NCBI RefSeq assembly: GCF_030534335.1
Contig: NZ_CP130565.1
Coordinates: 1,199,501-1,263,500, forward strand
Reading direction: 5' to 3'
DNA from: Marivirga harenae
Lineage (GTDB): Bacteria > Bacteroidota > Bacteroidia > Cytophagales > Cyclobacteriaceae
Length of the DNA stretch: 64,000 nt
Made by a program: the position numbers and the translations under genes. The notes under the pieces were generated by a model. The model had not been told where the DNA came from, did no database searches, and saw nothing but the letters and a program-made list of their open reading frames with translations. How positions within the stretch are numbered: the first letter of the stretch is position 1; every line of letters begins with the position of its first letter. Below, piece by piece: positions 1-64,000 of the stretch.

Positions 1-3000
1 TAAAGTGATCTTTTCATTTGGTAGCTTATATGCCATATTCAAATAAGTGAAGTACAAAGACGCCTCCTGAAAATTGAGGTTTCCATCATATTCAAAATCT
101 TCAGTATTTCCACTGAAATCAAAATGTCCTAAAATATTTCCACTTGCTTCCTGAATTAAGCCATCAGAAAAACTGGTTAAGAAAGGAAGGGAAACACTAT
201 CCATATCCAATTCAAAATTAAACTCAGGAATTTCAGGATTATTATCAAACCAGCCTTTGCTTCGAAGACTAACTTCTCCTTTGGAACTCAGATCAAATTG
301 ATAACGGTTTTCAGATTCTTGCTTTGCATTCACGGATAAATTGCCAACCTCTTCATTAAAAATACTTAGGCTATCCAAATTCAAAGATGCCGAAAAAGCC
401 ATAAGATTAGATAAATTTTCCAACTCGATCCCTCCTTTCAAAATACCCTTTACTGGACTCTCTTCAGCATTGATGACAGCAAAAAAGTTTTCAATTTTAA
501 AGTTTTCAAAATTGAGTTGCAGTGCCGTAATTTCATCTTTTAGCTCAGTTTTCAATTGAAATAATTGCTGATTTCGCTCAAAAATTAAATTTTGAATTTG
601 CAAATTAGCCGTATCAAAATAAATTCTATTTTCAGGATTCATGTTCCAATGTTCCGCATTTAGAATTAAGTTCTTAGGCTCTAAAGACCAGAAAAGAGAA
701 TCTTCTATACGTTCTGCCAAGGCATCCACATGGAACAAACTGTCTGATGCGGCGTCTTCAACATAAACATTAAATAAAGCTTTTTGGGGAGTAATATCTG
801 CCTTCAAAACACTAGGGTAAATATTTAAATCGCCAGAAGTAATCCGCTGAAAGTTCGTGTTGATGTGAAACTCCTTTTCTGAATTATTAACACTTATACT
901 TAGACTATCCAAATCGATATCCTGATAATGGAAACGAGGAATTTTTAATTGAAAATCAACTATTTCCTTTGCGCTATTATAATTTCCAGTTGCAGTAATA
1001 GGATTAAAACTTATATCTAAAGGAAGGAAATCCAATAGATTTTGGCTTTCTTCCGCTGTCAAAGAAACGCTCATGAGCATCGGTCTTTCAGTAGTATCAA
1101 CCTTGAAAATTCGAGCATTTTGAAATTTAGAGGCATCCAAATCAGCAATTGCCAATTGGTCAAAAGCATGGTTCATTTTTAAATCAAGAGCAATTTTCTC
1201 CCATCTAAGTTTAACATCAGCACTGTCTATTGCATTATAAGCTGTCAATTCTAACGGTGTAAAACTGATGGTTTGTAAAGGACTGGTCAAAATGGTCTCA
1301 GATAAATAGACTTTTAGCGATTGATGTAAACTATCCAATTCTACCTTTATACTGGCTTGGGTAGAAGCCCAAAGTGCGGTATCAGAGATATTGAGCGCAA
1401 GTAAATCGAGCTTGTTAAAATTGGCCTTTAGGTTTATTTTTTGCTGAATGGAATCAATTCTTCCATCGGCTGATAAATCAAAATCCGCAATGGAATCAGA
1501 ATAATTACTACTAAATTCAAGTTGGTTTTTGACCAATGTGGCTGACATAGTTAACGTATCAAATTGGTTTGCCACATAACTGAAATTTCGAATACTCACT
1601 TCTGCTTCAGTTTCCATTTCACTTGGCACTAAGCCTTTTCCTTTAATGGCAATGTCAATATCTGCCGTATTAAAGTTTAAGCTGTCTTGCAACCACTTCG
1701 CCAATTCCAAATCGGATATTTTTATATCTGCCTGATAGCTTTCCGTCTGATTAGAATTAAAGTGGCCCTTCATTTTCAATTTACTTCTATCATCAATTTC
1801 AGCCAATATATTTGCCTTCATTCTCCCTGTTAAATAGCTCCCATTTCCTGTCAAATTAATTTTTTGCGGATAATGAGAAGGATAATCCTTTGGCATGAAA
1901 TACTGAAAATCTGATACTTCACTTTTGATTTCTACGCTTTCCACAGTAGCAGATAGCTTCTCAGTATCTTGCCAGTTTTGCAGTTTGGCTTTCAGTGCCA
2001 ATGATGTTTCATTTCCATATAATAATCGGAATTGTTGCAAATCAATTTGCTGATCACTTCCAGTTATTTTTCCGTAAAGCTTTGCCGGATATTTTGATAG
2101 CGCCAAAAGGCTACTATCCTGCTTTAATTCTGGAACGAAATAGAAAGCATCTTTTACTTCTAAAGTGGTTGGCAATTTCACGTCCAGCTTAAAATTGGTT
2201 TTGTAAAAGCTTCCTGCAAATAAGGAATCAATTGAGGCAAATTCAATATTAGCATCAGCATTCAGAACAGAATTGGAAGTCTCCACTCTAAAGTTGCTGA
2301 GATTTGCCGATTCGGAATTGAGATTGATTCCTCCACTCAGTTCTTTTAATTGGAAATTATTTCGGTCCAAAACCGAAAAGCTGAACTTTTCGATACCTAA
2401 ATCTTGGGTTTTATATTTTGCATTTTTCAGGTGAAAATTAATGTCTTGAAATTGCATGTATGAGGGATCAAAACTAGACTTTCTTTTGCTTTGCCCTGTT
2501 GATTTAATATCTAATTCTTTCAATTCGAAATCAAAGGACTTGAGATCGATATTATAATCAGGGAATTCAAAGGGCGCAGAAGAACTATCAGTTTCTAACT
2601 CACTGGAATCAGCAGCTATGGGTAATCTCATTTGAAGTAAGCTGATCTTATTTTGAAAATTTTCTGCTCCTATTTCATTTCTCACTAAATCTACCGATGC
2701 ATTTTTGATATCGAGCAAATCAATAACAGTTTCCAATTGAAGACTGTCAAATAGTGTTTCATACTTTAAATCAACGGCATTCAAATTCAACTGCTGAATA
2801 GTAATTTTTGGAAGCGTACTTTCAGAAGAGTCTTCTAGTGTTGGTGGGAAAACTTTTCCCTGCATATAGGCCCCCTGAACATTGGTGAGTTGAAAATCTT
2901 CAATATTAAAAATCAAACTATCAAGATCAAAGGCATCGAATGAAAGGTCTAGTTCATCTAGCGTCAATTCGGTGTTCATTTGCACGCTAATATCTTGATA

Positions 3001-3501
3001 GCTCACCGCAATATTTTCCAACAGAATATGGCGGACATTAATAGTAGTTGTGGAAGTCGTGTCGGCTTTAGGATTTTCCTCGCTTGAACTAGTTGAATCT
3101 GAATTTGCAAAAGCATCAATCAAAAACTGATAGTTAAAACTACTGTCAGCTGAATTATTGTGAACCCTACCTTTGATACCATTGAGTGCTAATTCTTTTA
3201 CATCAACGTCTCCATCTAACAGAGGCTTCCAAGCCACATCTACTAAAATGGATTTGGCATAAATTAATGTGTCTTGAGATTCATCTTCCGCGTAAAGGCC
3301 TTCAATTTGAGCTGCTCCTAGGAAAGTAATGTACAACTTATTGATTTCAAACTTGGTTTGCGTTTTATCGCTCACATAGTTGGTAGCGTAGTTAGTGATT
3401 TTCTGTTGTACTGCCGGCAATCTTAATGACAGTATAAATGTCAGTAATAGCAATAGAATGCCCCCCAGAATATATAATATGATTTTGCCTGTTTTCTTCA
3501 A
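1..3501 (-). CDS. TamB-like translocation/assembly protein, N-terminal part (3' end outside window)
   Basis: An open frame on the minus strand runs without a stop from 3501 to the window edge, about 1,167 codons. The first residues read LKKTGKIILYILGGILLLL, a short basic start and one hydrophobic anchor, followed by a very long beta-rich region with many repeats of the type 'I.NL.LDSL....F.IE...L'. This is the architecture of TamB/AsmA-superfamily proteins, which span the periplasm and help outer-membrane assembly or lipid transport. The start is taken as TTG at 3501, because a TAA at 3523-3525 closes the frame upstream and no ATG lies between. Bacteroidota homologues are commonly 1,400-1,700 residues, so the conserved C-terminal domain is probably just outside. 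The family call rests on architecture, not on a diagnostic motif. Confidence 0.8.
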   Translation of the reverse strand, partial: MKKTGKIILYILGGILLLLLTFILSLRLPAVQQKITNYATNYVSDKTQTKFEINKLYITFLGAAQIEGLYAEDESQDTLIYAKSILVDVAWKPLLDGDVDVKELALNGIKGRVHNNSADSSFNYQFLIDAFANSDSTSSSEENPKADTTSTTTINVRHILLENIAVSYQDISVQMNTELTLDELDLSFDAFDLDSLIFNIEDFQLTNVQGAYMQGKVFPPTLEDSSESTLPKITIQQLNLNAVDLKYETLFDSLQLETVIDLLDIKNASVDLVRNEIGAENFQNKISLLQMRLPIAADSSELETDSSSAPFEFPDYNIDLKSFDFELKELDIKSTGQSKRKSSFDPSYMQFQDINFHLKNAKYKTQDLGIEKFSFSVLDRNNFQLKELSGGINLNSESANLSNFRVETSNSVLNADANIEFASIDSLFAGSFYKTNFKLDVKLPTTLEVKDAFYFVPELKQDSSLLALSKYPAKLYGKITGSDQQIDLQQFRLLYGNETSLALKAKLQNWQDTEKLSATVESVEIKSEVSDFQYFMPKDYPSHYPQKINLTGNGSYLTGRMKANILAEIDDRSKLKMKGHFNSNQTESYQADIKISDLELAKWLQDSLNFNTADIDIAIKGKGLVPSEMETEAEVSIRNFSYVANQFDTLTMSATLVKNQLEFSSNYSDSIADFDLSADGRIDSIQQKINLKANFNKLDLLALNISDTALWASTQASIKVELDSLHQSLKVYLSETILTSPLQTISFTPLELTAYNAIDSADVKLRWEKIALDLKMNHAFDQLAIADLDASKFQNARIFKVDTTERPMLMSVSLTAEESQNLLDFLPLDISFNPITATGNYNSAKEIVDFQLKIPRFHYQDIDLDSLSISVNNSEKEFHINTNFQRITSGDLNIYPSVLKADITPQKALFNVYVEDAASDSLFHVDALAERIEDSLFWSLEPKNLILNAEHWNMNPENRIYFDTANLQIQNLIFERNQQLFQLKTELKDEITALQLNFENFKIENFFAVINAEESPVKGILKGGIELENLSNLMAFSASLNLDSLSIFNEEVGNLSVNAKQESENRYQFDLSSKGEVSLRSKGWFDNNPEIPEFNFELDMDSVSLPFLTSFSDGLIQEASGNILGHFDFSGNTEDFEYDGNLNFQEASLYFTYLNMAYKLPNEKITL

Positions 3502-3767
3502 TATATATATAAAAATACAATTTTAGTGAGTAATCTGACCTTATCCTAACGGAAGATGTGGGGAATTGATATTATTGACAGGAATAGGTTATAAGAAAAC
3601 TAATTCAAAAAAGGAATTGCGAGGATTTTTCACTACATACTTTTCACAAACTATATCTTCGATTTTAGAAATTGTATTTTGGATCTTAATTTTAGTGGCA
3701 ATGAAATATAAGTTCTAAATATGTAACTCCTCATCAGTTTTCTTAACTTGAATACAAAAATACATAT

Positions 3768-4952
3768 ATGGATTTAGGTGTAAATATAACCGGTGCTTAT
3801 CATTCTTCATTTGGCAAGTTAGAAGGAGAAACTTTGTATTCTCTGTATGAAAAAGCAGCAAAGGGCGCTATCAAAGATGCGCAAATTGAGACTAAAGCTA
3901 TTGACGGAGTTTTTGTAGGGAATTATAGTGGTGGTGCTTTCAACCAGCAAGAAAACATAGCTTCTTATGGTGTTAATGTTTTACCAGCATTGCGCCACAA
4001 GCCTATGTACAGAACTGAAACTGCTTGTTCATCTGGTTCATCAGCTATTCACATGGGGATTATGGCTATTAAATCGGGAATGATGAAGCGGGTTTTGGTG
4101 GTCGGAATAGAGAAAATGACGGATTTAGACATGTCAGGCGTAACCAAAGCTTTATCTCTGGCCACCTTCTGGCCTGATGAAGGAAGCCAATCCGTAACTG
4201 CTCCCTGCATGTTTGCTGATTTGGCAAAAGGCTGGATGAAAAAATACAATTATTCTGAAGAAAAACTCCGCCCGTGGTTGGCTCAAATTTCTGCTAAAGC
4301 TTATTCCAATGGAGCTGAAAACCCATTGGCACAATTGCAAAAGCCTAAATCGGCTGATGATATTTTGGCACTTCCTGATGAGAAAAACCCCATCATTAAT
4401 GCCCCACTGCGATTACATGACTGTTCCCTTGTTTCCGATGGAGCATCCGCTTTGGTATTAGAAGAAGCCAGTGTAAGCAAAGGAAAAGGACTAGCCATCA
4501 AAAGTTTTTATAGTGCTAGCGACTATTTAGATAGTTTTGGTAAACATAAGTCTGACCACTTTTTGGAAGGCGCGTCATTTGCAGTCAAAAAAGCCTTAAA
4601 AGATGCTAACTTCTCCATTGAAGATATTGACATAGCAGAGGTACATGACTGCTTTACTATAACAGAGCTTTTGTTGTATAGCGCAATGGGCATTGCTCCT
4701 GCAGGTCGGGAATTTGAAGCAATAGAAAGTGGTAAAGTCTTTCCTGACGGAGATTTACCAGTAAATTTATCCGGAGGATTGAAAGCCAAAGGTCATCCCA
4801 TTGGGGCAACTGGGGTTTCCATGCATGCTTATCTCTACAAACAATTAGTGCAAGAGGCATGGGGCCATCAAGCCAAAAATGCACAAACGGCTTTGGTGGT
4901 GAATATCGGAGGCTCGGGTACTAGTAATGCTGTTTCGGTTTTGGGTCGATAG
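3768..4952 (+). CDS. Thiolase family protein (SCP2/SCPx-type acetyl-CoA acetyltransferase)
   Basis: This 394-residue protein has the thiolase fold and normal length. Cys87 in TETACSSGSSAIHMG is the nucleophile that takes the acyl group. HDCFTITELL near residue 292 and GHPIGATG near residue 343 supply the other active-site residues, and VNIGGSGTSNAVSV ends the domain. The HDCF box marks the SCP2/SCPx-type subfamily rather than the classical FadA/AtoB type, so the preferred substrate is uncertain; beta-oxidation or another CoA-ester cleavage or condensation is likely. The gene is monocistronic here. An IS3 element sits eight bases after the stop codon, and a decayed copy of the 3' end of a homologous gene lies at 12127-12269. 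Confidence 0.88.
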   Translation: MDLGVNITGAYHSSFGKLEGETLYSLYEKAAKGAIKDAQIETKAIDGVFVGNYSGGAFNQQENIASYGVNVLPALRHKPMYRTETACSSGSSAIHMGIMAIKSGMMKRVLVVGIEKMTDLDMSGVTKALSLATFWPDEGSQSVTAPCMFADLAKGWMKKYNYSEEKLRPWLAQISAKAYSNGAENPLAQLQKPKSADDILALPDEKNPIINAPLRLHDCSLVSDGASALVLEEASVSKGKGLAIKSFYSASDYLDSFGKHKSDHFLEGASFAVKKALKDANFSIEDIDIAEVHDCFTITELLLYSAMGIAPAGREFEAIESGKVFPDGDLPVNLSGGLKAKGHPIGATGVSMHAYLYKQLVQEAWGHQAKNAQTALVVNIGGSGTSNAVSVLGR

Positions 4953-5000
4953 ATACACCATGTCTTGTCCTGAAATAGCTTTACACAAATAAAGCTAATC

Positions 5001-5360
5001 ATGGGAATAAAATACAGCGAAAGTACAATTTATGAGATCTGTAGAAGGATAGACACAGGCGAGATCAGCTACAGCGATGCACAGAGAGAATATGGCGTAA
5101 AAAGTCAAGGTAGTATTGGTCCTTGGCTTAGAAAATATAGGGCAGGATTGCTACCTTGTATGGAAATGGGTAAATATGACGATTTATCGAAAGAAGAGCT
5201 CATAAAAGCTTTGGAAGAGTCCAATAAGCGTTTAGAAGCTTCTAATCTGCAAACAAAGGCTTATGAAGCCATCATTGAAGTAGCGGAAGAACGATTTAAC
5301 ATTGAAATCAGAAAAAAGTCTGGTACCAAGCCATCCAACGACTCCAAGAAAGAAAAGTAA
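5001..5360 (+). CDS. IS3-family transposase OrfA (DNA-binding part)
   Basis: This 119-residue protein begins with a helix-turn-helix (ICRRIDTGEISYSDAQREYG, then SIGPWLRKY) that binds the terminal repeats. It continues with a leucine/glutamate-rich stretch at about 70-110, the dimerising zipper typical of IS3 OrfA. At 5312-5318 the zero frame reads AGA AAA AAG, so the heptamer A_AAA_AAG is in the correct phase for -1 programmed frameshifting. The -1 frame then continues without a stop into OrfB, giving the OrfAB transposase. OrfA alone normally moderates transposition. The AAG at the slip site is followed by 13 more sense codons before the OrfA stop. Confidence 0.92.
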   Translation: MGIKYSESTIYEICRRIDTGEISYSDAQREYGVKSQGSIGPWLRKYRAGLLPCMEMGKYDDLSKEELIKALEESNKRLEASNLQTKAYEAIIEVAEERFNIEIRKKSGTKPSNDSKKEK

Positions 5361-5386
5361 AGGCCTCTACTTCAGAGTTATGTAGA

Positions 5387-6232
5387 TTGTTTGGTAAAAC
5401 GAGGCAAGCCTGGTATTACAAACAGCAACAAGATCAAAGTAAATCACAGGAGTATTTTATCATTTACCACATGGTAGAGATGATCCGAAATGACTTACCA
5501 AGAATTGGTACCAGAAAGTTATATCATATGCTTAAGCAGCAATTAGCTGCATATAATATTACAATCTGTAGAGATAAGCTCTTTGATTTATTAAGAGAAT
5601 GGGGGTTGCTCATTAAGAAAAGAAGGAGAGCAACCTTGACCACTCATTCTCATCATTGGTTACGCAAATACCCAAATCTGATTGCTCAAAAACAGATTTA
5701 TAAAAGCAATCAAGTGTGGGTTAGTGATATCACCTATATTCAAATAAAAAGAGATTTTGCTTATCTCAGTTTACTAACTGATGCGTATTCAAGGAAAATA
5801 CTAGGATATTATCTGAGTGAGAACTTATCCAGAGAAGGTCCTATAAAAGCCTTAAAAATGGCCATAAAACAAAAAGGTAAATCATATGTGACTCATCATT
5901 CAGACAGAGGAATCCAATACTGTTGCAAAGGTTACATCGATATACTGCATGAAAGCTTTATTAGAATTAGTATGACAGAGAAGGGAAGCCCATACGAAAA
6001 CGCCATAGCCGAAAGGGTAAACGGTATCTTAAAACACGAGTTTGCATGCAATCAAACTTTTACCTCTTTTAATAAGGCAAAAAACTTTATTGATAAAGCA
6101 ATTAAAACCTATAATACTATTAGACCACATATGAGTTGCAGTTATTTAACACCCGATATTGCACATAAAACTGAAGAGATCATAACACGGAAATGGAAAA
6201 ACTACTATAAAGAAAATGTAAAAGAATACTAG
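5387..6232 (+). CDS. IS3-family transposase OrfB (DDE integrase domain, made as OrfAB by -1 frameshift)
   Basis: The frame is -1 relative to OrfA and carries the retroviral-integrase-like catalytic core. The first Asp is in VWVSDITYIQ, the second in THHSDRGIQYC, and the Glu in SPYENAIAERVNGILKHEF. An N-terminal HTH_21-like helical region (MVEMIRNDLPRIGTRKLYHML) precedes the core. The listed start is only the first ATG. In the cell the protein is expected mainly as a fusion with OrfA through the slippery site at 5312-5318, since the frame is open from there. Length and motifs are complete with no internal stop, which together with intact ends and target duplication suggests a recent insertion. 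Confidence 0.93.
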   Translation: MFGKTRQAWYYKQQQDQSKSQEYFIIYHMVEMIRNDLPRIGTRKLYHMLKQQLAAYNITICRDKLFDLLREWGLLIKKRRRATLTTHSHHWLRKYPNLIAQKQIYKSNQVWVSDITYIQIKRDFAYLSLLTDAYSRKILGYYLSENLSREGPIKALKMAIKQKGKSYVTHHSDRGIQYCCKGYIDILHESFIRISMTEKGSPYENAIAERVNGILKHEFACNQTFTSFNKAKNFIDKAIKTYNTIRPHMSCSYLTPDIAHKTEEIITRKWKNYYKENVKEY

Positions 6233-6304
6233 GACTATTCATCTTAGTAAAGTTATATTAGGACAATAATATAAAACTGTAAAGTAAAATCAGGACGAGA
6301 CACC

Positions 6305-6348
6305 ATGCATCTGTGGAGACGCGATGCATCGCGTCTCCACAGATGCAT
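6305..6348. repeat. 44-bp perfect palindrome (REP-type unit)
   Basis: Every base pairs around the centre between 6326 and 6327. The core GTGGAGACGCGATG is followed by its exact complement. Shorter versions of the core occur at 6628-6655 and 7025-7052 around the neighbouring RAYT gene, so this is the REP family mobilised by that transposase. The IS3 target duplication overlaps its first base. Confidence 0.92.
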
Positions 6349-6362
6349 CGTATATAAACACA

Positions 6363-6971
6363 TCATTTATCATTAAATCCATCATCAGACCAATTCCGAG
6401 GATTATTTTTTATGTATTCTGAAATCCGTTGAAATGATTTTTTATCACGAATAATATGATCATGAAAACGGTCCTGCCATCCAAAATCAGGGTTAATCAA
6501 TCGTGCACCAACGGTTACACCCGATTTAAAACCCCGAATAATGGATCCTAAATTTTTTGATTGTGGTCCGAATTGGTTTTTTGGTGGTTTGGTACGCAGG
6601 TTATTTCCGTTGGTGGTTGTGGTCACCGTAGAGACGCGATGCATCTCGTCTCTACCATCCCGGTTCGAACCAGAAATCGAATTATATCGATTATCCCCAA
6701 TCCCAATAATACCATGAAAATGGTTAGGCATCACAATATATTCGCCCATACATAAATTCATGTCCGGTCGCAATTCAAATGTTTTTACCCATTCCGATTC
6801 TACAATTTTTCCGACATCATTTAATAACATTTCTCCGTTTCTTATTTTACCGAAAAAACATTCTCTATTTTTTGTGCAAATGGTTACAAAATATTTTGCT
6901 TTACTCCTGTAATCCCAATTTTGTAATCGTGCTGATTCAGTACGGTATTTGTTTTTGAATTTGTCAGGCAT
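6363..6971 (-). CDS. REP-associated tyrosine transposase (RAYT, Y1_Tnp/IS200-like)
   Basis: About 202 residues of the single-strand HUH nuclease family. The metal-binding HUH motif is HFH in MPNHFHGIIGIG, and the nucleophilic Tyr is probably in RISEYIKNNPRNW near the C-terminus. The start is placed at ATG 6971 (MPDKFKNKYR). The longer open frame up to 7052 begins inside a REP palindrome and would add a REP-encoded leader (METQCIASPP), which is unlikely to be native. The N-terminal RLQNWDYRSKAKYFVTICTKN matches the usual RAYT opening. A REP unit is also embedded in frame at 6628-6655, encoding a linker between the HUH region and the Tyr region. Such domestic transposases cut and move REP units rather than themselves. 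Confidence 0.85.
   Translation of the reverse strand: MPDKFKNKYRTESARLQNWDYRSKAKYFVTICTKNRECFFGKIRNGEMLLNDVGKIVESEWVKTFELRPDMNLCMGEYIVMPNHFHGIIGIGDNRYNSISGSNRDGRDEMHRVSTVTTTTNGNNLRTKPPKNQFGPQSKNLGSIIRGFKSGVTVGARLINPDFGWQDRFHDHIIRDKKSFQRISEYIKNNPRNWSDDGFNDK
6628..6655. repeat. REP palindrome inside the RAYT coding sequence
   Basis: The 28 bases GTAGAGACGCGATG / CATCTCGTCTCTAC pair with a single mismatched position. It has the same core as the units at 6305 and 7025. It keeps the RAYT frame open, encoding the segment around GRDEMHRVST. Confidence 0.85.
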
Positions 6972-7024
6972 GGTTGATTCGTTTGTTCTATCTAGATAAT
7001 AAATTTTAATTTCGTAAAAAATTG

Positions 7025-7052
7025 GTGGAGACGCAATGCATTGCGTCTCCAC
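7025..7052. repeat. REP palindrome upstream of the RAYT gene
   Basis: A perfect 28-bp palindrome, GTGGAGACGCAATG and its complement. It carries CAATG where the 6305 unit has CGATG, so the arm change is compensated on both strands. It lies upstream of the true RAYT start. Confidence 0.88.
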
Positions 7053-7089
7053 TGCCGATGATCATCACCAAATTAAACCCAATGCACAT

Positions 7090-7130
7090 CACAAGCGCCC
7101 ACCAAAACAACCATACACATTGAACTAAAC
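7090..7130 (+). pseudogene. Possible tiny remnant of a uvrA-like 5' end
   Basis: Bases 7094-7113 match 16361-16380, near the start of the tandem uvrA-like gene, at about 18 of 20 positions (the CGCCCACCA.AACAACC core), and a weaker match follows (ACATTGA, then CTAAAC or CTTAAC). It is too short to be certain. It gains weight because a clearer uvrA-5' relic lies at 12021-12120. Confidence 0.35.
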
Positions 7131-7146
7131 TTGTAACGGCTAAAAA

Positions 7147-9003
7147 CTAGTTCTTAGCCAACAAACTGCTGGATTCTACCAGCTTGATGAATTCTATTCT
7201 ATACCCATTTTCATCTTTTCCTTTTGCACTTTGGGCTAAGTCTGTCACTAGCTTATAATCCCCTTTTTCAAGATAATCAGAATCTTTTAAAAGCATTCCG
7301 TAAGTAGCCACTGCAGCCGACCAACGAAAGTTATCAGACGTTTTACCAAGTGCCGTAATTGTATTGTCTACCGTTTTCACAATTAACTGGCTGACTTCTT
7401 CATTGGGAGCTTTATATCTAAACTTCACCGTTAATAGCTCATCGCCATAAGCTACTTTTTCTGTCTTTTGTTTATTTTCCTGATATTTTAAATCATCAAT
7501 TGGTTTGAAATAACTATTCACCCCTTTAGGGATAATTTCATATAAAGCCGTAACCGTATGACCAGAACCGAGCTCCCCAGCGTCTTTTTTATCATTGTTA
7601 AAATCCTCATTATTGAGCTTTCTATTCTCGTAGCCAATTAGTCGATAGGCTGTAACGTTGGCAGGGTTAAACTCTACCTGTATTTTCACATCTTTGGCAA
7701 TGGTAAAAAGAGTACCGCCAAATTCGTTTACCAACACTTTTTTCGCCTCTAAAATATTGTCGATATAAGCATAGTTGCCATTTCCTTTGTCCGCCAATAT
7801 TTCCATTTTTGAATCCTTGTAGTTACCCATTCCAAAGCCTAAAACTGTAAGAAAAACGCCTTCCTTTCTCTTCATTTCAATCAAATCTTCCATGGCTTCA
7901 TTTGAACTTGCTCCCACATTAAAGTCACCATCCGTAGCTAAAATGATGCGGTTGTTGCCTTCTTTCATGAAATTTTCTTTTGCAATTTTATAGGCCAATT
8001 CAATCCCTGCTCCACCAGCAGTGGAACCACCCGCCTGCAAGTTTTGAAGCGCATCGATTATTTTGTCTTTTTCCTTGCCAGAAGTGGGAGGAAGCACACA
8101 CCCTGCAGCACCAGCATACACTACAATAGACACCTTATCCTCTTCTCGGAGCTGGTCAACCAACATTTTCAGGCCTGATTTCAGTAGGGGCAGTTTATTT
8201 TGCGCAAACATAGAGCCCGACACATCTAAAAGAAAAACTAGATTAGAAGCAGGCAGATTCTCTGTTGGGATTACCTTGCCCTGCAAGCCAATTTGCACCA
8301 GTTGATGTTTTTCATCCCAAGGGGCTGGAGCTACTTCTGTGTTGATCGAAAAAGGATCTTGACCAGTTGGTTGTTTGTAGTCATAATTGAAGTAGTTAAT
8401 CATTTCTTCTATTCTCACGGCATCTTTTGGAGGGTTCTGACCATTATTGATAAATCTTCTCATGTTGGAATAAGATGCAGCATCTACATCTATTGAAAAA
8501 GTAGAGAGCGGATGTTGAGTAGCCTCCTGAAAAGTGTTTTCATCAAGACCTTCGTATTCCTCGGTATCTGCTTGATGATTGGGTGGTTCAGCAATTGTGG
8601 GCAAATAAGCTATCTCCTCCTCATAGCTAACCGCTTTTCTTCCTGAAAATATATTCCGCACTGATTTATCAGTGACCACCACTTCAGATAATTGAGAAAC
8701 AGAAGCTTCCATCTTCACATCAATAACAGTACGCCCTTTTATCGACACTTCCTTTTTCTCCATCCCAATGTAGCTAAAAACTAATATTCCTTTTAGTGAA
8801 GATACCTTGATAGAGTATTTTCCATCTAAATCAGTATTTACTCCGGTGGAAGTCCCTTTCAGTAATACATTGACTCCCGGTAAATCTTCTCCACTATCGA
8901 AATCGGTGACTTTCCCGCTGATAGTGATCGTCTGTGCGTTTAACATTGCAGCACTGATCAAAATCAGACCACTTATTCTCATTGCATCCATTAACTTTTT
9001 CAT
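7147..9003 (-). CDS. vWA-domain protein with N-terminal CarboxypepD_reg-like domain and DUF3520
   Basis: About 618 residues from the chosen ATG at 9003 (MKKLMDAMRISG); the frame is open to 9027. A signal peptide ending near LNAQ is followed by a CarboxypepD_reg-like beta-sandwich (TISGKVTDFDSGEDLPGVNV...) and LSEVVVTDKS. Then comes the YfbK-type vWA_N region (STFSIDVDAASYSNMRRFI), a von Willebrand A domain with a full MIDAS motif DVSGSM at about residue 258, and a DUF3520 C-terminus. It should bind a metal-dependent ligand in the periplasm or at the surface. It is transcribed away from an ECF sigma operon whose second protein has the same CarboxypepD_reg-like module, suggesting a shared envelope role. 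The ligand is unknown. Confidence 0.9.
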   Translation of the reverse strand: MKKLMDAMRISGLILISAAMLNAQTITISGKVTDFDSGEDLPGVNVLLKGTSTGVNTDLDGKYSIKVSSLKGILVFSYIGMEKKEVSIKGRTVIDVKMEASVSQLSEVVVTDKSVRNIFSGRKAVSYEEEIAYLPTIAEPPNHQADTEEYEGLDENTFQEATQHPLSTFSIDVDAASYSNMRRFINNGQNPPKDAVRIEEMINYFNYDYKQPTGQDPFSINTEVAPAPWDEKHQLVQIGLQGKVIPTENLPASNLVFLLDVSGSMFAQNKLPLLKSGLKMLVDQLREEDKVSIVVYAGAAGCVLPPTSGKEKDKIIDALQNLQAGGSTAGGAGIELAYKIAKENFMKEGNNRIILATDGDFNVGASSNEAMEDLIEMKRKEGVFLTVLGFGMGNYKDSKMEILADKGNGNYAYIDNILEAKKVLVNEFGGTLFTIAKDVKIQVEFNPANVTAYRLIGYENRKLNNEDFNNDKKDAGELGSGHTVTALYEIIPKGVNSYFKPIDDLKYQENKQKTEKVAYGDELLTVKFRYKAPNEEVSQLIVKTVDNTITALGKTSDNFRWSAAVATYGMLLKDSDYLEKGDYKLVTDLAQSAKGKDENGYRIEFIKLVESSSLLAKN

Positions 9004-9182
9004 AATTGATAATTTTATGTGAAACATATTTGTAGACAGGATGCAGCTACTCCATAAATTCCATAAAACTATTTTTATTTTTTTTACTTTTCGAAAGAAA
9101 TTGGTCTTAATTCTTATGTAAATAGCCTTATAAGGCTCTAATTATTAATATGATGTGAGTACTTAATGTTTAACAACTTACT

Positions 9183-9211
9183 TTTGAATTAAGCTGTGAA
9201 TTTTAATTTTA
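9183..9211 (+). promoter_or_regulatory. Candidate Bacteroidota-type promoter for the sigma-factor operon
   Basis: TTTG at 9183-9186 is followed after 17 bases by TAATTTTA at 9204-9211, seven of eight matches to the -7 consensus TAnnTTTG. It lies 53 bp before the GTG start. In such AT-rich DNA the match could be chance. Confidence 0.3.
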
Positions 9212-9263
9212 TGTATATTATTCAGGTATACAAATTAACTTAGCATTTGTACAGCAAGATTAA

Positions 9264-9839
9264 GTGACAGATAAAAACGATATACAAAAAGAAAAACAAT
9301 TGATTAAGAGATTCCGAAAATCTCAAGATCTGGAACTATTAGGTAAATTATATCAGCCTTATATGCACTTGGTTTACGGAGTATGCCTAAAATATTTGAA
9401 AGATAAAGATTCAGCTCAGGATGCTGTGATGGCTATTTTTGAAGAGTTAGTGATAAAACTTCCCAAGCATGAAGTAGAGAACTTTAAAAGTTGGCTTTAC
9501 GTCCTATCCAAAAACCATTGCTTAATGGAATTGAGAAAGCAAAAACGTCAAAAAACCGACAGTTTTGATTATTCTGACCTTGAGCTTATGGAAAATGGGC
9601 AATTGCAGCATCATGAAGAAGACTATACTTTTCAGGAAGACAATCTGGAAAAATTAACTGCATGTATTGCGCAATTAAAAAAAGAACAAAGGCGATGTGT
9701 GGAGTTGTTTTACTTGGACAAAAAGAGTTATAAAGAAATTACAGATAGTACCTCTTACGAATTAAAGAAAGTGAAAAGCTACATACAAAATGCGAAACGA
9801 AATTTGAAACAGTGCATGGAACAAGGTGAAGAAAGATAA
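9264..9839 (+). CDS. ECF-type RNA polymerase sigma factor
   Basis: This 191-residue protein shows sigma region 2 (YQPYMHLVYGVCLKYLKDKDSAQDAVMAIFEEL) at about 27-60, with SWLYVLSKNHCLMELRKQKR continuing it. Region 4 (CIAQLKKEQRRCVELFYLDKKSYKEI) lies at about 130-160 with a helix-turn-helix tail. There is no region 1.1 or 3, as in ECF/group-4 factors. The start is GTG at 9264, since no ATG in frame precedes region 2. The stop overlaps the next gene by 14 bp, so translation is coupled to the anti-sigma-like protein. Targets are unknown; the divergent vWA gene is an obvious candidate. Confidence 0.92.
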   Translation: MTDKNDIQKEKQLIKRFRKSQDLELLGKLYQPYMHLVYGVCLKYLKDKDSAQDAVMAIFEELVIKLPKHEVENFKSWLYVLSKNHCLMELRKQKRQKTDSFDYSDLELMENGQLQHHEEDYTFQEDNLEKLTACIAQLKKEQRRCVELFYLDKKSYKEITDSTSYELKKVKSYIQNAKRNLKQCMEQGEER

Positions 9840-11196
9840 AAACCATATTGACCCTATTCGAGACCTGAGCATAGAGAAAATGAAAGCCTATGCAAATGGT
9901 ACTTTGAGTCCTGCAGAGCAGCATCAGGTAGAGAAATATTTGCTAAGTCATCCTTTTGAGGCGGAGGCCATGGAAGGTTATTTGGAAAATCCGGATGCGC
10001 TAAATGATTTACCAAGTCTAAAGGCCAAGCTGCAGTCTAAAACTACTCCTAAGCAAGAAAAGCGCGTAATACCTATGTGGAAAAAAGCATTGCCTTATGC
10101 TGCAGTCTTTTTATTGTTCATCATATCTAGTATACTCATTCTCAATTTTTTTCAGCAAGATGAGGCTTTGGCTCCCTTGGCTATTAAATCGGAAGAGGCC
10201 ATAGAATTTGATAAGAACAAAAGCCCTACCAACCCACCCAACGCTTTAGAGGCTGAGGCAATAGAAAAGGAATCCGATAATCAACCGTCTACGGTGGCTG
10301 AAAGCACTGATTCTAATAGTAAGAAAGAAAAAGAACAGCCAGTTCAAACAGTCCAAGATATAGAGCTCCTTGCTCAAAATGAATCGATTAGTACTGAGGA
10401 GCAATTAATAGTATCGGAAACGGCTGTCCCTTATGAAGATACTTTTAAAGAGGTTAATAAAGACTCGATGGTGGGAAAAGTAGCAGGAATTGAGACCGAT
10501 CAAAACAATCCTTCAGCAGCAAGAAGTAAAAAGGTATCTGATTTGGCATCATCTATTGCTCCAACTGATAATGAAACAGTTATCACAGCAAGGAAGAAGA
10601 ATGCGACTCCTCCAACTATTTCAGGAGAGGTGTTAGATGCTGAAACCGGAGAGCCAGTGCCAGGAGCCAACATCATGCTAAAGGGTACAACAATAGCCAT
10701 TAGCACTGATTTAGATGGCAATTTTGAAATTGCAGCAAAGTTAAACGATGTCCTGATAGTGAACTTTATAGGCATGAAACAGCAAGAATTTGTGGTGGGT
10801 GAAAAATCGGGCAATAAAATATATCTAAACACTGATGCTGCCCAATTAAGCGAAGTAGTCGTTACGAATAATGCAGCTGACACAGAAAAAGACAATACTT
10901 ACAATGCTGCAAGACCCAGCATCGGTTTTTCTGATTACCGTGATTACCTCAAAGATAATTTAAGATATCCTCCAAAAGCCCTGGAGGCTGGCACTGAAGG
11001 AAGGGTAAGACTAAAAATAAGTATCAGCACCACGGGCCGTATTGAAGAAGTACAGGTTATAAAAGGACTAGGAGATGGCTGTGATGAGGAGGCAATCAGG
11101 TTAATCAAGGAAGGGCCAAGATGGGAATCTGCTAAAAAAGGAGATACTTCTGTAGCTTCAAGCAAGAAAATTTCGGTTCGATTTAAAATTAAATAA
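9826..11196 (+). CDS. Membrane protein: anti-sigma-like N-terminus, CarboxypepD_reg-like domain, TonB C-terminal domain
   Basis: 456 residues with a GTG start inside the sigma gene. Residues 1-60 (IRDLSIEKMKAYANGTLSPAEQHQVEKYL) resemble the helical cytoplasmic part of anti-sigma factors but lack the zinc-finger Cys/His set. A TM helix follows at about 88-108 (ALPYAAVFLLFIISSILIL), then an acidic low-complexity linker to about 260. A CarboxypepD_reg-like domain (TISGEVLDAETGEPVPGANIM) at about 265-340 ends in LSEVVVTN, and a TonB_C domain (YLKDNLRYPPKALEAGTEGR) fills the C-terminus. A periplasmic or TonB-linked signal could thus be passed to the bound sigma factor. This layout is known in Bacteroidetes; the signal is inferred. 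Confidence 0.88.
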   Translation: MKKDKNHIDPIRDLSIEKMKAYANGTLSPAEQHQVEKYLLSHPFEAEAMEGYLENPDALNDLPSLKAKLQSKTTPKQEKRVIPMWKKALPYAAVFLLFIISSILILNFFQQDEALAPLAIKSEEAIEFDKNKSPTNPPNALEAEAIEKESDNQPSTVAESTDSNSKKEKEQPVQTVQDIELLAQNESISTEEQLIVSETAVPYEDTFKEVNKDSMVGKVAGIETDQNNPSAARSKKVSDLASSIAPTDNETVITARKKNATPPTISGEVLDAETGEPVPGANIMLKGTTIAISTDLDGNFEIAAKLNDVLIVNFIGMKQQEFVVGEKSGNKIYLNTDAAQLSEVVVTNNAADTEKDNTYNAARPSIGFSDYRDYLKDNLRYPPKALEAGTEGRVRLKISISTTGRIEEVQVIKGLGDGCDEEAIRLIKEGPRWESAKKGDTSVASSKKISVRFKIK

Positions 11197-11266
11197 AACA
11201 GATTTCGATGACAGGAAAGTTATTCTATTTAAGAACCTATCGAGGAAACCCCTGAATTCAATTACT

Positions 11267-11638
11267 CTATTGCTCTGTAACCTCTGATTCAGATTTTGCT
11301 GTCTTAATTTTGAATTTTGTCAGCAATCCCATGGTATTGGCCGCTATTCTAATCACATTACTGTCAGTAATCACCCACAAATATCCAATTTGAGACTTTA
11401 AATCACTAATTGTTTGTTGCCATTGCTTTCTTGCCTCAGTATCATAGCCTGTCATATTGAGGCAATTACAAATGATGTTCGCTTTTTCCTCAGGCTTTAA
11501 GGTACTGGAAAATTCTTCTTTCCATCTTGCAGTAGCTTTAGAAGCATTTTCTTCATTTAGTCGTCCCAGAATTTCGATTCTTAAACAATTCTTTTCAGAC
11601 CTTTCAATCCAGTTTAGAAGTACTTGATTTGTTTCCAT
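11267..11638 (-). CDS. STAS/SpoIIAA-like small protein (hypothetical)
   Basis: 123 residues with no signal peptide or membrane segment. The pattern CLRIEILGRLNEENASKATARWKEEF, then ANIICNCLNMTGYDTEARKQWQQTI, then GYLWVITDSNVIRIAANTMGLL matches the alternating strand-helix plan of STAS or SpoIIAA-like domains, but I see no conserved phosphorylatable Ser that would prove an anti-anti-sigma role. It ends convergently with the anti-sigma/TonB-C gene 70 bp away, so a link to that sigma system is possible but unsupported. Its upstream neighbour is the relic region at 12.0-12.3 kb, from which it is probably transcribed independently. Confidence 0.6.
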   Translation of the reverse strand: METNQVLLNWIERSEKNCLRIEILGRLNEENASKATARWKEEFSSTLKPEEKANIICNCLNMTGYDTEARKQWQQTISDLKSQIGYLWVITDSNVIRIAANTMGLLTKFKIKTAKSESEVTEQ

Positions 11639-12020
11639 AATTGTGTAAGTATTGGATTATTTTTGTTAACAATTTATACGACTATTATGCAATTAGCAGA
11701 CTGATATTACTACTTACAGTCATCAAGCAAATCACACACACTCTCTTAAGGTTTAGTTAGAATCAGCTGAATAACACAAAACATTGTACTATCCGTCCTA
11801 TTAAAACTAATAAAATATTATTATAATTATGTAGCATCTTGTCAAAAAAAATCTGTTTTGGTAATTATTATGGTTGGTTTTGGCTGACTTAATTATGAAA
11901 AAGTTGAGAGACTGTAAGCAATTGTGAAAGCAAATTATGCTTTGCTTTATTGCGAATTCAATTTAACACTGCCGCAACCTTTCTATCTATATGCGTTGAA
12001 AAAAGAAAAAAAGTCTGTAT
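11639..12020. other. AT-rich gap without a recognisable gene
   Basis: About 380 bases between the STAS-like gene and the uvrA relic. I see no sustained open frame, hairpin or RNA fold. The upstream region of the STAS-like gene must lie here. It may hold further sequence of the decayed uvrA/thiolase relic that is no longer recognisable. Confidence 0.5.
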
Positions 12021-12120
12021 GCGCATCAGAATAATCTTAAAAACATAACTTTATCAATTCATGAACACCAATTAATTGTACTGACTTGTTTATCAGGATC
12101 GGGGAAATCCTATTGGCTCA
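12021..12120 (+). pseudogene. Relic of the 5' end of a uvrA-like gene
   Basis: Translation gives AHQNNLKNITLSIHEHQL, then IVLTCLSGSGKSYWL, which aligns without gaps to AHQNNLKNIDLTIPENQL, then IVVTGLSGSGKSSLA of the tandem uvrA-like gene at 16349. The Walker A motif is still readable although the Gly before LSGSGKS is Cys. There is no open reading frame beyond about 35 codons. The match breaks off at about 12120 and thiolase-like sequence begins almost at once. Confidence 0.9.
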
Positions 12121-12126
12121 ATTTGC

Positions 12127-12269
12127 GTTTCCAAGCGTCCATATATTTATAGCCAACTAATGCAAGAGAGGCGTGGGGAAATCAGGCTGATAATTTAAAC
12201 ACAGGTATAATTCTTAATATTGGTGGGTCAGACAGCAGGAAAGCTGTTTCAATAATGGAACGAAAATAA
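12127..12269 (+). pseudogene. Relic of the 3' end of a thiolase gene
   Basis: The DNA aligns to 4814-4952. In the last frame it reads EAWGNQADNLNTGIILNIGG and then SDSRKAVSIMERK before TAA. The thiolase at 3768 has EAWGHQAKNAQTALVVNIGG and SGTSNAVSVLGR there. A frameshift and a stop lie in the first 50 bases, so nothing functional is made. It abuts the uvrA-5' relic directly. Confidence 0.9.
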
Positions 12270-12370
12270 TCTTTCCCCCGCCCCGAGATACACTAACGAA
12301 TTTAAAAATTACAATAGTAAACCATGAGAGGATTTTTTAGAAAAATAGTATAAAAACAAAATACATGAGA

Positions 12371-12799
12371 TTACTTCCTAGGGAGTCTGACAGTATTGTT
12401 CCAGTAATCTCTGATAGTTTCTGCAAGATTATCTAACTCATAAATATCGTCAGGTTTTACAATGTATGAACTAGACTGTTCTTGATATGCCCTTAGAATA
12501 TCCTCTTTTCTTGATGAGGTAGTTAGCATTATAACAGGAACATGTTTGACTTCTTCTATTGATTTAATTATTTTCAAAGCTTCATGCCCATCCATAACGG
12601 GCATATTAATATCCATTAGGATGAGGTCCGGTGTTTCCGCTGCCGAGTAGGGCTCCTCCTTTTTCAGAAAATTAATAGCCATTGCACCGTTCTCGACATG
12701 GTGCAGCTTATCTACAAATGTAAGCCCTTCCAATGCCTCTCTGATAAGAAACGCATCTTCTTTGCTATCTTCTACCAAAAGTATATTTAGTTTTCTCAT
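12371..12799 (-). CDS. Single-domain response regulator (Rcp1-type receiver)
   Basis: 142 residues forming one receiver domain with no output domain. The acidic pair is in LLVEDSKEDAFLI, the phosphoacceptor is Asp63 in PDLILMDINMPVMDG, the Thr is in VIMLTTSS near residue 94, and the conserved Lys is in SSSYIVKP. The long insert between strand 2 and Asp63 (FLKKEEPYSAAETPD) and the LRKLNILLVEDS start are typical of Rcp1-like partners of PAS or phytochrome kinases. It follows the large kinase gene by 73 bp on the same strand, so the two are probably co-transcribed and form a phosphorelay pair. Confidence 0.92.
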   Translation of the reverse strand: MRKLNILLVEDSKEDAFLIREALEGLTFVDKLHHVENGAMAINFLKKEEPYSAAETPDLILMDINMPVMDGHEALKIIKSIEEVKHVPVIMLTTSSRKEDILRAYQEQSSSYIVKPDDIYELDNLAETIRDYWNNTVRLPRK

Positions 12800-12872
12800 T
12801 TTTTTTTCATTTACATTCCGCTTTCCTTGGTCGGTGAATTAGCACCAATAAACGAGTTTAAACTCTAGCTGT

Positions 12873-15800
12873 TTATCTTTCTATATTATCTTTTGTCTTT
12901 GGTATCGTAAATACAAACTTAGTTCCTTGGGGTTGATTTGCCTCGAACCAGATCTTCCCACCGTAAGCAGAAACAATTTTTTTACAAGTGGCTAAACCTA
13001 TTCCCGTTCCAGTATATTCACTATTTGAATGCAACCTCTTGAATACCTCAAATACTCTATCCTGATGTTGCCTTTTAATTCCTATTCCATTGTCTGCAAC
13101 TGTAAAAACCCAGTTCTTTTCGTCTTCTTCCCCATAAATATCTACTTGTGCCCTATTTCCCTTGGCCTGATATTTTATTGCATTATCTATTAAATTAGTA
13201 AATAATTGAATAAACGAGGTAGTATCGCCAGTTAAAACAGGTAAATTAGATTTGGAGAGTACCAAATTATTCTGATTTATATCATTTCTGTAGTTATCAA
13301 AAATTGTGTCTAAAAGACTGTTAAGATTCACCTCTTTTTGCTCAATTACACCAGTTTTGGAAAAATCCAGAATATCAGAAATCAGATTTTTCATCCTCTT
13401 TGCGCTGTGGGAAGCTATGTCAATATAGCTATTTGCTTTATCATCTAAATGTGCACTATACTTTTTTTGCAAGATGGACAAATAAGAGGTGATACCCCGT
13501 AATGGCTCCTTTAGATCATGTGCAGTTATATATGCAAACTGTTCGAGCTCTTCATTTTTTTGTTCAAGTTCCTTTTGTATCGATTTGATTTGGCTAATAT
13601 CTGTTGCTGCAAATAGATAGCCATGTGCATTTTGAACTTGTATAATTTCACTAACAGACAATAATACGGGTACAATTATACCATCTTTCCCCTTCATAGT
13701 CCATTCACCTAGGTTGTGCTGTTTATTATTAGCTAGTGAGTGTAGAAAATCTGCTGTCAAGTATTTTTTTTCAGAGCTACCCATAAGCTCTCTTGCCATT
13801 TGATTCCACTCTTCTTCTAAAAAAAGGATGTTCTGAATACTACTCCCAGTGATAGATGCCTTATCATATCCTAATATTCTTTGAACGCCAATGTTTGTAT
13901 CAAGTATGTTTCCCTCTTTATCCGTTGACACAAAAGCTACCTCGGTTGTGGCATCCATTAGTGCTTTATTCTCTGCTAATAAAGCCTTTAGGCGAATTTC
14001 AGTTTGTTTTAACTTCGAAATATCAATAATCTGCGATATAAAATAAAGTACATTTCCGCTTTCGTCTCTAACCATCGAAACCGCCAGAATAATATAGACA
14101 ATATGACCTTCCTTATGAAAGTACCTTTTTTCCATTTGGTAATGATTTCTCTTACCTTCCACTAATTCTTGCAATAAGTCCAGATCAGCATGAAGATCAT
14201 CAGGATGGGTAATGTCTTGAAATGTGAGTTTTAATAATTCCTTCTTGGAATACCCTACAGTTTGGCAAACATTTTCATTCACCTCCAACCATTTACCATT
14301 TTGATCTAGCAATGCCATTCCAATGGCGGCATTTTCAAAATTACCTCTAAACGCCTGTTCACTAATTCGTAGCGCTTCCTCCTTCTGCTTTCTCTCCGAA
14401 ATATCTTGGTGAGTGCCGTACATCATCAATGGTTTTCCCTCTTTCGTCCATTCAAAGACTTTTCCTCTGTCAAGAACCCATACCCAATGTCCGTCCTTAT
14501 GCTTCATACGGGCTTCAAAATCATAATATTCTGCCTTTTTCTCAAAGCATTCATTAAGCCTCCTACTAGATTCCTCTAAATCATCGGGGTGAGCCAAATT
14601 CATCCATGTATCTATACTGATAGGTGCCAGTTCATCCAGGGTGTAGCCTGCAATCTCCGCCCATCGTTCATTAAATTCTGTTTCACCTGTTTGCACGTTC
14701 CATTCCCAGGTCCCCACATTAGTCCCTTCAATTACGGATTTATATTTCCTTCTGGCATCAACAATTTCTTGTATTGGACTACCTTCGGGTAAAACATAAA
14801 TGACTTTCCCAAATTCATCAAATATGGGTTTCATACTAAAGAGAATCGTGATGGGGGTTTTGTTAGAAAGCCAAACTTCCACTTCATAAGATACAGTTTC
14901 TCCACCAACAGCCTTCTGAAAATTCTTTTTGAGCTCTTTTTGAGTTTGTGGAGATATCTGCCACCAATAGCAATCCCAAAAATATTTGCCGATTACCTCT
15001 TCATGCTTTAAATCGGCCAGACCAAGTGCAGTATCATTAGCTTCTAATAAAATACCTTCAATACTCAGAAAACCAATGAAAGTAAAAGTCGAATTAAATA
15101 TACTTTTAAATTTTAGTTCGCTTTCCTTAATTTTTGTAATGTCCTGAAAGCTACCGATAATCGTATTTTCTACCTTTCTACCTGTACTTCGCACCCATTT
15201 TTGCCTACCTTTCGCAGTAATTAATTTACATTCTAGATCGAATGGTACGTCATTCTGTACTACATTTTCAAGCGCTTGCGTTATTAAACTTCGATAGTCA
15301 GGGTGGTAAAACTCTATAGCGTTGGCTTGGTTATGATCGTAATCTAAGGGCAATTCATGAATTTCATAGACTACCTTACTCCAAACAGTCTGTCCTGAAG
15401 CAATATGGAGCTCCCAAGTCCCTATTTGATTAGCCTCCTCTGTGACCGTTAATAGTTGATTTTTTTTGTTTAGGTCCTCATTAGACTCGGCCAATCTCCT
15501 TTGAGACCGCCTTAGCTCTAAGAGATTCATCGTCTGTTTCGCCAACTGCTGTAACAGCTGAATTTGCTCCTCATTAAGCTTTTTTGGAGCATCATCAATT
15601 ACGCACAATGTCCCAAGAGGAAAGCCGTTTTTATTTACTAAAGGAATTCCAGCATAAAAAATGACATTTGGATCGTCTGTAGTTATAGGATTATCAGAAA
15701 AGCGAGTATCTTGACGAGCATCTTCGACAATAAATGCTTGGTCAGGAATGTTGATAGCATGAGCGCAAAATGAGATGTTTTTGGGTGTCTCTCTAGCTTT

Positions 15801-15995
15801 TATTCCGTGATGAGACAAAAACCATTGCTTATCTGCAGTGACCAAGCTAATCAGCGAAATCTTGGTTTCGCAAATCTTTGCTGCCATCGAAGTGATGAAA
15901 TCAAATTCATCTTCTTCATTCAATCCAATGATTTGGTAGGACTCTAACTCCTTTTGGCGATTTATTTCGTTTATGGGGATTTGAGGTTTTTTCAT
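12873..15995 (-). CDS. Hybrid-input sensor histidine kinase (GAF, five PAS, HisKA, HATPase)
   Basis: 1,040 residues with no membrane segment, so probably cytosolic. A GAF domain occupies about 20-170 (FITSMAAKICETKISLISLV...). Five PAS/PAC repeats follow, opening near IGTWELHIASG, KFKSIFNSTFTFIGFLSIEG, VGTWEWNVQTGETEFNERW, NFENAAIGMALLDQNG and TTEVAFVSTDKEG. The phosphoacceptor His is about residue 826 in YITAHDLKEPLRG. The ATPase has the N box (LIDNAIKYQ), G1 (VADNGIGI) and G2 (GTGIGLATC). The HDLKEPL form of the H box belongs to the Rcp1-partner kinase class, which fits the receiver downstream. The signal is unknown; a chromophore or small ligand on GAF/PAS is possible. Confidence 0.93.
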   Translation of the reverse strand: MKKPQIPINEINRQKELESYQIIGLNEEDEFDFITSMAAKICETKISLISLVTADKQWFLSHHGIKARETPKNISFCAHAINIPDQAFIVEDARQDTRFSDNPITTDDPNVIFYAGIPLVNKNGFPLGTLCVIDDAPKKLNEEQIQLLQQLAKQTMNLLELRRSQRRLAESNEDLNKKNQLLTVTEEANQIGTWELHIASGQTVWSKVVYEIHELPLDYDHNQANAIEFYHPDYRSLITQALENVVQNDVPFDLECKLITAKGRQKWVRSTGRKVENTIIGSFQDITKIKESELKFKSIFNSTFTFIGFLSIEGILLEANDTALGLADLKHEEVIGKYFWDCYWWQISPQTQKELKKNFQKAVGGETVSYEVEVWLSNKTPITILFSMKPIFDEFGKVIYVLPEGSPIQEIVDARRKYKSVIEGTNVGTWEWNVQTGETEFNERWAEIAGYTLDELAPISIDTWMNLAHPDDLEESSRRLNECFEKKAEYYDFEARMKHKDGHWVWVLDRGKVFEWTKEGKPLMMYGTHQDISERKQKEEALRISEQAFRGNFENAAIGMALLDQNGKWLEVNENVCQTVGYSKKELLKLTFQDITHPDDLHADLDLLQELVEGKRNHYQMEKRYFHKEGHIVYIILAVSMVRDESGNVLYFISQIIDISKLKQTEIRLKALLAENKALMDATTEVAFVSTDKEGNILDTNIGVQRILGYDKASITGSSIQNILFLEEEWNQMARELMGSSEKKYLTADFLHSLANNKQHNLGEWTMKGKDGIIVPVLLSVSEIIQVQNAHGYLFAATDISQIKSIQKELEQKNEELEQFAYITAHDLKEPLRGITSYLSILQKKYSAHLDDKANSYIDIASHSAKRMKNLISDILDFSKTGVIEQKEVNLNSLLDTIFDNYRNDINQNNLVLSKSNLPVLTGDTTSFIQLFTNLIDNAIKYQAKGNRAQVDIYGEEDEKNWVFTVADNGIGIKRQHQDRVFEVFKRLHSNSEYTGTGIGLATCKKIVSAYGGKIWFEANQPQGTKFVFTIPKTKDNIER

Positions 15996-16348
15996 TCAGC
16001 TTATACAATTGGAAATGGCGGTTGTGAACCAGCCAGAATTTAGAAAAATACGATTTGTTTATAATCTATTGTACTTTACTAAAAGTACAAATAAAAATGA
16101 ACTTTCAAAATACATTTTATAGTTGGAGACGGAAATATTCCATCCTCTATTTCTTCACATAATAGTATATTTTTCTGCCTTAGATATATTCATTATTTTA
16201 ATAGAAACGCAATTTTTTTGGTCTACTCTTTTAAAAAAGCACTTCCAGTTGGATCAAATTGATCATCTAGTTAATATACAAGGCTAAGATTGAATCATCA
16301 TGCTGTAATATTCTTCTTACCTTTAAATTTCCAAAAGAAAAGCAGAAT
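15996..16348. promoter_or_regulatory. Divergent intergenic region with a perfect inverted repeat
   Basis: 353 bases separate the kinase (leftward) from the UvrA-like gene (rightward), so both promoters lie here. At 16069-16077 and 16082-16090, TTGTACTTT and AAAGTACAA form a perfect 9-bp inverted repeat with the 4-base spacer ACTA. This has the shape of a dimeric regulator site, though a hairpin is equally possible. No strong -33/-7 pair stood out. Confidence 0.45.
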
Positions 16349-19300
16349 ATGAAGATCATAAACGCCCACCAGAACAACCTCAAAAACATTGACTTAACAA
16401 TACCTGAAAACCAACTAATTGTGGTTACTGGATTATCAGGTTCAGGAAAATCTTCTTTGGCTATGGGTGTGATCGCAAATGAAGGATACCGTTACTTTTT
16501 AGAAAGCCTGCCAGCCTATAATCAACAGAACGGACAGTTAATCCCTACTGCTGAAGTAGATGACATTCAAGATTTGCCACCAGTGATCAAAGTGGAACAA
16601 TCAAAACGCTTTCAATCTATCAATACTACTTTTGGTACGCTTTCAGAGTTGACCTCCATTTTCCGAATTCTATTTGCACGCTATTCAGGGGAAGAAACGA
16701 TGAGCAAATCATTATTTTCCTTTAATCATCCGCGGGGAGCCTGTGAAATATGCCGAGGCATAGGTGATGCGGAATATATAGATCTTGAAAAACTCATTGG
16801 GGATGAAAATAAGACGCTGCGAGAAGGAGCCATCACCACTACCCTTCCCGGTGGCTATATAGTTTATTCTCAGATTACGGTGGAGGAACTCAATAAGGTT
16901 TGCAACGCACACGGCTTTAATGTGGACATTCCATGGAAGGAGCTTACAGCTGAACAGCAAGATGTAGTCTTAAATGGTAGTGATCGACTTAAAGTCTTTT
17001 ATGGTAAGCATGGATTGGAGTCCCGATTGCGGTGGGAAGGAATCAAAGCAAAGCCCAGAGAAGAAGGCTATTACAAAGGAATGCTCCCCATCATGCAGGA
17101 TATTCTCAGGAGAGACCGAAACCCTAACATCTTAAAATTTGCCAGCTCTAAAGTCTGTCCAAGTTGTGATGGAGCAAGAATCAAAGCTGAGCATCTAAAA
17201 TACGAATGGCACGGGCTGAATTTTCAAGGCTGGATGGAGCTTTCATTGAGCGACTTATATGATAAACTTAATTCGCTAACACTTTCAGAAGGTGAAAAAA
17301 CATTAGTGGATAAGATTTGCACTCAACTGTATGACCTTATTCGCCTGGGAATGGAGGATTATCAGTTGAGTGCCCCTAGTATAGAAATTTCCTCCGGTGA
17401 TGCGCAAAGAATCAAATTGATTAATCAGGTGAATAGTAATTTGCAGGGGATTCTATATGTTTTTGATGAACCTTCTATAGGATTGTCATCAGACTATCAA
17501 AAATACTTACTCCACATACTGGATCGATTAATTAGAAGAGGCAATACGGTGATGGTGGTGGAGCATGATTTAGATTTCATCCAGTCCGCAGATTGGATAG
17601 TTGAATTGGGACCGCAGGCAGGTGTTCACGGTGGTGAAGTTGTTTTCAATGGCTCTATCGATGACTTCCTGAAGTGCAAGGACAATAGAAGTCCGACATT
17701 AGAAGCACTGAAAAAGGGAAATGCCGTAGATTATCCAATTCCAAACAAAGTCTCTGCCTACAATTTTGTACCTGAGGAGCAACAACTAACAGTGGTGAGT
17801 AGAAAGAACCCCCAAATACTACAAGGCATTTCCAGCTTTTGTGAAAAACAGGAACTGAACATGCATATGGTAACAGATCAACCGATTGGAAAAACGCCAC
17901 GCAGTAACCCTGCTACATATACAGGCTTAGGGGATAAAATCCGAGATTTACTAGCCAAAACTTCGGACGCAAAAGAATCAAAATTAGCTAAAGGAGCCTT
18001 TTCCTTTAATAATAAAACAGGGAGATGTGAGGCCTGCGAAGGTGCTGGGGTGATTACCCTGTCCATGAGTGCGCTTGGGAATATCAATCAGATCTGTCCT
18101 ACTTGTAATGGCAAGCGATTTAAAAAGAAAGTGCTCCTTGTAGAATGGATGGGAAAAAATATAGCAGACCTTTACGACTTAAGCATTGAAGCCGCCTATG
18201 ATTTATTTTCAGGAGAAAAAAAGATTACTGAAATTCTTTCATTGATGTTGAAGCTGGGACTCGGTTACATCAAATTGGGGCAGCCTTCCAATACCTTGTC
18301 GGGAGGTGAGGCACAGCGAATAAAACTCACCAAACATTTCACTAAGAAATCGAAGAAGACAATTTTATTGCTGGAAGAACCCAGCATTGGCTTGCACCAA
18401 AAAAATGTAACACAATTGCTGAATGCCCTCCATGAACTGAAGCAACAAACTGCTGGTATCATTTGCTTTGAAAATCATGCGCTGTTCCAACAGAGCTGTG
18501 ATACTTTAGTGGATAATGCACTTGAAGTAAAGCCCATAAAAATTAAGGAAGAACCTAAGCAGCAACGAGAATGGATCTCGATTCAGGGAGCTCGAACACA
18601 TTCTCTAAAAGACTTAAATCTGGAAGTGCCCAAGCATCAATTATCTGTGGTTACAGGGATTTCGGGTTCCGGAAAATCATCGCTTGTGATTGACACGCTG
18701 CACGGCTACGGATTGCAGGAAATGACTAAGCAGTTCTCCAGTTATCAGCAATCACGAGTAGGCGTGAATTTTCAATTTGAAGTCAACCATATTGAAGGTC
18801 TCACACCAACCATTTGTATTACTAGAAAGCAAAAGAACTATTCAATTCGAACAGATATTACTAAGCAAACGGGGATTGATAAAATATTACGGTTTGCTTT
18901 TTCCCGAAAGGCACAATACGAAGGCGAGGATTTATCAGCCAGTCATTTTTCCAATAATCATGAATTAGGGAGATGTAAAGTTTGCGAAGGAATAGGTGAG
19001 GAATTATTACCTGATCTTCAAAAACTAGTGCTAGACGAGAAAAAAAGCATAGCCGATGGACTCTTCTCACACAACAAAGCAGTTGCATATTATGGTGATC
19101 CAGCAGGACAGCATATGGCAATCTTGAAGCAGGTTGGAGCGGAACACGGCTTTGGTTTAGAAACCCCTTTTAAAGAATTAAGTGACGATCAAAAAGAAAT
19201 TCTCCTGCAAGGAACAGGGGAAAAAGTGTGGAAAGCTATCTGGGAATACAAAACCAAAACACGAACAGGAAGGCAAGACTTGACAATGCAGTGGGAAGGT

Positions 19301-20839
19301 CTATTCCATTACTTGCAAGATGAATATTTCAAAACACGAAAGAACAAAAACATTAGCCAGCTGACTTCTCTGTTTTCATTTAGTGAATGCAAACATTGTT
19401 TGGGCAGCGGATTAAAGCCGGAAAGATTGAAATTTACAATAGCCGGTAAATCTATTCATGATATTAAATCCATGGATTTTACGATCTTGAGTGATTGGCT
19501 AACGGCCAGTGACAAAGAAGTTGATGTGGAGGGAAAATTATTGGCTAAGATCGAACCTCATTTAATTAACACAATTGAGCGGGCAAAGCAATTGCATATT
19601 GACCATTTGCAACTCAACAGAAAATCACCAAGCCTTTCCGGTGGAGAAAATCAAAGAGTAGAACTGATCAAACAGCTGAATAGTCCATTAAAAGGTATTA
19701 CCTATTTATTGGATGAGCCTACTGCCGGCTTGTCGAACGATAATATTCCGGATCTGATTCAAATCCTGAAAGAGTTGATTGCAAAAGGGAATACAGTCAT
19801 CGTTATCGAACATAACAAAGACATTATTCATGCAGCAGATCATCTTGTACAGATTGGTCCCCAAGCTGGTAAGCTCGGTGGCTGTACTACCTATCAGGGC
19901 AATACGGAAGGTCTGCTAAAGCAAAACGATTGTCATCCTTTCCTGAAAGAGCCAAGCAAAGCAGTTGAGCTCAAAGATGGTAATAAACATATTAGGATTC
20001 GCAAATTAGCTAAACATACGTTGGTCAGAAATGAATTAGACCTACCCATTGGTGGCATCACTGCGCTGACCGGAAAATCAGGAATTGGCAAAACCACTTT
20101 GGTAAAAGAGATCATCATACCTAGTATAAAAACTGGAAAAGCGATTAACTGTGAAAAAATTGATTTTCCTAAAAATTATGAAGGCGCGCAGTATTTTGAA
20201 CCTAAAAAGCTCAACAGCCATTCCGCTACACTTTTGGTTTCTTACTTAGATTTACTCAAGGACATTACCAAAATAATGGCTAATGAAACAGAGGCAAAGC
20301 CAGCTGACTTTTCTTATAAAACAAAGGGAAGTCAGTGCCCAAACTGTAAAGGAAAAGGTTTTGTAGAAACCAGTCTGGACGTAGCAGCCAATGCTATTGA
20401 AAAATGTGAAGACTGTGATGGCAAGCGCTATCAAAAACACATTCTTCAGTATGAAGTGCAGGGACGAAATATAGCTGATATTCTGGATTTTAATATTACA
20501 GAATTAATAGCATGGTTTACGGATTTTAAAGTGTCGAATTCTACGCTTAATTTTATCAAAAGCCTAGAGAAAATCGGTTTGGCCCATTTGAGTTTAGGGC
20601 AAAGCGTCCAGTCACTTTCCTCAGGTGAAAAGCAACGATTATTACTGCTACGCTGGCTTCAAGATGCTCCCAAAAATGAGCTTTTTATTTTAGATGAGCC
20701 GAGCACGGGATTGCATTATGCGGATATTGATTTGCTATATACCATTTTAGCGAAACTGAGTACCCACAATGATATATTAGTGATTGATCATAATCCATAC
20801 TTATTGAAAATGATTGGGGTTGGAGTGGTTTTGAATTGA
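16349..20839 (+). CDS. Tandem UvrA-like protein (two UvrAs in one chain, four ABC modules)
   Basis: 1,496 residues against about 940 for standard UvrA. Four ABC units occur in order. (1) Walker A GLSGSGKSS ~28, zinc pairs CEIC ~131 and CPSC ~270, signature SSGDAQR ~348, DEPSIGLS ~372. (2) no Walker A, but PIGKTPRSNPATYTG ~512, CEAC ~560, CPTC ~583, SGGEAQR ~651, EEPSIGLH ~676. (3) GISGSGKSS ~770, CKVC ~876, CKHC ~1014, SGGENQR ~1097, DEPTAGLS ~1122. (4) GKSGIGKTT ~1241, CPNC ~1330, CEDC ~1353, SSGEKQR ~1424, DEPSTGLH ~1449. Each half is compact, with little room for the UvrB-binding insert, so this is a class-II-like UvrA duplicated and fused. It may bind DNA or confer drug resistance without UvrB. 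The start ATG is well placed. A relic of its 5' end lies at 12021. Confidence 0.92.
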   Translation: MKIINAHQNNLKNIDLTIPENQLIVVTGLSGSGKSSLAMGVIANEGYRYFLESLPAYNQQNGQLIPTAEVDDIQDLPPVIKVEQSKRFQSINTTFGTLSELTSIFRILFARYSGEETMSKSLFSFNHPRGACEICRGIGDAEYIDLEKLIGDENKTLREGAITTTLPGGYIVYSQITVEELNKVCNAHGFNVDIPWKELTAEQQDVVLNGSDRLKVFYGKHGLESRLRWEGIKAKPREEGYYKGMLPIMQDILRRDRNPNILKFASSKVCPSCDGARIKAEHLKYEWHGLNFQGWMELSLSDLYDKLNSLTLSEGEKTLVDKICTQLYDLIRLGMEDYQLSAPSIEISSGDAQRIKLINQVNSNLQGILYVFDEPSIGLSSDYQKYLLHILDRLIRRGNTVMVVEHDLDFIQSADWIVELGPQAGVHGGEVVFNGSIDDFLKCKDNRSPTLEALKKGNAVDYPIPNKVSAYNFVPEEQQLTVVSRKNPQILQGISSFCEKQELNMHMVTDQPIGKTPRSNPATYTGLGDKIRDLLAKTSDAKESKLAKGAFSFNNKTGRCEACEGAGVITLSMSALGNINQICPTCNGKRFKKKVLLVEWMGKNIADLYDLSIEAAYDLFSGEKKITEILSLMLKLGLGYIKLGQPSNTLSGGEAQRIKLTKHFTKKSKKTILLLEEPSIGLHQKNVTQLLNALHELKQQTAGIICFENHALFQQSCDTLVDNALEVKPIKIKEEPKQQREWISIQGARTHSLKDLNLEVPKHQLSVVTGISGSGKSSLVIDTLHGYGLQEMTKQFSSYQQSRVGVNFQFEVNHIEGLTPTICITRKQKNYSIRTDITKQTGIDKILRFAFSRKAQYEGEDLSASHFSNNHELGRCKVCEGIGEELLPDLQKLVLDEKKSIADGLFSHNKAVAYYGDPAGQHMAILKQVGAEHGFGLETPFKELSDDQKEILLQGTGEKVWKAIWEYKTKTRTGRQDLTMQWEGLFHYLQDEYFKTRKNKNISQLTSLFSFSECKHCLGSGLKPERLKFTIAGKSIHDIKSMDFTILSDWLTASDKEVDVEGKLLAKIEPHLINTIERAKQLHIDHLQLNRKSPSLSGGENQRVELIKQLNSPLKGITYLLDEPTAGLSNDNIPDLIQILKELIAKGNTVIVIEHNKDIIHAADHLVQIGPQAGKLGGCTTYQGNTEGLLKQNDCHPFLKEPSKAVELKDGNKHIRIRKLAKHTLVRNELDLPIGGITALTGKSGIGKTTLVKEIIIPSIKTGKAINCEKIDFPKNYEGAQYFEPKKLNSHSATLLVSYLDLLKDITKIMANETEAKPADFSYKTKGSQCPNCKGKGFVETSLDVAANAIEKCEDCDGKRYQKHILQYEVQGRNIADILDFNITELIAWFTDFKVSNSTLNFIKSLEKIGLAHLSLGQSVQSLSSGEKQRLLLLRWLQDAPKNELFILDEPSTGLHYADIDLLYTILAKLSTHNDILVIDHNPYLLKMIGVGVVLN

Positions 20840-20897
20840 ATTTGCTATTACTATTTGTTCATAGATAAAAGTGCGGGTCAACTTTCTCCCAACTTTG

Positions 20898-20973
20898 CAC
20901 AAACGGACGCTCGCTCTATCGCAATTTGATGCATTTTAGCACTGGTTCAAGCATCCGCTTGAACCAATTAGAG
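20898..20973. repeat. Two small palindromic repeats (family 2), possible terminator
   Basis: At 20943-20952 and 20957-20966, TGGTTCAAGC and GCTTGAACCA pair perfectly around ATCC, followed by AATTAGAG. A degenerate member, ACAAACGGACGCTCGCTCTATC, sits at 20899-20920 (listed here in parts: core CGGACGC at 20904). They lie between the convergent UvrA and START genes and could end both transcripts, though no U-tract follows. Confidence 0.6.
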
Positions 20974-21018
20974 AACATGTAAACGCATTTACCGAGGAAA
21001 ACAGAAGGACGTTTTAGC

Positions 21019-21621
21019 TTAATCCTCTGCAAGTATTTTTCTCAGACCAGTTAAGGTTGTGAAAGGTAGTTCAGCAATTGAAATGTTAGCAAGCCAAACC
21101 GGAATGTTTTCGCCAGGCTCAGAATGAAATTGATAGGTTAACTCCGTGTATTTTCCTGAAGATTTTAATTTTATAAAGCCCTTCGCCTTCCTCATTCGAA
21201 CAATTCCTTTTTTTTCGGGAAGATAATCAGGAATTCCTTCCAGGGATATGAACACCTCTTTAGAGTTAACATTATCGATGACCATTTTGTAAACCATATC
21301 TCTATTGTTGTAAGGCCACGGAAAAATAGTCTCTACGTAATTGTACTGGATGCCATTTCCCTGATCAAGCACGTTTGCTGTTTTCGTGAAACCATACCAT
21401 TCGGTGTAGTTATTAGCATTTTCCAATACTTCCACTATTTCATTTGGCGATGCCTCAATCAGCATAAAAGCTTTGAACGATTTGAATTCTGAATCCTCCT
21501 CAAATCTAGTGTATACGATAATATCGTCTTCAGACAAGTCCACTTCCCAGGCGGTTTGAGAAAGCACCGAAATTGAATTTCCCGCAAAGACTATAGATAG
21601 AACGAGTGTCTGTATATTCAT
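21019..21621 (-). CDS. START-domain lipid-binding-like secreted protein
   Basis: 200 residues with a signal peptide (MNIQTLVLSIVFAGNSISVLSQ). The body matches a START/SRPBCC fold: WEVDLSEDDIIVYTRFEEDS, then FKAFMLIEASPNEIVEVLENANNYTEW, then the VETIFPWPYNNRDMVYKM strand pair and a long C-terminal helix (IPVWLANISIAELPFTTL). Bacterial proteins of this form bind a hydrophobic ligand in a central cavity; the ligand here is unknown. It is last in a likely operon with the small membrane protein (11 bp upstream) and the Crp/Fnr regulator, all on the minus strand. Confidence 0.82.
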   Translation of the reverse strand: MNIQTLVLSIVFAGNSISVLSQTAWEVDLSEDDIIVYTRFEEDSEFKSFKAFMLIEASPNEIVEVLENANNYTEWYGFTKTANVLDQGNGIQYNYVETIFPWPYNNRDMVYKMVIDNVNSKEVFISLEGIPDYLPEKKGIVRMRKAKGFIKLKSSGKYTELTYQFHSEPGENIPVWLANISIAELPFTTLTGLRKILAED

Positions 21622-21632
21622 GCTTACTTATG

Positions 21633-22043
21633 CTAGAGAATGGATTCTTTGGTTTGATACAACCTCATGAAATAGTAAAGGAACAGAAGGAAAAAAATGA
21701 CGTCTCCAATTATTACTATGAAAACCACAGATCCCGCCAAACCTGATAAATAGAATTTTAGTAGTGAAATAGCAAAACCCACTTTTCCAATTCCTCCCAC
21801 AACCACAATACCTGTATGTCGCAGCGGATTGTAGGCAACAATAGCATAACCAATGAAATATACCAGGGTGGTGCCCCATGCCCCTTGATAAATTCCATAG
21901 AAAAGTGGGTCCGCCAAATCCCTATTGAAGAACCCATGAAAAGTGTAAGCGGTATTAAAATACCCGAAAATAGCCCCTATTAAATTCCATACTGCTGATA
22001 TGATGAAAAAGGCTCTAAAGAATGTAATCTCTTTACTTTGCAT
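21633..22043 (-). CDS. Small four-helix membrane protein, function unknown
   Basis: 136 residues with four hydrophobic helices, near FFRAFFIISAVWNLIGAIFGY, GAWGTTLVYFIGYAIVAY, TGIVVVGGIGKVGFAISLL and VVFIVIIGDVIFFLLFLYYF. The first loop is large (YFNTAYTFHGFFNRDLADPLF). It resembles DoxX-like or similar hypothetical inner-membrane proteins, but no diagnostic motif is visible. The ATG start at 22043 lies 85 bp after the Crp/Fnr gene. Co-transcription with the START protein suggests a shared lipid or redox-stress response, which is inference only. Confidence 0.68.
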   Translation of the reverse strand: MQSKEITFFRAFFIISAVWNLIGAIFGYFNTAYTFHGFFNRDLADPLFYGIYQGAWGTTLVYFIGYAIVAYNPLRHTGIVVVGGIGKVGFAISLLKFYLSGLAGSVVFIVIIGDVIFFLLFLYYFMRLYQTKESIL

Positions 22044-22128
22044 GTCATAAAATATAGATGTTGATCATTAAACTCTATGGCAAAGTTGCAGCTATAAAAG
22101 GCCATTTGCATTTACATATGTAAAGAAA

Positions 22129-22722
22129 TCAGTGCTGCGACATGGATTTTCTGATCCGGCTAAGTTGGGTTGCACTGATGCCCAAGTATGCTGCTATATG
22201 ATACTGTGCTATTTGCTGTTCGATTCCTGGATACTCCTGCTGAAGAATTACATAGCGTTTTTCAGCATCCAGCAAGGCCATCTCAATTTCTTTTTTCTCA
22301 TTACTTAAAAAATATCTTTCTGCGATGATTCTTCTAAGCCTTTCAACTTCAAAATTGCCTGCAGACAATTCTTCGATTCGACCAAAGGAAGCTTTCCAAA
22401 GTTTACAATCCGTGAGGGCTTGCTGAGCTACTTCATTTTTCTGTTTACTGATAAGAGAAGCATAGGAACCAATAATCGATGGGGCTGAAAAAAATGTTTT
22501 ATTATACTCTTTACCTTCATTATTAATGTAATATGCTCGAACGATACCGGACTCCAAAAACGCAATTTCTTTCGCATACTGTCCTTTTCGTATGAAGTAT
22601 TCTCCTTTTTTTAATTCTGCAGGGACGAATAGATCTTTCATCAGACTGATAGCCTCCTCTGAAAGGGGTATGACATTACTAAAGAATGCAATTAAATTTC
22701 TCATGAGTATATGACTCGTCAA
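22129..22722 (-). CDS. Crp/Fnr-family transcriptional regulator
   Basis: 197 residues: an N-terminal cyclic-nucleotide-binding-type beta barrel (FVPAELKKGEYFIRKGQYAKEIAFLESGIVRAYY) and a C-terminal helix-turn-helix (IAQYHIAAYLGISATQLSRIRK). There is no Cys cluster, so it is not a true FNR oxygen sensor, and the conserved cAMP-contact Arg/Ser pair is not obvious. An internal ATG at 22704 (MRNLIAFFSNV) is an equally good start. It heads a likely operon with the membrane protein and START protein and may autoregulate from the 253-bp region upstream. Confidence 0.88.
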   Translation of the reverse strand: MTSHILMRNLIAFFSNVIPLSEEAISLMKDLFVPAELKKGEYFIRKGQYAKEIAFLESGIVRAYYINNEGKEYNKTFFSAPSIIGSYASLISKQKNEVAQQALTDCKLWKASFGRIEELSAGNFEVERLRRIIAERYFLSNEKKEIEMALLDAEKRYVILQQEYPGIEQQIAQYHIAAYLGISATQLSRIRKSMSQH

Positions 22723-22975
22723 TTTCTCTAATATCGTAATTTAGATGATATGGTGACTGCTTTTACCTCTAAAATTTTACGAACTGATTTTTACAATATG
22801 GCAAGATACCAAAGTCACTCAACTGAAACTGCAATGTCCTTTTAATTCTTGAGAACTGACCGTGGTACAATGGCTCTTTGACAGCATTAAGAAATCAACC
22901 AGCTTCTTAGGGCAGGACAGGTTAAATTGATATTAAACATTTTAACTATCTAATCCCGAAAATATTTTTCTTCTC

Positions 22976-24967
22976 TCAGCGCATCATCCTTTCATCCGCC
23001 TTAAAAGCGCCCCGCATATGCAAGATCCACTGCGATTCATCGAGGGGAGAAACCCCTTTATAAGGACGGATTTTATCATCCGTAAGTGTTGTTTTTTCAT
23101 ATCCATCTAGCCTCAGTTTTAGACGGCCTTTGCCCGAAGTGGTGGCATTAAACTTGATCCCATAGTCCATAGCTTCCGCTACGGCAACTCGACCTTTCAA
23201 AATGAAAAAATCCCCATCAAAAAGCGGTGCTTCTATCTGTGCTCTCATTTGATTAAGATCGCTGGAAATAGGGCCAAGTAGATCCTGCTGAGCTTTAATT
23301 TCAAAAGCATACATTGGTTCCAAAAGATCCGTCCCTGCGTTCTCCAGACCTCTGAGAACACCCATTGGAGTTGCTAATAAGAAATCTCCGGGGTTAGAGT
23401 GCACGATATGCTCTTCACCTTTGATCAAAGTGATCTTGATATCGGTAACTTCATAGCCATGCAGGCCTTGCTTTAAGGTCCACGGAATGGCTCTTTTCAC
23501 TTCATTGATATATTTCTGGCTGATATCGCTAGTGCGTACTTTGTTTTCAAAGCTCACACCACTTCCCGCTTCTCCAGGTTCTATTAAGAAAGTCATAATG
23601 GCCCAACAAGGCTTCGGCATCCAATAGCGAACAAAGCCTTCAGCAGATTGACCAGGCGTCTCTTTATAAATCACTTTAGGCGGAAGGAACTCTGCTTCAA
23701 TTCCCCATCTTTGGCTTAGACTGTCTTTCAACACTTCGGTTTGAATAGGCCCCAAAATTTTGAGATGAAACTCTCTGTCGTCCTTAAACCATTTAAAATC
23801 TAAAATAGGATCTTCCACATTGAAAATTTCTAATGCTTCTCCTAATTTCTGGTAATCCTTCTCATCTAAAGCCTTTACCTCCACCGCCAGTACGGCATTG
23901 CTGATTTTGGAGTAAGAATCTGCAAGTTTTTCATTGCCTAAAATATCTCCAGCAAGGATGATATCAGAAGTAGTGATCAAACCGATTTCTCCTCGATGGA
24001 GCTCTGAAACTTGCTCCAAACCTGCGGCTTCGGCTTTAAAAATTTGGTTGATTTTTATGTCTTTGCCCAGTTCTTGTGAAGGAATGCTGTCTTTGGTTTT
24101 TAAGAGACTGCCATAAGACTTGATATAGGCTAACCTTCCCAGTTTTTCGTGGAATTCTACTTTAAAAACCTTGCCAGCAGGCGTAGAAAAATAATGCGAA
24201 GGAGGAGGAATCAACTTTTCCACCTGATCTAATAAGGCTTCAATCCCTAGCCCTAACTTAGCACTTCCAAAAAGCACAGGATAAAGACTTCCGTTGTGAA
24301 TATGCGGGATGGCTTGCGCCAAAATGGTAGACATTTCGCCTGTATTTGCTTCCAGGTATTTTTCCAGAAAAGCCTCATCACATTCGGCTAGGTTTTCTAG
24401 AGAGCTATCAAGAATTGCATGATCCCTGTGATTGCTACTTGCTTCAAAAGGCATAACTTGAATTTGCTGGGAATCCGACAAATCGGGAAGGTTTAAAGCA
24501 AAAAGTTTAGCGTCTAATTCCCTTTGAAAATCAGCAAAAACCTGCTCTGGGAATACACCATCTCTATCGATTTTATTAAAGAAAATGATAACGGGCAGAT
24601 TACGCTCTTTAAGGCTTTCCCATAAATTTAAAGTATGAGCTTGAACGCCTTCTTTAGCCGAAACCACTAAAATTACGGCATCTAAAACGGAAAGCGCACG
24701 ATCTACTTCAGCTGCAAAATCAATATGCCCTGGAGTATCCACTAACTGAAATTGCGTTTGTTTCCAGTTGAAATTAACAGAAGCTGCTTTGATGGAAATC
24801 CCTCTGCTTTTCTCTAGCGCCAAGCCATCCGTGATAGCAGAACCTTTATCCACACTGCCTTGAGTGTTAGTGGCTCCCGCCTCGTGCAGTAGGCACTCCG
24901 TCAAAGAGGTTTTCCCTGCATCTACATGCGCTAAAATTCCTATGGTTAAATTTCGCTTTGCTGACAT
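22976..24967 (-). CDS. Tet(M)/Tet(Q)-like ribosome protection protein (EF-G family GTPase)
   Basis: 663 residues collinear with tetracycline ribosome-protection proteins. The P-loop is AHVDAGKTS at 13-21, switch II is VDTPGHIDF, NKID gives G4, and the shortened domain II (PAGKVFKVEFHEKLGRLAYIK) and the C-terminal ELEPMYAFEIK region follow. RPP features such as SVDKG, VSAKEGVQAHT and LKQGLHGYEVTDIKI separate it from housekeeping EF-G. It should displace tetracycline from the 30S A site by GTP hydrolysis, if it has the resistance-defining domain IV loop residues, which I cannot confirm. It may instead be an intrinsic translation GTPase. No mobile element carries it. The start ATG at 24967 directly precedes the P-loop region. 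Confidence 0.87.
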   Translation of the reverse strand: MSAKRNLTIGILAHVDAGKTSLTECLLHEAGATNTQGSVDKGSAITDGLALEKSRGISIKAASVNFNWKQTQFQLVDTPGHIDFAAEVDRALSVLDAVILVVSAKEGVQAHTLNLWESLKERNLPVIIFFNKIDRDGVFPEQVFADFQRELDAKLFALNLPDLSDSQQIQVMPFEASSNHRDHAILDSSLENLAECDEAFLEKYLEANTGEMSTILAQAIPHIHNGSLYPVLFGSAKLGLGIEALLDQVEKLIPPPSHYFSTPAGKVFKVEFHEKLGRLAYIKSYGSLLKTKDSIPSQELGKDIKINQIFKAEAAGLEQVSELHRGEIGLITTSDIILAGDILGNEKLADSYSKISNAVLAVEVKALDEKDYQKLGEALEIFNVEDPILDFKWFKDDREFHLKILGPIQTEVLKDSLSQRWGIEAEFLPPKVIYKETPGQSAEGFVRYWMPKPCWAIMTFLIEPGEAGSGVSFENKVRTSDISQKYINEVKRAIPWTLKQGLHGYEVTDIKITLIKGEEHIVHSNPGDFLLATPMGVLRGLENAGTDLLEPMYAFEIKAQQDLLGPISSDLNQMRAQIEAPLFDGDFFILKGRVAVAEAMDYGIKFNATTSGKGRLKLRLDGYEKTTLTDDKIRPYKGVSPLDESQWILHMRGAFKADERMMR

Positions 24968-25086
24968 CTGCTTGCAAACTTATCATTTTGCTTAGAAATT
25001 TTACAGATCGTCTAACTTAATTTAGTATAACAATTGCTGATGTAGGGTACAATAAGGAATTTTTGGATGGACTACTACAAAGGGAT

Positions 25087-25110
25087 GTAAAGTAAAATCA
25101 GGACGAGACA
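25087..25110 (+). repeat. Solo right-end terminal repeat of the IS3 element
   Basis: 24 bases identical to 6279-6302, the right end of the complete IS3 element, but with no transposase or left end nearby. The sequence on its inner side does not match the element interior. It is therefore a bare IS end or a minimal derivative, lying 127 bp before the chosen start of the next lipoprotein gene. Confidence 0.85.
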
Positions 25111-25236
25111 GGACTTTGTACATTGCAAATCGATTTCAATAGTTGTTATTTAACAGTAAGCAAACTTTCTTATCACCTTTTTTTTATCTCAGCTTATAAA
25201 TACTTATTATTGCCGTTCATTAAAAAAATATCAATC

Positions 25237-26064
25237 GTGAAGATAAATTTTAAGCATCTCATTTCTACTGTATTACTTTTTACCATTTGTTTAAGCTGCT
25301 CTGATAATGCACCAGAACCTGATAGTGAAGGCATTGATTCATCTTGTGAGTTAGAGGTAGTTTACCGAGATAATAAAAGTAGCAGCGTGACCTCTACCGT
25401 GTATGTAGACAGTGGATATGGCTCTGATAGGGTAGAATACAGAGAATTAGCTGATAGTTCACTGGTTTACTATATGACTTTTGAATATAATGGCCAAAAC
25501 CAAGTAACCCTCTCAAAGAGGTTTGATATGAACGATGTTTTGGAAAGTGAAAAAACAATTGAATATTGGCCATCCGGAGAAAAGAAGATGATAAAGACTG
25601 AACGCAAGAAGATTGAAACCTTATCCGATAAGACCAATGCCATCCAAGAGTCATATTTTGATGAAAAGGGAAACATTGAGGAATATAAGAATTTTAATAT
25701 CTCCGGATCTATTGTTTATCATACGCTATATACAAATACATATGAAGGAGATAAGCTAGTAGAAGCCTACCGTGATCATTTGGTTGACCGTCATGATGCT
25801 ACTTTAGAATATACATATAATTCTGAAGGCCTAATCCAAGAGATTTTAACAAAAGACATCAATGGAGAAGTTACTTTCAAAACTGAATATGAATATAGTG
25901 ATGATATGAATGAGGTTAAAAGATATAGCAACGGTGGTACATCATTGTCTGGATCCGAAAAAACTTTTTTTAATGAAAACGATACCATTTTGAAGACTCA
26001 ATCGCTTTCAGGTGATGGTTCAATAAGAGTAGAGCATTCTTATTCCTATAATTGTTCAAATTAA
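25237..26064 (+). CDS. Putative lipoprotein with YD-like repeats
   Basis: About 275 residues from the GTG start at 25237 (VKINFKHLISTVLLFTICLSCSD). The frame opens from a TTG at 25123, but that would put 38 extra residues before the signal peptide. The hydrophobic stretch ends in CLSC, a loose lipobox. The body repeats a beta-strand pattern: YMTFEYNGQNQVTLSKRFDMN, EYTYNSEGLIQEILTKDING, TEYEYSDDMNEVKRYSNGG. These resemble RHS/YD-type or YwqK-like repeats. Probably an outer-membrane-anchored surface protein; nothing more specific can be said. Confidence 0.65.
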   Translation: MKINFKHLISTVLLFTICLSCSDNAPEPDSEGIDSSCELEVVYRDNKSSSVTSTVYVDSGYGSDRVEYRELADSSLVYYMTFEYNGQNQVTLSKRFDMNDVLESEKTIEYWPSGEKKMIKTERKKIETLSDKTNAIQESYFDEKGNIEEYKNFNISGSIVYHTLYTNTYEGDKLVEAYRDHLVDRHDATLEYTYNSEGLIQEILTKDINGEVTFKTEYEYSDDMNEVKRYSNGGTSLSGSEKTFFNENDTILKTQSLSGDGSIRVEHSYSYNCSN

Positions 26065-26404
26065 GCCTGGTTCCATTAGCTTGAAGGGGTAAATACTATT
26101 TTAAATGATTGTTGACGACTCTATCAAGATCGACTTTTCAACTTGTTTTAAATAATCATTTTACCCTCATTACAAATACCTAATTTAAAAATCCGCCTTA
26201 CTCTCTACATCAAGAGCGCGCGAAAGAAAATAATAATTGATGAGGGATAATGATTTGTAAAGCAACTAAGGCTGGAGCAAAGCTAAAAAAATCAGTGCCC
26301 TAAAAACATATCTACTTCCAAAGTATAAACAATTTAAGGTTTTTACTGTTCTTTGCAGTGGAATTCAATTCGTAATAAACATACCTATAGATTCTCCCTT
26401 TTAA
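26065..26404. other. Gap holding one copy of a dispersed noncoding repeat
   Basis: About 340 bases with no gene. From about 26297 to 26400 the sequence matches 33659-33771. The longest identical block includes TTTGCAGTGGAATTCAATTC. Both copies are in the same orientation. A weak palindrome, AAGTCG...CGACTT-like, is visible near 26120 but not convincing. Confidence 0.6.
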
Positions 26405-26921
26405 TTAACGCATAATAATTATTAATTCATTATCCTCATTGATTTTCCCGATAGGCTTGCTGGCATCATTACCTTTATAAATTTCTCTTTCTATCTCGGA
26501 AGCCCTCCCTTTAAACTGCCATAGATTATATTCTCTCCACTATGAAAGTGAAGATCTAATGGAATTATTGATTTTGTCTTATCTTGAATTTTTGTGAATT
26601 GTCCTTTAAACGATTTTATATATGCTTTGACAATTTTTTCATATTTTTTCTTCTTATCACTTTCGTTTCTAATTACATGTTCAAAAGCCTCTTCAATTTT
26701 TAAACTTTTTCTCTTGGATTGATACCTTAAATTGAACTGATAAATACCTAATTTTAAATTATGGGCCATTGTGGTTGGGTTTTTGATTAAAATTCTACTC
26801 AAACTCTCAGATAGGTTTTGAAATTCTTTTACTCCTATCTGAACGCCTAACAGCAGTGTTTCTAAAGGTTTCGGTTATTGATGAATTGTAAATATAGGAA
26901 TACAGTTCCATTTTTCACCAT
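26405..26921 (-). pseudogene. Broken or frameshifted hypothetical gene
   Basis: Three segments join as one plausible protein. From ATG 26921 it reads MVKNGTVFLYLQFINN; the next frame reads ETLLLGVQIGVKEFQNL..SRILIKNPTTMAHNLKLGIYQF and on to GENIIYGSLK; the last frame reads RASEIEREIYKGNDASKPIG to LIIIMR at 26405. Both joins are -1 shifts. The second, at about 26507-26513 on the minus strand, is the heptamer T_TTA_AAG in zero phase (AGT TTA AAG GGA), a canonical slippery sequence. The first has no such site. The composite is about 170 residues, basic in its middle. It is either a pseudogene, a gene read with a programmed shift, or affected by read errors. No family recognised. Confidence 0.6.
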
Positions 26922-27101
26922 ATAAATAGCACTATTCATCGAAAAAATTTAATTATGAATGAGGAATTAAAAATCATGAAAATTTGTGTGGAGATTTAGT
27001 TTGACATTATTCCTCAATCACATTCTCTACATCTGAATTGTATTTGAGAAGTTTAGGTTGCATAGAGATCTACTTTAGATTGATATATCCACAGCAATTC
27101 A

Positions 27102-28097
27102 TTACAAGCAGCTACACCCAAATAGATCTACTTCTGAGTACCACAGATACTTGACTTCAATACCTTCATTTATCATTACCAATGCTCTGAAAGGTGTGTC
27201 ATATTCATCATTTATTGGAAAGGAATCGGCATAAGTAAGATATAAATTATCGGTGCCTTCTAGCTTTGCAAAGGTTTTAGCTAGGTATTCGCTTGAGGGA
27301 CAGTCCAGACAAGCCTTATTGTAACCCTCTTGAATAAGGGAGTCTATTCTAGGCTCATTTCCAAATGCTAAATCCAATTTCATAGAACTAGCTAATAGCA
27401 ATGAATCTCGCATAGCGATATAAGTTGGATCTAATATGTATTCATGATAGTACAGGCATTCACCATAAAATTTACCGAGATCTATTACACGAGTTGAATC
27501 CATTTTACTTGGTGTATAAAAATAAATGAACGGCTTTTCCTGTCCCGAATAGATAGAATCTAGAATTTGCGGAAAATACTTAATCTTATTCGATAAAAAG
27601 GCCAATTCATTGTTCGTAGTATCATACCTTTTGATGAGATCAATTTCTTTTGACACTGGAACTGGTACACCTTCTTTAGTTCTTTCATAGTGAGGATAAA
27701 AAATTAAGCTAAGCTCCTCTTTCTTAAGCCTAAATACTGGATTTATTGAGTGTTTGAAAGCCAGGGTTTTCTCTTGAGTTTTTAGTGACTTCAATAACTT
27801 CAAATTATTGGCAGACAAACTATCGCCTTTGATACTTATAATTTCATCTATTAAACTTGCTTTAACGGAATCATTGGGGTACCGACTCTTGAAATAATCA
27901 TCACAATTATTTTGAGGGGTTTCTTTTTTGTCCTCCACCTCATTTTTTAGTGCTTTTTGTAAGGTTTCCTCTTTTTGTATAACTGCTTTTTGAATAGTTT
28001 GATCTTTGCTTTTGACAGTTTTACTCTGATTTGTTTCCTGCCTTGGGCTACAAGCAAATATTACTAAAAAAAGTAGGTGGATTAATTTAATATTCAT
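27102..28097 (-). CDS. Hypothetical lipoprotein
   Basis: 331 residues with a lipoprotein signal (MNIKLIHLLFLVIFACSP, Cys16 acylated). A lysine/glutamine-rich linker to about residue 60 precedes a globular domain (YFKSRYPNDSVKASLIDEII). Two regions look structural: SIYSGQEKPFIYFYTPSK and NKACLDCPSSEYLAKTFAKL. The end, EVDLFGCSCL, has a terminal Cys pair. I recognise no family. It faces the same way as the next upstream gene with 92 bp between, including a family-2 palindrome at 28143. Confidence 0.65.
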   Translation of the reverse strand: MNIKLIHLLFLVIFACSPRQETNQSKTVKSKDQTIQKAVIQKEETLQKALKNEVEDKKETPQNNCDDYFKSRYPNDSVKASLIDEIISIKGDSLSANNLKLLKSLKTQEKTLAFKHSINPVFRLKKEELSLIFYPHYERTKEGVPVPVSKEIDLIKRYDTTNNELAFLSNKIKYFPQILDSIYSGQEKPFIYFYTPSKMDSTRVIDLGKFYGECLYYHEYILDPTYIAMRDSLLLASSMKLDLAFGNEPRIDSLIQEGYNKACLDCPSSEYLAKTFAKLEGTDNLYLTYADSFPINDEYDTPFRALVMINEGIEVKYLWYSEVDLFGCSCL

Positions 28098-28142
28098 TTT
28101 CTATGTAGCTTGTTTGATGCATAAATTTCCGAAATTTTTCAC

Positions 28143-28173
28143 TGATCCAAGCAGACGCTTGGACCAATTGAGT
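28143..28173. repeat. Small palindromic repeat, family 2
   Basis: TGATCCAAGC pairs with GCTTGGACCA around AGAC (one mismatch), then AATTGAG. Same form as 20943-20973. It lies between two minus-strand genes. Confidence 0.65.
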
Positions 28174-28189
28174 GTTCAATTGGGCAGTT

Positions 28190-29089
28190 TCAACATATCA
28201 TCCCCCAATATTCATTCTCTATTAAAAAATCTCTGAAAGATTGTTTCTCCTTTTTCTTGCCCACTTCTTTAATATAGAATTTCGATTCATCTCGATTCCA
28301 GCCTAAGGTCAGTTCAGTATATTCTAGTTGATTATAAATTTCATAAGCAAGCTTTAATTCTTTGAGTGTATTTTGCAAGTCAGTTCTTGTTTTGAATTCA
28401 TTATAGCCTGATCCAATGTATTTAGAGATTACCTTAACATCTTCTCGATTTATTTTCTCGAAATCCCCTGCTAATATGAGTTCTAATGTAGTGCTAGTGC
28501 CAATTTCTTCCACAATATCTTTGATGCCCGACAAATTAGTCCAATTTCTTGAATTGTACTCTTCTTGCTTATAAGAGTAACAAATAGCATTTTCACCAGA
28601 TGGTTTCAATCCGAAAGGGACCAATTCAATTTCTACATGAGTGTCAGTACCAACTCTTGGAATTTCGAATTCGATAAAAAAACTAGGCGTTTCAAGATTG
28701 TCATTAATGGCCTGGCTTGAAAATGAATTTAAACCAAAATTATCAGGCATAATTTCCTCCAGACTTTTATTTGATGAACTTTCCTTTGTCCAACTGCAAT
28801 TAAATTCCTCTGACTGCAAGAAAATATAATGGTCTTTATTGTTTTTGTAAGCCCCCACAGTAGAACTACAAGAACAGCCACAGGTTGGCCAGCCGCCCCA
28901 AACTTTCAAATAGCCATTTTGAGAATCATCTATTTTTTCAAAGTCCGGCTTTCCATCGTCATTCATATCCTCAAACCTACTATAGCAAGTGTTAACTCTT
29001 TCCCATAATAATTCGCTTAGTGATTTTTGAGATTGACTAAATCCAATTGTAGTTGTCAGTATGAATTAGATTAGTAAAGCATTTTTCAT
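28190..29089 (-). pseudogene. Secreted hypothetical protein with a TAA stop in its signal peptide
   Basis: In one frame the gene reads MKNALLI, stop, FILTTTIGFSQSQKSLSEL and continues through SRFEDMNDDGKPDFEK to the stop at 28190. The stop TAA is at 29066-29068, codon 8. Without it the N-terminus would be a normal signal peptide cleaved near GFSQS. The downstream body (258 residues from the internal ATG at 28966) has no further lesion and shows a CGCSCSS motif, suggesting recent damage or internal reinitiation without secretion. The domain begins with a DDGKPDFEK acidic loop. No family recognised. Confidence 0.7.
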
Positions 29090-29163
29090 GTGCTGGTATA
29101 TATTACTTCCAAAGATATAGTTCTATAAAAATTTTAGTTCTAAGAATTAATGGTATTCAGTAA

Positions 29164-29718
29164 TCAAACCAATTCAATATCCTCCTCACGAAGCTTTGAA
29201 TTATTGAGCTTTTCAAGAGAGTTTTTAATTTTCATCTTATCTGCAGGAGCTAAGAAAGTAGGGATCAAGTGAGTCAGATCAATTTTTAGCAATCGGTTAA
29301 TGATAATCAAATCTTTTAAGGAAAAGGGGCTGACTCCATTCATTAATTCAGACATATAGGATTTGCTTCTATGTCCTAAAATTTCACCAAGGTTTTGCTG
29401 TGTTAAACTTAAACTTTTAAGTTTCTTTCTGATTAACTCTTTCCTCTTTTGAATGAATTGCCTTTCTTTTTCAGCTATAACTTCTGCTAAATCACTATCC
29501 TGTATTTTTTTATTCGTTATTTTTGAGCTGAAAGACCAATTTTTGTCTTCATAAGCAGTAATTAAGTCTCTTAATTTCTTGCGAACAGCTTTATATTTTG
29601 AATCTTCTTTAGCAAGAACTCTTAATTTTCGATCGGCAATTAAAGCTCTCTCAAATTCCAATTCATTTGCAATTTTTCCTGCTTCCAATATTTTCGATAT
29701 GTCTAGTTGTGTTTGCAT
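29164..29718 (-). CDS. higA: HigA-type antitoxin, XRE-like helix-turn-helix
   Basis: 184 residues from ATG 29718 (MQTQLDIS); an ATG at 29733 in frame would overlap the toxin gene and is less likely. The C-terminal third holds a helix-turn-helix (LSLTQQNLGEILGHRSKSYMSELMNG) followed by a long tail. The N-terminal half is charged and probably folds with the toxin. It follows the HigB-like gene by 5 bp on the same strand, toxin first, which is the usual order for higBA. The complex should repress its own promoter upstream of the toxin. Confidence 0.85.
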   Translation of the reverse strand: MQTQLDISKILEAGKIANELEFERALIADRKLRVLAKEDSKYKAVRKKLRDLITAYEDKNWSFSSKITNKKIQDSDLAEVIAEKERQFIQKRKELIRKKLKSLSLTQQNLGEILGHRSKSYMSELMNGVSPFSLKDLIIINRLLKIDLTHLIPTFLAPADKMKIKNSLEKLNNSKLREEDIELV

Positions 29719-29723
29719 AAAAA

Positions 29724-30062
29724 TTAAATCCAATCATTAGCATTCAGCCATTTTTTAATAGTATTCTTATTGTTCTTAAATGTTGTTTCAAACTCTTGAT
29801 GGGTTCCGACCCAAACTACTGAAGCTTCATTATCTTCAAACTCAATAAGGATCATCGTTCTATGGATATTAATATTAAAAAAGTAGAATCCATCATTATG
29901 GACACAATCTGCATCTGGTCTGGTCATATTCAGCTCAGTTTGATTTTTCCAGCTGTGATCTTCAATATCCTTTATCAGTTTATCAATGGCAGTTGTTAAT
30001 GAAACATTTCCTTTATTCTTCCTTTTTAATTTTTCTAATGCCTTTTTATTGACTAGCCTCAT
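29724..30062 (-). CDS. higB: HigB-family mRNA interferase toxin
   Basis: 112 residues, typical HigB_toxin length. It starts MRLVNKKALEKLKRKNKG and shows the family core DIEDHSWKNQTELNMTRPDADCVHNDGFYFFNINIHRTMILIEF, then VVWVGTHQEFETTF. HigB toxins cleave mRNA at ribosomes and stop growth until HigA is made. The conserved VGTH.E and the aromatic/basic residues suggest an active nuclease. It is first in a two-gene operon with the antitoxin. No adjoining transposon boundary is visible although the region is rich in repeats. Confidence 0.88.
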   Translation of the reverse strand: MRLVNKKALEKLKRKNKGNVSLTTAIDKLIKDIEDHSWKNQTELNMTRPDADCVHNDGFYFFNINIHRTMILIEFEDNEASVVWVGTHQEFETTFKNNKNTIKKWLNANDWI

Positions 30063-30531
30063 TAGTAATGCAAATAAACAAAAAATAGTTCGGAATTTTT
30101 CCGAACATTTAAAATATTTATATTGATAATAACAATTGATTGGTTCTCAATTGTGTCTCTAATCAATTAATTAGTTATTGCCAAAAAGCGGAAAATTAAA
30201 ATCGAACGGGACTTTTCAGGTTTTGGCAAATGTTGAATTTGAAAGATAATTAATCCATAACAAAATTAGAAATTGCACATATAGAAGTTATCAAAAAATT
30301 CAATTGATCTTGTTTTTAGGCTAGTTGGAAAAGTGGATTGGGTAAATGGGTGGCAGTGTATGTTGTTACTGGCAAGCACAAGTGGATGCTTGCGCGATTC
30401 GAGGGAAATTTTGGAGAATAGTCAAAAGCATAAGTGGACACTTATGCTATTTGAGCGGTGGAGAACGCACTAGTAATTTTGCAATGATTAGCTAAAAAAG
30501 CTTAAAATCCTTTTCAAATTCTACATTAGGT
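30063..30531. other. AT-rich gap with two family-2 repeats
   Basis: No gene seen in 469 bases. At 30371-30403 lies GGCAAGCACAAGTGGATGCT followed by TGCGCGATTCGAG. At 30427-30435 and 30440-30448, AGCATAAGT and ACTTATGCT form a perfect 9-bp hairpin with loop GGAC. Near 30214-30237, CAGGTTTTGGCAAATGTTGAATT recurs with a few changes at 51883. The promoter of higBA must lie in the left end. Confidence 0.6.
30371..30455. repeat. Pair of small palindromic repeats, family 2
   Basis: Two copies 56 bp apart share AAGTGGA..CTTRYGC and end in TCGAG or TTGAG. The second is a perfect hairpin. Compare 20943, 28143 and 31357. Confidence 0.65.
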
Positions 30532-31209
30532 TTAAAATTTATACCCAAAAGTAATTCTGGCAACCGCATTTCTTACCGATTCTTCAAACGGAATGTCTTC
30601 ATATTTCATTGTCCTGTAAAATCCGTAGTCGTAGGTCGCTTGAATAACGTATGACTTTAATTCTGCACCTAGACCAACTTGAATACCATAGTCAATTCGG
30701 TTACTAAATTTTGCTTCAAATTGATTTTCAAATTCACTAGCTTCGCCATCTATAAATAATTCCGTAGTGCTATCATCAAATAGTCTTAAGTTAACATAAG
30801 GTCCTGCCAAAGCATATAATTTTTGCTCTCCAAGCTTAAAATTGAATTTTAGGGTTATTGGTAAATCTAGATAATACTCATTAATGGAAGATTTAAAATC
30901 ATATCTGTAAGATGCATTGGTGTTATCAAATCTGGGAATATATATCGTTGATTCACTGTATTCTCTTTTTAAAGAAAACAGCAATGAAGGGATAAGATCA
31001 AAATGATCGTTCAGTTTCATAGCAACTGCTGGGCCAATATGAAAACCGGGTCTGTACTCCCTATTGATTGAGGATGTATTATCTTTTTGCTGTCCCAGTT
31101 TCGAAAAATTGACCCCACCCATAAGAAAAATATCTTGGCCGTGGGCTACATTACTAAAAAGCACAAATGAGACAATATAGATTAATAGGGTTTTGCTTAT
31201 TTTGCTCAT
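30532..31209 (-). CDS. Outer-membrane beta-barrel protein (PorT-like/OmpW-like)
   Basis: 225 residues with a cleavable signal (MSKISKTLLIYIVSFVLFSNVAHGQD). Alternating strands with aromatic ends follow, such as FHIGPAVAMKLNDHFDLIPSLLFSLKREY, INEYYLDLPITLKFNF, KLYALAGPYVNLRLF and YGIQVGLGAELKSYVIQATYDYGF, ending in a C-terminal aromatic (TFGYKF), as required for BAM insertion. This is the porin-family outer membrane protein beta-barrel fold common in Bacteroidota. No binding role can be read from it. Its promoter should lie in 31210-31350. A family-2 repeat and a solo IS end lie about 150 bp upstream. Confidence 0.8.
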   Translation of the reverse strand: MSKISKTLLIYIVSFVLFSNVAHGQDIFLMGGVNFSKLGQQKDNTSSINREYRPGFHIGPAVAMKLNDHFDLIPSLLFSLKREYSESTIYIPRFDNTNASYRYDFKSSINEYYLDLPITLKFNFKLGEQKLYALAGPYVNLRLFDDSTTELFIDGEASEFENQFEAKFSNRIDYGIQVGLGAELKSYVIQATYDYGFYRTMKYEDIPFEESVRNAVARITFGYKF

Positions 31210-31356
31210 ATTAGAGTTTCATTTTTCTTTCTCGTCATCTTTTTTCTAAAAGGAAGGCTGAAATTACGCATTTGTAAAGCAGATGCAATGATAGAGGTTA
31301 AGCAAAACAAATCCAATTTGAGTTGAAAATAAAGACTATCTAGGTTTTAGGCAATA

Positions 31357-31384
31357 TGCCAAGCGGACACTTGCGCTATGGGGC
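31357..31384. repeat. Small palindromic repeat, family 2
   Basis: GCCAAGCGGACACTTGCGCT followed by ATGGGG. CAAG...CTTG pair around CGGACA. It directly abuts the solo IS3 left end. Confidence 0.55.
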
Positions 31385-31417
31385 TTTATTTGTGTAAAGC
31401 TATTTCAGGATAAGACA
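31383..31417 (-). repeat. Solo left-end terminal repeat of the IS3 element
   Basis: 35 bases matching the reverse complement of 4961-4995 with one change (TAAGACA against CAAGACA). It keeps both the terminal repeat and the TAAAGC..GCTTTA hairpin of the left end, but no orfA follows. It lies 20 bp past the stop of the CDGSH-glutamate synthase gene, in the same sense as the complete IS lies past the thiolase, so it may now act as a terminator. Confidence 0.85.
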
Positions 31418-31437
31418 GCCTAATTCACAACTTAGCT

Positions 31438-32952
31438 TTATGATACCCCACCAAACTTAACCCCCGTCAATTCTGCCATGTCTTTCTTCCAGCTAGTGAT
31501 GTCCTTGGGATTGAATTTATTCAAATGATCATGTCCACAAGCCCTGGCCATTACTTCCATAAGTTCGGTGGAGGCACTAAAGAAATTATGAAGCTGATGA
31601 GCTGATTTATCGATATTGATCAATTTCCTTAATTCCGGTTTCTGGGTGGCTACGCCTGCCGGGCAGTTGTTGGTATTGCACATTCTGGCCGCTACACACC
31701 CAATAGATTGCAAAGCTGAATTGGATACAGCAATCCCATCTGCACCCAGTGCTAAAGCCTTGATAAAATCATCTGGTACACGGATGCCGCCTGTAATAAT
31801 TAAGGTCACATCTTTTCTATCCATTTTATCCAGATACTTTCTAGCTCTGGCCAAAGCAGGAATAGTTGGTACGGAAATATTATTTCTAAAAATCAAAGGC
31901 GCGGCCCCTGTTCCGCCTCCTCTGCCATCTAAAATGATGTAATCCGCACTGGCGTCTAAGGCAAATTGTATATCGGCTTCGATGTGATTGGCCGACAGCT
32001 TAAAACCGATGGGAATACCACCCGTTACTTCCCGAACTTTATCGGCAAAAGCTTTAAAGTCTTGAGGCGTATGCAAATCATCAAAAGTAGGCGGTGAAAC
32101 GGCTGCAGTGCCCTCTTTCAAATTCCGCACTTCTGCAATTTTACCCACTACTTTATTGGCAGAAAGATGTCCGCCTGTTCCGGTTTTCGCGCCTTGTCCG
32201 CCTTTAAAATGGAAGGCTTGCACGCGCTTTAGTTTCTCCCACTCAAAGCCAAATTTGGCGGAAGCGTATTCATAAAAATATCTAGAATTAGCGGCTTGTT
32301 CTTCATTCAGCATACCGCCTTCGCCAGAGCAAATGCCGGTTCCGGCTAATTCCGCTCCTTTGGAAAGGGCTACTTTAGCTTCTTCAGACAAAGCACCAAA
32401 ACTCATATCAGACACAAATAAGGGGATGTCCAGTTTTAAAGGTTTTTTAGCATTAGGACCGATGATTAGTTCGGTAGCCACAGGGACATCTTCCATCAAA
32501 GGTTTGGTAGCCAATTGGGCTGCCAAAATTTGGATGTCTTTCCATTGCGGCAATTCCGGGCCTGGTACACCCATAGCGCCCATTTCTCCGTGATGCCCAG
32601 TTTTGGATAAGCCATCTTTGGCCAGTGCCTTAATATAAGCCAAAGTAGGTTCTTCTTTGGTAGAATCCGAGGAAGAAGCCGTCTCGCTTTTGGTGCTATC
32701 GTCTAATTCTTCTTTTAACGTGGCATGTGTTCCATCGCAATAAGGCGGATTTTTGCTATGCTTACACATGCAGAGATAGGCATCGCCTGTTTCTTCGGCC
32801 ACAAATTGCTTAGGCGTTATATCAGTTTTCCTGTGGGAACCATCACAAAATGGTTGATTCTGACTTAATCCGCAGGCACACCAATATTTTTCTTCGCCTT
32901 TAGTAAGTTCAACTTTAATGGGTTTTCTGTCGGCTATCTTAGGTTTACTCAT
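31438..32952 (-). CDS. Two CDGSH iron-sulfur domains fused to a glutamate-synthase-type FMN domain
   Basis: 504 residues. The N-terminal 80 residues hold two CDGSH motifs: CACGLSQNQPFCDGSH and CMCKHSKNPPYCDGTH, each with three Cys and one His for a 2Fe-2S cluster. After a Ser/Thr-rich linker, residues 150-500 form the GltS central FMN-binding barrel: LFVSDMSFGALSEEAKVALS, GAKTGTGGHLSANKV, YIILDGRGGGTGAAP, and CNTNNCPAGVATQ, the 3Fe-4S cluster site. Glutaminase domain absent, so it is not a complete glutamate synthase; an oxidoreductase with electron flow from the CDGSH clusters to FMN is likely. A Crp/Fnr-family gene lies 67 bp upstream on the same strand. Confidence 0.9.
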   Translation of the reverse strand: MSKPKIADRKPIKVELTKGEEKYWCACGLSQNQPFCDGSHRKTDITPKQFVAEETGDAYLCMCKHSKNPPYCDGTHATLKEELDDSTKSETASSSDSTKEEPTLAYIKALAKDGLSKTGHHGEMGAMGVPGPELPQWKDIQILAAQLATKPLMEDVPVATELIIGPNAKKPLKLDIPLFVSDMSFGALSEEAKVALSKGAELAGTGICSGEGGMLNEEQAANSRYFYEYASAKFGFEWEKLKRVQAFHFKGGQGAKTGTGGHLSANKVVGKIAEVRNLKEGTAAVSPPTFDDLHTPQDFKAFADKVREVTGGIPIGFKLSANHIEADIQFALDASADYIILDGRGGGTGAAPLIFRNNISVPTIPALARARKYLDKMDRKDVTLIITGGIRVPDDFIKALALGADGIAVSNSALQSIGCVAARMCNTNNCPAGVATQKPELRKLINIDKSAHQLHNFFSASTELMEVMARACGHDHLNKFNPKDITSWKKDMAELTGVKFGGVS

Positions 32953-33019
32953 GATGGGTTATTTTTAAAGGTCAAGTTCAGTAGTTAAAATTTATCCTAC
33001 ATTCATCTAGATTAATAAA

Positions 33020-33565
33020 TTACGGCCATTCCAAAAAAGTCATTTTAGATCTAAGTGTGCTAAGGGCCTGAGGTGTAATCCCTAAAAAAGCAGCTATCAT
33101 TCGTTGCGGGATTCGATTGGGGAGTTCGGGATAAGTTTTCAGAAAGTATTGGTATCGATCTATGGCAGGAGCACTCATCAACATCAATACCCTGCGTTGC
33201 AAAATTCCCATTCTTCTGTATAAAAGATGGGTATATTCAGTAATTTCTTGGTTTGAAAGGCTGGTGATGGAGAAGCTATCTTGATCAAAAATCATTACCT
33301 CAGCATCTTCCAGACAATCAATAAAAAGCTGTCCGGGTTTGTCGTATTCCAATGATTCTATATCGCCCACAATCCATCCTTCAGGCGCAAAACTAAAAAT
33401 GTGTTCTTTACCTTTGCTGTCAATAATGTAGCTTCTTACTATGCCTTTTTTAACATAATATCTATGGGCATTGAGTTCACCGGAGTGCTGAATGATTTCT
33501 CCCTTACGATAGCTTTTGTTTTTGACGCTTGAGTTATTTTCTAATATGGATGCTAAATTCTCCAT
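33020..33565 (-). CDS. Crp/Fnr-family transcriptional regulator
   Basis: 181 residues. The cupin-like sensor region reads KSYRKGEIIQHSGELNAHRYYVKKGIVRSYIIDSKGKEHIFSF and the C-terminal HTH is IPQRMIAAFLGITPQALSTLRSK. This is the Bacteroidota form of Crp/Fnr regulator, without Cys clusters and without a clear cAMP site, so the ligand is unknown. It lies 67 bp upstream of the CDGSH-glutamate synthase gene on the same strand and probably either shares its transcript or controls it. The 243-bp region upstream also serves the desaturase on the other strand. Confidence 0.88.
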   Translation of the reverse strand: MENLASILENNSSVKNKSYRKGEIIQHSGELNAHRYYVKKGIVRSYIIDSKGKEHIFSFAPEGWIVGDIESLEYDKPGQLFIDCLEDAEVMIFDQDSFSITSLSNQEITEYTHLLYRRMGILQRRVLMLMSAPAIDRYQYFLKTYPELPNRIPQRMIAAFLGITPQALSTLRSKMTFLEWP

Positions 33566-33658
33566 TTAGTAAATATAATAATTTTGCAAGAGGAATTTGA
33601 TAGACTAGTTGCTAATGCCTTAGGTTTCATAATAAAGGAGAAAGTAGATAATGCGTTA

Positions 33659-33771
33659 TGCCAAAAATATATGCACTTTCTTAGCATGAACAATTTAAAG
33701 TTTTTGCTGTTATTTGCAGTGGAATTCAATTCGAAGTAAAGCACGCCTATCGAGTCACCTTTCTTATTGAA
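33659..33771 (+). repeat. Second copy of the dispersed 26.3-kb repeat
   Basis: About 110 bases aligning with 26297-26400 at roughly 70 percent by eye, with a 21-base identical block (33715-33735) centred on GCAGTGGAATTCAATT. In this copy one frame encodes MNNLKFLLLFAVEFNSK, which is not convincing as a gene. Function unknown. Confidence 0.6.
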
Positions 33772-33808
33772 ATATTTTATTTATTTATCTCGTTACCCAC
33801 ATTAAGCA

Positions 33809-34546
33809 ATGGCTATTATTATTTTTATCCTAGTATTATGGTATGGAGGTCTTTTCTTTCAGACTTTCTTTCTTCATCGTTATGCAGCCCACCAAACTTT
33901 TAGCATGTCTAAATTTATGGAAAAACTTACTTATATATTAACCTGGGTTTTCCAGGGAAGTAGTTATTTAAGTGCTTATGGCTACGGCATTATGCATAGA
34001 ATACATCATGCTTATACGGATACAGAAAACGATCCGCATTCTCCTAAATATGATAAAACGCTTTTCGCTATGATGTGGAAAACCAAAAAGATCTATCAAG
34101 ATATTAATAAAGGACGAATTAAGGTGGAAGAGAAATTCACCACCAATGTACCGCAATGGAAAAGCTTTGATCTTTTTGCTAGTTCAATCTTTTCAAGAGT
34201 GCTATGGGCGGCAGTATATATTGCTTTCTTTTACTTTTTTGCAACTGCTTTATGGCAATGGCTATTGCTACCTTTAGTTTTTTTAATGGCACCTATTCAC
34301 GGGGCCATCATTAATTGGTTTGCACATATCTATGGTTACATAAATTTCAAAGTGAAGGATACTTCCAAGAATTTTCTACCCTTCGATTTTTTGATGATGG
34401 GGGAAGCCTATCATAACAACCATCATAAAAGAAGTGGCAATCCTAATTTTGGAGGTGTGAGATGGCACGAGATTGACCCAACTTACTTGATCATGAAAGT
34501 ATTGAACAAGTTTGGTATTATTCAGATGAAGAAAGTCAAGGTGTAA
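33809..34546 (+). CDS. Acyl-CoA/fatty-acid desaturase (membrane di-iron)
   Basis: 245 residues with the three His boxes of the integral-membrane desaturase family: HRYAAH at 25, HRIHH at about 69, and YHNNHH at about 207. These hold two iron ions. Four hydrophobic segments flank them (IIIFILVLWYGGLFFQTFF, YILTWVFQGSSYLSAYGYG, WAAVYIAFFYFFATALWQWLLL, PLVFLMAPIHGAIINWF). It is short for the stearoyl-CoA class and is usually annotated fatty acid desaturase. It probably adds a cis double bond to membrane lipids, tuning fluidity. The start ATG at 33809 sits in an apparently bidirectional region with a Crp/Fnr gene. Confidence 0.86.
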   Translation: MAIIIFILVLWYGGLFFQTFFLHRYAAHQTFSMSKFMEKLTYILTWVFQGSSYLSAYGYGIMHRIHHAYTDTENDPHSPKYDKTLFAMMWKTKKIYQDINKGRIKVEEKFTTNVPQWKSFDLFASSIFSRVLWAAVYIAFFYFFATALWQWLLLPLVFLMAPIHGAIINWFAHIYGYINFKVKDTSKNFLPFDFLMMGEAYHNNHHKRSGNPNFGGVRWHEIDPTYLIMKVLNKFGIIQMKKVKV

Positions 34547-34608
34547 AGAATTTGACTTGCAATTGCTATAGTCGCCACCTTAAATCATCTTTTTGTAATC
34601 GGGATGAG

Positions 34609-34641
34609 CTGTCAAATTTTGTCTTGTTTAAAGTTTGACAG
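34609..34641. terminator. Possible bidirectional terminator hairpin
   Basis: CTGTCAAA (34609-34616) pairs with TTTGACAG (34634-34641). The 17-base loop is large and the U-tract is poor, so it is a weak call. It lies between convergent desaturase and isomerase genes. Confidence 0.35.
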
Positions 34642-34649
34642 ATGCTTGC

Positions 34650-35462
34650 TTAATCTTTAAAATTAGGAGCGCGTTTTTCCATGCTGGCTTTAAAAGCTTC
34701 ACTCAAATCATCAGAAAGTAACATGGCAGCGTTCCAGGTAGCCATATACTGCAGTGAGTCTTCCACCGAATGATCTCGGCTGTATTTCAATACTTCTTTG
34801 GTGCCTCGAATGGACAAAGGAGATTTTGAAGCTATTGTAGTAGCCAGTTTATGAGTACTTTCCATCATTTCATCTCTTGAAGAATAAGATTGATTGACTA
34901 GCCCAATTTCCTTGGCCTCTTTGCCGTCCATTTTTCTGCCCGTATAGGCCATTTCGGAAACCATACCAGGAGAAATTAATTTGGGCAGGCGTTGCAAAGT
35001 TCCTAAATCGGCTACCATTCCTAAGTCAATTTCTTTTATGGTAAAATAGGCATCATCACTGCAATAGCGCATATCACAAGCGGCAATGATATCGACTCCC
35101 CCACCTATGCAGCCACCATGCACAGCAGCCAAAACAGGTTTCTTACATTTTTCGATGGCGTTTACGGCTTCTTGAAGAGTAAATACTAATCTTCTGATTT
35201 CCTCACTTCTTCTTCCTGCACATTCAATCTTTTGGTATTGACTTACCGACATCAGCAATTCCAAATCAATGCCCGCGCAAAAGTTTTTTCCCGCTCCAGC
35301 TAATACAATAGCTCGTACTTCTGCCCTTTCGGAAAGTGAATTAAAGATTTCCTTCATCTCCTTCCAAGCCGGCATATGAATTGCATTGGATTTTTCCGGA
35401 CGGTTAAAGCTTACTGTTGCTACTTTATTTTCAATCTCAACTCTAAAAAAATCGTATTTCAT
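34650..35462 (-). CDS. Crotonase-family enoyl-CoA hydratase/isomerase, ECH1-like
   Basis: 270 residues. Crotonase oxyanion-hole glycines are in AGAGKNFCAGIDLELL and VHGGCIGGGVDIIAACD. The stretch DMRYCSDDAYFTIKEIDLGM then VADLGTLQRLPKLI closely follows the delta(3,5)-delta(2,4)-dienoyl-CoA isomerase (ECH1) pattern, including the Asp in the MVADLG segment that acts as base, where hydratases have Glu. The likely reaction is shifting the double bonds of 3,5-dienoyl-CoA, needed to oxidise unsaturated fatty acids at odd positions. The gene is transcribed away from the M16 gene end by only 12 bp upstream, so it follows that gene in the same direction. Confidence 0.83.
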   Translation of the reverse strand: MKYDFFRVEIENKVATVSFNRPEKSNAIHMPAWKEMKEIFNSLSERAEVRAIVLAGAGKNFCAGIDLELLMSVSQYQKIECAGRRSEEIRRLVFTLQEAVNAIEKCKKPVLAAVHGGCIGGGVDIIAACDMRYCSDDAYFTIKEIDLGMVADLGTLQRLPKLISPGMVSEMAYTGRKMDGKEAKEIGLVNQSYSSRDEMMESTHKLATTIASKSPLSIRGTKEVLKYSRDHSVEDSLQYMATWNAAMLLSDDLSEAFKASMEKRAPNFKD

Positions 35463-35474
35463 TTCCTATTGCTT

Positions 35475-38334
35475 TTATTCAACTATGATATCATCAAGCT
35501 CTAGCTCCTTTACAGGGCCTAAGGTTCTCAACCTATCAAGATCGAACTTTGACGCATCTCCATAAATGGTAACCGTTACAGGCTTATTTTTAATATTTTT
35601 CTCATAAAACGACACAATGTCGTCAAACTCCAGTTTTGAGTATTGCTCGAAATTAATTTCATTAGGATCTTGCAAATAACCTGTTTTTATAAATGATTCT
35701 GCGGTTCGTGATAGCAGTCGGAAGTCCGGTCTGCTGGAACTCGATGTCAATATCAAACCATCTTTTATAGAGGACAGCCTGCTTTCATAAGTTGGCATGT
35801 CATTGATAAGCCCTAAAACGACACTAACTGCATCAGTTGTTTTATCAGATTGAGAACCGGTGAATAAAACTAATCTACCCCTTTTCTCGGGCTCGTAGAT
35901 AGGGTCTATATAATTCCCTCCTGTTGAATATGCCAATGATCTGAATTCACGTACTTCTTGAAATAACAGTCCTGACAGGCTATTGGTATAGTAAGAATTG
36001 AATGCCTCCTTTTTATAATCCTCCTCATAATTCAACGGCTCACCATTTACTATATAATATACATAGCTTTGGATTGACTTTTTGTCGTTTACCACATAAA
36101 AGGTGGTTTCCGCTACATCCTCTGCTTCCAAGAATGTGTATTGATCAATAGCGTTTTTTCTGAATAATGTAGATGCTGAGATCTTTTCTATTAACTCAGT
36201 CTCCTCCTTTTGTCCTACGTAATGGATGGAACTCATTCCATTACTTAGAAGTGCCTGCATTTTGTTCTTGAGCACAGCAGGTTCTAATTTTTTTAATTTT
36301 CCCGCTGGCATTCGGCTTTTATAACTGGACTGTTCACCAAAAAGTCCATAGCTATAAAGGATACTGCCACCTGTCGCAGGATTATTGTTGTTGAGCTTAT
36401 TCTCCGTTTTTCGCTGATTATAAAGAAGTTTGATGGTTTTGTTGGTAGGATTGAAATCTGCTATTAAAGTTTCAATCAAGTCTACCGTCTCATCGAACTT
36501 ATTGTCTAAACCCGTTATTGAAATATCGAATGAATTATAGTCTGCATTAAAAAAATAGGTGGCCCCTACATCCGCGAATTTTCTTTTCAAATCAGCGGCC
36601 GAAAAATCACTAGTGCCTGTGCTGTTGAGCGCTTCCGCTAAGAGGGCATAGTCGGGATCTTTCGTAATTCCTCCAGCAATACTAAAGCGAAGGGTGAAAA
36701 TATCATTAAGCATATTTTTAGTGTAAAAAATATAATCATCGGTAATCCCAAAATCATTTTTTAGATCTATAAAATTTGGTTCTGCTTGGTTCTCTGGAAG
36801 TGCCTGGAATCTTTTAGCATAAGCTGAGGATTCTTCCGTGCGTTCAGAAATAGGCTTATAAGAGGGCTTCTCTAGCTTCGTTTTTTTAGGAAATCCTGTT
36901 CTTGATTGTAAAGTGAAATAGTCATCCCCATAGTATTTTTCAGCTGCTTTTTGTACTTCTTCTTTCGAAATGTTTCTAATCTTTTCAGGAAATGATAGGT
37001 AGTCTTTATAATCAATATCGTAGATGAAACTTAGACCCAATGTGCGACCTCTTGTACTTAAATTTTCCGTGGAAAGCTCATAATTCCTGTAAATGCCAAA
37101 CTTTACAGATTCAAAATACTCATCAGTAAAATTGCCTTTTGCAATTTCCTGAAAACCGTCTCTAATCTTGCCCTCAAATTTCTTAAGGCTTCCCCCCAAA
37201 AACTTTTGGCACAAAGAAAATGAAGGCTGATCCATCTTCTTCCAGAAAATCCTGCTCCCCTCCTGCATATAAAAGCTCGTTATTGAGATTCATTTTATCG
37301 ATAAAGCCTGTTTGGTTACTGTTAGACATCATTCCACCCACTATTTCCAAAGCAGGACGATCAGGATGCCCTGCCGGCACCAATTTATATCCCATGAAGC
37401 CCACTTTTATGGGTGTTATTCTGACCTTTTCCACTTCTCTTCCATCAAAACTGTTTCTTGTATACTGAGGAAATTCCGGTTCTTTTCCTCTCTTTAATTT
37501 ACCAAATGATTCGGTAATCAAAGGCTTAACCTCTGTAGCATCGAAATTTCCCGAGAGCACTAAAGCCATATTATTGGCCACATAATATTTTTGAAAATAC
37601 TCATACATTTTGGTTAAGGAGGGATTCTTTAAATGCTCCACACTGCCCAAAACAGTTTGGGTGCTATAAGGATGATCCCCATAAATATATTCATTGAATT
37701 TGGTAAATACTCTTCGTTGCAAATCATCTCCTGCCCTATTTTTTTCTTCGTAAACTGCTTCGAGCTCACTTTGAAAAAGTCGAAAAACAGGGTTTTGAAA
37801 CCTGTGGGAGTAAATATCAAGCCACTTGGTCATCTGATTGGCTGGAAAAAAATTATAGTAATACGTATAGTCGTAATTCGTTCCGGCATTTACTCCACTG
37901 CCTCCAATTGATTTAACCAGGCGGTCAAATTCATTGGGTATTGCAAATTGCGAAGCTTTCAATTCTTGTGCATTAATCATCTTTTGAATTTGAAGCTTCG
38001 TCTCAGGACTTTTGGTAATTGCTAGTTCATCATACAAAGTCTTTATGGAGTCAAGGTGCGTCTTTTCAGTTTCGTAGTTTTGAGTGCCTAGTTCCTTCGT
38101 TCCCTTGAACAGCATATGTTCAAGATAGTGGGCAATTCCTGTTGCCTCTGCCGGATCATCTTTACCTCCTGCATTTACCCAAACAGCGCCATATACATTA
38201 CTAGCATTTTTGTCTTCATTTAAATAAACTTTCAGTCCATTGGGAAGCTCGTACTGTTCGACATTTATTATTGGATCTTGAGCGCATAAAATACTTGAGG
38301 TCAAAAGTAGCAGTGGAAATAATAGATTTCTCAT
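35475..38334 (-). pseudogene. M16 (pitrilysin/insulinase) metallopeptidase gene split by a one-base frameshift
   Basis: One M16 protein of about 953 residues is split in two frames. The first part, from 38334, has a signal peptide (MRNLLFPLLLLTSSILCAQD), the inverted zinc motif HYLEHM at about 70 and the ERV-like downstream Glu, and ends at 37183. The second, ending at 35475, carries the C-terminal M16 domains and starts in the other frame. The join lies at the run of six C's at 37192-37197 (G6 on the coding strand); removing one base gives FVPKVFGGSLKKFEGKIRD, a smooth continuation. Phase variation, mutation or a read error could all explain it. If intact, it degrades peptides in the periplasm. 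Catalytic zinc half is complete. Confidence 0.85.
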
Positions 38335-38458
38335 TTTAATTAGTTCGTTGATAGATAATGCTGTAATATAATAATAAATACTATGCAGTTATCAAGAACA
38401 ATTAAAGAAAATCAGGCCTGTAGAATGTGTAGCATTCAAAGTAAAAAAGATCTTCTGC

Positions 38459-38479
38459 GGGGGTTTTGTTAGAACCCCC
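38459..38479. terminator. Hairpin terminator downstream of the DUF808 gene
   Basis: GGGGGTT (38459-38465) and AACCCCC (38473-38479) pair perfectly over a 7-base loop. On the minus strand it is followed within 10 bases by a T6 run, so it should stop DUF808 transcription before the M16 gene. Confidence 0.6.
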
Positions 38480-38524
38480 TTTGTAAGTCTTCAAACCGCT
38501 AGGTGTTTTCGTTCAAGAAAAAAA

Positions 38525-39412
38525 TTATTCTAATCTGTTAGACCTAACTTTTTTCAAAATAGCAGTTGCTAAATTCACTATGGGCAACATTACTATACCC
38601 ACGATAAGCCCAATAAAGAATTCAGTAATAAATGATGGAACACTTGGCAGTAGATCATGCAAAAAGTGAATATTATGAGCAAAAATTCCCCCAGAAACTA
38701 GAAGCAATGCGATGGTCCCTATTACGGTCAAGCTCTTAATTACCTTCGGTAGTGCTTGAACCAAAAATTTTCCGATTTTATCTGAAAAGCTATTATCTTG
38801 TTCATTTAAGTTTATTAATCTTACTCCAAATTCATCCATTCTAACGATAAGTGCAACTATTCCGTAAACCCCGACTGTAGCTAATAAAGCAATTATTGAA
38901 ACCACCATAATTTGATTAAGCAAGCTTTCCTTTTCAACCGTGCCTAAAGCGATAATGATAATTTCCACTGATAAAATGAAATCGGTGACAATAGCGGATT
39001 TCACTTTTTCCTTTTCTTTGCTTAAGGCTTCCTCTTTAGTCAGTTTTTCAACATTTTCTATTTTTTTCTTGGGTGCAGGATGGAAGAAATACGCATAGAT
39101 CTTTTCTGCACCTTCATAGGCAAGATATAAACCTCCTAGCAACAGAATGATGTGAATGGCCTCAGGGACAAATGCACTCAGTAAAAATGCTAGTGGTAAA
39201 ATGATAATTTTATTGAGAAAAGAACCTTTTGTGATGGCCCAAAGCACCGGAATCTCTCTTGAGGCCATAAAGCCAGATGCCTTCTCTGCGTTGACCGCCA
39301 GATCATCTCCAAGTATTCCTGCCGTTTTCTTGCCAGCCACTTTACTGAGCGTGGCCACGTCATCCATCAACATTGAAATATCATCCAGTAAAGCAAAAAA
39401 TCCAGAAGCCAT
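38525..39412 (-). CDS. DUF808 inner-membrane protein (YedI-like)
   Basis: 295 residues opening MASGFFALLDDISMLMDDVA, the signature start of DUF808/YedI proteins, followed by VAGKKTAGILGDDLAVNAEK. There are about seven TM helices, for example IIILPLAFLLSAFVPEAI, IILLLGGLYLAYEGAEKIYAY, FILSVEIIIIALGTVEKES and FIGLIVGIVMLPIVNLATAIL. The family is conserved but uncharacterised; length and start agree with it. It sits alone between the M16 gene and the MDR gene and has its own terminator. There is nothing unusual in its sequence. Confidence 0.88.
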   Translation of the reverse strand: MASGFFALLDDISMLMDDVATLSKVAGKKTAGILGDDLAVNAEKASGFMASREIPVLWAITKGSFLNKIIILPLAFLLSAFVPEAIHIILLLGGLYLAYEGAEKIYAYFFHPAPKKKIENVEKLTKEEALSKEKEKVKSAIVTDFILSVEIIIIALGTVEKESLLNQIMVVSIIALLATVGVYGIVALIVRMDEFGVRLINLNEQDNSFSDKIGKFLVQALPKVIKSLTVIGTIALLLVSGGIFAHNIHFLHDLLPSVPSFITEFFIGLIVGIVMLPIVNLATAILKKVRSNRLE

Positions 39413-39684
39413 AGTTTATAAAATTAATGTGTCGCAAGTTAATATCATCTGTCTCAATTTAACAAATGAATTAAATATGATTGCTTTTATGAAAGCAAGC
39501 CTAAAGCCTCCTTCGCCTCGTAGAAAGCTATGAGTTTTCAATAATTAAAGGAAGTGAATATGATGGTGTTTTCATCAATAATATCAAATCCAAACCTGAC
39601 ATGTTTGGACATAATTACCAATAGGACCAATTAGCCGTGGAGTAAAGAGACGTTAAATTGAGAGCTGTTGCACTAGTGTATATT

Positions 39685-40650
39685 TTAAAGCCTAATAACC
39701 ACTTTGCCTGTATGCTTTCCTTCTCCAAAATATTGGATCAATCGCGGGATTTCTTGAAAGGCATAAGGCCCATCGATAACGGGTTTAATTTTACCTTCGG
39801 CATAAAACTGATTGATGATATCAAGCCCTTCATTGGGCTGAAGAGCCAAGATCTGACACTTCTTTTTTGTGAGGCCGGAGATCAATCCTTTGGTGATCGC
39901 CAGTTGCATGAGTTTACTATTTGTACCACCAACCGAAATATACTTTCCTTTTGGCTCTAGGGCTTTTAAATATGCCCAAGTCGATTGAGAAGTTTTCGCG
40001 TCTAGAATTAAATCGTAGCGCTCTCCTCTTTTGGTGAAATTCTCTTTTTTGTAATCGATGATATGGTCATAGCCAATGGCCTTCATATTATTGAGTTTTT
40101 CTCCTGTGTCCACACCTGTAACTTCTGCATCATATTGCTTAGCAATCTGCAAAGCAAAAGTACCTACTCCTCCACCAGCGCCATTGATCAAAATCTTCTG
40201 CCCTTTCTGAATTCCTCCTTTCTTCACTAGTCCTTGATACGCTAGTAATGCAGCATGTGGTATGGCAGTCGCCTCTTCGTGACTCATTGCTTCTGGTTTT
40301 AACATTAAAGCTTTTTCATTTATAGCAATATATTCAGCAAAGCTACCGAAGCCAAACTCCGATAAATCTCCAAACACAGCATCCCCTTTTTTGAAAGCTG
40401 TAACCCCATCTCCAGTATCTTCAACTACGCCCGACAGTTCCATCCCTGGAATCGGGTGCTTCGGTTTCCTTAGGCCAAATATCAAGCGATACAAGTAAGG
40501 TTTACCTCTTACCATTCCCCAGTCATAATCATTGATTGCAGTTGCATGTATTTTTACTAATACTTCTAGTTTTCCCGGAATTGGATTTGGAATTTCTTTA
40601 ATTTCTAGCTTTTCGGGAGATGTGTATTGAGAACAAAAAATGGCTTTCAT
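39685..40650 (-). CDS. NADPH-dependent quinone-reductase-like MDR family protein
   Basis: 321 residues. The N-terminal GroES-like domain (MKAIFCSQYTSPEKLEIKEI...) lacks the Cys and His ligands of zinc alcohol dehydrogenases. The Rossmann domain has the dinucleotide glycines in INGAGGGVGTFALQIAKQYD. This is the zinc-independent MDR class, related to quinone oxidoreductase and YhdH-type enzymes; the EGLDIINQFYAEGKIKPVI tail is typical. It likely reduces a quinone or an alpha,beta-unsaturated carbonyl with NADPH. Substrate cannot be read. Convergent with nothing close; 272 bases of non-coding DNA separate it from the DUF808 gene. Confidence 0.85.
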   Translation of the reverse strand: MKAIFCSQYTSPEKLEIKEIPNPIPGKLEVLVKIHATAINDYDWGMVRGKPYLYRLIFGLRKPKHPIPGMELSGVVEDTGDGVTAFKKGDAVFGDLSEFGFGSFAEYIAINEKALMLKPEAMSHEEATAIPHAALLAYQGLVKKGGIQKGQKILINGAGGGVGTFALQIAKQYDAEVTGVDTGEKLNNMKAIGYDHIIDYKKENFTKRGERYDLILDAKTSQSTWAYLKALEPKGKYISVGGTNSKLMQLAITKGLISGLTKKKCQILALQPNEGLDIINQFYAEGKIKPVIDGPYAFQEIPRLIQYFGEGKHTGKVVIRL

Positions 40651-40856
40651 CAGGATTGAGTGTAGTAGTAGATATAAAAAAAGCGTTCAATTTCTGAATA
40701 TAGCGTTTTTGCGCAAAAAATCTCGAAAAGTATTTAAATAAAAATGAGGATAATCAACAAAATGGCTACTTTTCCAACAATTCAAAAAATGATATTTGAC
40801 TGACAGTTAAGTTTGCCCAGCTTTACTAACTTCGTTTTTGACGCTAATGAAAAGTC

Positions 40857-41659
40857 ATGAAAACCCTCTTTTACACCCTATTACTAATGGTCATTGCGGC
40901 CTGAGTTACACCTGAAGAAAAGAGTACAAAAGAAACAAATGAAGTTTCAAGCACGGAGGAGGAAGTGCATCCCTTGGCCGCCTCCATTCAAGATGCACAC
41001 GAAGTGGACAAATATAAAACTGAAGAAGTCATAGGCTTTGATATTAAACTCAATTTTGGCGGCAATGAAAGGCTAAATCACGAATTTATAGCACCACTAA
41101 CTCATCGAAGGTTTTGGTGCTCAAGAATAATGGTACTTCTATGCTTTTTGACGGGCAAGATATTTGGCTACAGCCAGAAGACAGTTTGTATGAGGGTGCT
41201 CGCTTTGATGCTTTGACTTGGTCTTACTTTTTTATGACTCCCTTCAAATTAAACGAGCCGGGAACTTATCATTCAGCAGTTCAGTCATTACCGTATTCTG
41301 AAAATCAGGCTTTAAAAACTAATAAGATGACATTTGGTGAAAATGTAGGCGATGCTCCTGATGATTGGTACATGATCTATCAAAATTCTGAAATTGATCT
41401 ATTAGAGGCGATGGCTTATATTGTTACTTTTGGCGATACAAATGCAGAAAAAGCAGCTTAAAACCCTCATGCGATTTCATATGCTGATTATCAAGAAGTA
41501 AAATCCATTCCTTTTGCTCACAAATGGTATTTTTGGAATTGGAGTGAAGCAGAAGGATTGAAAGAACAACTGGGAGAAGCAAGCATTTCCAATATTCAAT
41601 TTTCAGATGACAAAAGTATTTTTGATAAGAAGGACTATTTTACAAAAGTGCCTTTATAA
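40857..41659 (+). pseudogene. Decayed lipoprotein gene, DUF6503-like
   Basis: The start reads MKTLFYTLLLMVIAA then TGA (40902-40904) then VTPEEKSTKE. The TGA occupies exactly the lipobox Cys codon, a one-base change from TGC or TGT. A frameshift lies near 41095-41110, after which LVLKNNGTSMLFDGQDIWLQ follows, and a TAA at 41459-41461 precedes NPHAISYADYQEVKSIPFAH. The last stop is at 41657-41659. With three lesions this is a pseudogene, not a sequencing artefact. The body, about 265 residues, with LTWSYFFMTPFKLNEPGTY, resembles DUF6503-type proteins of Bacteroidota. Confidence 0.88.
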
Positions 41660-41738
41660 AAAAAGAGTTTGCGGAAATAAGCTCGATTTAGTCTTAGAGA
41701 AAGGAATTGTTTTGGCAAATATGACTAAATTCGATTGA

Positions 41739-41972
41739 GTGGATAAAATTCAATTAGTAAAAATAGCTATGCTAGACGGAAGAAATAGAAATGAGATAAA
41801 AATTGGCTTGGAAGTGGAAGTCGTCCAGAAACAGGACCAAAGAACAGGCGATTTAACTAACGGCTTTGTTAAAAAGATTTTGACCAAATCTTCCTTTCAT
41901 CCTCATGGCATAAAAGTGATGTTGGAGACTGGCGAAGTAGGTAGAGTGAAGGAGATTTTGGAGGAGGAATAG
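41739..41972 (+). CDS. YwbE-family protein
   Basis: 77 residues with the compact YwbE motif: DGRNRNEIKIGLEVEVVQKQDQ, then RTGDLTNGFVKKILTKSSFHPHGIKVMLETGEVGRV. The GTG start at 41739 gives MDKIQLV, about family length; an ATG at 41721 is out of frame. The family is uncharacterised but nearly universal in many Firmicutes and Bacteroidota, and it looks like a small SH3-like/OB-like nucleic-acid-related protein. It follows the pseudogene by 79 bp and may once have been in the same transcript. Confidence 0.88.
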   Translation: MDKIQLVKIAMLDGRNRNEIKIGLEVEVVQKQDQRTGDLTNGFVKKILTKSSFHPHGIKVMLETGEVGRVKEILEEE

Positions 41973-42008
41973 CCAGAGGTTGATCTTATTTATAAAATAA
42001 ATAGATTT

Positions 42009-42740
42009 TCAATCTCCAATCAACTGTAAAACTTTAGAATAAATCCGATCGGTCCACAGAGAGTACTGGAAACCGCTGGGATGTAAATTATCATTGGTTA
42101 ATGCATCCGAGGAGGAGCCTAATTCACGAGAGATAGAAGTAACATCGATAAAAGGGATATTTTTATTATTACAAACACTTTTAGCATAAGTATTATATTG
42201 GTCGATTTCTTTGCCTATTTTATCGCTATTAGAACTTCCGAAGGGAGTAACTCCATAATCAGGAATGGATACCACAAATACATCTCCGCTATCACCTGCA
42301 ATGTCAATAGCAATTTGGAGAAGAGAATCGAATTCCGTTTCATACAAAGAAAAATCCTTGCCCTGATATTGATTATTGACCCCAATTAATAGGGATACTA
42401 AATTATAATCTCCAGAATTAATATCATATGACTCAATCACACCCATAAGGTTACTGGTAGTCCAGCCAGTTTGAGCAATGATGTCAACTTCCACCTTCAA
42501 GGATGTTTCTTGCTCAATTCTACGGCTTAATTGAGCTGGCCAACTTTCCTCCTCTGGAACACCTTGGCCGATTGTATAAGAATCTCCTAGAGCTAAATAT
42601 TGAATATCGGATTCGTCTACCTCTGGCTCATTAGTCTCTATATCATCAAAGTCAATCTGATCAGTTGAATTTTCACAACCAATAATTATTAGAATTGAGA
42701 TAATAGTAAATAGATGATAGAAATTTTTATTCTGCCTCAT
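42009..42740 (-). CDS. SGNH/GDSL-family hydrolase, secreted or lipoprotein
   Basis: 243 residues. A short hydrophobic start (MRQNKNFYHLFTIISILIIIGCENS) ends in a lipobox-like IIGC. Block I is LGDSYTIGQG with the nucleophilic Ser, block III has LIGVNNQYQG with the Asn, and block V, DNLHPSG, gives the catalytic Asp-His pair. These identify an SGNH esterase or lipase active on acyl or acetyl esters; the exact substrate is unknown. It has acidic residues after the signal, as is usual for surface-exposed lipoproteins in this phylum. It is downstream of the M13 peptidase on the same strand, with a terminator between them. Confidence 0.9.
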   Translation of the reverse strand: MRQNKNFYHLFTIISILIIIGCENSTDQIDFDDIETNEPEVDESDIQYLALGDSYTIGQGVPEEESWPAQLSRRIEQETSLKVEVDIIAQTGWTTSNLMGVIESYDINSGDYNLVSLLIGVNNQYQGKDFSLYETEFDSLLQIAIDIAGDSGDVFVVSIPDYGVTPFGSSNSDKIGKEIDQYNTYAKSVCNNKNIPFIDVTSISRELGSSSDALTNDNLHPSGFQYSLWTDRIYSKVLQLIGD

Positions 42741-42787
42741 TCTATAGAAACACTGATTAATTATTTTAGGTTTTTACATTAAACAGA

Positions 42788-42817
42788 AAAGAGCACAAGC
42801 ATTCACTTGCACTCTTT
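42788..42817 (-). terminator. Hairpin terminator after the M13 peptidase gene
   Basis: AAAGAG..CAAG (42788-42799) pairs with CTTG..CTCTTT (42806-42817) with a two-base internal mismatch. On the minus strand it is followed by T's. It separates the M13 gene from the SGNH gene. Confidence 0.55.
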
Positions 42818-42843
42818 ATAAAAAACATATGTTAAATTTTCAT

Positions 42844-44871
42844 CTACCAAACTGCTACTCTTTCCTCTTCGGCTAAATACATTTTGTCTCCTTGCTTGAT
42901 ATCAAAAGCCTCATAAAAGCCAGGGATATTCATCAAAGGGCCATTTACACGCCACATTGGAGGAGAATGCGAATTGGTTTTGATCCACAAGCGAAGATAT
43001 TCCTCTTTCATTTTTACCCTCCAAATTCGGGCTAGCGACATAAAAAATCGCTGATCTGGCGTAAAACCATCTATTCTTGCTGTGTCTTGTCCTTGCTCAG
43101 TCATTTTGAAAGCATCATAGGCAACAGCTAATCCGCTTAAGTCGGCCGTGTTTTCTCCCACAGTCATCGCTCCGTTGATATGCAATGTATCCAAAACTGT
43201 AAAAGAACTATAAAGGTCAATTACTGCTTGAGTTCTGGCATTGAACTCTTTATAATCAGCATCTGTCCACCAGTTATTAACATTCCCTTCTTTGTCAAAT
43301 TGCGCACCTTGATCATCAAAGGAGTGGGTAAGCTCATGTCCTATTACCATACCGATTCCTCCATAATTTAAGGCATCATCGGCTTCGTAGTCAAAATAAG
43401 GCGGTTGTAAAATGCCGGCCGGGAACACAATTTCATTTGCAGATGGATTATAATAAGCCGTTACTGTTGATGGTGTGGTATACCATTCCTTCCGATCTAC
43501 TGCCTGATTAAGTTTAGCTAAATTATAGTTATACTGAGCTTTAGAAGCTGAAATTATATTGGAAAAATAATTATCGTGAGTAATTTCGACACTACTATAA
43601 TCTCTCCATTCATCAGGATAGCCAATTTTCTTAGTGATGGCGAATAGTTTTTCTTTAGCCTTTACTTTTGTGCTATCGGTCATCCATTCCAATTGATCTA
43701 TTCGGTTGGCATATGCCTTTTGGGCATTATCCAATAATTCAAGCATTCGTTGCTTGGCAGATTCAGGAAAATACTTTTTCACATATAACTGTCCCAATGC
43801 TTCGCCAAGCATATTATCTACAGCGCTTGCCATTTTTTCGCCTCTTGTTTTTTGCACCGCTTGTCCAGAGATCACCTTTGTATAAGCAAATTCAGCATCA
43901 ACGAAAGCTTTACTTAGATTGTCAGCGTAATTCTGTAAAGTGCTTGATTTCATAAATAGCTTCCAATTTTCTATTGGAATGCTAACTAGCAACTCGTTCA
44001 AATTTTCATAATAGTTGGGTTGACCTACATCAACTGAATCAGTTTCTGCCCCCATGCTATTGAGCAATTTGCTCCAGCCAATATTGGGGTGCATTTCATT
44101 CAAGTCTTTTACAGAAAATTTATTGTAGTTTGCTTTCACATCCCTTAACTCTACTCTGGTTCTGTGCGATTCGGCTATTTGCTTTTCAATGTCGTAAACC
44201 TTTTCGGACATCTTCTCAGCTGCTTTTGTATCTGTTCCACTTAATTCAAAAAGTGTAGCTAAATACTCTTTATATGCTTTTTGTATTCCATCAGTGGAGC
44301 TATTCTTATCAAAATAATAATCTCTGTTGGGTAACCCCAGACCTGTTTGATACGCATGGGCAATATTGATTTTACTATTTTTATCGTCTGGTCCAACATA
44401 AAAGCCAATAATTGAATTATTTTGCTGCTTAGCTTGCAACGCCACGTAGGTCATCAAAGAAGAGACATTCGTTATGGTTTGTATTTCAGCAAGTATTGGC
44501 TTAATAGGCTGAAAGCCTTCTCTATTGATTTTGGCGGTATCCATTCCTGAAGCATAGAAATCTCCAACCATTTGTTCGATGCTTCCTTTAGCGTTATCCA
44601 ATTGTGATACGCTATCCAATAAGTTCTGGAGGCGTAATCTTTGTGGGTAATTCATAAAACGATAGGCCCCTACTCCGGCTTGCGTTTCAGGAATAGAAAC
44701 AGAATCATACCAGATTCCATTTACATATTGAAAAAAGTTATCGCCTGGATTGCGACTACTGTCAATTCCTTCAATGGCTACATATTTTACTTTGGGTGTG
44801 GTTTCCGGTTTTTGATCTGTGCATGCTACGATGCCTAGTACTGCAATGATTAGAGAAAAAAATGATTTCAT
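42844..44871 (-). CDS. M13-family (neprilysin/PepO-type) metallopeptidase, lipoprotein
   Basis: About 675 residues from ATG 44871 (MKSFFSLIIAVLGIVACTDQ), which gives a clean lipoprotein signal; the longer frame to 44925 adds 18 residues. The M13 domain follows, beginning IDSSRNPGDNFFQYVNGIW. The zinc site is HELTH in GMVIGHELTHSFDDQG near residue 510 and the third ligand is in ENTADLSGL, and the conserved NAYYNPSANEIVFPAGILQPP precedes it. The enzyme cleaves short peptides in the periplasm or at the outer membrane. It is complete, with no lesion. Confidence 0.93.
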   Translation of the reverse strand: MKSFFSLIIAVLGIVACTDQKPETTPKVKYVAIEGIDSSRNPGDNFFQYVNGIWYDSVSIPETQAGVGAYRFMNYPQRLRLQNLLDSVSQLDNAKGSIEQMVGDFYASGMDTAKINREGFQPIKPILAEIQTITNVSSLMTYVALQAKQQNNSIIGFYVGPDDKNSKINIAHAYQTGLGLPNRDYYFDKNSSTDGIQKAYKEYLATLFELSGTDTKAAEKMSEKVYDIEKQIAESHRTRVELRDVKANYNKFSVKDLNEMHPNIGWSKLLNSMGAETDSVDVGQPNYYENLNELLVSIPIENWKLFMKSSTLQNYADNLSKAFVDAEFAYTKVISGQAVQKTRGEKMASAVDNMLGEALGQLYVKKYFPESAKQRMLELLDNAQKAYANRIDQLEWMTDSTKVKAKEKLFAITKKIGYPDEWRDYSSVEITHDNYFSNIISASKAQYNYNLAKLNQAVDRKEWYTTPSTVTAYYNPSANEIVFPAGILQPPYFDYEADDALNYGGIGMVIGHELTHSFDDQGAQFDKEGNVNNWWTDADYKEFNARTQAVIDLYSSFTVLDTLHINGAMTVGENTADLSGLAVAYDAFKMTEQGQDTARIDGFTPDQRFFMSLARIWRVKMKEEYLRLWIKTNSHSPPMWRVNGPLMNIPGFYEAFDIKQGDKMYLAEEERVAVW

Positions 44872-44996
44872 GTTTACCGTTTGAATTAAGCTGTAAAAGC
44901 AAACAAGATAGTAATTTTTCATCATATTGTTGAAATAAGCGATTTCAACAAAACTTAAGAGTAATTTACGGAAGTCTTTATTACTTAATGTCCTTT

Positions 44997-45584
44997 TTAC
45001 TGAATAGCAAAAGTCAGCCCTAATTCAAGAACAATTCCTCCTGGTGAAAGGAGTCGTAATACTTGCTGGTCAAATGGGGATAAGGTTGATCCATCTTTAA
45101 CTACCCAAGGTTGATCCTTAAAAGCTGCTGCGTAGCCGAGACTTATATTTAGTGTGTTGTACTTTCCAAACCACCAATTGTAGCCCGCCTTCAAATTAAA
45201 AGTGGTAGTACTTTCAAAGCGCATATTAACCTCTTGAGTCGTTCCATTCCCAGAATCGAAAGTCAGGTCTATATCATCTATACCCGATGACCTTGACAAA
45301 TTAATTCCATAAGTAAACCCATGCCGGTAGGACTGATCATAACGCAGCCCAATTGAGGTCCTGAAACCCCAACTGCTTAACCCTAGGCCACCTTGCACAA
45401 AAAGGGTTTTATCAATTATATAATTGGCCGTAACTCCTGCAAGACCTGTATAAGAATTAATGCCACTCCCGAGCCCTATATAAAAGCTCGGACGATCATC
45501 TGGTTCATAGTAAGTTCCATCTTCCTGAGCTTTCAGCTCAAAAGAACAAATTATTATGATCAAAATAAGAAAGACTCGTTTCAT
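44997..45584 (-). CDS. Outer-membrane beta-barrel-like protein
   Basis: 195 residues with a signal peptide (MKRVFLILIIIICSFELKAQ). The mature part has strongly alternating strands: PSFYIGLGSGINSYTGLAGV, FVQGGLGLSSWGFRTSIGLRYD, FTYGINLSRSSGI, FNLKAGYNWWFGKYNTLNISLG and a final VLELGLTFAIQ. That is a small 8- to 10-strand outer-membrane barrel. Function is not readable. It starts 113 bases after the M13 gene start on the same strand but is its upstream neighbour, so they may be co-transcribed. Confidence 0.75.
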   Translation of the reverse strand: MKRVFLILIIIICSFELKAQEDGTYYEPDDRPSFYIGLGSGINSYTGLAGVTANYIIDKTLFVQGGLGLSSWGFRTSIGLRYDQSYRHGFTYGINLSRSSGIDDIDLTFDSGNGTTQEVNMRFESTTTFNLKAGYNWWFGKYNTLNISLGYAAAFKDQPWVVKDGSTLSPFDQQVLRLLSPGGIVLELGLTFAIQ

Positions 45585-45886
45585 GAATTTAATTTAATGG
45601 CCCAATCCCTTTTATGGCGGAAACAGAAGTACAAAAGTATTGAAAAAACATGTATAACCTACTAAGTAAATGATTTTGATTATTGCTTTTTTTGGAAGTT
45701 TAAGAAACACTTGACAACTTCAAACCACAAATATTTCGCCATCCTGTATTAGTACAATATTGTATCAAATATCCCCAGTAAATTTATCCACCTGCTCTCT
45801 GTTTACCAGGGCATTGATAATCAACCTATGGGTAGCACAACATCAATCCATTTTTTCTAGCTGGAGAAGCCTTCCCGTCATTTTCC
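45585..45886. other. Gap between beta-barrel and PLP-enzyme genes
   Basis: 302 bases with no gene. TACAATATTGTA at 45753-45764 is a perfect 12-bp palindrome and could be an operator for the beta-barrel gene. A short open frame of about 24 codons near 45780-45840 on the minus strand is not convincing. Confidence 0.4.
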
Positions 45887-47734
45887 TTATCCAATACTGT
45901 TAACAAAATTAACAAAAACCTCCTTATGCTTTTTCAAATCTAGGTCAGGCGAAACCGATACTCGCGCTATATAATCCTTATCTTCTTCTTTGGTCGTTCC
46001 TTGTGTGGAAGTAGCTGGAATAGTCCAATAACAGCCTTTCAATTGACCATAACTCACACAGTACTTGCTTTCCTCCGGAATCTCCGTGATCATCATGTTA
46101 ATCAGCTTTAAATTTAAAGCTCTCTTATAATTTTCTCTTTCTTCTGGAGTATTTCCTTTAGTAGGAAGATCTAATGAAAAAACGGAAGGGGTAAAATCTG
46201 CTTGCGCTAATTCCTCGGACACAAAATTGATCTTAGCAGTGGGTAAAGTTTCCCTAATAAAGCTTACAAATTCACGGGTGTTTTTATAAGCATCTGCAAT
46301 TCTTTCATTCATAGATGGCAATTGCTCAGCTAATATTGCCGTTTGTAGAGGTGTCGCTTCATTGTCACAAAGAATTAGATGCTTTTCAATTTTATCCATT
46401 AGTGAGGCCGCTTTTCTGTTAGCTGAAACATATCCTGCAGTACATTTACCGCCACTTGGGAATTTCGATCCACTTACATAAGAAATCGTCTGAACTTCTG
46501 ATAGAATTCCCTCTTCACTCAAAAATTGAATATTAGGGCAAAAGGTCTGGTCTAAAATAAATACAGGATCAATGGCTTTTTCTCCATTTGCTGTTTTTCT
46601 CTCTTTGCTTAAAGCTTTTCTCAAAGCTTCCATTACAGGAACTTCCACTCTAGGATTTGTTGGAATCTCTGCAATAATATAGGGTACAGCATTGTCCTTA
46701 GCTACGGCTTCCAAAACTTGTTCCGTACTATTCACCATATCACTATCGCCATCAACCGCTAAGTCCAAAATTTCCACATTTTCCAAACAAGCCGCAACTC
46801 TTCTTGCCTGATCATTTGTGCCGCCATAGCAGTTAGGGGGTACAATAATTTTGATAGCCTTTCCTTCATGCTTTTCCATTGCATCTTCAATAAGACCCAT
46901 CATGATGGCATATTGAACCGATAAACCACATGACCCCAACAGGGCTGTGGTATCCGTGGCTGTTATTTCCTTTATGGTTTTAAGAACCTTTGCTTTGTCA
47001 GCATCAAATTTTGAATTTGGATCGCCAGTAGCAGAAATTCCAGTCAGTTTTTGTAATAAAGTGTAGCAGTCTGGAGGCGTCATAGCAATAGTTTCCCTTC
47101 TTCTCACGTGCTGAATAGCAGAAATATAGCTTTCGTTTTCTTTACCATTTACAAGTAAAACACTTCCAAGATTAGCTTGAGTACTAACGAAAAAATCAAT
47201 ATTCTGCTGAAGCGAGATTTTATTTAAGTCATCCTCTTGAGAAACGAAAATAGTACTGCCGTCAAAAGCAGGTACTTCTTCAATGCTACTAACCTTATTC
47301 AGTTCAAAACTATATCCGTAAACAAGCTTGATAATTTCCTCATCAAAAGCTTCCGGTAATTCTTCAGTATAAACAACCTGGGTGTTTTTCTTGTCAAATA
47401 GATTCTTCCTTAGCACTGCCAAAACTGGGATCGTTTTGGAAGAAAAGGCGATGACGCTATCAGGATTCAACCGATTTTGTTTGGCAATCGTCCACTCCAA
47501 GACAGTCGATAAAGGATGACCTAACCGAATATAATCATAGGCAGTTGGCAATTCGCTAAGAGCTGTTTTCTCGGCTATTTTAGCTTCAAACAAACTTTCA
47601 AATTTTTCCAAAAATTCTGTTTTGGCCAATTCTTCTTTATAAATATCCAAGCGGTGAGTTGTAAGATTCAACCAATCAGTAGGTGCATTTTCGACCACCT
47701 TTTTTGTATAATTGAGTGTTTTATTGTCTTCCAT
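45887..47734 (-). CDS. PLP-dependent Cys/Met-metabolism-type transferase or lyase with long N-terminal extension
   Basis: 615 residues. The C-terminal 400 residues follow the Cys/Met metabolism PLP fold: TALLGSCGLSVQYAIMMGL for the cofactor loop, LDQTFCPNIQFLSE, and the PLP lysine in SYVSGSKFPSGGKC. Residues 1-200 are an extension of alternating strands and helices (PTAYDYIRLGHPLSTVLEW...) without a known domain. The enzyme probably acts on a sulfur-containing or gamma-substituted amino acid, but the usual substrate-specificity residues cannot be judged by eye. The GSK context (SGSKFPSGG) is as in cystathionine gamma-synthases. Regulation not apparent. Confidence 0.72.
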   Translation of the reverse strand: MEDNKTLNYTKKVVENAPTDWLNLTTHRLDIYKEELAKTEFLEKFESLFEAKIAEKTALSELPTAYDYIRLGHPLSTVLEWTIAKQNRLNPDSVIAFSSKTIPVLAVLRKNLFDKKNTQVVYTEELPEAFDEEIIKLVYGYSFELNKVSSIEEVPAFDGSTIFVSQEDDLNKISLQQNIDFFVSTQANLGSVLLVNGKENESYISAIQHVRRRETIAMTPPDCYTLLQKLTGISATGDPNSKFDADKAKVLKTIKEITATDTTALLGSCGLSVQYAIMMGLIEDAMEKHEGKAIKIIVPPNCYGGTNDQARRVAACLENVEILDLAVDGDSDMVNSTEQVLEAVAKDNAVPYIIAEIPTNPRVEVPVMEALRKALSKERKTANGEKAIDPVFILDQTFCPNIQFLSEEGILSEVQTISYVSGSKFPSGGKCTAGYVSANRKAASLMDKIEKHLILCDNEATPLQTAILAEQLPSMNERIADAYKNTREFVSFIRETLPTAKINFVSEELAQADFTPSVFSLDLPTKGNTPEERENYKRALNLKLINMMITEIPEESKYCVSYGQLKGCYWTIPATSTQGTTKEEDKDYIARVSVSPDLDLKKHKEVFVNFVNSIG

Positions 47735-47844
47735 AATAGGTTAATACGATAGATGTAAAAGTGTTTGTGCAAAGCTAATTAAATTTTAAATCTGGCCTTA
47801 ATGATTTTACTTCAATATGAATAGTATCAATTTTTAAACAAAAA

Positions 47845-47868
47845 AAGCACGCAAATCAATGCGTGCTT
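47845..47868 (-). terminator. Strong intrinsic terminator for the ExbB-like gene
   Basis: AAGCACGC (47845-47852) and GCGTGCTT (47861-47868) form a perfect 8-bp stem with an 8-base loop. On the minus strand the stem is followed by a T7 run, the classical form. It lies 56 bp past the ExbB-like stop. Confidence 0.8.
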
Positions 47869-47923
47869 AGAGTTCAAAATTGCAATAATTCATGAGACAC
47901 TTTATTGCATGATTTTAAACGGC

Positions 47924-48283
47924 TTACTTTTGGGAGAATAGAAATCCAATTTTAAAAAGCTTGGCCAGCAAAAATATAAAGAATCCATAAAGCGTAGTAT
48001 AGGAAGATACTTTTAGTCCCCCGGCCAATAAGGCTTGGGAAACTTCTCCTACTTGCTCAATTGCTTGAAAAGCACCGACCAAGCCTACTAATTGGCCCAA
48101 AATGCCGAAAACTAGAGCAAAAAGCGCTATGTCCTGCGAAATCTTCAGCCATTTTTCTGACAAGACATTGTCAGATCGATGCTTCAAAACCAGTGCTGAT
48201 GTTACAACCACAGCAACTAGAAGGCAAAATAATATGCCCATAAATAGAATTCCTCCTTCAACATGAATTTCAATAATTTTCAT
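47924..48283 (-). CDS. MotA/TolQ/ExbB-type proton-channel protein, solo
   Basis: 119 residues, short for ExbB (about 230). A first TM helix (GGILFMGILFCLLVAVVVTSALVL) follows a short N-terminus; the other two TMs contain FALVFGILGQLVGLVGAFQAI and LKVSSYTTLYGFFIFLLAKL, matching the MotA_ExbB signature of small residues and the conserved Thr. The cytoplasmic loop with HRSDNVLSEKWLK is very short. No ExbD or TonB neighbour exists, so the partner must be encoded elsewhere or it has a different role. It has its own strong terminator and is divergent from the LytS gene. Confidence 0.72.
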   Translation of the reverse strand: MKIIEIHVEGGILFMGILFCLLVAVVVTSALVLKHRSDNVLSEKWLKISQDIALFALVFGILGQLVGLVGAFQAIEQVGEVSQALLAGGLKVSSYTTLYGFFIFLLAKLFKIGFLFSQK

Positions 48284-48358
48284 AATTTTTGTTTTTAAGT
48301 GATATGCAATCCTATCAACATTTTTGCACTTTATTATTTATAGTCGATGGTTGTCGGG

Positions 48359-48391
48359 TTTGTAAAGATAGAAAACACAATTTTAGATTTA
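48359..48391 (+). promoter_or_regulatory. Candidate Bacteroidota promoter for the LytS/LytTR operon
   Basis: TTTG at 48359-48362, then 21 bases, then TAGATTTA at 48384-48391, which fits TAnnTTTG in seven of eight positions. About 93 bp before the ATG of the kinase. Confidence 0.35.
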
Positions 48392-48483
48392 GAAGGTGAA
48401 TTTTGTGTTCTGCCTACCTAAAGAAGTTATCGGTCGATAAAAAATGCATCTTAACTGAAGTTGTTTAATTTTACTTTTTCCAG

Positions 48484-49488
48484 ATGCAGCACTACCTATA
48501 TCATATCGCTTTTTGGCTACTTTCATTTTTGCTTTGTGCATTTTTGATTAGTTATGACAACAATTGGAATGAAGCACTGCTTTTAAGTTTGATTTATTTG
48601 CCCGTAACCATTGCTTGCGCTTACCTGATATCCAATTACTTGATTCCTAAGTATCTGTTGAAGGATAAAAAATTGAGATTTGTTCTTTATGTAGTTTACC
48701 TCATTATTTCAGCGATATTTTTGATACTACTCATTAATACGGTGGTTTTTATTGTGATTGCAGATTATCAATTTGAATTAATGCCTCCCGGCACTCGTGA
48801 TATAGCCATCCTAAATACCGTATTATTCTTGATTGTATTTCTTTTCGTAGCCATCACCAGCATAGATAAATGGAGAACCACGGAAAATGAAAAAAATGAG
48901 GCCATAAAAAATATGGCACAGGCAGAACTGCGCTTTCTGAAAAGCCAGCTCAATCCACATTTTTTATTTAATACAATGAATAATCTTTACGCTTTATCAC
49001 TTAAGAAATCAGATAAAGCACCTGAATTAATTTTGCGATTGAGTGCTTTGTTAGAGTATATTCTAGAGAATAGCAAAAAAGACTTGATCCTATTATCTGA
49101 TGAAATAAGCACTTTAGAAGACTATATTCATGTGGAAAGTTTCCGCTTTGGGGATCGTTTGGAAATTGAAAAAAATTTGGGAGCTCCAGAGGATGCTTTT
49201 ATTAAAATTCCGCCCTTGATTCTGATTACCTTAATGGAGAATTGCTTTAAACATGGAGGGAAAAATAATACCGGAAAATTGAAAATCAAGTATTCGATCA
49301 AAAGCAAAGACCGTAATCTGCTTCTATCATTTTCCAATAACTTTTTACACAACGAAAGTAATCCAAAAGCAATAGGCCTAAAAAATATTGAAAGTCAACT
49401 TTCTTATATTTACAAAGAAGAATACAAAATGGAGAAGTCCATTAGTGAGGGCAATTTTAAAATCGAAATCCAAATCCCTGTTAAATGA
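48484..49488 (+). CDS. LytS/YehU-type sensor histidine kinase
   Basis: 334 residues. Four TM helices (about 10-140) form the sensor (AFWLLSFLLCAFLISY, LLLSLIYLPVTIACAYLIS, FVLYVVYLIISAIFLILLINTVVF, LNTVLFLIVFLFVAITS). The cytoplasmic part is a His_kinase (PF06580-type) domain, with His in LKSQLNPHFLFNTMNNLYAL, followed by an ATPase domain whose N box is ITLMENCFKHG. No periplasmic domain is present. The stop overlaps the start of the LytTR regulator by 4 bp (ATGA), so the two form a translationally coupled two-component system, a common autolysis or surface regulator class in Bacteroidota. Confidence 0.93.
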   Translation: MQHYLYHIAFWLLSFLLCAFLISYDNNWNEALLLSLIYLPVTIACAYLISNYLIPKYLLKDKKLRFVLYVVYLIISAIFLILLINTVVFIVIADYQFELMPPGTRDIAILNTVLFLIVFLFVAITSIDKWRTTENEKNEAIKNMAQAELRFLKSQLNPHFLFNTMNNLYALSLKKSDKAPELILRLSALLEYILENSKKDLILLSDEISTLEDYIHVESFRFGDRLEIEKNLGAPEDAFIKIPPLILITLMENCFKHGGKNNTGKLKIKYSIKSKDRNLLLSFSNNFLHNESNPKAIGLKNIESQLSYIYKEEYKMEKSISEGNFKIEIQIPVK

Positions 49489-50162
49489 AAACTTGGAAAT
49501 GCATTATAGCCGATGACGAACCTTTGGCACGCGAACTTATCAGCGATTATGTGGCCAAAGTTCCCTTTCTGGATTTGAAAGACACTTTCACCAATGCCTG
49601 GGAGGTTCGTGATTTCTTGCAGAAAAATCCAGTTGATTTGCTATTAATTGATATCGAAATGCCCGGATTAGATGGGCTGACTTTCATTAAAAGCAATCCC
49701 ATCCAGCCAAAAGTTATTTTCATTACAGCACACCGAAAATATGCTGTTGAAGCATTTGAGGTAAAAGCACTAGATTATCTATTAAAGCCGATTTCATTTG
49801 AACGCTTTTTGAAGGCTGTCAACGGATTAGAATCTAGTAATTCAGAAGTGAATCAACAATCTCACCATATTTTCATTTCAATTGACAGGCAACAGCAGAA
49901 ATTACTGTTGGACAAAGTGCTTTTTATTGAATCAAGAGGTGACTACTTAAAGTTCGTATTGGAAAATGAAAAACCATTGATGAGCAAAATGACTTTGAAA
50001 TCACTTCAAGAACAAATCCCTGAAAGCTTTATCCAAATTCACCGATCCTTTATCATCAATCAAGATAAAATAACCGCTTTTCAAAAAGAAAAAGTCAAAG
50101 TTGGAGAAGAATGGCTGAACATCTCTAGATCTTTTAAAAATCAGGTTGATTTTGGGGATTAG
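49485..50162 (+). CDS. LytTR-family response regulator
   Basis: 225 residues. The receiver has acidic residues ADDEPLARE and the phosphoacceptor Asp in LLLIDIEMPGLDG near residue 56, with Lys in LDYLLKPISF. The LytTR DNA-binding domain follows (FISIDRQQQKLLLDKVLFIES...), with RGDYLKFVLENEKPLMSKMT and a Phe/Arg-rich end (IQIHRSFIINQDKITAF). The partner kinase directly precedes it. LytTR regulators bind two 9-bp direct repeats upstream of their targets; no such pair was seen here, so the regulon is elsewhere. The gene is intact. Confidence 0.95.
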   Translation: MKTWKCIIADDEPLARELISDYVAKVPFLDLKDTFTNAWEVRDFLQKNPVDLLLIDIEMPGLDGLTFIKSNPIQPKVIFITAHRKYAVEAFEVKALDYLLKPISFERFLKAVNGLESSNSEVNQQSHHIFISIDRQQQKLLLDKVLFIESRGDYLKFVLENEKPLMSKMTLKSLQEQIPESFIQIHRSFIINQDKITAFQKEKVKVGEEWLNISRSFKNQVDFGD

Positions 50163-50309
50163 ACAGTGGAACGGACAATTTGCTACTGTCTCTACCACTG
50201 CTAGTTTTTTTATATTTACAATATTATAAATGTCATGAAGCCATATCGATTCATTGTACCATATTTGTGATCGCATAACTAATGCTTAGTCCTCATCTAG
50301 TGAGTTTTT

Positions 50310-51761
50310 TTATTTTTTTGAGTTCACATTTTTGATCAACTGCTTCATGTGCTGAATTGAGTAAGCTAAAACATCAACATCTTCATCAACATATACATCT
50401 GGTGCAATGCCATATGGATCTATTGGGTTTTCATTCACGTCCTTTGCTCGAAAGGAAGAAGGGTACGTCAGTGTAAAACAACCAATATCCGTTGAAAGGC
50501 CATTGAATCCATCGACTACTCCTGCAGTATTTTGACCATAAACCACTACTTTATCACTTTGATTCGCTCTGTAAACAAAGGTTTCTCCTGAACTGCCAGC
50601 TTCTGTACTCAAGAGTATAACCTTCATAGGGCTTGTATAAATGGTGTCAGGCTCATATTCATAGAAATAATTAGGGTCTTCAAAAAATGCAGTGCCTTTA
50701 AGCGACATCACATAATCGTAGAGCTCCCGCTCTTCTGCTGTGTACTCATCGATCGATTTGCCTTTCAAGTCGCTTGATTCAAAGAATTTTTTAATATTCC
50801 CATCACTCATCCATAAGCCTGTATTAGGAATTTGAATAGGACCGCTCAAAATGTACGGTAGCAGGGGGTAGTATGTAACATCATTTCCTCCTCCATTTTC
50901 TCGAATATCCACAATGATAAATTCTGAAGCTAAAAGTTTTTCATGATTAGCTTTCATTATACTGTCGACATGGAGTTCATCTACAGAATAGAAATCAGGA
51001 AATCTCAAATAAGGAATGCCATCAATTTCCGTAAAGTGAAATTGACCAAATTTTTCAACAATTTCAGATTCGGAAACTTCGCTACTGGTTTTCGGCCATA
51101 TTTTAGTCCATTCATTGAGGTTTTCGAAGCTCAGTTTACTTTCACTAAGTTGATAAGCTTTGACGGTTTTGGGGGTATGATCACCCATCATGAAAGTAGA
51201 CTTGTAATTGCTTCCGAAATCGCTGGTAAGTTCGAATTTTACATCGCCTTGATTCCAATCTTCATTACTGCTATTAATTACAAGCCCAACAAAATCTCTG
51301 GTCTGATTTTTATTTTTGGGATTGGGAATAATAGCTACTTCGTATCCTTTATACTGCCATATTCCCAAAAGCGGATTTTGCTTATATTCATTGCGTTTAT
51401 AACTGCTTTTGAATTCCTTCTCTGAAATCGGGATTTTTTCGATATCGAGATCTATTGATGTGGAAATCTTCAGGTAAGTATGCCCATCTCTAAAAAAATC
51501 AAGCCATTGTACTAAGATGGTTTTACAGTCTTGCAAATTATCCGTTTGCATTGCTTTTGTGCGCATAATATCGGTATGTGCCGTGTATAAGTCGCGATTT
51601 TCATCGGTGACTTTATAAATAAAAAGAGAATAATCTTTCTCATAGACGTCCACCGTCTTTTCGAAAGAATCTTCACAATTACAATCTTGAGCCTGTAAAG
51701 TCAGATAAGGTAACATTATTAGACATAATAAGCTGAGGGTGATTTTAAGAAATAGGTTCAT
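50310..51761 (-). CDS. S41-family (C-terminal-processing-type) serine peptidase, secreted
   Basis: 483 residues with a signal peptide (MNLFLKITLSLLCLIMLPYLTLQAQ). The peptidase core is at about 270-460: FIIVDIRENGGGNDVTYYPLL, then the catalytic Ser in LLSTEAGSSGETFVYRANQS (the Ser in SSGET), then the VVVYGQNTAGVVDGFNGL oxyanion region. The usual Lys is not obvious, and no PDZ domain is visible before it, so it belongs to the tricorn-core/retinol-binding-like or CtpA-like group without PDZ. It acts in the periplasm on unknown proteins. Gene intact with no close neighbour. Confidence 0.85.
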   Translation of the reverse strand: MNLFLKITLSLLCLIMLPYLTLQAQDCNCEDSFEKTVDVYEKDYSLFIYKVTDENRDLYTAHTDIMRTKAMQTDNLQDCKTILVQWLDFFRDGHTYLKISTSIDLDIEKIPISEKEFKSSYKRNEYKQNPLLGIWQYKGYEVAIIPNPKNKNQTRDFVGLVINSSNEDWNQGDVKFELTSDFGSNYKSTFMMGDHTPKTVKAYQLSESKLSFENLNEWTKIWPKTSSEVSESEIVEKFGQFHFTEIDGIPYLRFPDFYSVDELHVDSIMKANHEKLLASEFIIVDIRENGGGNDVTYYPLLPYILSGPIQIPNTGLWMSDGNIKKFFESSDLKGKSIDEYTAEERELYDYVMSLKGTAFFEDPNYFYEYEPDTIYTSPMKVILLSTEAGSSGETFVYRANQSDKVVVYGQNTAGVVDGFNGLSTDIGCFTLTYPSSFRAKDVNENPIDPYGIAPDVYVDEDVDVLAYSIQHMKQLIKNVNSKK

Positions 51762-52153
51762 TGTAAGGTTTAATATGTTGAATAATTATTGGTTTACTTA
51801 TTAGTGATAAACACTTCCATTCGATTTAAATGATATTAAACAAAAAGGAACGTTTTTTTAGCTACCAAAATCTACCCAGGTTTTGGTGACTGTTGAATTA
51901 ACTTTTCAATATATATATAAATAGTTTATAAATTATTGCTAACTAGGCAATATTTCAAATTAGGGAAAGACGGAACTATTAGGTTATGGGTAATCTATTT
52001 AAACCTTCTGCTGCTTAGTGAATATTGAACGTCTATTTTCTATTATTCTTCAATTTTGTTAAAATTCCATAAAAAATAGGAAAAGGAAAGATGTTGTCAA
52101 TAGTCAAATGGGTAACAATTAACATAGTGCTCATCCCTTTATGGGCTAGACGC
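51762..52153. other. Gap upstream of the S41 gene and downstream of formate-THF ligase
   Basis: 392 bases, no gene. ACCAAAA and TTTTGGT near 51861 and 51887 could form a hairpin. The CAGGTTTTGG...TGTTGAATT part matches 30214-30236 with few changes. The rest is AT-rich with runs of TA. Confidence 0.4.
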
Positions 52154-53821
52154 TTAAAAAAGACCTGTAATCCTTCCTTCTTCATCCACATCAATTTGCT
52201 CTGAGGCCGGATGGGCTGGCAAGCCTGGCATCCGCATAATATTTCCCGTAATCGGAATAATAAATCCTGCTCCAGCAGCGATTTCTATTTCTCTTACCGT
52301 CAAGACAAAACCTTTTGGTCTTCCTAAAAGTTTAGGGTCATCAGAGAGGGACTTTTCGGTTTTAGCAATGCAAATAGGTAAACTCGTTAGCCCCAAATTC
52401 TCGATTCGCTTTAAATCTGCTTTAGCTTTACTGGCATATTCCACTCTATCAGCTCCATAAATTTCTTTTGCAATTTTAGCTACTTTTTCCTCTACTGGGC
52501 TATTCCAATTGTACAAAGGTTTGAAATCTGAAATTTCGGCATCTACAGAATCAATAACAATTTGTGCCAAATCCAATGCCCCTTTTCCTCCACTTGCCCA
52601 AACGTCTGCCACTTCTGCCTGAATATTATTGCTTCTAGCATATTCTAGAACCGCCTCTATTTCTTCCTCGCTATCTGTGCTAAATTTATTAATGGCGATA
52701 ATTGGCGTTATCCCATACTTTTTCACATTCTCAATGTGTTTCTCCAAGTTGGGAAAGCCGTTTTTCAGAACTACTTCATTGGGTTCTTTGAGTGTTTTTA
52801 GATCTGCTCCGCCATGGTATTTCAGCGCACGAATTGTAGTGGTCAAAACCACGGCTTTAGGTTTTAAATTTGCACTTTGGCATTTAATATCTAGAAATTT
52901 TTCGCCCCCTAAATCAAAGCCAAAACCGGCTTCCGTTACCGTATAATCTGATAATGACATGCCCATTTTTGTGGCAATGACCGTATTGGTGCCCTGAGCG
53001 ATATTAGCGAAAGGTCCGCCATGAATAATCGCTGGGTTTCCTTCAATTGTCTGTACGAGATTAGGTTTAATTGCATCTTTAAGCAAAGCAGTCATAGCTC
53101 CCTCTGCCTTCAAGTCTCTAGCATAAATCGCCTTTTTATCGAAAGTATATCCAACAAAAATATTTCCAAGCCTCTTCTTTAAATCAATCAAATCAGAAGA
53201 AAGGCAAAGAATGGCCATAATTTCTGATGCTGCCGTGATATCAAATCCCGTTTCTCTTGGAATTCCATTGGTTGTGCCACCCATTCCTACCACAATATTT
53301 CTTAATGCTCGATCATTTAAATCCATAACTCGCTTCCAAGCTATGGTTCTTGGGTCGAGTCCTAGTGAATTACTCTTACTTTGAAGATTGTTATCAATAA
53401 TGGCAGAAAGTAAATTATTAGCTTTTTCGATAGCGGAGAAATCGCCTGTAAAATGGAGATTGATATCCTCCAGCGGCAAAACCTGAGATCTTCCCCCTCC
53501 TGTAGCTCCTCCTTTCATTCCGAAAACAGGACCAAGAGAAGGTTCTCGAAGCACCACAGTCGTCTTTTTACCCAACTGGTTAAGTGCCTCAGAAAGCCCT
53601 ATGGACATAGTAGTTTTTCCTTCGCCTCCGGGCGTTGGAGAAATAGCAGATACTAAAATAAGATGGCTTTTTTCAGCTTTACTATCATTAATCACATCCA
53701 GAGGTAATTTGGCTTTGTACTTTCCATACATTTCAAGCTCATCTGGAATTAAACCTAATTTTTCTGCAATTTGCTGGATGGGTTGTAATTGGCTTTTATT
53801 CGCGATTTCTAAGTCTGTCAT
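52154..53821 (-). CDS. fhs: Formate-tetrahydrofolate ligase
   Basis: 555 residues, full length. The ATP site is PTPGGEGKTTMSIGL at about 63-77. Later family blocks are all present: LREPSLGPVFGMKGGATGGG, MDLNDRALRN, GFDITAASEIMAIL, IHGGPFANIAQGTNTV, FVLTVREIEIAAGAGFIIP and MPGLPAHPA near the C-terminus. The enzyme makes 10-formyl-THF from formate, ATP and THF for purine and fMet-tRNA synthesis and one-carbon balance. It is alone, with the next gene 75 bp upstream on the same strand. No riboswitch was seen upstream. Confidence 0.97.
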   Translation of the reverse strand: MTDLEIANKSQLQPIQQIAEKLGLIPDELEMYGKYKAKLPLDVINDSKAEKSHLILVSAISPTPGGEGKTTMSIGLSEALNQLGKKTTVVLREPSLGPVFGMKGGATGGGRSQVLPLEDINLHFTGDFSAIEKANNLLSAIIDNNLQSKSNSLGLDPRTIAWKRVMDLNDRALRNIVVGMGGTTNGIPRETGFDITAASEIMAILCLSSDLIDLKKRLGNIFVGYTFDKKAIYARDLKAEGAMTALLKDAIKPNLVQTIEGNPAIIHGGPFANIAQGTNTVIATKMGMSLSDYTVTEAGFGFDLGGEKFLDIKCQSANLKPKAVVLTTTIRALKYHGGADLKTLKEPNEVVLKNGFPNLEKHIENVKKYGITPIIAINKFSTDSEEEIEAVLEYARSNNIQAEVADVWASGGKGALDLAQIVIDSVDAEISDFKPLYNWNSPVEEKVAKIAKEIYGADRVEYASKAKADLKRIENLGLTSLPICIAKTEKSLSDDPKLLGRPKGFVLTVREIEIAAGAGFIIPITGNIMRMPGLPAHPASEQIDVDEEGRITGLF

Positions 53822-53896
53822 CGGGCTTCTTTTTATGCTGCTAATCTACTACGTCAATCCAACAAATATAATGATGGATATCATATAACTTAATGA

Positions 53897-54445
53897 TTAA
53901 AACCCATTTTCATTTAGAATCCTACTATACCAGCTGTAAGAAATTTCCCCCTTCTCGTAATACTCTTTTACCTCTACTATACTTCCCTTTTCGCCATAAT
54001 CGACACTTTGTAGTAACTGCCCTTGGTCATTATAGAAAGTCCATTTCCCCACTCTCACTCTCCAGTCTTTATACACTCCTTCGGATGCTAATTCCCCATT
54101 TTCGTGAAATTTTTTGATGAGTCCTGTCACTTTGTTTTGCTGATAGTTTCCTATTTCTTTGTAATTACCATTTTCATAATAATTAATCCACGTTCCGTGA
54201 CCAACACCATCAACATATTCCTGATAGGAGTCGTAGTTTCCATTTTCAAATTTTGAGAACAATATGCCAGTGAAAGGTTCTTTAGCTCCTTTAGCATAAT
54301 ATCTATAAATTCCATCTGAACTGTTTGCAGTGACATTAGCCATTGAAATGAGCTGTCGGCTTTCAGCCTTTGCCATAGATAACATATCTTGTGCTTGTAT
54401 ACGGTAAGTTAATACAACAAGAGAAATTGTGATGAGTAGTTTCAT
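53897..54445 (-). CDS. YwqK-type (MORN-like repeat) secreted protein
   Basis: 182 residues with a signal peptide (MKLLITISLVVLTYRIQAQD). The body has repeated 'GNYDSYQEYVDGVGHGTWIN', 'GNYKEIGNYQQNKVTGLIKK' and 'GELASEGVYKDWRVRVGKWT' units of about 23 residues, the MORN-like/YwqK antitoxin-type beta-hairpin repeat. Such repeats occur both in YwqK antitoxins and in general envelope proteins; no toxin gene is next to it, so a TA role is unlikely. It is transcribed into the formate-THF ligase gene region in the same direction 75 bp away. Confidence 0.78.
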   Translation of the reverse strand: MKLLITISLVVLTYRIQAQDMLSMAKAESRQLISMANVTANSSDGIYRYYAKGAKEPFTGILFSKFENGNYDSYQEYVDGVGHGTWINYYENGNYKEIGNYQQNKVTGLIKKFHENGELASEGVYKDWRVRVGKWTFYNDQGQLLQSVDYGEKGSIVEVKEYYEKGEISYSWYSRILNENGF

Positions 54446-54579
54446 GTTTTTTTACAGGTAACCTTCTATCTTTCAATATGTTTGACTTCCAAGAAAATAA
54501 AGACAAGGAAAAAACAAAGGTGCAACTATTTTATATTTATGTGGGTCTATATAAATAGCCATTTAAAATATCAGAAATT

Positions 54580-55032
54580 ATGAAAATAGTTTTCCCGTGG
54601 ATAATAATTGTTGCATTAGTTTTTTCATGTACTGAAGATGAGACAAAGGCACCATTCAATAAACAAGAATTTTACTCCAATCATGAAGCTGCAAATTGGA
54701 CCAAAGCATCAGCAAAAGAGCATTTACAAGGACGCTGGAATTTAATTTATACTTACTGCTGTGGCTTTGGAGACAGCAATAAATGGTCTGCGGTAGAAGA
54801 CAATTATTTTGATCTGCGATTTGAAGGGGATAGTGTGAAAGTTTTTACGAATAAGAATTTGGAACGAACGTTGCACTGGCAATTTGAGGAAAGAGATGGA
54901 GATGCTTTGTACCTAGAAACGGAGGAGCCAATTTCAAACACATTTGGCACCTTATATTTTTCTGAAAATTATATGCTTTTTAACGGCTCCCCTTCAGATG
55001 GCTCAGATAACTACTTTCAAAAAGTAGAATAA
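54580..55032 (+). CDS. Small lipoprotein, lipocalin-like fold possible
   Basis: 150 residues with a lipoprotein signal (MKIVFPWIIIVALVFSCTED, Cys17). The mature part reads like a small beta-barrel: HLQGRWNLIYTYCCGFGDSN, VEDNYFDLRFEGDSVKVFTN, LEETEEPISNTFGTLYFSEN. The WNL..Y opening resembles lipocalin-like proteins of Bacteroidota, but no further motif is seen. It faces away from the YwqK-like gene; 135 bp of divergent region hold both promoters. The next gene, an SDR, starts 54 bp downstream, possibly co-transcribed. Confidence 0.72.
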   Translation: MKIVFPWIIIVALVFSCTEDETKAPFNKQEFYSNHEAANWTKASAKEHLQGRWNLIYTYCCGFGDSNKWSAVEDNYFDLRFEGDSVKVFTNKNLERTLHWQFEERDGDALYLETEEPISNTFGTLYFSENYMLFNGSPSDGSDNYFQKVE

Positions 55033-55085
55033 AAAAACATAAAAATTTCCCCAACCATTTCTTCACAAACAGGTTGGGTATTCCT

Positions 55086-55907
55086 ATGAGTAATACGAAA
55101 ACCATCGCGATCACAGGAGCCACATCAGGAATTGGCTTGGCCACCTCCGAAGAATTATTGAAAAAAGGTAACCGCTTAATTTTTTTGGTTCGCAATACCG
55201 AAAAAGCAGAAGATGTAATTGCCGATTGGGATAACAAAGAAAATATTATCATCATTAAATGTGATTTGGCCGACCTTAAATCTGTAAGGAAAGCAGGAGA
55301 AGAACTTTTACAAAAAACTGATAAATTGGATGTGCTAATTAATAATGCGGGCGGAACATTCCATGAGCGTTTAGAAAGCAAAGATGGTTTTGAGCTGCAT
55401 TTAGCCGTAAACCATTTAGGGCATTTTCTACTTACTAAAATATCGATGCCTTTACTAGAGAAAAGCAAAACCAAGGTAATTAATGTGAGCTCTGAAGCTC
55501 ACAGAGCAGGAAAGCCAGATTGGTCTGATTTGAACTTAAAGAAGAAATATTCCACCATACTGGGATATGGAAATGCTAAATTATACAATGTGCTCTTTAC
55601 AAAATCATTAGTAGACAAAGGCTTAACCTCTTACGCTTTACATCCAGGAGTAATTGATTCTGGTTTTGGTGAACAATTGCCGGGCTTCTTCAAATTGATG
55701 TGGAAATTAGGAACACCATTTATGAAAAGCACGAGGGAAGGCGCCTCCACATCCATCTATTTAGCAAGTAGTAACTTGTCCCAAGATAAAAATGGCTCTT
55801 ACTTCAAGGATAAAAAAGTAAAGAAAGCTTCTTCTCTAGCAAACAGTCAAGCTGCAAGAGAGCGTCTTTGGGGTGAAAGCGAAAAGATGGTAGAGGGCTA
55901 TTATTAG
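55086..55907 (+). CDS. Short-chain dehydrogenase/reductase (retinol-dehydrogenase-like)
   Basis: About 273 residues from ATG 55086 (MSNTKTIAI); the frame is open from 55074. The Rossmann motif is TGATSGIGLATSEELL at the N-terminus, then NNAGG in DVLINNAGGTFHERL, then the catalytic Ser in VNVSSEAHRAG and Tyr/Lys in YGNAKLYN. The extended region after position 130 (LGHFLLTKISMPLLEKSK) and the C-terminal KSTREGASTSIYLASS place it in the WWOX/retinol-dehydrogenase-like SDR group. NADP(H) is likely, as there is a basic residue after the glycine motif (RNTEK). Substrate unknown. It may follow the lipoprotein in one operon. Confidence 0.9.
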   Translation: MSNTKTIAITGATSGIGLATSEELLKKGNRLIFLVRNTEKAEDVIADWDNKENIIIIKCDLADLKSVRKAGEELLQKTDKLDVLINNAGGTFHERLESKDGFELHLAVNHLGHFLLTKISMPLLEKSKTKVINVSSEAHRAGKPDWSDLNLKKKYSTILGYGNAKLYNVLFTKSLVDKGLTSYALHPGVIDSGFGEQLPGFFKLMWKLGTPFMKSTREGASTSIYLASSNLSQDKNGSYFKDKKVKKASSLANSQAARERLWGESEKMVEGYY

Positions 55908-56029
55908 TATCTATCTTAAAAAAAGAAGAAGCGCTGAAAATTAGCGAGCTAAATAGAGGCAATAAAGATATTTAAGAATTCTCCGAAGGAAATAATACCT
56001 TTAAGGATAAAATTGATTCAAGATATTAT

Positions 56030-57214
56030 ATGAAGCCTTCTTCCAGAATACTTCCTATCATCGTTTTCTCTCAGTTCTGCTGCACTTCCTTATGGTTTGC
56101 AGGAAATGCGGTAATGCCTGATTTATTAAGCAGTTTTAGCTTAGAACCAACGGCTTTAGGGAGTTTGACTTCAGCTGTTCAATTTGGTTTCATAATAGGA
56201 ACATTAGTTTTTGCAGTGCTCTCTATTGCAGATCGTTTCTCTCCCTCTAAAGTATTTTTTGTTTGTGCCTTAATCGGGTCACTCTTTAATTTAGGAGGCG
56301 TGTGGGATGGAAATACATTAATCAGTTTGATAAGCACTCGCTTTGGAACAGGCTTTTTCTTGGCCGGAATTTATCCTGTAGGTATGAAGATAGCTTCTGA
56401 TTATTTCGAAAAGGGATTAGGTAAGTCTTTAGGATTTTTGGTAGGAGCTTTAGTGTTGGGCACCGCTTTTCCACATCTATTAAAAGAATTTACACAAAAT
56501 ATTCAATGGGAAATAGTGATCTACATTACCTCCGCCTTGGCAACGCTGGGAGGAATCTTGTTGCTATTACTTGTTCCTGATGGTCCTTTTCAAAAAAGAA
56601 GTCAAAAGCCAGATTTTTCGGCTTTCTTTCAAGTATTTAAGAAAAAGGATTTTCGAGCATCTGCTTTGGGCTACTTTGGCCATATGTGGGAATTGTATGC
56701 CTTTTGGGTTTTCGTCCCTTTGGCTTTATCGATCTACCAAGACCAACAAGAACTATCAACCTTTAATATCCCACTGTTGTCATTTGTAATCATTGGAGCC
56801 GGAAGTTTATCATGTATTTCAGGAGGGTATATTTCTGAATTTATTGGGGTTAGAAAGACGGCTTCCATATCATTATTTCTTTCTGGTATGTGCTGCCTTT
56901 TATCTCCTTTGCTGATCCTTTATAGTAGCCCTGCAGTATTCATCACATTCTTAATTTTATGGGGCATGGTTGTAATCGCGGACTCCCCTCTTTTTTCAAC
57001 ACTAGTAGCACAAAATGCTCCAGCAGAAATAAAAGGAACTGCATTAACGATAGTGAACTCCATTGGCTTTGCTATAACGATAGTAAGTATTCAAATTTTG
57101 AATTATCTAAGAATTGAACTTGCTCCAAGTCTGTTGTTTTTGATTTTAGCACTTGGTCCCTTATTAGGGCTTTTCGGTTTGTATAAAAACGGTTCGGCTA
57201 AAGTTATAGTTTAA
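56030..57214 (+). CDS. Major facilitator superfamily transporter
   Basis: 394 residues and about 12 TM helices in two six-helix halves, with a charged loop at about 190-205 (GPFQKRSQKPDFSAFFQVFKKKD) between the halves. The first half has the MFS-like motif near ADRFSPSKVFFV between helices 2 and 3. Helix 1 begins IVFSQFCCTSLWFAGNAVMPDLL. The family is broad; no substrate can be read. Neither a drug-export antiporter motif C nor a sugar motif stands out. It is 122 bp after the SDR stop, so a joint transcript is possible but not proven. Confidence 0.85.
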   Translation: MKPSSRILPIIVFSQFCCTSLWFAGNAVMPDLLSSFSLEPTALGSLTSAVQFGFIIGTLVFAVLSIADRFSPSKVFFVCALIGSLFNLGGVWDGNTLISLISTRFGTGFFLAGIYPVGMKIASDYFEKGLGKSLGFLVGALVLGTAFPHLLKEFTQNIQWEIVIYITSALATLGGILLLLLVPDGPFQKRSQKPDFSAFFQVFKKKDFRASALGYFGHMWELYAFWVFVPLALSIYQDQQELSTFNIPLLSFVIIGAGSLSCISGGYISEFIGVRKTASISLFLSGMCCLLSPLLILYSSPAVFITFLILWGMVVIADSPLFSTLVAQNAPAEIKGTALTIVNSIGFAITIVSIQILNYLRIELAPSLLFLILALGPLLGLFGLYKNGSAKVIV

Positions 57215-57328
57215 GATTATTTTCTAATACAAAAGAAAAGGTTTTGACAGAAAGCATGATTAAGTTGGATTATAAATTATTCTGCTGTATTCTTATGGTC
57301 AAATTACATCCTCTCAATATTAAAATAA

Positions 57329-58009
57329 ATGGAAGCCAATTCGAATAAAGATAATAGTTCAAACAAAACTGAACGAAGAAAACACAAAAAGCCCTATTAC
57401 AAAAAAAGATACAATCCAAAACCATCCAAAAAGAAGTTCTGGAATGCCGATAAAATAGTGAGTCTGTCAGCAATGGCGATTGCACTCTTTACTTTAGTAG
57501 TTTTACTTTATCAAAGTCATATATTGGATAAACAATATGAACTTACAGTCAAACAACAAAAAGCAGCAGTACTTCCATATCTTCAATTTATTGACGAGTC
57601 AGGTGACGATGTTTTTTCGATCAATATTAAAAATAAAGGTCTTGGACCAGCTTTTATAAAAGGATTATATATAAAAGAAAAAGATTCGACCTTCCTACAT
57701 TTTAACCTGAAAATGTTTTACGATAATAAAAATACTGACACAGTATATTCGTGGAATTCTGCCTCGATTATTGAAGGAATTGTATTGAGTCCTGGAGAAA
57801 CAATGGAGCTTTTCTCAGCAAGAGGTGGTAGCTCAGGATTAGGCCCTATTAAAGAGTTTTTCTATAATTATTTTAGCATGAACAATAATATGTTTTTTAT
57901 TGAATATGAATCTGTATTCGGGGATGCCTGGATATCAACTACTTTTCTCCAAAATATGACTAAAGAAGAATATGGAGATTTTGAAGTGTATTACGATTTA
58001 GTGGAATAG
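57329..58009 (+). CDS. Hypothetical membrane protein with basic N-terminal tail
   Basis: 226 residues. Residues 1-45 are very basic (SNKTERRKHKKPYYKKRYNP and more), so the tail probably stays in the cytosol near RNA or membrane. One TM helix follows (IVSLSAMAIALFTLVVLLYQ), and the rest (about 150 residues, including DESGDDVFSINIKNKGLGPAFI and SIIEGIVLSPGETMELFSA) reads as an extracytoplasmic beta domain. No family recognised. It lies 68 bp before the NYN-LOTUS gene on the same strand, so they may be co-expressed, but nothing in the sequence proves this. Confidence 0.7.
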   Translation: MEANSNKDNSSNKTERRKHKKPYYKKRYNPKPSKKKFWNADKIVSLSAMAIALFTLVVLLYQSHILDKQYELTVKQQKAAVLPYLQFIDESGDDVFSINIKNKGLGPAFIKGLYIKEKDSTFLHFNLKMFYDNKNTDTVYSWNSASIIEGIVLSPGETMELFSARGGSSGLGPIKEFFYNYFSMNNNMFFIEYESVFGDAWISTTFLQNMTKEEYGDFEVYYDLVE

Positions 58010-58077
58010 AAATATGTATTTTCATCAACTCTTGCAGTTTTTAAGAGTATACAAATAAAACAACTCTTAAGTAGAAT

Positions 58078-58809
58078 ATGGACATAAATTTAGCAGTATT
58101 AATCGATGGAGATAATATTCCGTCCGCCAATGTAAAGGAAATGATGGAGGAAATTGCTAAATACGGCAATCCAACCATCAAAAGAATTTATGGCGATTGG
58201 ACCAAGCCAAACTTAAGCAAGTGGAAAAATTTGTTGTTGGAAAATGCCATCACGCCCATTCAGCAATACGGTTATACTACTGGTAAAAATGCTACAGATT
58301 CTGCCATGATCATCGATGCCATGGACATTTTATATTCTGAAAAAGTTGATGGTTTTTGTTTGGTTTCTAGCGACAGTGATTTCACTCGCTTAGCCACACG
58401 ACTGCGTGAAGCAGGAATGAAAGTTTACGGCATTGGTGAAAAGAAAACACCTAATCCTTTTATTGTGGCCTGCGATAAGTTTATTTATATAGAAATACTT
58501 AACAATCAAGCTGAAGAAAGGGAAAATGCTGAATCTAAGTCTAAAGTTTCAGTTGATAAAGTTACCCCAAAAGATATCAAATTGATTACCAGTACTATTT
58601 CTGATTTGGCAGATGAAGATGGATGGGCTTTCTTAGGAGATGTAGGGAATTTGTTACAGAAAAAGCAACCCAATTTCGATTCCAGAAACTATGGTTTTGC
58701 AAAACTGACCCCTTTATTAAAATCACTCAGGCAATTTGAAATTGAAGAGAGAATTGGGACAAAAAACCATTTGAAATTGGTTTATGTGAGATTAAAGAAA
58801 AATAAATAG
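58078..58809 (+). CDS. NYN-domain (LabA/DUF88-type) nuclease with LOTUS/OST-HTH domain
   Basis: 243 residues. The NYN domain occupies about 1-140: AVLIDGDNIPSANVKEMMEE gives the first Asp pair, KNATDSAMIIDAMDILYS the second, and FCLVSSDSDFTRLATRLRE the third, so the catalytic acidic set of PIN-like nucleases is present. An OST-HTH/LOTUS domain (KLITSTISDLADEDGWAFLG, then NFDSRNYGFAKLTPLLK) follows at about 160-235. This is a standard bacterial Limkain-type pairing thought to bind and cut RNA. Its target is not known. The start ATG at 58078 directly begins the domain. It ends 2 bp before the converging coiled-coil gene. Confidence 0.92.
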   Translation: MDINLAVLIDGDNIPSANVKEMMEEIAKYGNPTIKRIYGDWTKPNLSKWKNLLLENAITPIQQYGYTTGKNATDSAMIIDAMDILYSEKVDGFCLVSSDSDFTRLATRLREAGMKVYGIGEKKTPNPFIVACDKFIYIEILNNQAEERENAESKSKVSVDKVTPKDIKLITSTISDLADEDGWAFLGDVGNLLQKKQPNFDSRNYGFAKLTPLLKSLRQFEIEERIGTKNHLKLVYVRLKKNK

Positions 58810-58811
58810 GT

Positions 58812-59504
58812 TTACTTAATCTCCTCCAATTTCTTTTTATAAGTCTCCACCATGGATTTTACTTTTTCTAGCTCAATATAGAGGGAATCGATTGAAGTTT
58901 TTAAGTTTTGGAGATTTTCTGAATACTGGGTTGAGTCAGTCCTCAGCTCGGTAAGCTTTTCCTCATAAGAATTAATTTTTTCATTGGTTTTTTCAAAGCC
59001 CTTCTGATTATTTCGTTCGTCTTTTTTAAGGCTTTCAAATTCCTTACTCAAATAAGTGGCTGCTTGCTCTGATTCATCAATTTTCTTCTGGGCCAAATCG
59101 GTCCTCATTTTAATATTAAAATTATAAATGAACTCTTCTAATGCATTTTGCAGTTCAGGATAAACATCTTTTGGAATCCCCTGTGGGTCTATTCCCGCCC
59201 AAATAGTACTTTGTTCATTATTACCTTTTACCTGACTATAAATTAAGACCTCTTCGGAATAAATATCCGTTCTGAAAGTGGTTTGATAGGTTTTATGGGC
59301 TTGAGTTTCCTCGCTTTTCCCAAATTCCTTTGCATATACTTTCCAGCTTTCCTCTGTTTTTTCCTTTGAAAATGGTAGTATAATTTCAAACCCTTTAACA
59401 TCAACTCCAAGCAGATAATGCTGGGATTCTACAGTTTGAAACTGAGCTGAGGAAAAGTTTAAATTGAATAATAAAAAAGCGGATAGTAGTATAAATCGTA
59501 ACAT
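58812..59504 (-). CDS. Secreted coiled-coil protein, function unknown
   Basis: 230 residues with a signal peptide (MLRFILLSAFLLFNLNFSSAQ). Residues about 25-130 form a globular part (LLGVDVKGFEIILPFSKEKT). From about 135 to the end there is a long coiled coil (DESEQAATYLSKEFESLKKD, then KINSYEEKLTELRTDS, then VKSMVETYKKKLEEIK). This looks like an envelope or periplasmic scaffold protein. No family recognised. It converges with the NYN gene, with only 2 bp between them, so transcription may collide. The 159-bp region upstream is shared with the TIGR01777 gene. Confidence 0.75.
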   Translation of the reverse strand: MLRFILLSAFLLFNLNFSSAQFQTVESQHYLLGVDVKGFEIILPFSKEKTEESWKVYAKEFGKSEETQAHKTYQTTFRTDIYSEEVLIYSQVKGNNEQSTIWAGIDPQGIPKDVYPELQNALEEFIYNFNIKMRTDLAQKKIDESEQAATYLSKEFESLKKDERNNQKGFEKTNEKINSYEEKLTELRTDSTQYSENLQNLKTSIDSLYIELEKVKSMVETYKKKLEEIK

Positions 59505-59663
59505 ATTGAGTCATTTCTATAAAATTACAAACGCAAATATAGACATTATGGTATAGTTATGTATGGTATTCAATTTACAATAATCAAGCCTAAAATATTT
59601 AGATTAATGTGCAAGTCCAACATATTTTACTGGCATGAGTTAAACAGATAAGAATTTAAGAAT

Positions 59664-60578
59664 ATGAAAAATATACTAATTACAGGTGGCTCAGGACTAG
59701 TAGGAACAGAACTTTCAGCTATTTTGAAAGAAAATGGCTATGAAGTAGCACATCTGACTAGAAATAAAAAAAGTGACTACCCTTATAAGCAGTTTCTATG
59801 GAATATAAAAAATCAGGAAATAGAAAAGGAAGCTATCCGATTCGCTGATGTGATTATCCATCTTGCTGGTGCAGGAGTAGCAGATAAAAAATGGACAGAA
59901 ACTCGGAAAAAAATAATTGTTGAAAGTAGAACTGAGTCTACCTCCTTATTGTACGATACCATTAAAAAGATACCGAATGACGCTCCTAAACATATTATTA
60001 GTGCTAGTGCTATTGGTTATTACGGTATGGACACTGGAGATAAATTAGTTGATGAAGAATCAAAAGCTGGCAACGACTTTTTAGCTGATGTCACACAGAA
60101 ATGGGAAGCATCAGTCGATCAATTTGAATCCTTGAAAATCCCAACGGCAAAAATCAGAATCGGAATAGTTTTGACTAAAAAAGGAGGTGCTTTACCTCAA
60201 TTGGCTCAGCCCATTAAATTAATGGCAGGAGCACCATTGGGTTCAGGAAAGCAATGGATGAGTTGGATTCACATAGATGATTTAACTCGTTTGTTTTTAC
60301 ATTTGCTTGAAAATAAATTTACTGGAGTTTACAATGGAGTGGGAACTAATCCTGCAACAAATAAAGAGGTTACAAAAGCAGTGGCCAAGGTTTTGAATAA
60401 ACCCTTGATTTTGCCGAATGTTCCTGCTTTTGCCATGAAACTATTATTAGGTGAAATGGCTCAAATGGTCTTAGGTGGAAATAAAGTTAGTGCAAAAAAA
60501 ACTTTAAATTCTGGATTTGAATTTAAGTATGAAAAGTTGGAAGAAGCTTTAGTGGATATATATAAACCTGCCCCATAG
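59664..60578 (+). CDS. TIGR01777-family NAD(P)-dependent epimerase/oxidoreductase (YfcH/SulA-like)
   Basis: 304 residues. The extended-SDR Rossmann motif is ITGGSGLVGTELSAIL; IHLAGAGVADKKWTETRK, then ISASAIGYYGMDTGDKLVDE carry the signature of the TIGR01777 group. The C-terminal DUF1731 region (VPAFAMKLLLGEMAQMVLGG) is present. Homologues include YfcH and the plant/cyanobacterial SulA cell-division protein, but real activity is unproven. It is probably expressed alone from a start region shared with the opposite coiled-coil gene. Length normal and no lesion. Confidence 0.92.
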   Translation: MKNILITGGSGLVGTELSAILKENGYEVAHLTRNKKSDYPYKQFLWNIKNQEIEKEAIRFADVIIHLAGAGVADKKWTETRKKIIVESRTESTSLLYDTIKKIPNDAPKHIISASAIGYYGMDTGDKLVDEESKAGNDFLADVTQKWEASVDQFESLKIPTAKIRIGIVLTKKGGALPQLAQPIKLMAGAPLGSGKQWMSWIHIDDLTRLFLHLLENKFTGVYNGVGTNPATNKEVTKAVAKVLNKPLILPNVPAFAMKLLLGEMAQMVLGGNKVSAKKTLNSGFEFKYEKLEEALVDIYKPAP

Positions 60579-60599
60579 CTCTGAGCGGGGATAGTTATC

Positions 60600-60618
60600 A
60601 CTGATGTAATTCATCAGT
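60600..60618. terminator. Small hairpin between convergent genes
   Basis: ACTGATG (60600-60606) and CATCAGT (60612-60618) form a perfect 7-bp stem with a 5-base loop between the TIGR01777 and COX3-like gene ends. No T-tract follows on either side, so it is a weak candidate. Confidence 0.35.
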
Positions 60619-60694
60619 ACAAAATACAAGTGGATGAATCAGTGTGAATGCTATTGTTCTTCTGCAATCAATTTTCCATTAGAAGGTCAGGACT

Positions 60695-61312
60695 CTACAA
60701 AAAAATCCAAAAACTCAGCACCAATATTCCCCAAAGGATGCCTAAAAAGTGCCAAGCTTTGGTAATAAGTTTATATTTTAAATGCCAAAACGGATTGGTT
60801 TCAGCGATTAAATATTTAACCGGGTCTTTCGAAATGTTTTGTGTTTGAAAAATCAGAAAGCCCAAATAAGTATGTGCGGCCAGAAAATGAAGGGCATGTA
60901 AACCTGTTAAAACGTATAGAAAAGAAGCTGAAACTTGTGATGAAAATAAAACTTCTGATTCTCTTAAGGCTTTCCAACCCAGAATTTGACATAAAGCAAA
61001 TCCTAAGCCTAAAAAGAAGGTGAATCGCAAGGCAGTTAATAATGATGAAATCTCTTCTGCTTTAAACAGATTGTGAATAGGATGAATCATAAAACTAGAA
61101 GCACCGATCAAAACGGTACTTAAAGCAAAAACTGCAGGAATTTCAATATCCTTTTGACCTTCGTTTCCAAGACTCATAAAAAATGAAAAAAGCAGAAATA
61201 AAAAGATTAAAGAGCTACCCAATAAGCTCAAAATAAAAATCATTTTATACGGGTGCATTCTCTCCACCCTTTCAAAAAATGATAACTCCTCGTCTTTCGT
61301 TTTTTTATCCAT
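60695..61312 (-). CDS. Cytochrome c oxidase subunit III-like membrane protein
   Basis: 205 residues with five TM helices. It resembles COX3: LGSSLIFLFLLFSFFMSL, FALSTVLIGASSFMIHPI, FLGLGFALCQILGWKAL, FLYVLTGLHALHFLAAHTYLG with the conserved H.LH, and KAWHFLGILWGILVLSFWI at the C-terminus with WHFLGILW. Subunits I and II are not nearby, so it may belong to a separately encoded oxidase or be a solo COX3 homologue, as is common in Bacteroidota. Its upstream neighbour is CsaA, 23 bp away on the same strand, hence one transcript. Confidence 0.85.
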   Translation of the reverse strand: MDKKTKDEELSFFERVERMHPYKMIFILSLLGSSLIFLFLLFSFFMSLGNEGQKDIEIPAVFALSTVLIGASSFMIHPIHNLFKAEEISSLLTALRFTFFLGLGFALCQILGWKALRESEVLFSSQVSASFLYVLTGLHALHFLAAHTYLGFLIFQTQNISKDPVKYLIAETNPFWHLKYKLITKAWHFLGILWGILVLSFWIFL

Positions 61313-61335
61313 ATTCTAAAGCCCTAAAGCTCAAT

Positions 61336-61680
61336 TTATGCAATTCTTAATCCATTTTCTGCAGTTTCATCAACTCCGAGCAGACTAATTCTCGACTCAT
61401 CCACCGCACCTAAAACCAAACATTCACTCATGAAGTTCGCAATTTGTTTAGGAGGAAAATTAACAACTGCTACTACTTTTCTGCCTTCTAAATCATCCAA
61501 ATTATAAAGCTCCGTAATTTGAGCAGAGCTCTTTTTTAGCCCATAATCCCCGAAATCAATCTCTAATATAAAAGCTGGTCTCTTTGCCTCAGGAAAATTT
61601 TTCGCCTTTACAATAGTACCCACACGCATTTCAACTTTAGAAAAATCTTCCCAACTGATTTCTTTAGTCTCTTCATTCAT
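61336..61680 (-). CDS. csaA: CsaA-like tRNA-binding protein
   Basis: 114 residues forming an EMAP/OB fold: WEDFSKVEMRVGTIVKAKNF, then KRPAFILEIDFGDYGLKKSSAQITELY, then KVVAVVNFPPKQIANFMSECLVLG. These match the CsaA family, which binds tRNA and acts as a chaperone-like factor in export in some bacteria. Length and spacing are family-typical. It is transcribed away from the mfd gene with 149 bp between. It precedes the COX3-like gene by 23 bp on the same strand, so the two may share a promoter in the region 61681-61829. Confidence 0.92.
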   Translation of the reverse strand: MNEETKEISWEDFSKVEMRVGTIVKAKNFPEAKRPAFILEIDFGDYGLKKSSAQITELYNLDDLEGRKVVAVVNFPPKQIANFMSECLVLGAVDESRISLLGVDETAENGLRIA

Positions 61681-61829
61681 AACTCTTTATAATCCGTTTA
61701 GTTATTTTTTCATTAAATCTTTGCGCGAAACTTGAACTATGCCCCATTCCCATTAGTTTGTTTTACCTTTGCAGGGTGTTTACGAATTTATAACGAAAAA
61801 GTGAGCACAAAATTTAAATTGTATCTGTT

Positions 61830-64000
61830 TTGAAAATTAAAGACTTTCTAAAATTATATAAGGACGATGCCATCATGCAAACGATGGTAGCTTCTCTTAA
61901 GCCCAATGAAGATCAAACTATCAGGTTTAGAGGTTTAGTGGGTAGTTTGGATGCTATAGCCGTTGCGGTTTCCCATCTATTAAATCATCAGAACCAGCTT
62001 ATTATTTTGCATGATAAGGAGGAAGCGGCTTATTTTCAAAATGACTTGCAAAACCTATTAGATTTTAAAGAACCACTACTTTTTCCCACTTCCTATAAAA
62101 GACCTTATCAGTTTGATGACATAGAAAATGCGAATGTGCTGATGAGGGCTGAAATTTTAAACCGGATCAATAACAAATCGTCCACAGGAGAAATTATTGT
62201 AACCTATCCTGAGGCACTTTCTGAAAAAGTAATCAATAAAAAGTCCTTAAAGTCAAATACCTTCACCGCTAAAGTAGGTGAAAGTCTGGATGTGGAATTC
62301 ATAGCAGAACTATTACAGACTTACGATTTTGAACCTACGGATTTTGTATACGAACCCGGGCAATATGCCATTCGTGGGGGAATAATAGATATATTTTCCT
62401 ATGCCAGTGATGAACCTTACAGGATAGAATTGTTTGGAAACGAAATTGATAGCATCCGGACTTTTGATGTGGCTTCGCAACTTTCTACAGACACAGTAAA
62501 GCAAATCAACATCATTCCCAATGTGCAAACAAAGCTATTGGAGGAAAGCAGAGAATCTTTACTGGAATACATTCCTAACAATACAAAAATTTGGTTCAAG
62601 GATTTTAAGCAAACACTAGATGTGCTAGCGCAATATTACGATAAAGCTTCCAAGTCTTTCAAAGAAATACTGGAAAGCACACAGCAAACGAAAGTCGTTT
62701 TAGAACCTCATATGTTGTTTGAAACGCCTGGCAGTTTCAAAACAGGGATGGAAAAATTTCTGAAAGTAGAATTTGGTAATCGTTTTTATTTAAAGGCAAA
62801 TCAGGAATTTGAGTATCAAGCGAAACCTCAGCCTTCTTTCAATAAAAATTTTGATTTCATAGCAGACAATCTTTCAAGCAATCAAGAAGCGGGGTTAATC
62901 AATATCATTTCTTCGGAATCTTTAACTCAAACCGAGCGACTGAAAAATATCTTTGAAGAAATTGATCCTTTTATCAAATTTCAATCTTTGCCGCATACAC
63001 TGCGAGCAGGATTTATAGATGAGCAACTAAAATTAGCTTGCTATACTGATCATCAGATTTTCGAGCGTTTCCACCGCTACAAAACCAAAGACAAACAAAG
63101 CAAATCCAAAGCCATTACCATTCGGGAGTTGAAAAACCTTCAGCCGGGAGATTTTGTAACGCATATTGATTATGGTGTGGGGCGTTTTGCCGGGATGGAT
63201 AAGGTGGACAATAATGGTAAGAAGCAGGAAGTCATCCGTTTAATATATCGTGATAATGATTTGCTTTATGTCAGCATTCATGCCCTCCACAAAATTTCAA
63301 AATACAGTGGAAAAGAAGGGAGCACCCCGAGCATAAGCAAATTAGGTTCACCTGAATGGGAAAATAAAAAGAAGAAAGCTAAGAGACAAGTAAAGGATAT
63401 TGCCAAGGATTTAATTGAGCTATATGCGAAAAGAAAATCTGCCCCAGGTTTTGGATGTGATCGAGATAGTTTCTTACAGGCAGAATTAGAATCCTCTTTC
63501 ATTTATGAAGATACTCCAGACCAGGCCAAATCTACTGCGGACGTAAAGGCTGATATGGAATTAGAGCACCCAATGGATCGACTAGTTTGTGGTGATGTGG
63601 GATTTGGTAAGACTGAAGTAGCCATCCGAGCAGCTTTTAAAGCAGTGGATAATAATAAACAAGTGGCGGTTTTGGTACCCACTACGATTTTAGCCATGCA
63701 ACATTTCAGAACTTTTTCTGAGCGGTTAGAAAAAATGCCGATTACGGTGGAATACATCAATCGATTCAAGTCCACCAAGCAAATTAAAGAGATTCTCAAA
63801 AGAACAGAAGAAGGAAAAGTTGATATCTTAATAGGAACACATAGAATTGTAAATAAAGATGTGAAGTTTAAAGACTTAGGATTATTAGTTATCGATGAGG
63901 AGCAAAAATTTGGTGTCTCTGTAAAGGATAAACTAAAGGAATTCCGTGTCAACGTAGATGTTTTGACACTTACCGCCACGCCTATACCAAGGACATTGCA
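61830..64000 (+). CDS. mfd: Transcription-repair coupling factor Mfd, N-terminal part (3' end outside window)
   Basis: About 723 codons to the right edge. The start is TTG at 61830 (LKIKDFLKLYKDDAIMQTM), because a TAA at 61815-61817 closes the frame and the next in-frame ATG would remove 15 conserved residues. The UvrB-like N-terminal region (LPHTLRAGFIDEQLKL etc.) is followed by the RNA-polymerase-interacting domain (GDFVTHIDYGVGRFAGMDKV) and the first translocase motifs: GDVGFGKTEVAIRAAF (Walker A), VPTTILAMQHF, and DEEQKFGV (DEEQ box), ending in LTATPIPRTLQ at the edge. Mfd removes stalled RNA polymerase and recruits UvrA. It is divergent from the csaA gene. Confidence 0.96.
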   Translation, partial: MKIKDFLKLYKDDAIMQTMVASLKPNEDQTIRFRGLVGSLDAIAVAVSHLLNHQNQLIILHDKEEAAYFQNDLQNLLDFKEPLLFPTSYKRPYQFDDIENANVLMRAEILNRINNKSSTGEIIVTYPEALSEKVINKKSLKSNTFTAKVGESLDVEFIAELLQTYDFEPTDFVYEPGQYAIRGGIIDIFSYASDEPYRIELFGNEIDSIRTFDVASQLSTDTVKQINIIPNVQTKLLEESRESLLEYIPNNTKIWFKDFKQTLDVLAQYYDKASKSFKEILESTQQTKVVLEPHMLFETPGSFKTGMEKFLKVEFGNRFYLKANQEFEYQAKPQPSFNKNFDFIADNLSSNQEAGLINIISSESLTQTERLKNIFEEIDPFIKFQSLPHTLRAGFIDEQLKLACYTDHQIFERFHRYKTKDKQSKSKAITIRELKNLQPGDFVTHIDYGVGRFAGMDKVDNNGKKQEVIRLIYRDNDLLYVSIHALHKISKYSGKEGSTPSISKLGSPEWENKKKKAKRQVKDIAKDLIELYAKRKSAPGFGCDRDSFLQAELESSFIYEDTPDQAKSTADVKADMELEHPMDRLVCGDVGFGKTEVAIRAAFKAVDNNKQVAVLVPTTILAMQHFRTFSERLEKMPITVEYINRFKSTKQIKEILKRTEEGKVDILIGTHRIVNKDVKFKDLGLLVIDEEQKFGVSVKDKLKEFRVNVDVLTLTATPIPRTL

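Follow-up and report, generated by a model that had tools for sequence, protein, structure and literature searches.

Three kinds of described system, presented in two papers, come closest to the locus reported here. In a conjugation study with E. coli, as reported in PMC3240628, 56 of 60 clones gave a PCR product of a duplication of the anchor and not that of the expected linear event; 14 were sequenced, with duplications of 109-950 bp, and the authors credit a single crossover of circular, probably re-circularised molecules. The introduction of PMC3240628 also names S. pneumoniae, A. baylyi, and P. stutzeri in connection with homology-facilitated illegitimate recombination (HFIR), the second kind; as the criterion for HFIR we took a microhomology of 3-10 bp at the illegitimate junction, present in most cases. 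A third kind is represented by the transfer hotspots of PMC5635113, which are described there as free of mobile elements and fed by recombination in flanking core genes. The literature was searched for a prior description of a locus like ours and yielded these two papers on related systems, and the comparisons made below extend to that literature, as far as the accounts in PMC3240628 and PMC5635113 go.

Organization of the locus

The window, i.e., the whole stretch of 64,000 nucleotides that was analysed, comes from a 4.37 Mb chromosome of the genus Marivirga, available as a single contig. The interval of interest lies between a thiolase-domain gene (T) and a uvrA-like gene (U); it contains genes for a response regulator (RR) and a histidine kinase (HK), a scrap of the 3' end of T (T3'), and two scraps of the 5' end of U (U5'), the older of which is designated scar 1 and the younger scar 2. 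Relatives are denoted by the letter G and a number; G003 is M. sericea DSM 4125. The features are as follows.

3768-4952, + strand: T, intact thiolase-domain protein, left boundary gene (Pfam Thiolase_N and Thiolase_C_1)
5001-6232, + strand: insertion sequence of the IS3 family with two ORFs (NCBIfam NF033516 on the second ORF, 218.7 bits against a cut-off of 160)
6363-7052, - strand: REP-associated-transposase-like gene, below called the REP gene (NF047646, 52.7 bits, under the cut-off of 80)
7082-7123, + strand: scar 1, first part of an earlier U, with the REP-side promoter still attached to it (79.5% identity to sites 1-44 of the window's own U)
7147-11196: first added block, with genes for a YfbK-type vWA protein (- strand), a sigma factor (+ strand) and an anti-sigma/TonB_C protein (+ strand) (Pfam for vWA and TonB_C)
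12019-12112, + strand: scar 2, former U from the start codon to about codon 35, with a 13-bp deletion
12113-12269, + strand: T3' scar joined to scar 2, thiolase 3' end, frameshifted
12371-12799, - strand: RR, second added block (PF00072; 94% nucleotide identity to G004)
12873-15995, - strand: HK with GAF/PAS domains, second added block (95.4% nucleotide identity to G004)
16199-16348, + strand: upstream region of intact U, which probably arrived with the kinase block (its 150 bp score 197 against the region upstream of intact U in G004)
16349-20839, + strand: U, intact UvrA-like protein of 1496 aa, right boundary gene (TIGR00630, 1039.9 bits against a cut-off of 729.8; PF17755)
22976-24967, - strand: EF-G-like (Tet-protection-like) GTPase, next boundary gene (NF012153, 505 bits, under the cut-off of 775)

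T was matched in all 10 genomes of the genus. The IS3 element was absent from the other compared T-U regions, and a relative of it is present elsewhere in the genome of G006. A palindrome at 7030-7047 accompanies the REP gene. The names sigma and anti-sigma follow the earlier note on this DNA and the position of the genes; the vWA-sigma-anti-sigma block was also found in G003, G004, and G006, with no match in the regions of G002 or G007. Between the anti-sigma gene and scar 2 lies an ORF of 123 aa (11267-11638) that has no Pfam match and no tblastn match in the eight other compared regions.

With 1496 aa, U is oversized for a UvrA-like protein. Copies at 74-78% identity are found in Psychroflexus and Psychroserpens, which we take to belong to a class other than that of Marivirga, and some copies within Marivirga are equally distant (68-84% identity). 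This similarity suggests a transfer between classes.

The joint of two gene ends

According to the earlier note, a relic of the start of uvrA is joined to a relic of the end of a thiolase gene, with the intact thiolase gene on the left and the intact uvrA on the right. Our analysis confirmed this U5'-T3' fusion at 12019-12269; both parts have the same orientation and lie between the intact T and U. Translation of 12021-12269 gave the peptide quoted in the note. Alignment to both genes, which had been proposed as a check, placed each half well above chance. By tblastn, the U half (12009-12110) corresponds to U residues 2-35 (73.5% identity, E 3e-7) and the T half (12144-12263) to T residues 355-394 (47.5%, E 5e-6), while reversed T, U, EF-G-like, and PLP-gene proteins, used as a control, gave zero matches at E 0.01. 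At the DNA level, the U half scored 92 against the window's own U and the T half 84 against its own T, the top of 1000 shuffles being 34 in either case. The two parts were said to be separated by seven bases; instead, U passes straight into T at about 12110-12116, and a spacer is absent. Scar 2 retains the start codon of U (12019-12021), which the 13-bp deletion relative to the U of G003 puts out of frame (judged by eye). Its identity to the window's own U is 0.69, the closest copy being the U of G006 (0.77); the T3' scrap is identical to T of the window at 106 of 163 positions and to T of G003 at 107 of 163, a near tie that favours neither as its source.

A search for further copies of the joint, suggested along with the alignment, led to G004, another Marivirga, in which the joint (L021:9640-10052) is less damaged. 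There U codons 1-69, with the reading frame still open, are fused to T from about codon 324, and the fusion is followed, as in the window, by RR, HK, and an intact U. About 150 bp across the original joint of G004 are gone in the window, which means that the window's joint was shortened secondarily or is an independent one. The T3' scraps of the two genomes are identical at 157 of 165 positions and the spacers that follow at 127 of 135. The scrap and spacer together (window 12117-12370) are 94-95% identical to G004, i.e., more so than the 4-fold sites of the adjacent kinase (0.849); hidden constraint or rate variation are possible explanations.

The interval in related genomes

The T-U interval was mapped in six genomes (window, G002, G003, G004, G006, and G007), and its content was different in all; U was not near T in G005, G008, and G009. 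M. sericea has the order T-REP-vWA-sigma-anti-sigma-U, without the joint, RR, or HK. Its anti-sigma gene directly precedes U, with a matching promoter, and this arrangement is the empty, pre-insertion site. G002 and G007 have T, a gene for a protein of 614-618 aa, the REP gene, and U, with two extra genes in G007; a homologue of the 614-618-aa gene in G004 has a weak Cys/Met-PLP match. No U5' scar was called in the intervals of G002 and G007, where the best score reached 30 (nulls 26/36) and 32 (nulls 23/28), respectively. In the window, a gene for 615 aa (45887-47734) is 74-77% identical to a gene that five relatives have beside or close to T; it lies 41 kb from T and adjoins a response-regulator-like gene.

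In G006, a U5' scar is followed by what its sequence presumably makes a DHH-phosphoesterase-like gene, then by a different regulator-kinase pair and U. A candidate for a decayed T3' scrap behind this scar scored 21 (shuffle mean 17.8), which 171 of 1000 shuffles reached, and was rejected. Since it stays at shuffle level, the U5'-T3' joint is claimed for the window and G004 alone.

Sequences upstream of the scrap and of the intact gene

The earlier note explained the joint by a tandem duplication of the segment between a T3' part and a U5' part. This accounts for the duplicated gene ends, and it yields the joint in the correct order and orientation. However, a duplication of one segment within the chromosome predicts the same DNA upstream of both copies of U, and in neither the window nor G004 were the two upstream regions related. 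For scar 2, the preceding 150 bp scored 60 against the region upstream of the intact U in G003 (top of 1000 shuffles 41) and 19, which is chance level, against that of the window's own intact U. The region upstream of the U scrap in G004 scored 75 against G003 and 28 against its own intact U, the tops of 300 shuffles being 38 and 41, respectively. The regions upstream of the intact U, in turn, scored 197 between the window and G004 (150 bp), and that of the window scored 20, 28, 21, and 20 against those of G003, G006, G007, and G002, all inside the shuffles; that of G004 likewise did not exceed shuffles against these four. As the DNA upstream of the scrap resembles that of G003 and the DNA upstream of the intact U does not, the scrap would represent the former U, still at its original place, and the intact gene would stand in a new context.

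The interiors argue in the same direction. They were proposed to be unequal remains of tandem copies, but in a tblastn search of the window, the part to the right of the joint lacked a second vWA, sigma, or anti-sigma gene, and the part to the left lacked RR and HK. The kinase-regulator pair does not have the look of a later insertion either (an origin also offered for it): T scrap, RR, and HK form one gapless stretch that the window and G004 have in common at about 95% identity. A duplication within the chromosome, after which each copy would have lost or exchanged genes, is therefore an improbable origin of the joint. In a variant of it, the second interior may have been replaced together with the promoter of U after the duplication, but that exchange would have to end near the start of U.

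The regulator-kinase block

From the joint to about position 16190, i.e., over some 4 kb, the window and G004 are aligned without gaps at about 95% identity, with a range of 0.85 to 1.00 in 100-bp bins. The identity at 4-fold sites between the two genomes was 0.849 for HK and 0.851 for RR, against 0.587 for rpoB, 0.444 for T, and 0.388 for U among the comparison genes; vWA and anti-sigma had 0.637 and 0.640, and sigma 0.707 (41 sites only). The blocks stand in two backgrounds, IS3-REP-scar 1-vWA in the window and TlpA-T3' scar-PLP gene-vWA in G004. A full-length close copy of HK together with the T3'-regulator block was found in these two only among the 10 genomes of the genus. At the scale of the family, 12 of 295 genomes, the window's and G004 included, have a match to HK at E <=1e-120, and the best match outside the genus is 71% identical. 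Because the block is more alike than the neighbouring genes and occupies two backgrounds, it was most likely passed between lineages once these had diverged.

Proposed origin of the joint and hybrid gene starts

The empty site of M. sericea, the unlike flanks of the scrap and the intact gene, and the shared block together indicate that the 5' end of U received a block that had belonged to another version of the locus. We consider it likely that the joint is the scar of such an insertion, whichever of two routes was taken. The starting chromosome would have had the order T ... anti-sigma-U, the state kept by M. sericea. A foreign fragment T3'-regulator-kinase-U5' from a second version of the interval, with the putative order T-regulator-kinase-U, would have entered by transformation or a similar process and joined at the 5' end of U. 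On the right side, this would be an ordinary homologous crossover within the first approximately 100 bp of U; on the left side, the U5'-to-T3' junction would be made by end-joining. If the fragment was a circle, closure of the ring would itself have formed the U5'-T3' joint, and one crossover in U5' would insert the entire ring. If it was linear, homology-facilitated illegitimate recombination ending within U would give the same product. Either way, start and promoter of the intact U would be new, and its previous start would be left as junk by the T3' scrap. Among the points against insertion, the donor allele was not found in the 10 genomes of the genus, the flank behind the T scrap resembles none of the seven intact T flanks tested, and the match of the scar 2 flank is modest (60 vs 41). 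The scar described in the earlier note is real and its geometry was read correctly, but it most likely records two versions of the locus being joined and not one being doubled.

For the circle, the pertinent evidence comes from the two starts of U in G004. At sites 1-12, the scrap agrees with the U of G002 at 12 of 12 and with that of the window at 8 of 12; at sites 13-108, it differs from the window's U at 2 of 96, whereas in any 96 bp of the first 1.4 kb the intact U of G004 has at least 10 differences from the window's U. Conversely, the intact U of G004 has one difference from the window's U in the first 23 sites and then 16 in 85 (sites 24-108, Fisher p 0.0007). Thus read, the two starts are probably largely complementary hybrids, which fits a single reciprocal crossover between sites 13 and 23. 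Sites 109-207 of the scrap are mixed, with 23 of 99 differing from the window's U and 18 of 99 from that of G004, and do not suit a clean hybrid of two parts; the crossover call depends on few diagnostic sites. Unlike the scrap of G004, scar 2 of the window is decayed and not similar to the window's U; therefore, the evidence for a circle is that of G004 alone. The proposed event resembles the single-crossover integration of re-circularised molecules, as presented in PMC3240628, in that part of the anchor is duplicated (at least 207 bp in G004 vs 109-950 bp there) and a junction of anchor and insert is formed. It differs in that the product there was obtained in the laboratory with a plasmid, while here it is a fossil in wild genomes, with two of them stacked at one gene in the window.

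The linear route, with a crossover in U on the right, T3' end-joined into U codon 69 on the left and no circle, is a real possibility that we hold to be somewhat short of an even one. Its product would be identical. As in HFIR according to PMC3240628, one side would be homologous and the other illegitimate, with short or no homology at the junction: at most a few bases match at the joint of G004 (judged by eye), where the native sequences on both sides have diverged. Moreover, scar 1 and the scar of G006 stop at other positions in U, as illegitimate ends would; U5' scars end at about codons 14, 23, and 69, and at codon 35 in the window, where the deletion may have shortened the scar. On the other hand, a linear event predicts a wholly native U5' scrap, but the scrap of G004 is hybrid, being window-like at sites 13-108. 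Resident DNA, which the cases covered in PMC3240628 generally lose, shows no evident deletion in comparison with G003, whose order T-REP-vWA-sigma-anti-sigma-U5' is present in full on the left side of the window's joint.

A further alternative is that the window and G004 have one joint by common ancestry, the regulator-kinase genes having been homogenised later through ordinary homologous recombination between the two, and the scrap of G004 refreshed by gene conversion from the intact U. The gene order is alike in both, and at sites 136-165 the scrap is identical to the U of G004 (30/30); against this, the upstream backgrounds differ and there is a step in identity near the joint. We regard a shared ancestral joint as rather unlikely; since it explains spread and not origin, it can be compatible with insertion of a block at U5'.

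An earlier scar and the probable order of events

Scar 1 (7082-7123), which the earlier note missed, lies between the REP gene and the vWA gene, and M. sericea has its counterpart at L022:9794-9843. The 150 bp upstream of scar 1 scored 153 and 167 against the regions upstream of U in G002 and G007, respectively, and 23 against that of the window's own intact U. The match is in part the REP palindrome, which is a repeat, but the stretch from the palindrome to the start codon matches as well. An earlier event of like kind would thus have struck U, with scar 1 and the vWA-sigma-anti-sigma block as its traces. Because the DNA upstream of scar 1 matches the relatives with adjacent REP and U, the comparison is explained most simply if an ancestral arrangement REP-U was joined by the vWA-sigma-anti-sigma set and, afterwards, by the regulator-kinase block.

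Other gene-end scars

Scars of gene ends are not confined to U. T3' scars were found in G004 and G006, both behind a TlpA-like gene, and the EF-G-like gene has left a scar of the 3' type in G004 and one of the 5' type in G006. Seven of 11 scars (scar 1 and scar 2 of the window, scar 1 of G003, the U scars of G004 and G006, the T3' scar of G006, and the EF-G-like 3' scar of G004) have an outer flank that differs from that of the intact gene in the same genome and agrees with the one at an undisturbed copy in a different species; the flank match of the G006 U scar includes the REP palindrome, a repeat. Of the four that deviate, the two T3' scraps at the joints match each other only, the TlpA-side T3' scar of G004 matches nothing, and the EF-G-like 5' scar of G006 matches both its own gene and that of G002. 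As some of the 11 scars are common by descent or transfer, there were fewer events than scars.

The EF-G-like 3' scrap of G004 (L021:19966-20000 and L112:1-241) lies between U and the EF-G-like gene. It is identical to the intact copy at 117 of the last 120 bp and at 122 of the 157 preceding, and its outer flank scored 125 against G002 and 22 against its own intact gene. The EF-G-like 5' scrap of G006 is 75 bp long and 94.7% identical, and it precedes the intact gene by about 2.7 kb. Its upstream DNA scored 65 against that of its own intact gene (top shuffle 36) and 73 against G002; it is in common with the intact gene, as tandem duplication predicts, and for this scar a plain tandem duplication would fit too.

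In a scan of 439 kb for copies of gene ends, 273 ORFs of at least 150 aa were included and same-strand copies outside ORFs were counted, matches inside other ORFs and on the opposite strand being left out. Such copies belonged to 7 of 21 boundary genes (T, U, and EF-G-like, counted by hand) and to 3 of 252 others (Fisher p 6e-7); the latter three comprise a palindromic gene of the REP type, an ORF overlapping T at its start, and a repeat. The T3' scar of the window and scar 1 of G003 fell under the threshold of the scan. As the regions had been picked around T and U, the scan compares neighbours and not whole genomes. A separate scan for U5' scars covered 40 of 43 U loci (three with too short an upstream region were skipped) and flagged two, M. 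sericea and Fulvivirga kasyanovii; the other 38 were at most 8 above their nulls. The scar of F. kasyanovii, at L075:1443-1509, repeats the initial 68 bp of the UvrA-like gene at about 89% identity and precedes the intact gene by 3.4 kb, with three ORFs between, so that a similar scar occurs in another genus.

Some integrative elements use gene ends. Repeated insertion at one gene start with restoration of the gene resembles their behaviour, and a REP-type transposase-like gene and an IS3 element are present within the interval. Yet the second block has RR and HK as its only ORFs of at least 80 aa, with no recombinase gene; the scars end at varying positions of U in place of constant att ends, and other scars are ends of T and of the EF-G-like gene. 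An element, whether site-specific or transposable, whose insertion at U5' would rebuild the gene is, consequently, a very improbable source of the joint.

Implications for the history of the locus

The U5' scrap and the intact U5' are direct repeats around T3'-RR-HK in both the window and G004. It is conceivable, though we would rather doubt it, that T3'-regulator-kinase between two copies of U5' is a mobile unit without mobility genes, and the locus a self-perpetuating site of accretion. If so, recombination between the U5' repeats would excise the block as a circle carrying U5', which could enter any chromosome having U, restoring U and leaving a scar each time; each capture would make the repeats for the next exchange. 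Within Marivirga, such sites would have served several times over, at T, U, and the EF-G-like gene; the U homologue of F. kasyanovii may be a further case.

Like the hotspots described in PMC5635113, the locus has a variable interval between conserved genes, a second block without an integrase, and exchange via the flanking genes. Unlike them, as presented there, it shows a one-sided crossover and gene-end scars, their exchange being a double crossover and, by inference, scarless. As clean double crossovers should leave no trace, the history of a hotspot is hard to read. At this locus, captures are marked by the boundary-gene ends that they displaced, so that extant genomes show the order of capture, the empty sites, and the probable point of crossover. 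The recombination is of known kinds, and the unusual feature is the readable sequence of events retained at the locus. Gene-end scars could be searched for systematically, which would give the rate of one-sided or circular single-crossover uptake of DNA in wild bacteria, a route of integration that, to our knowledge, is known mainly from laboratory constructs.
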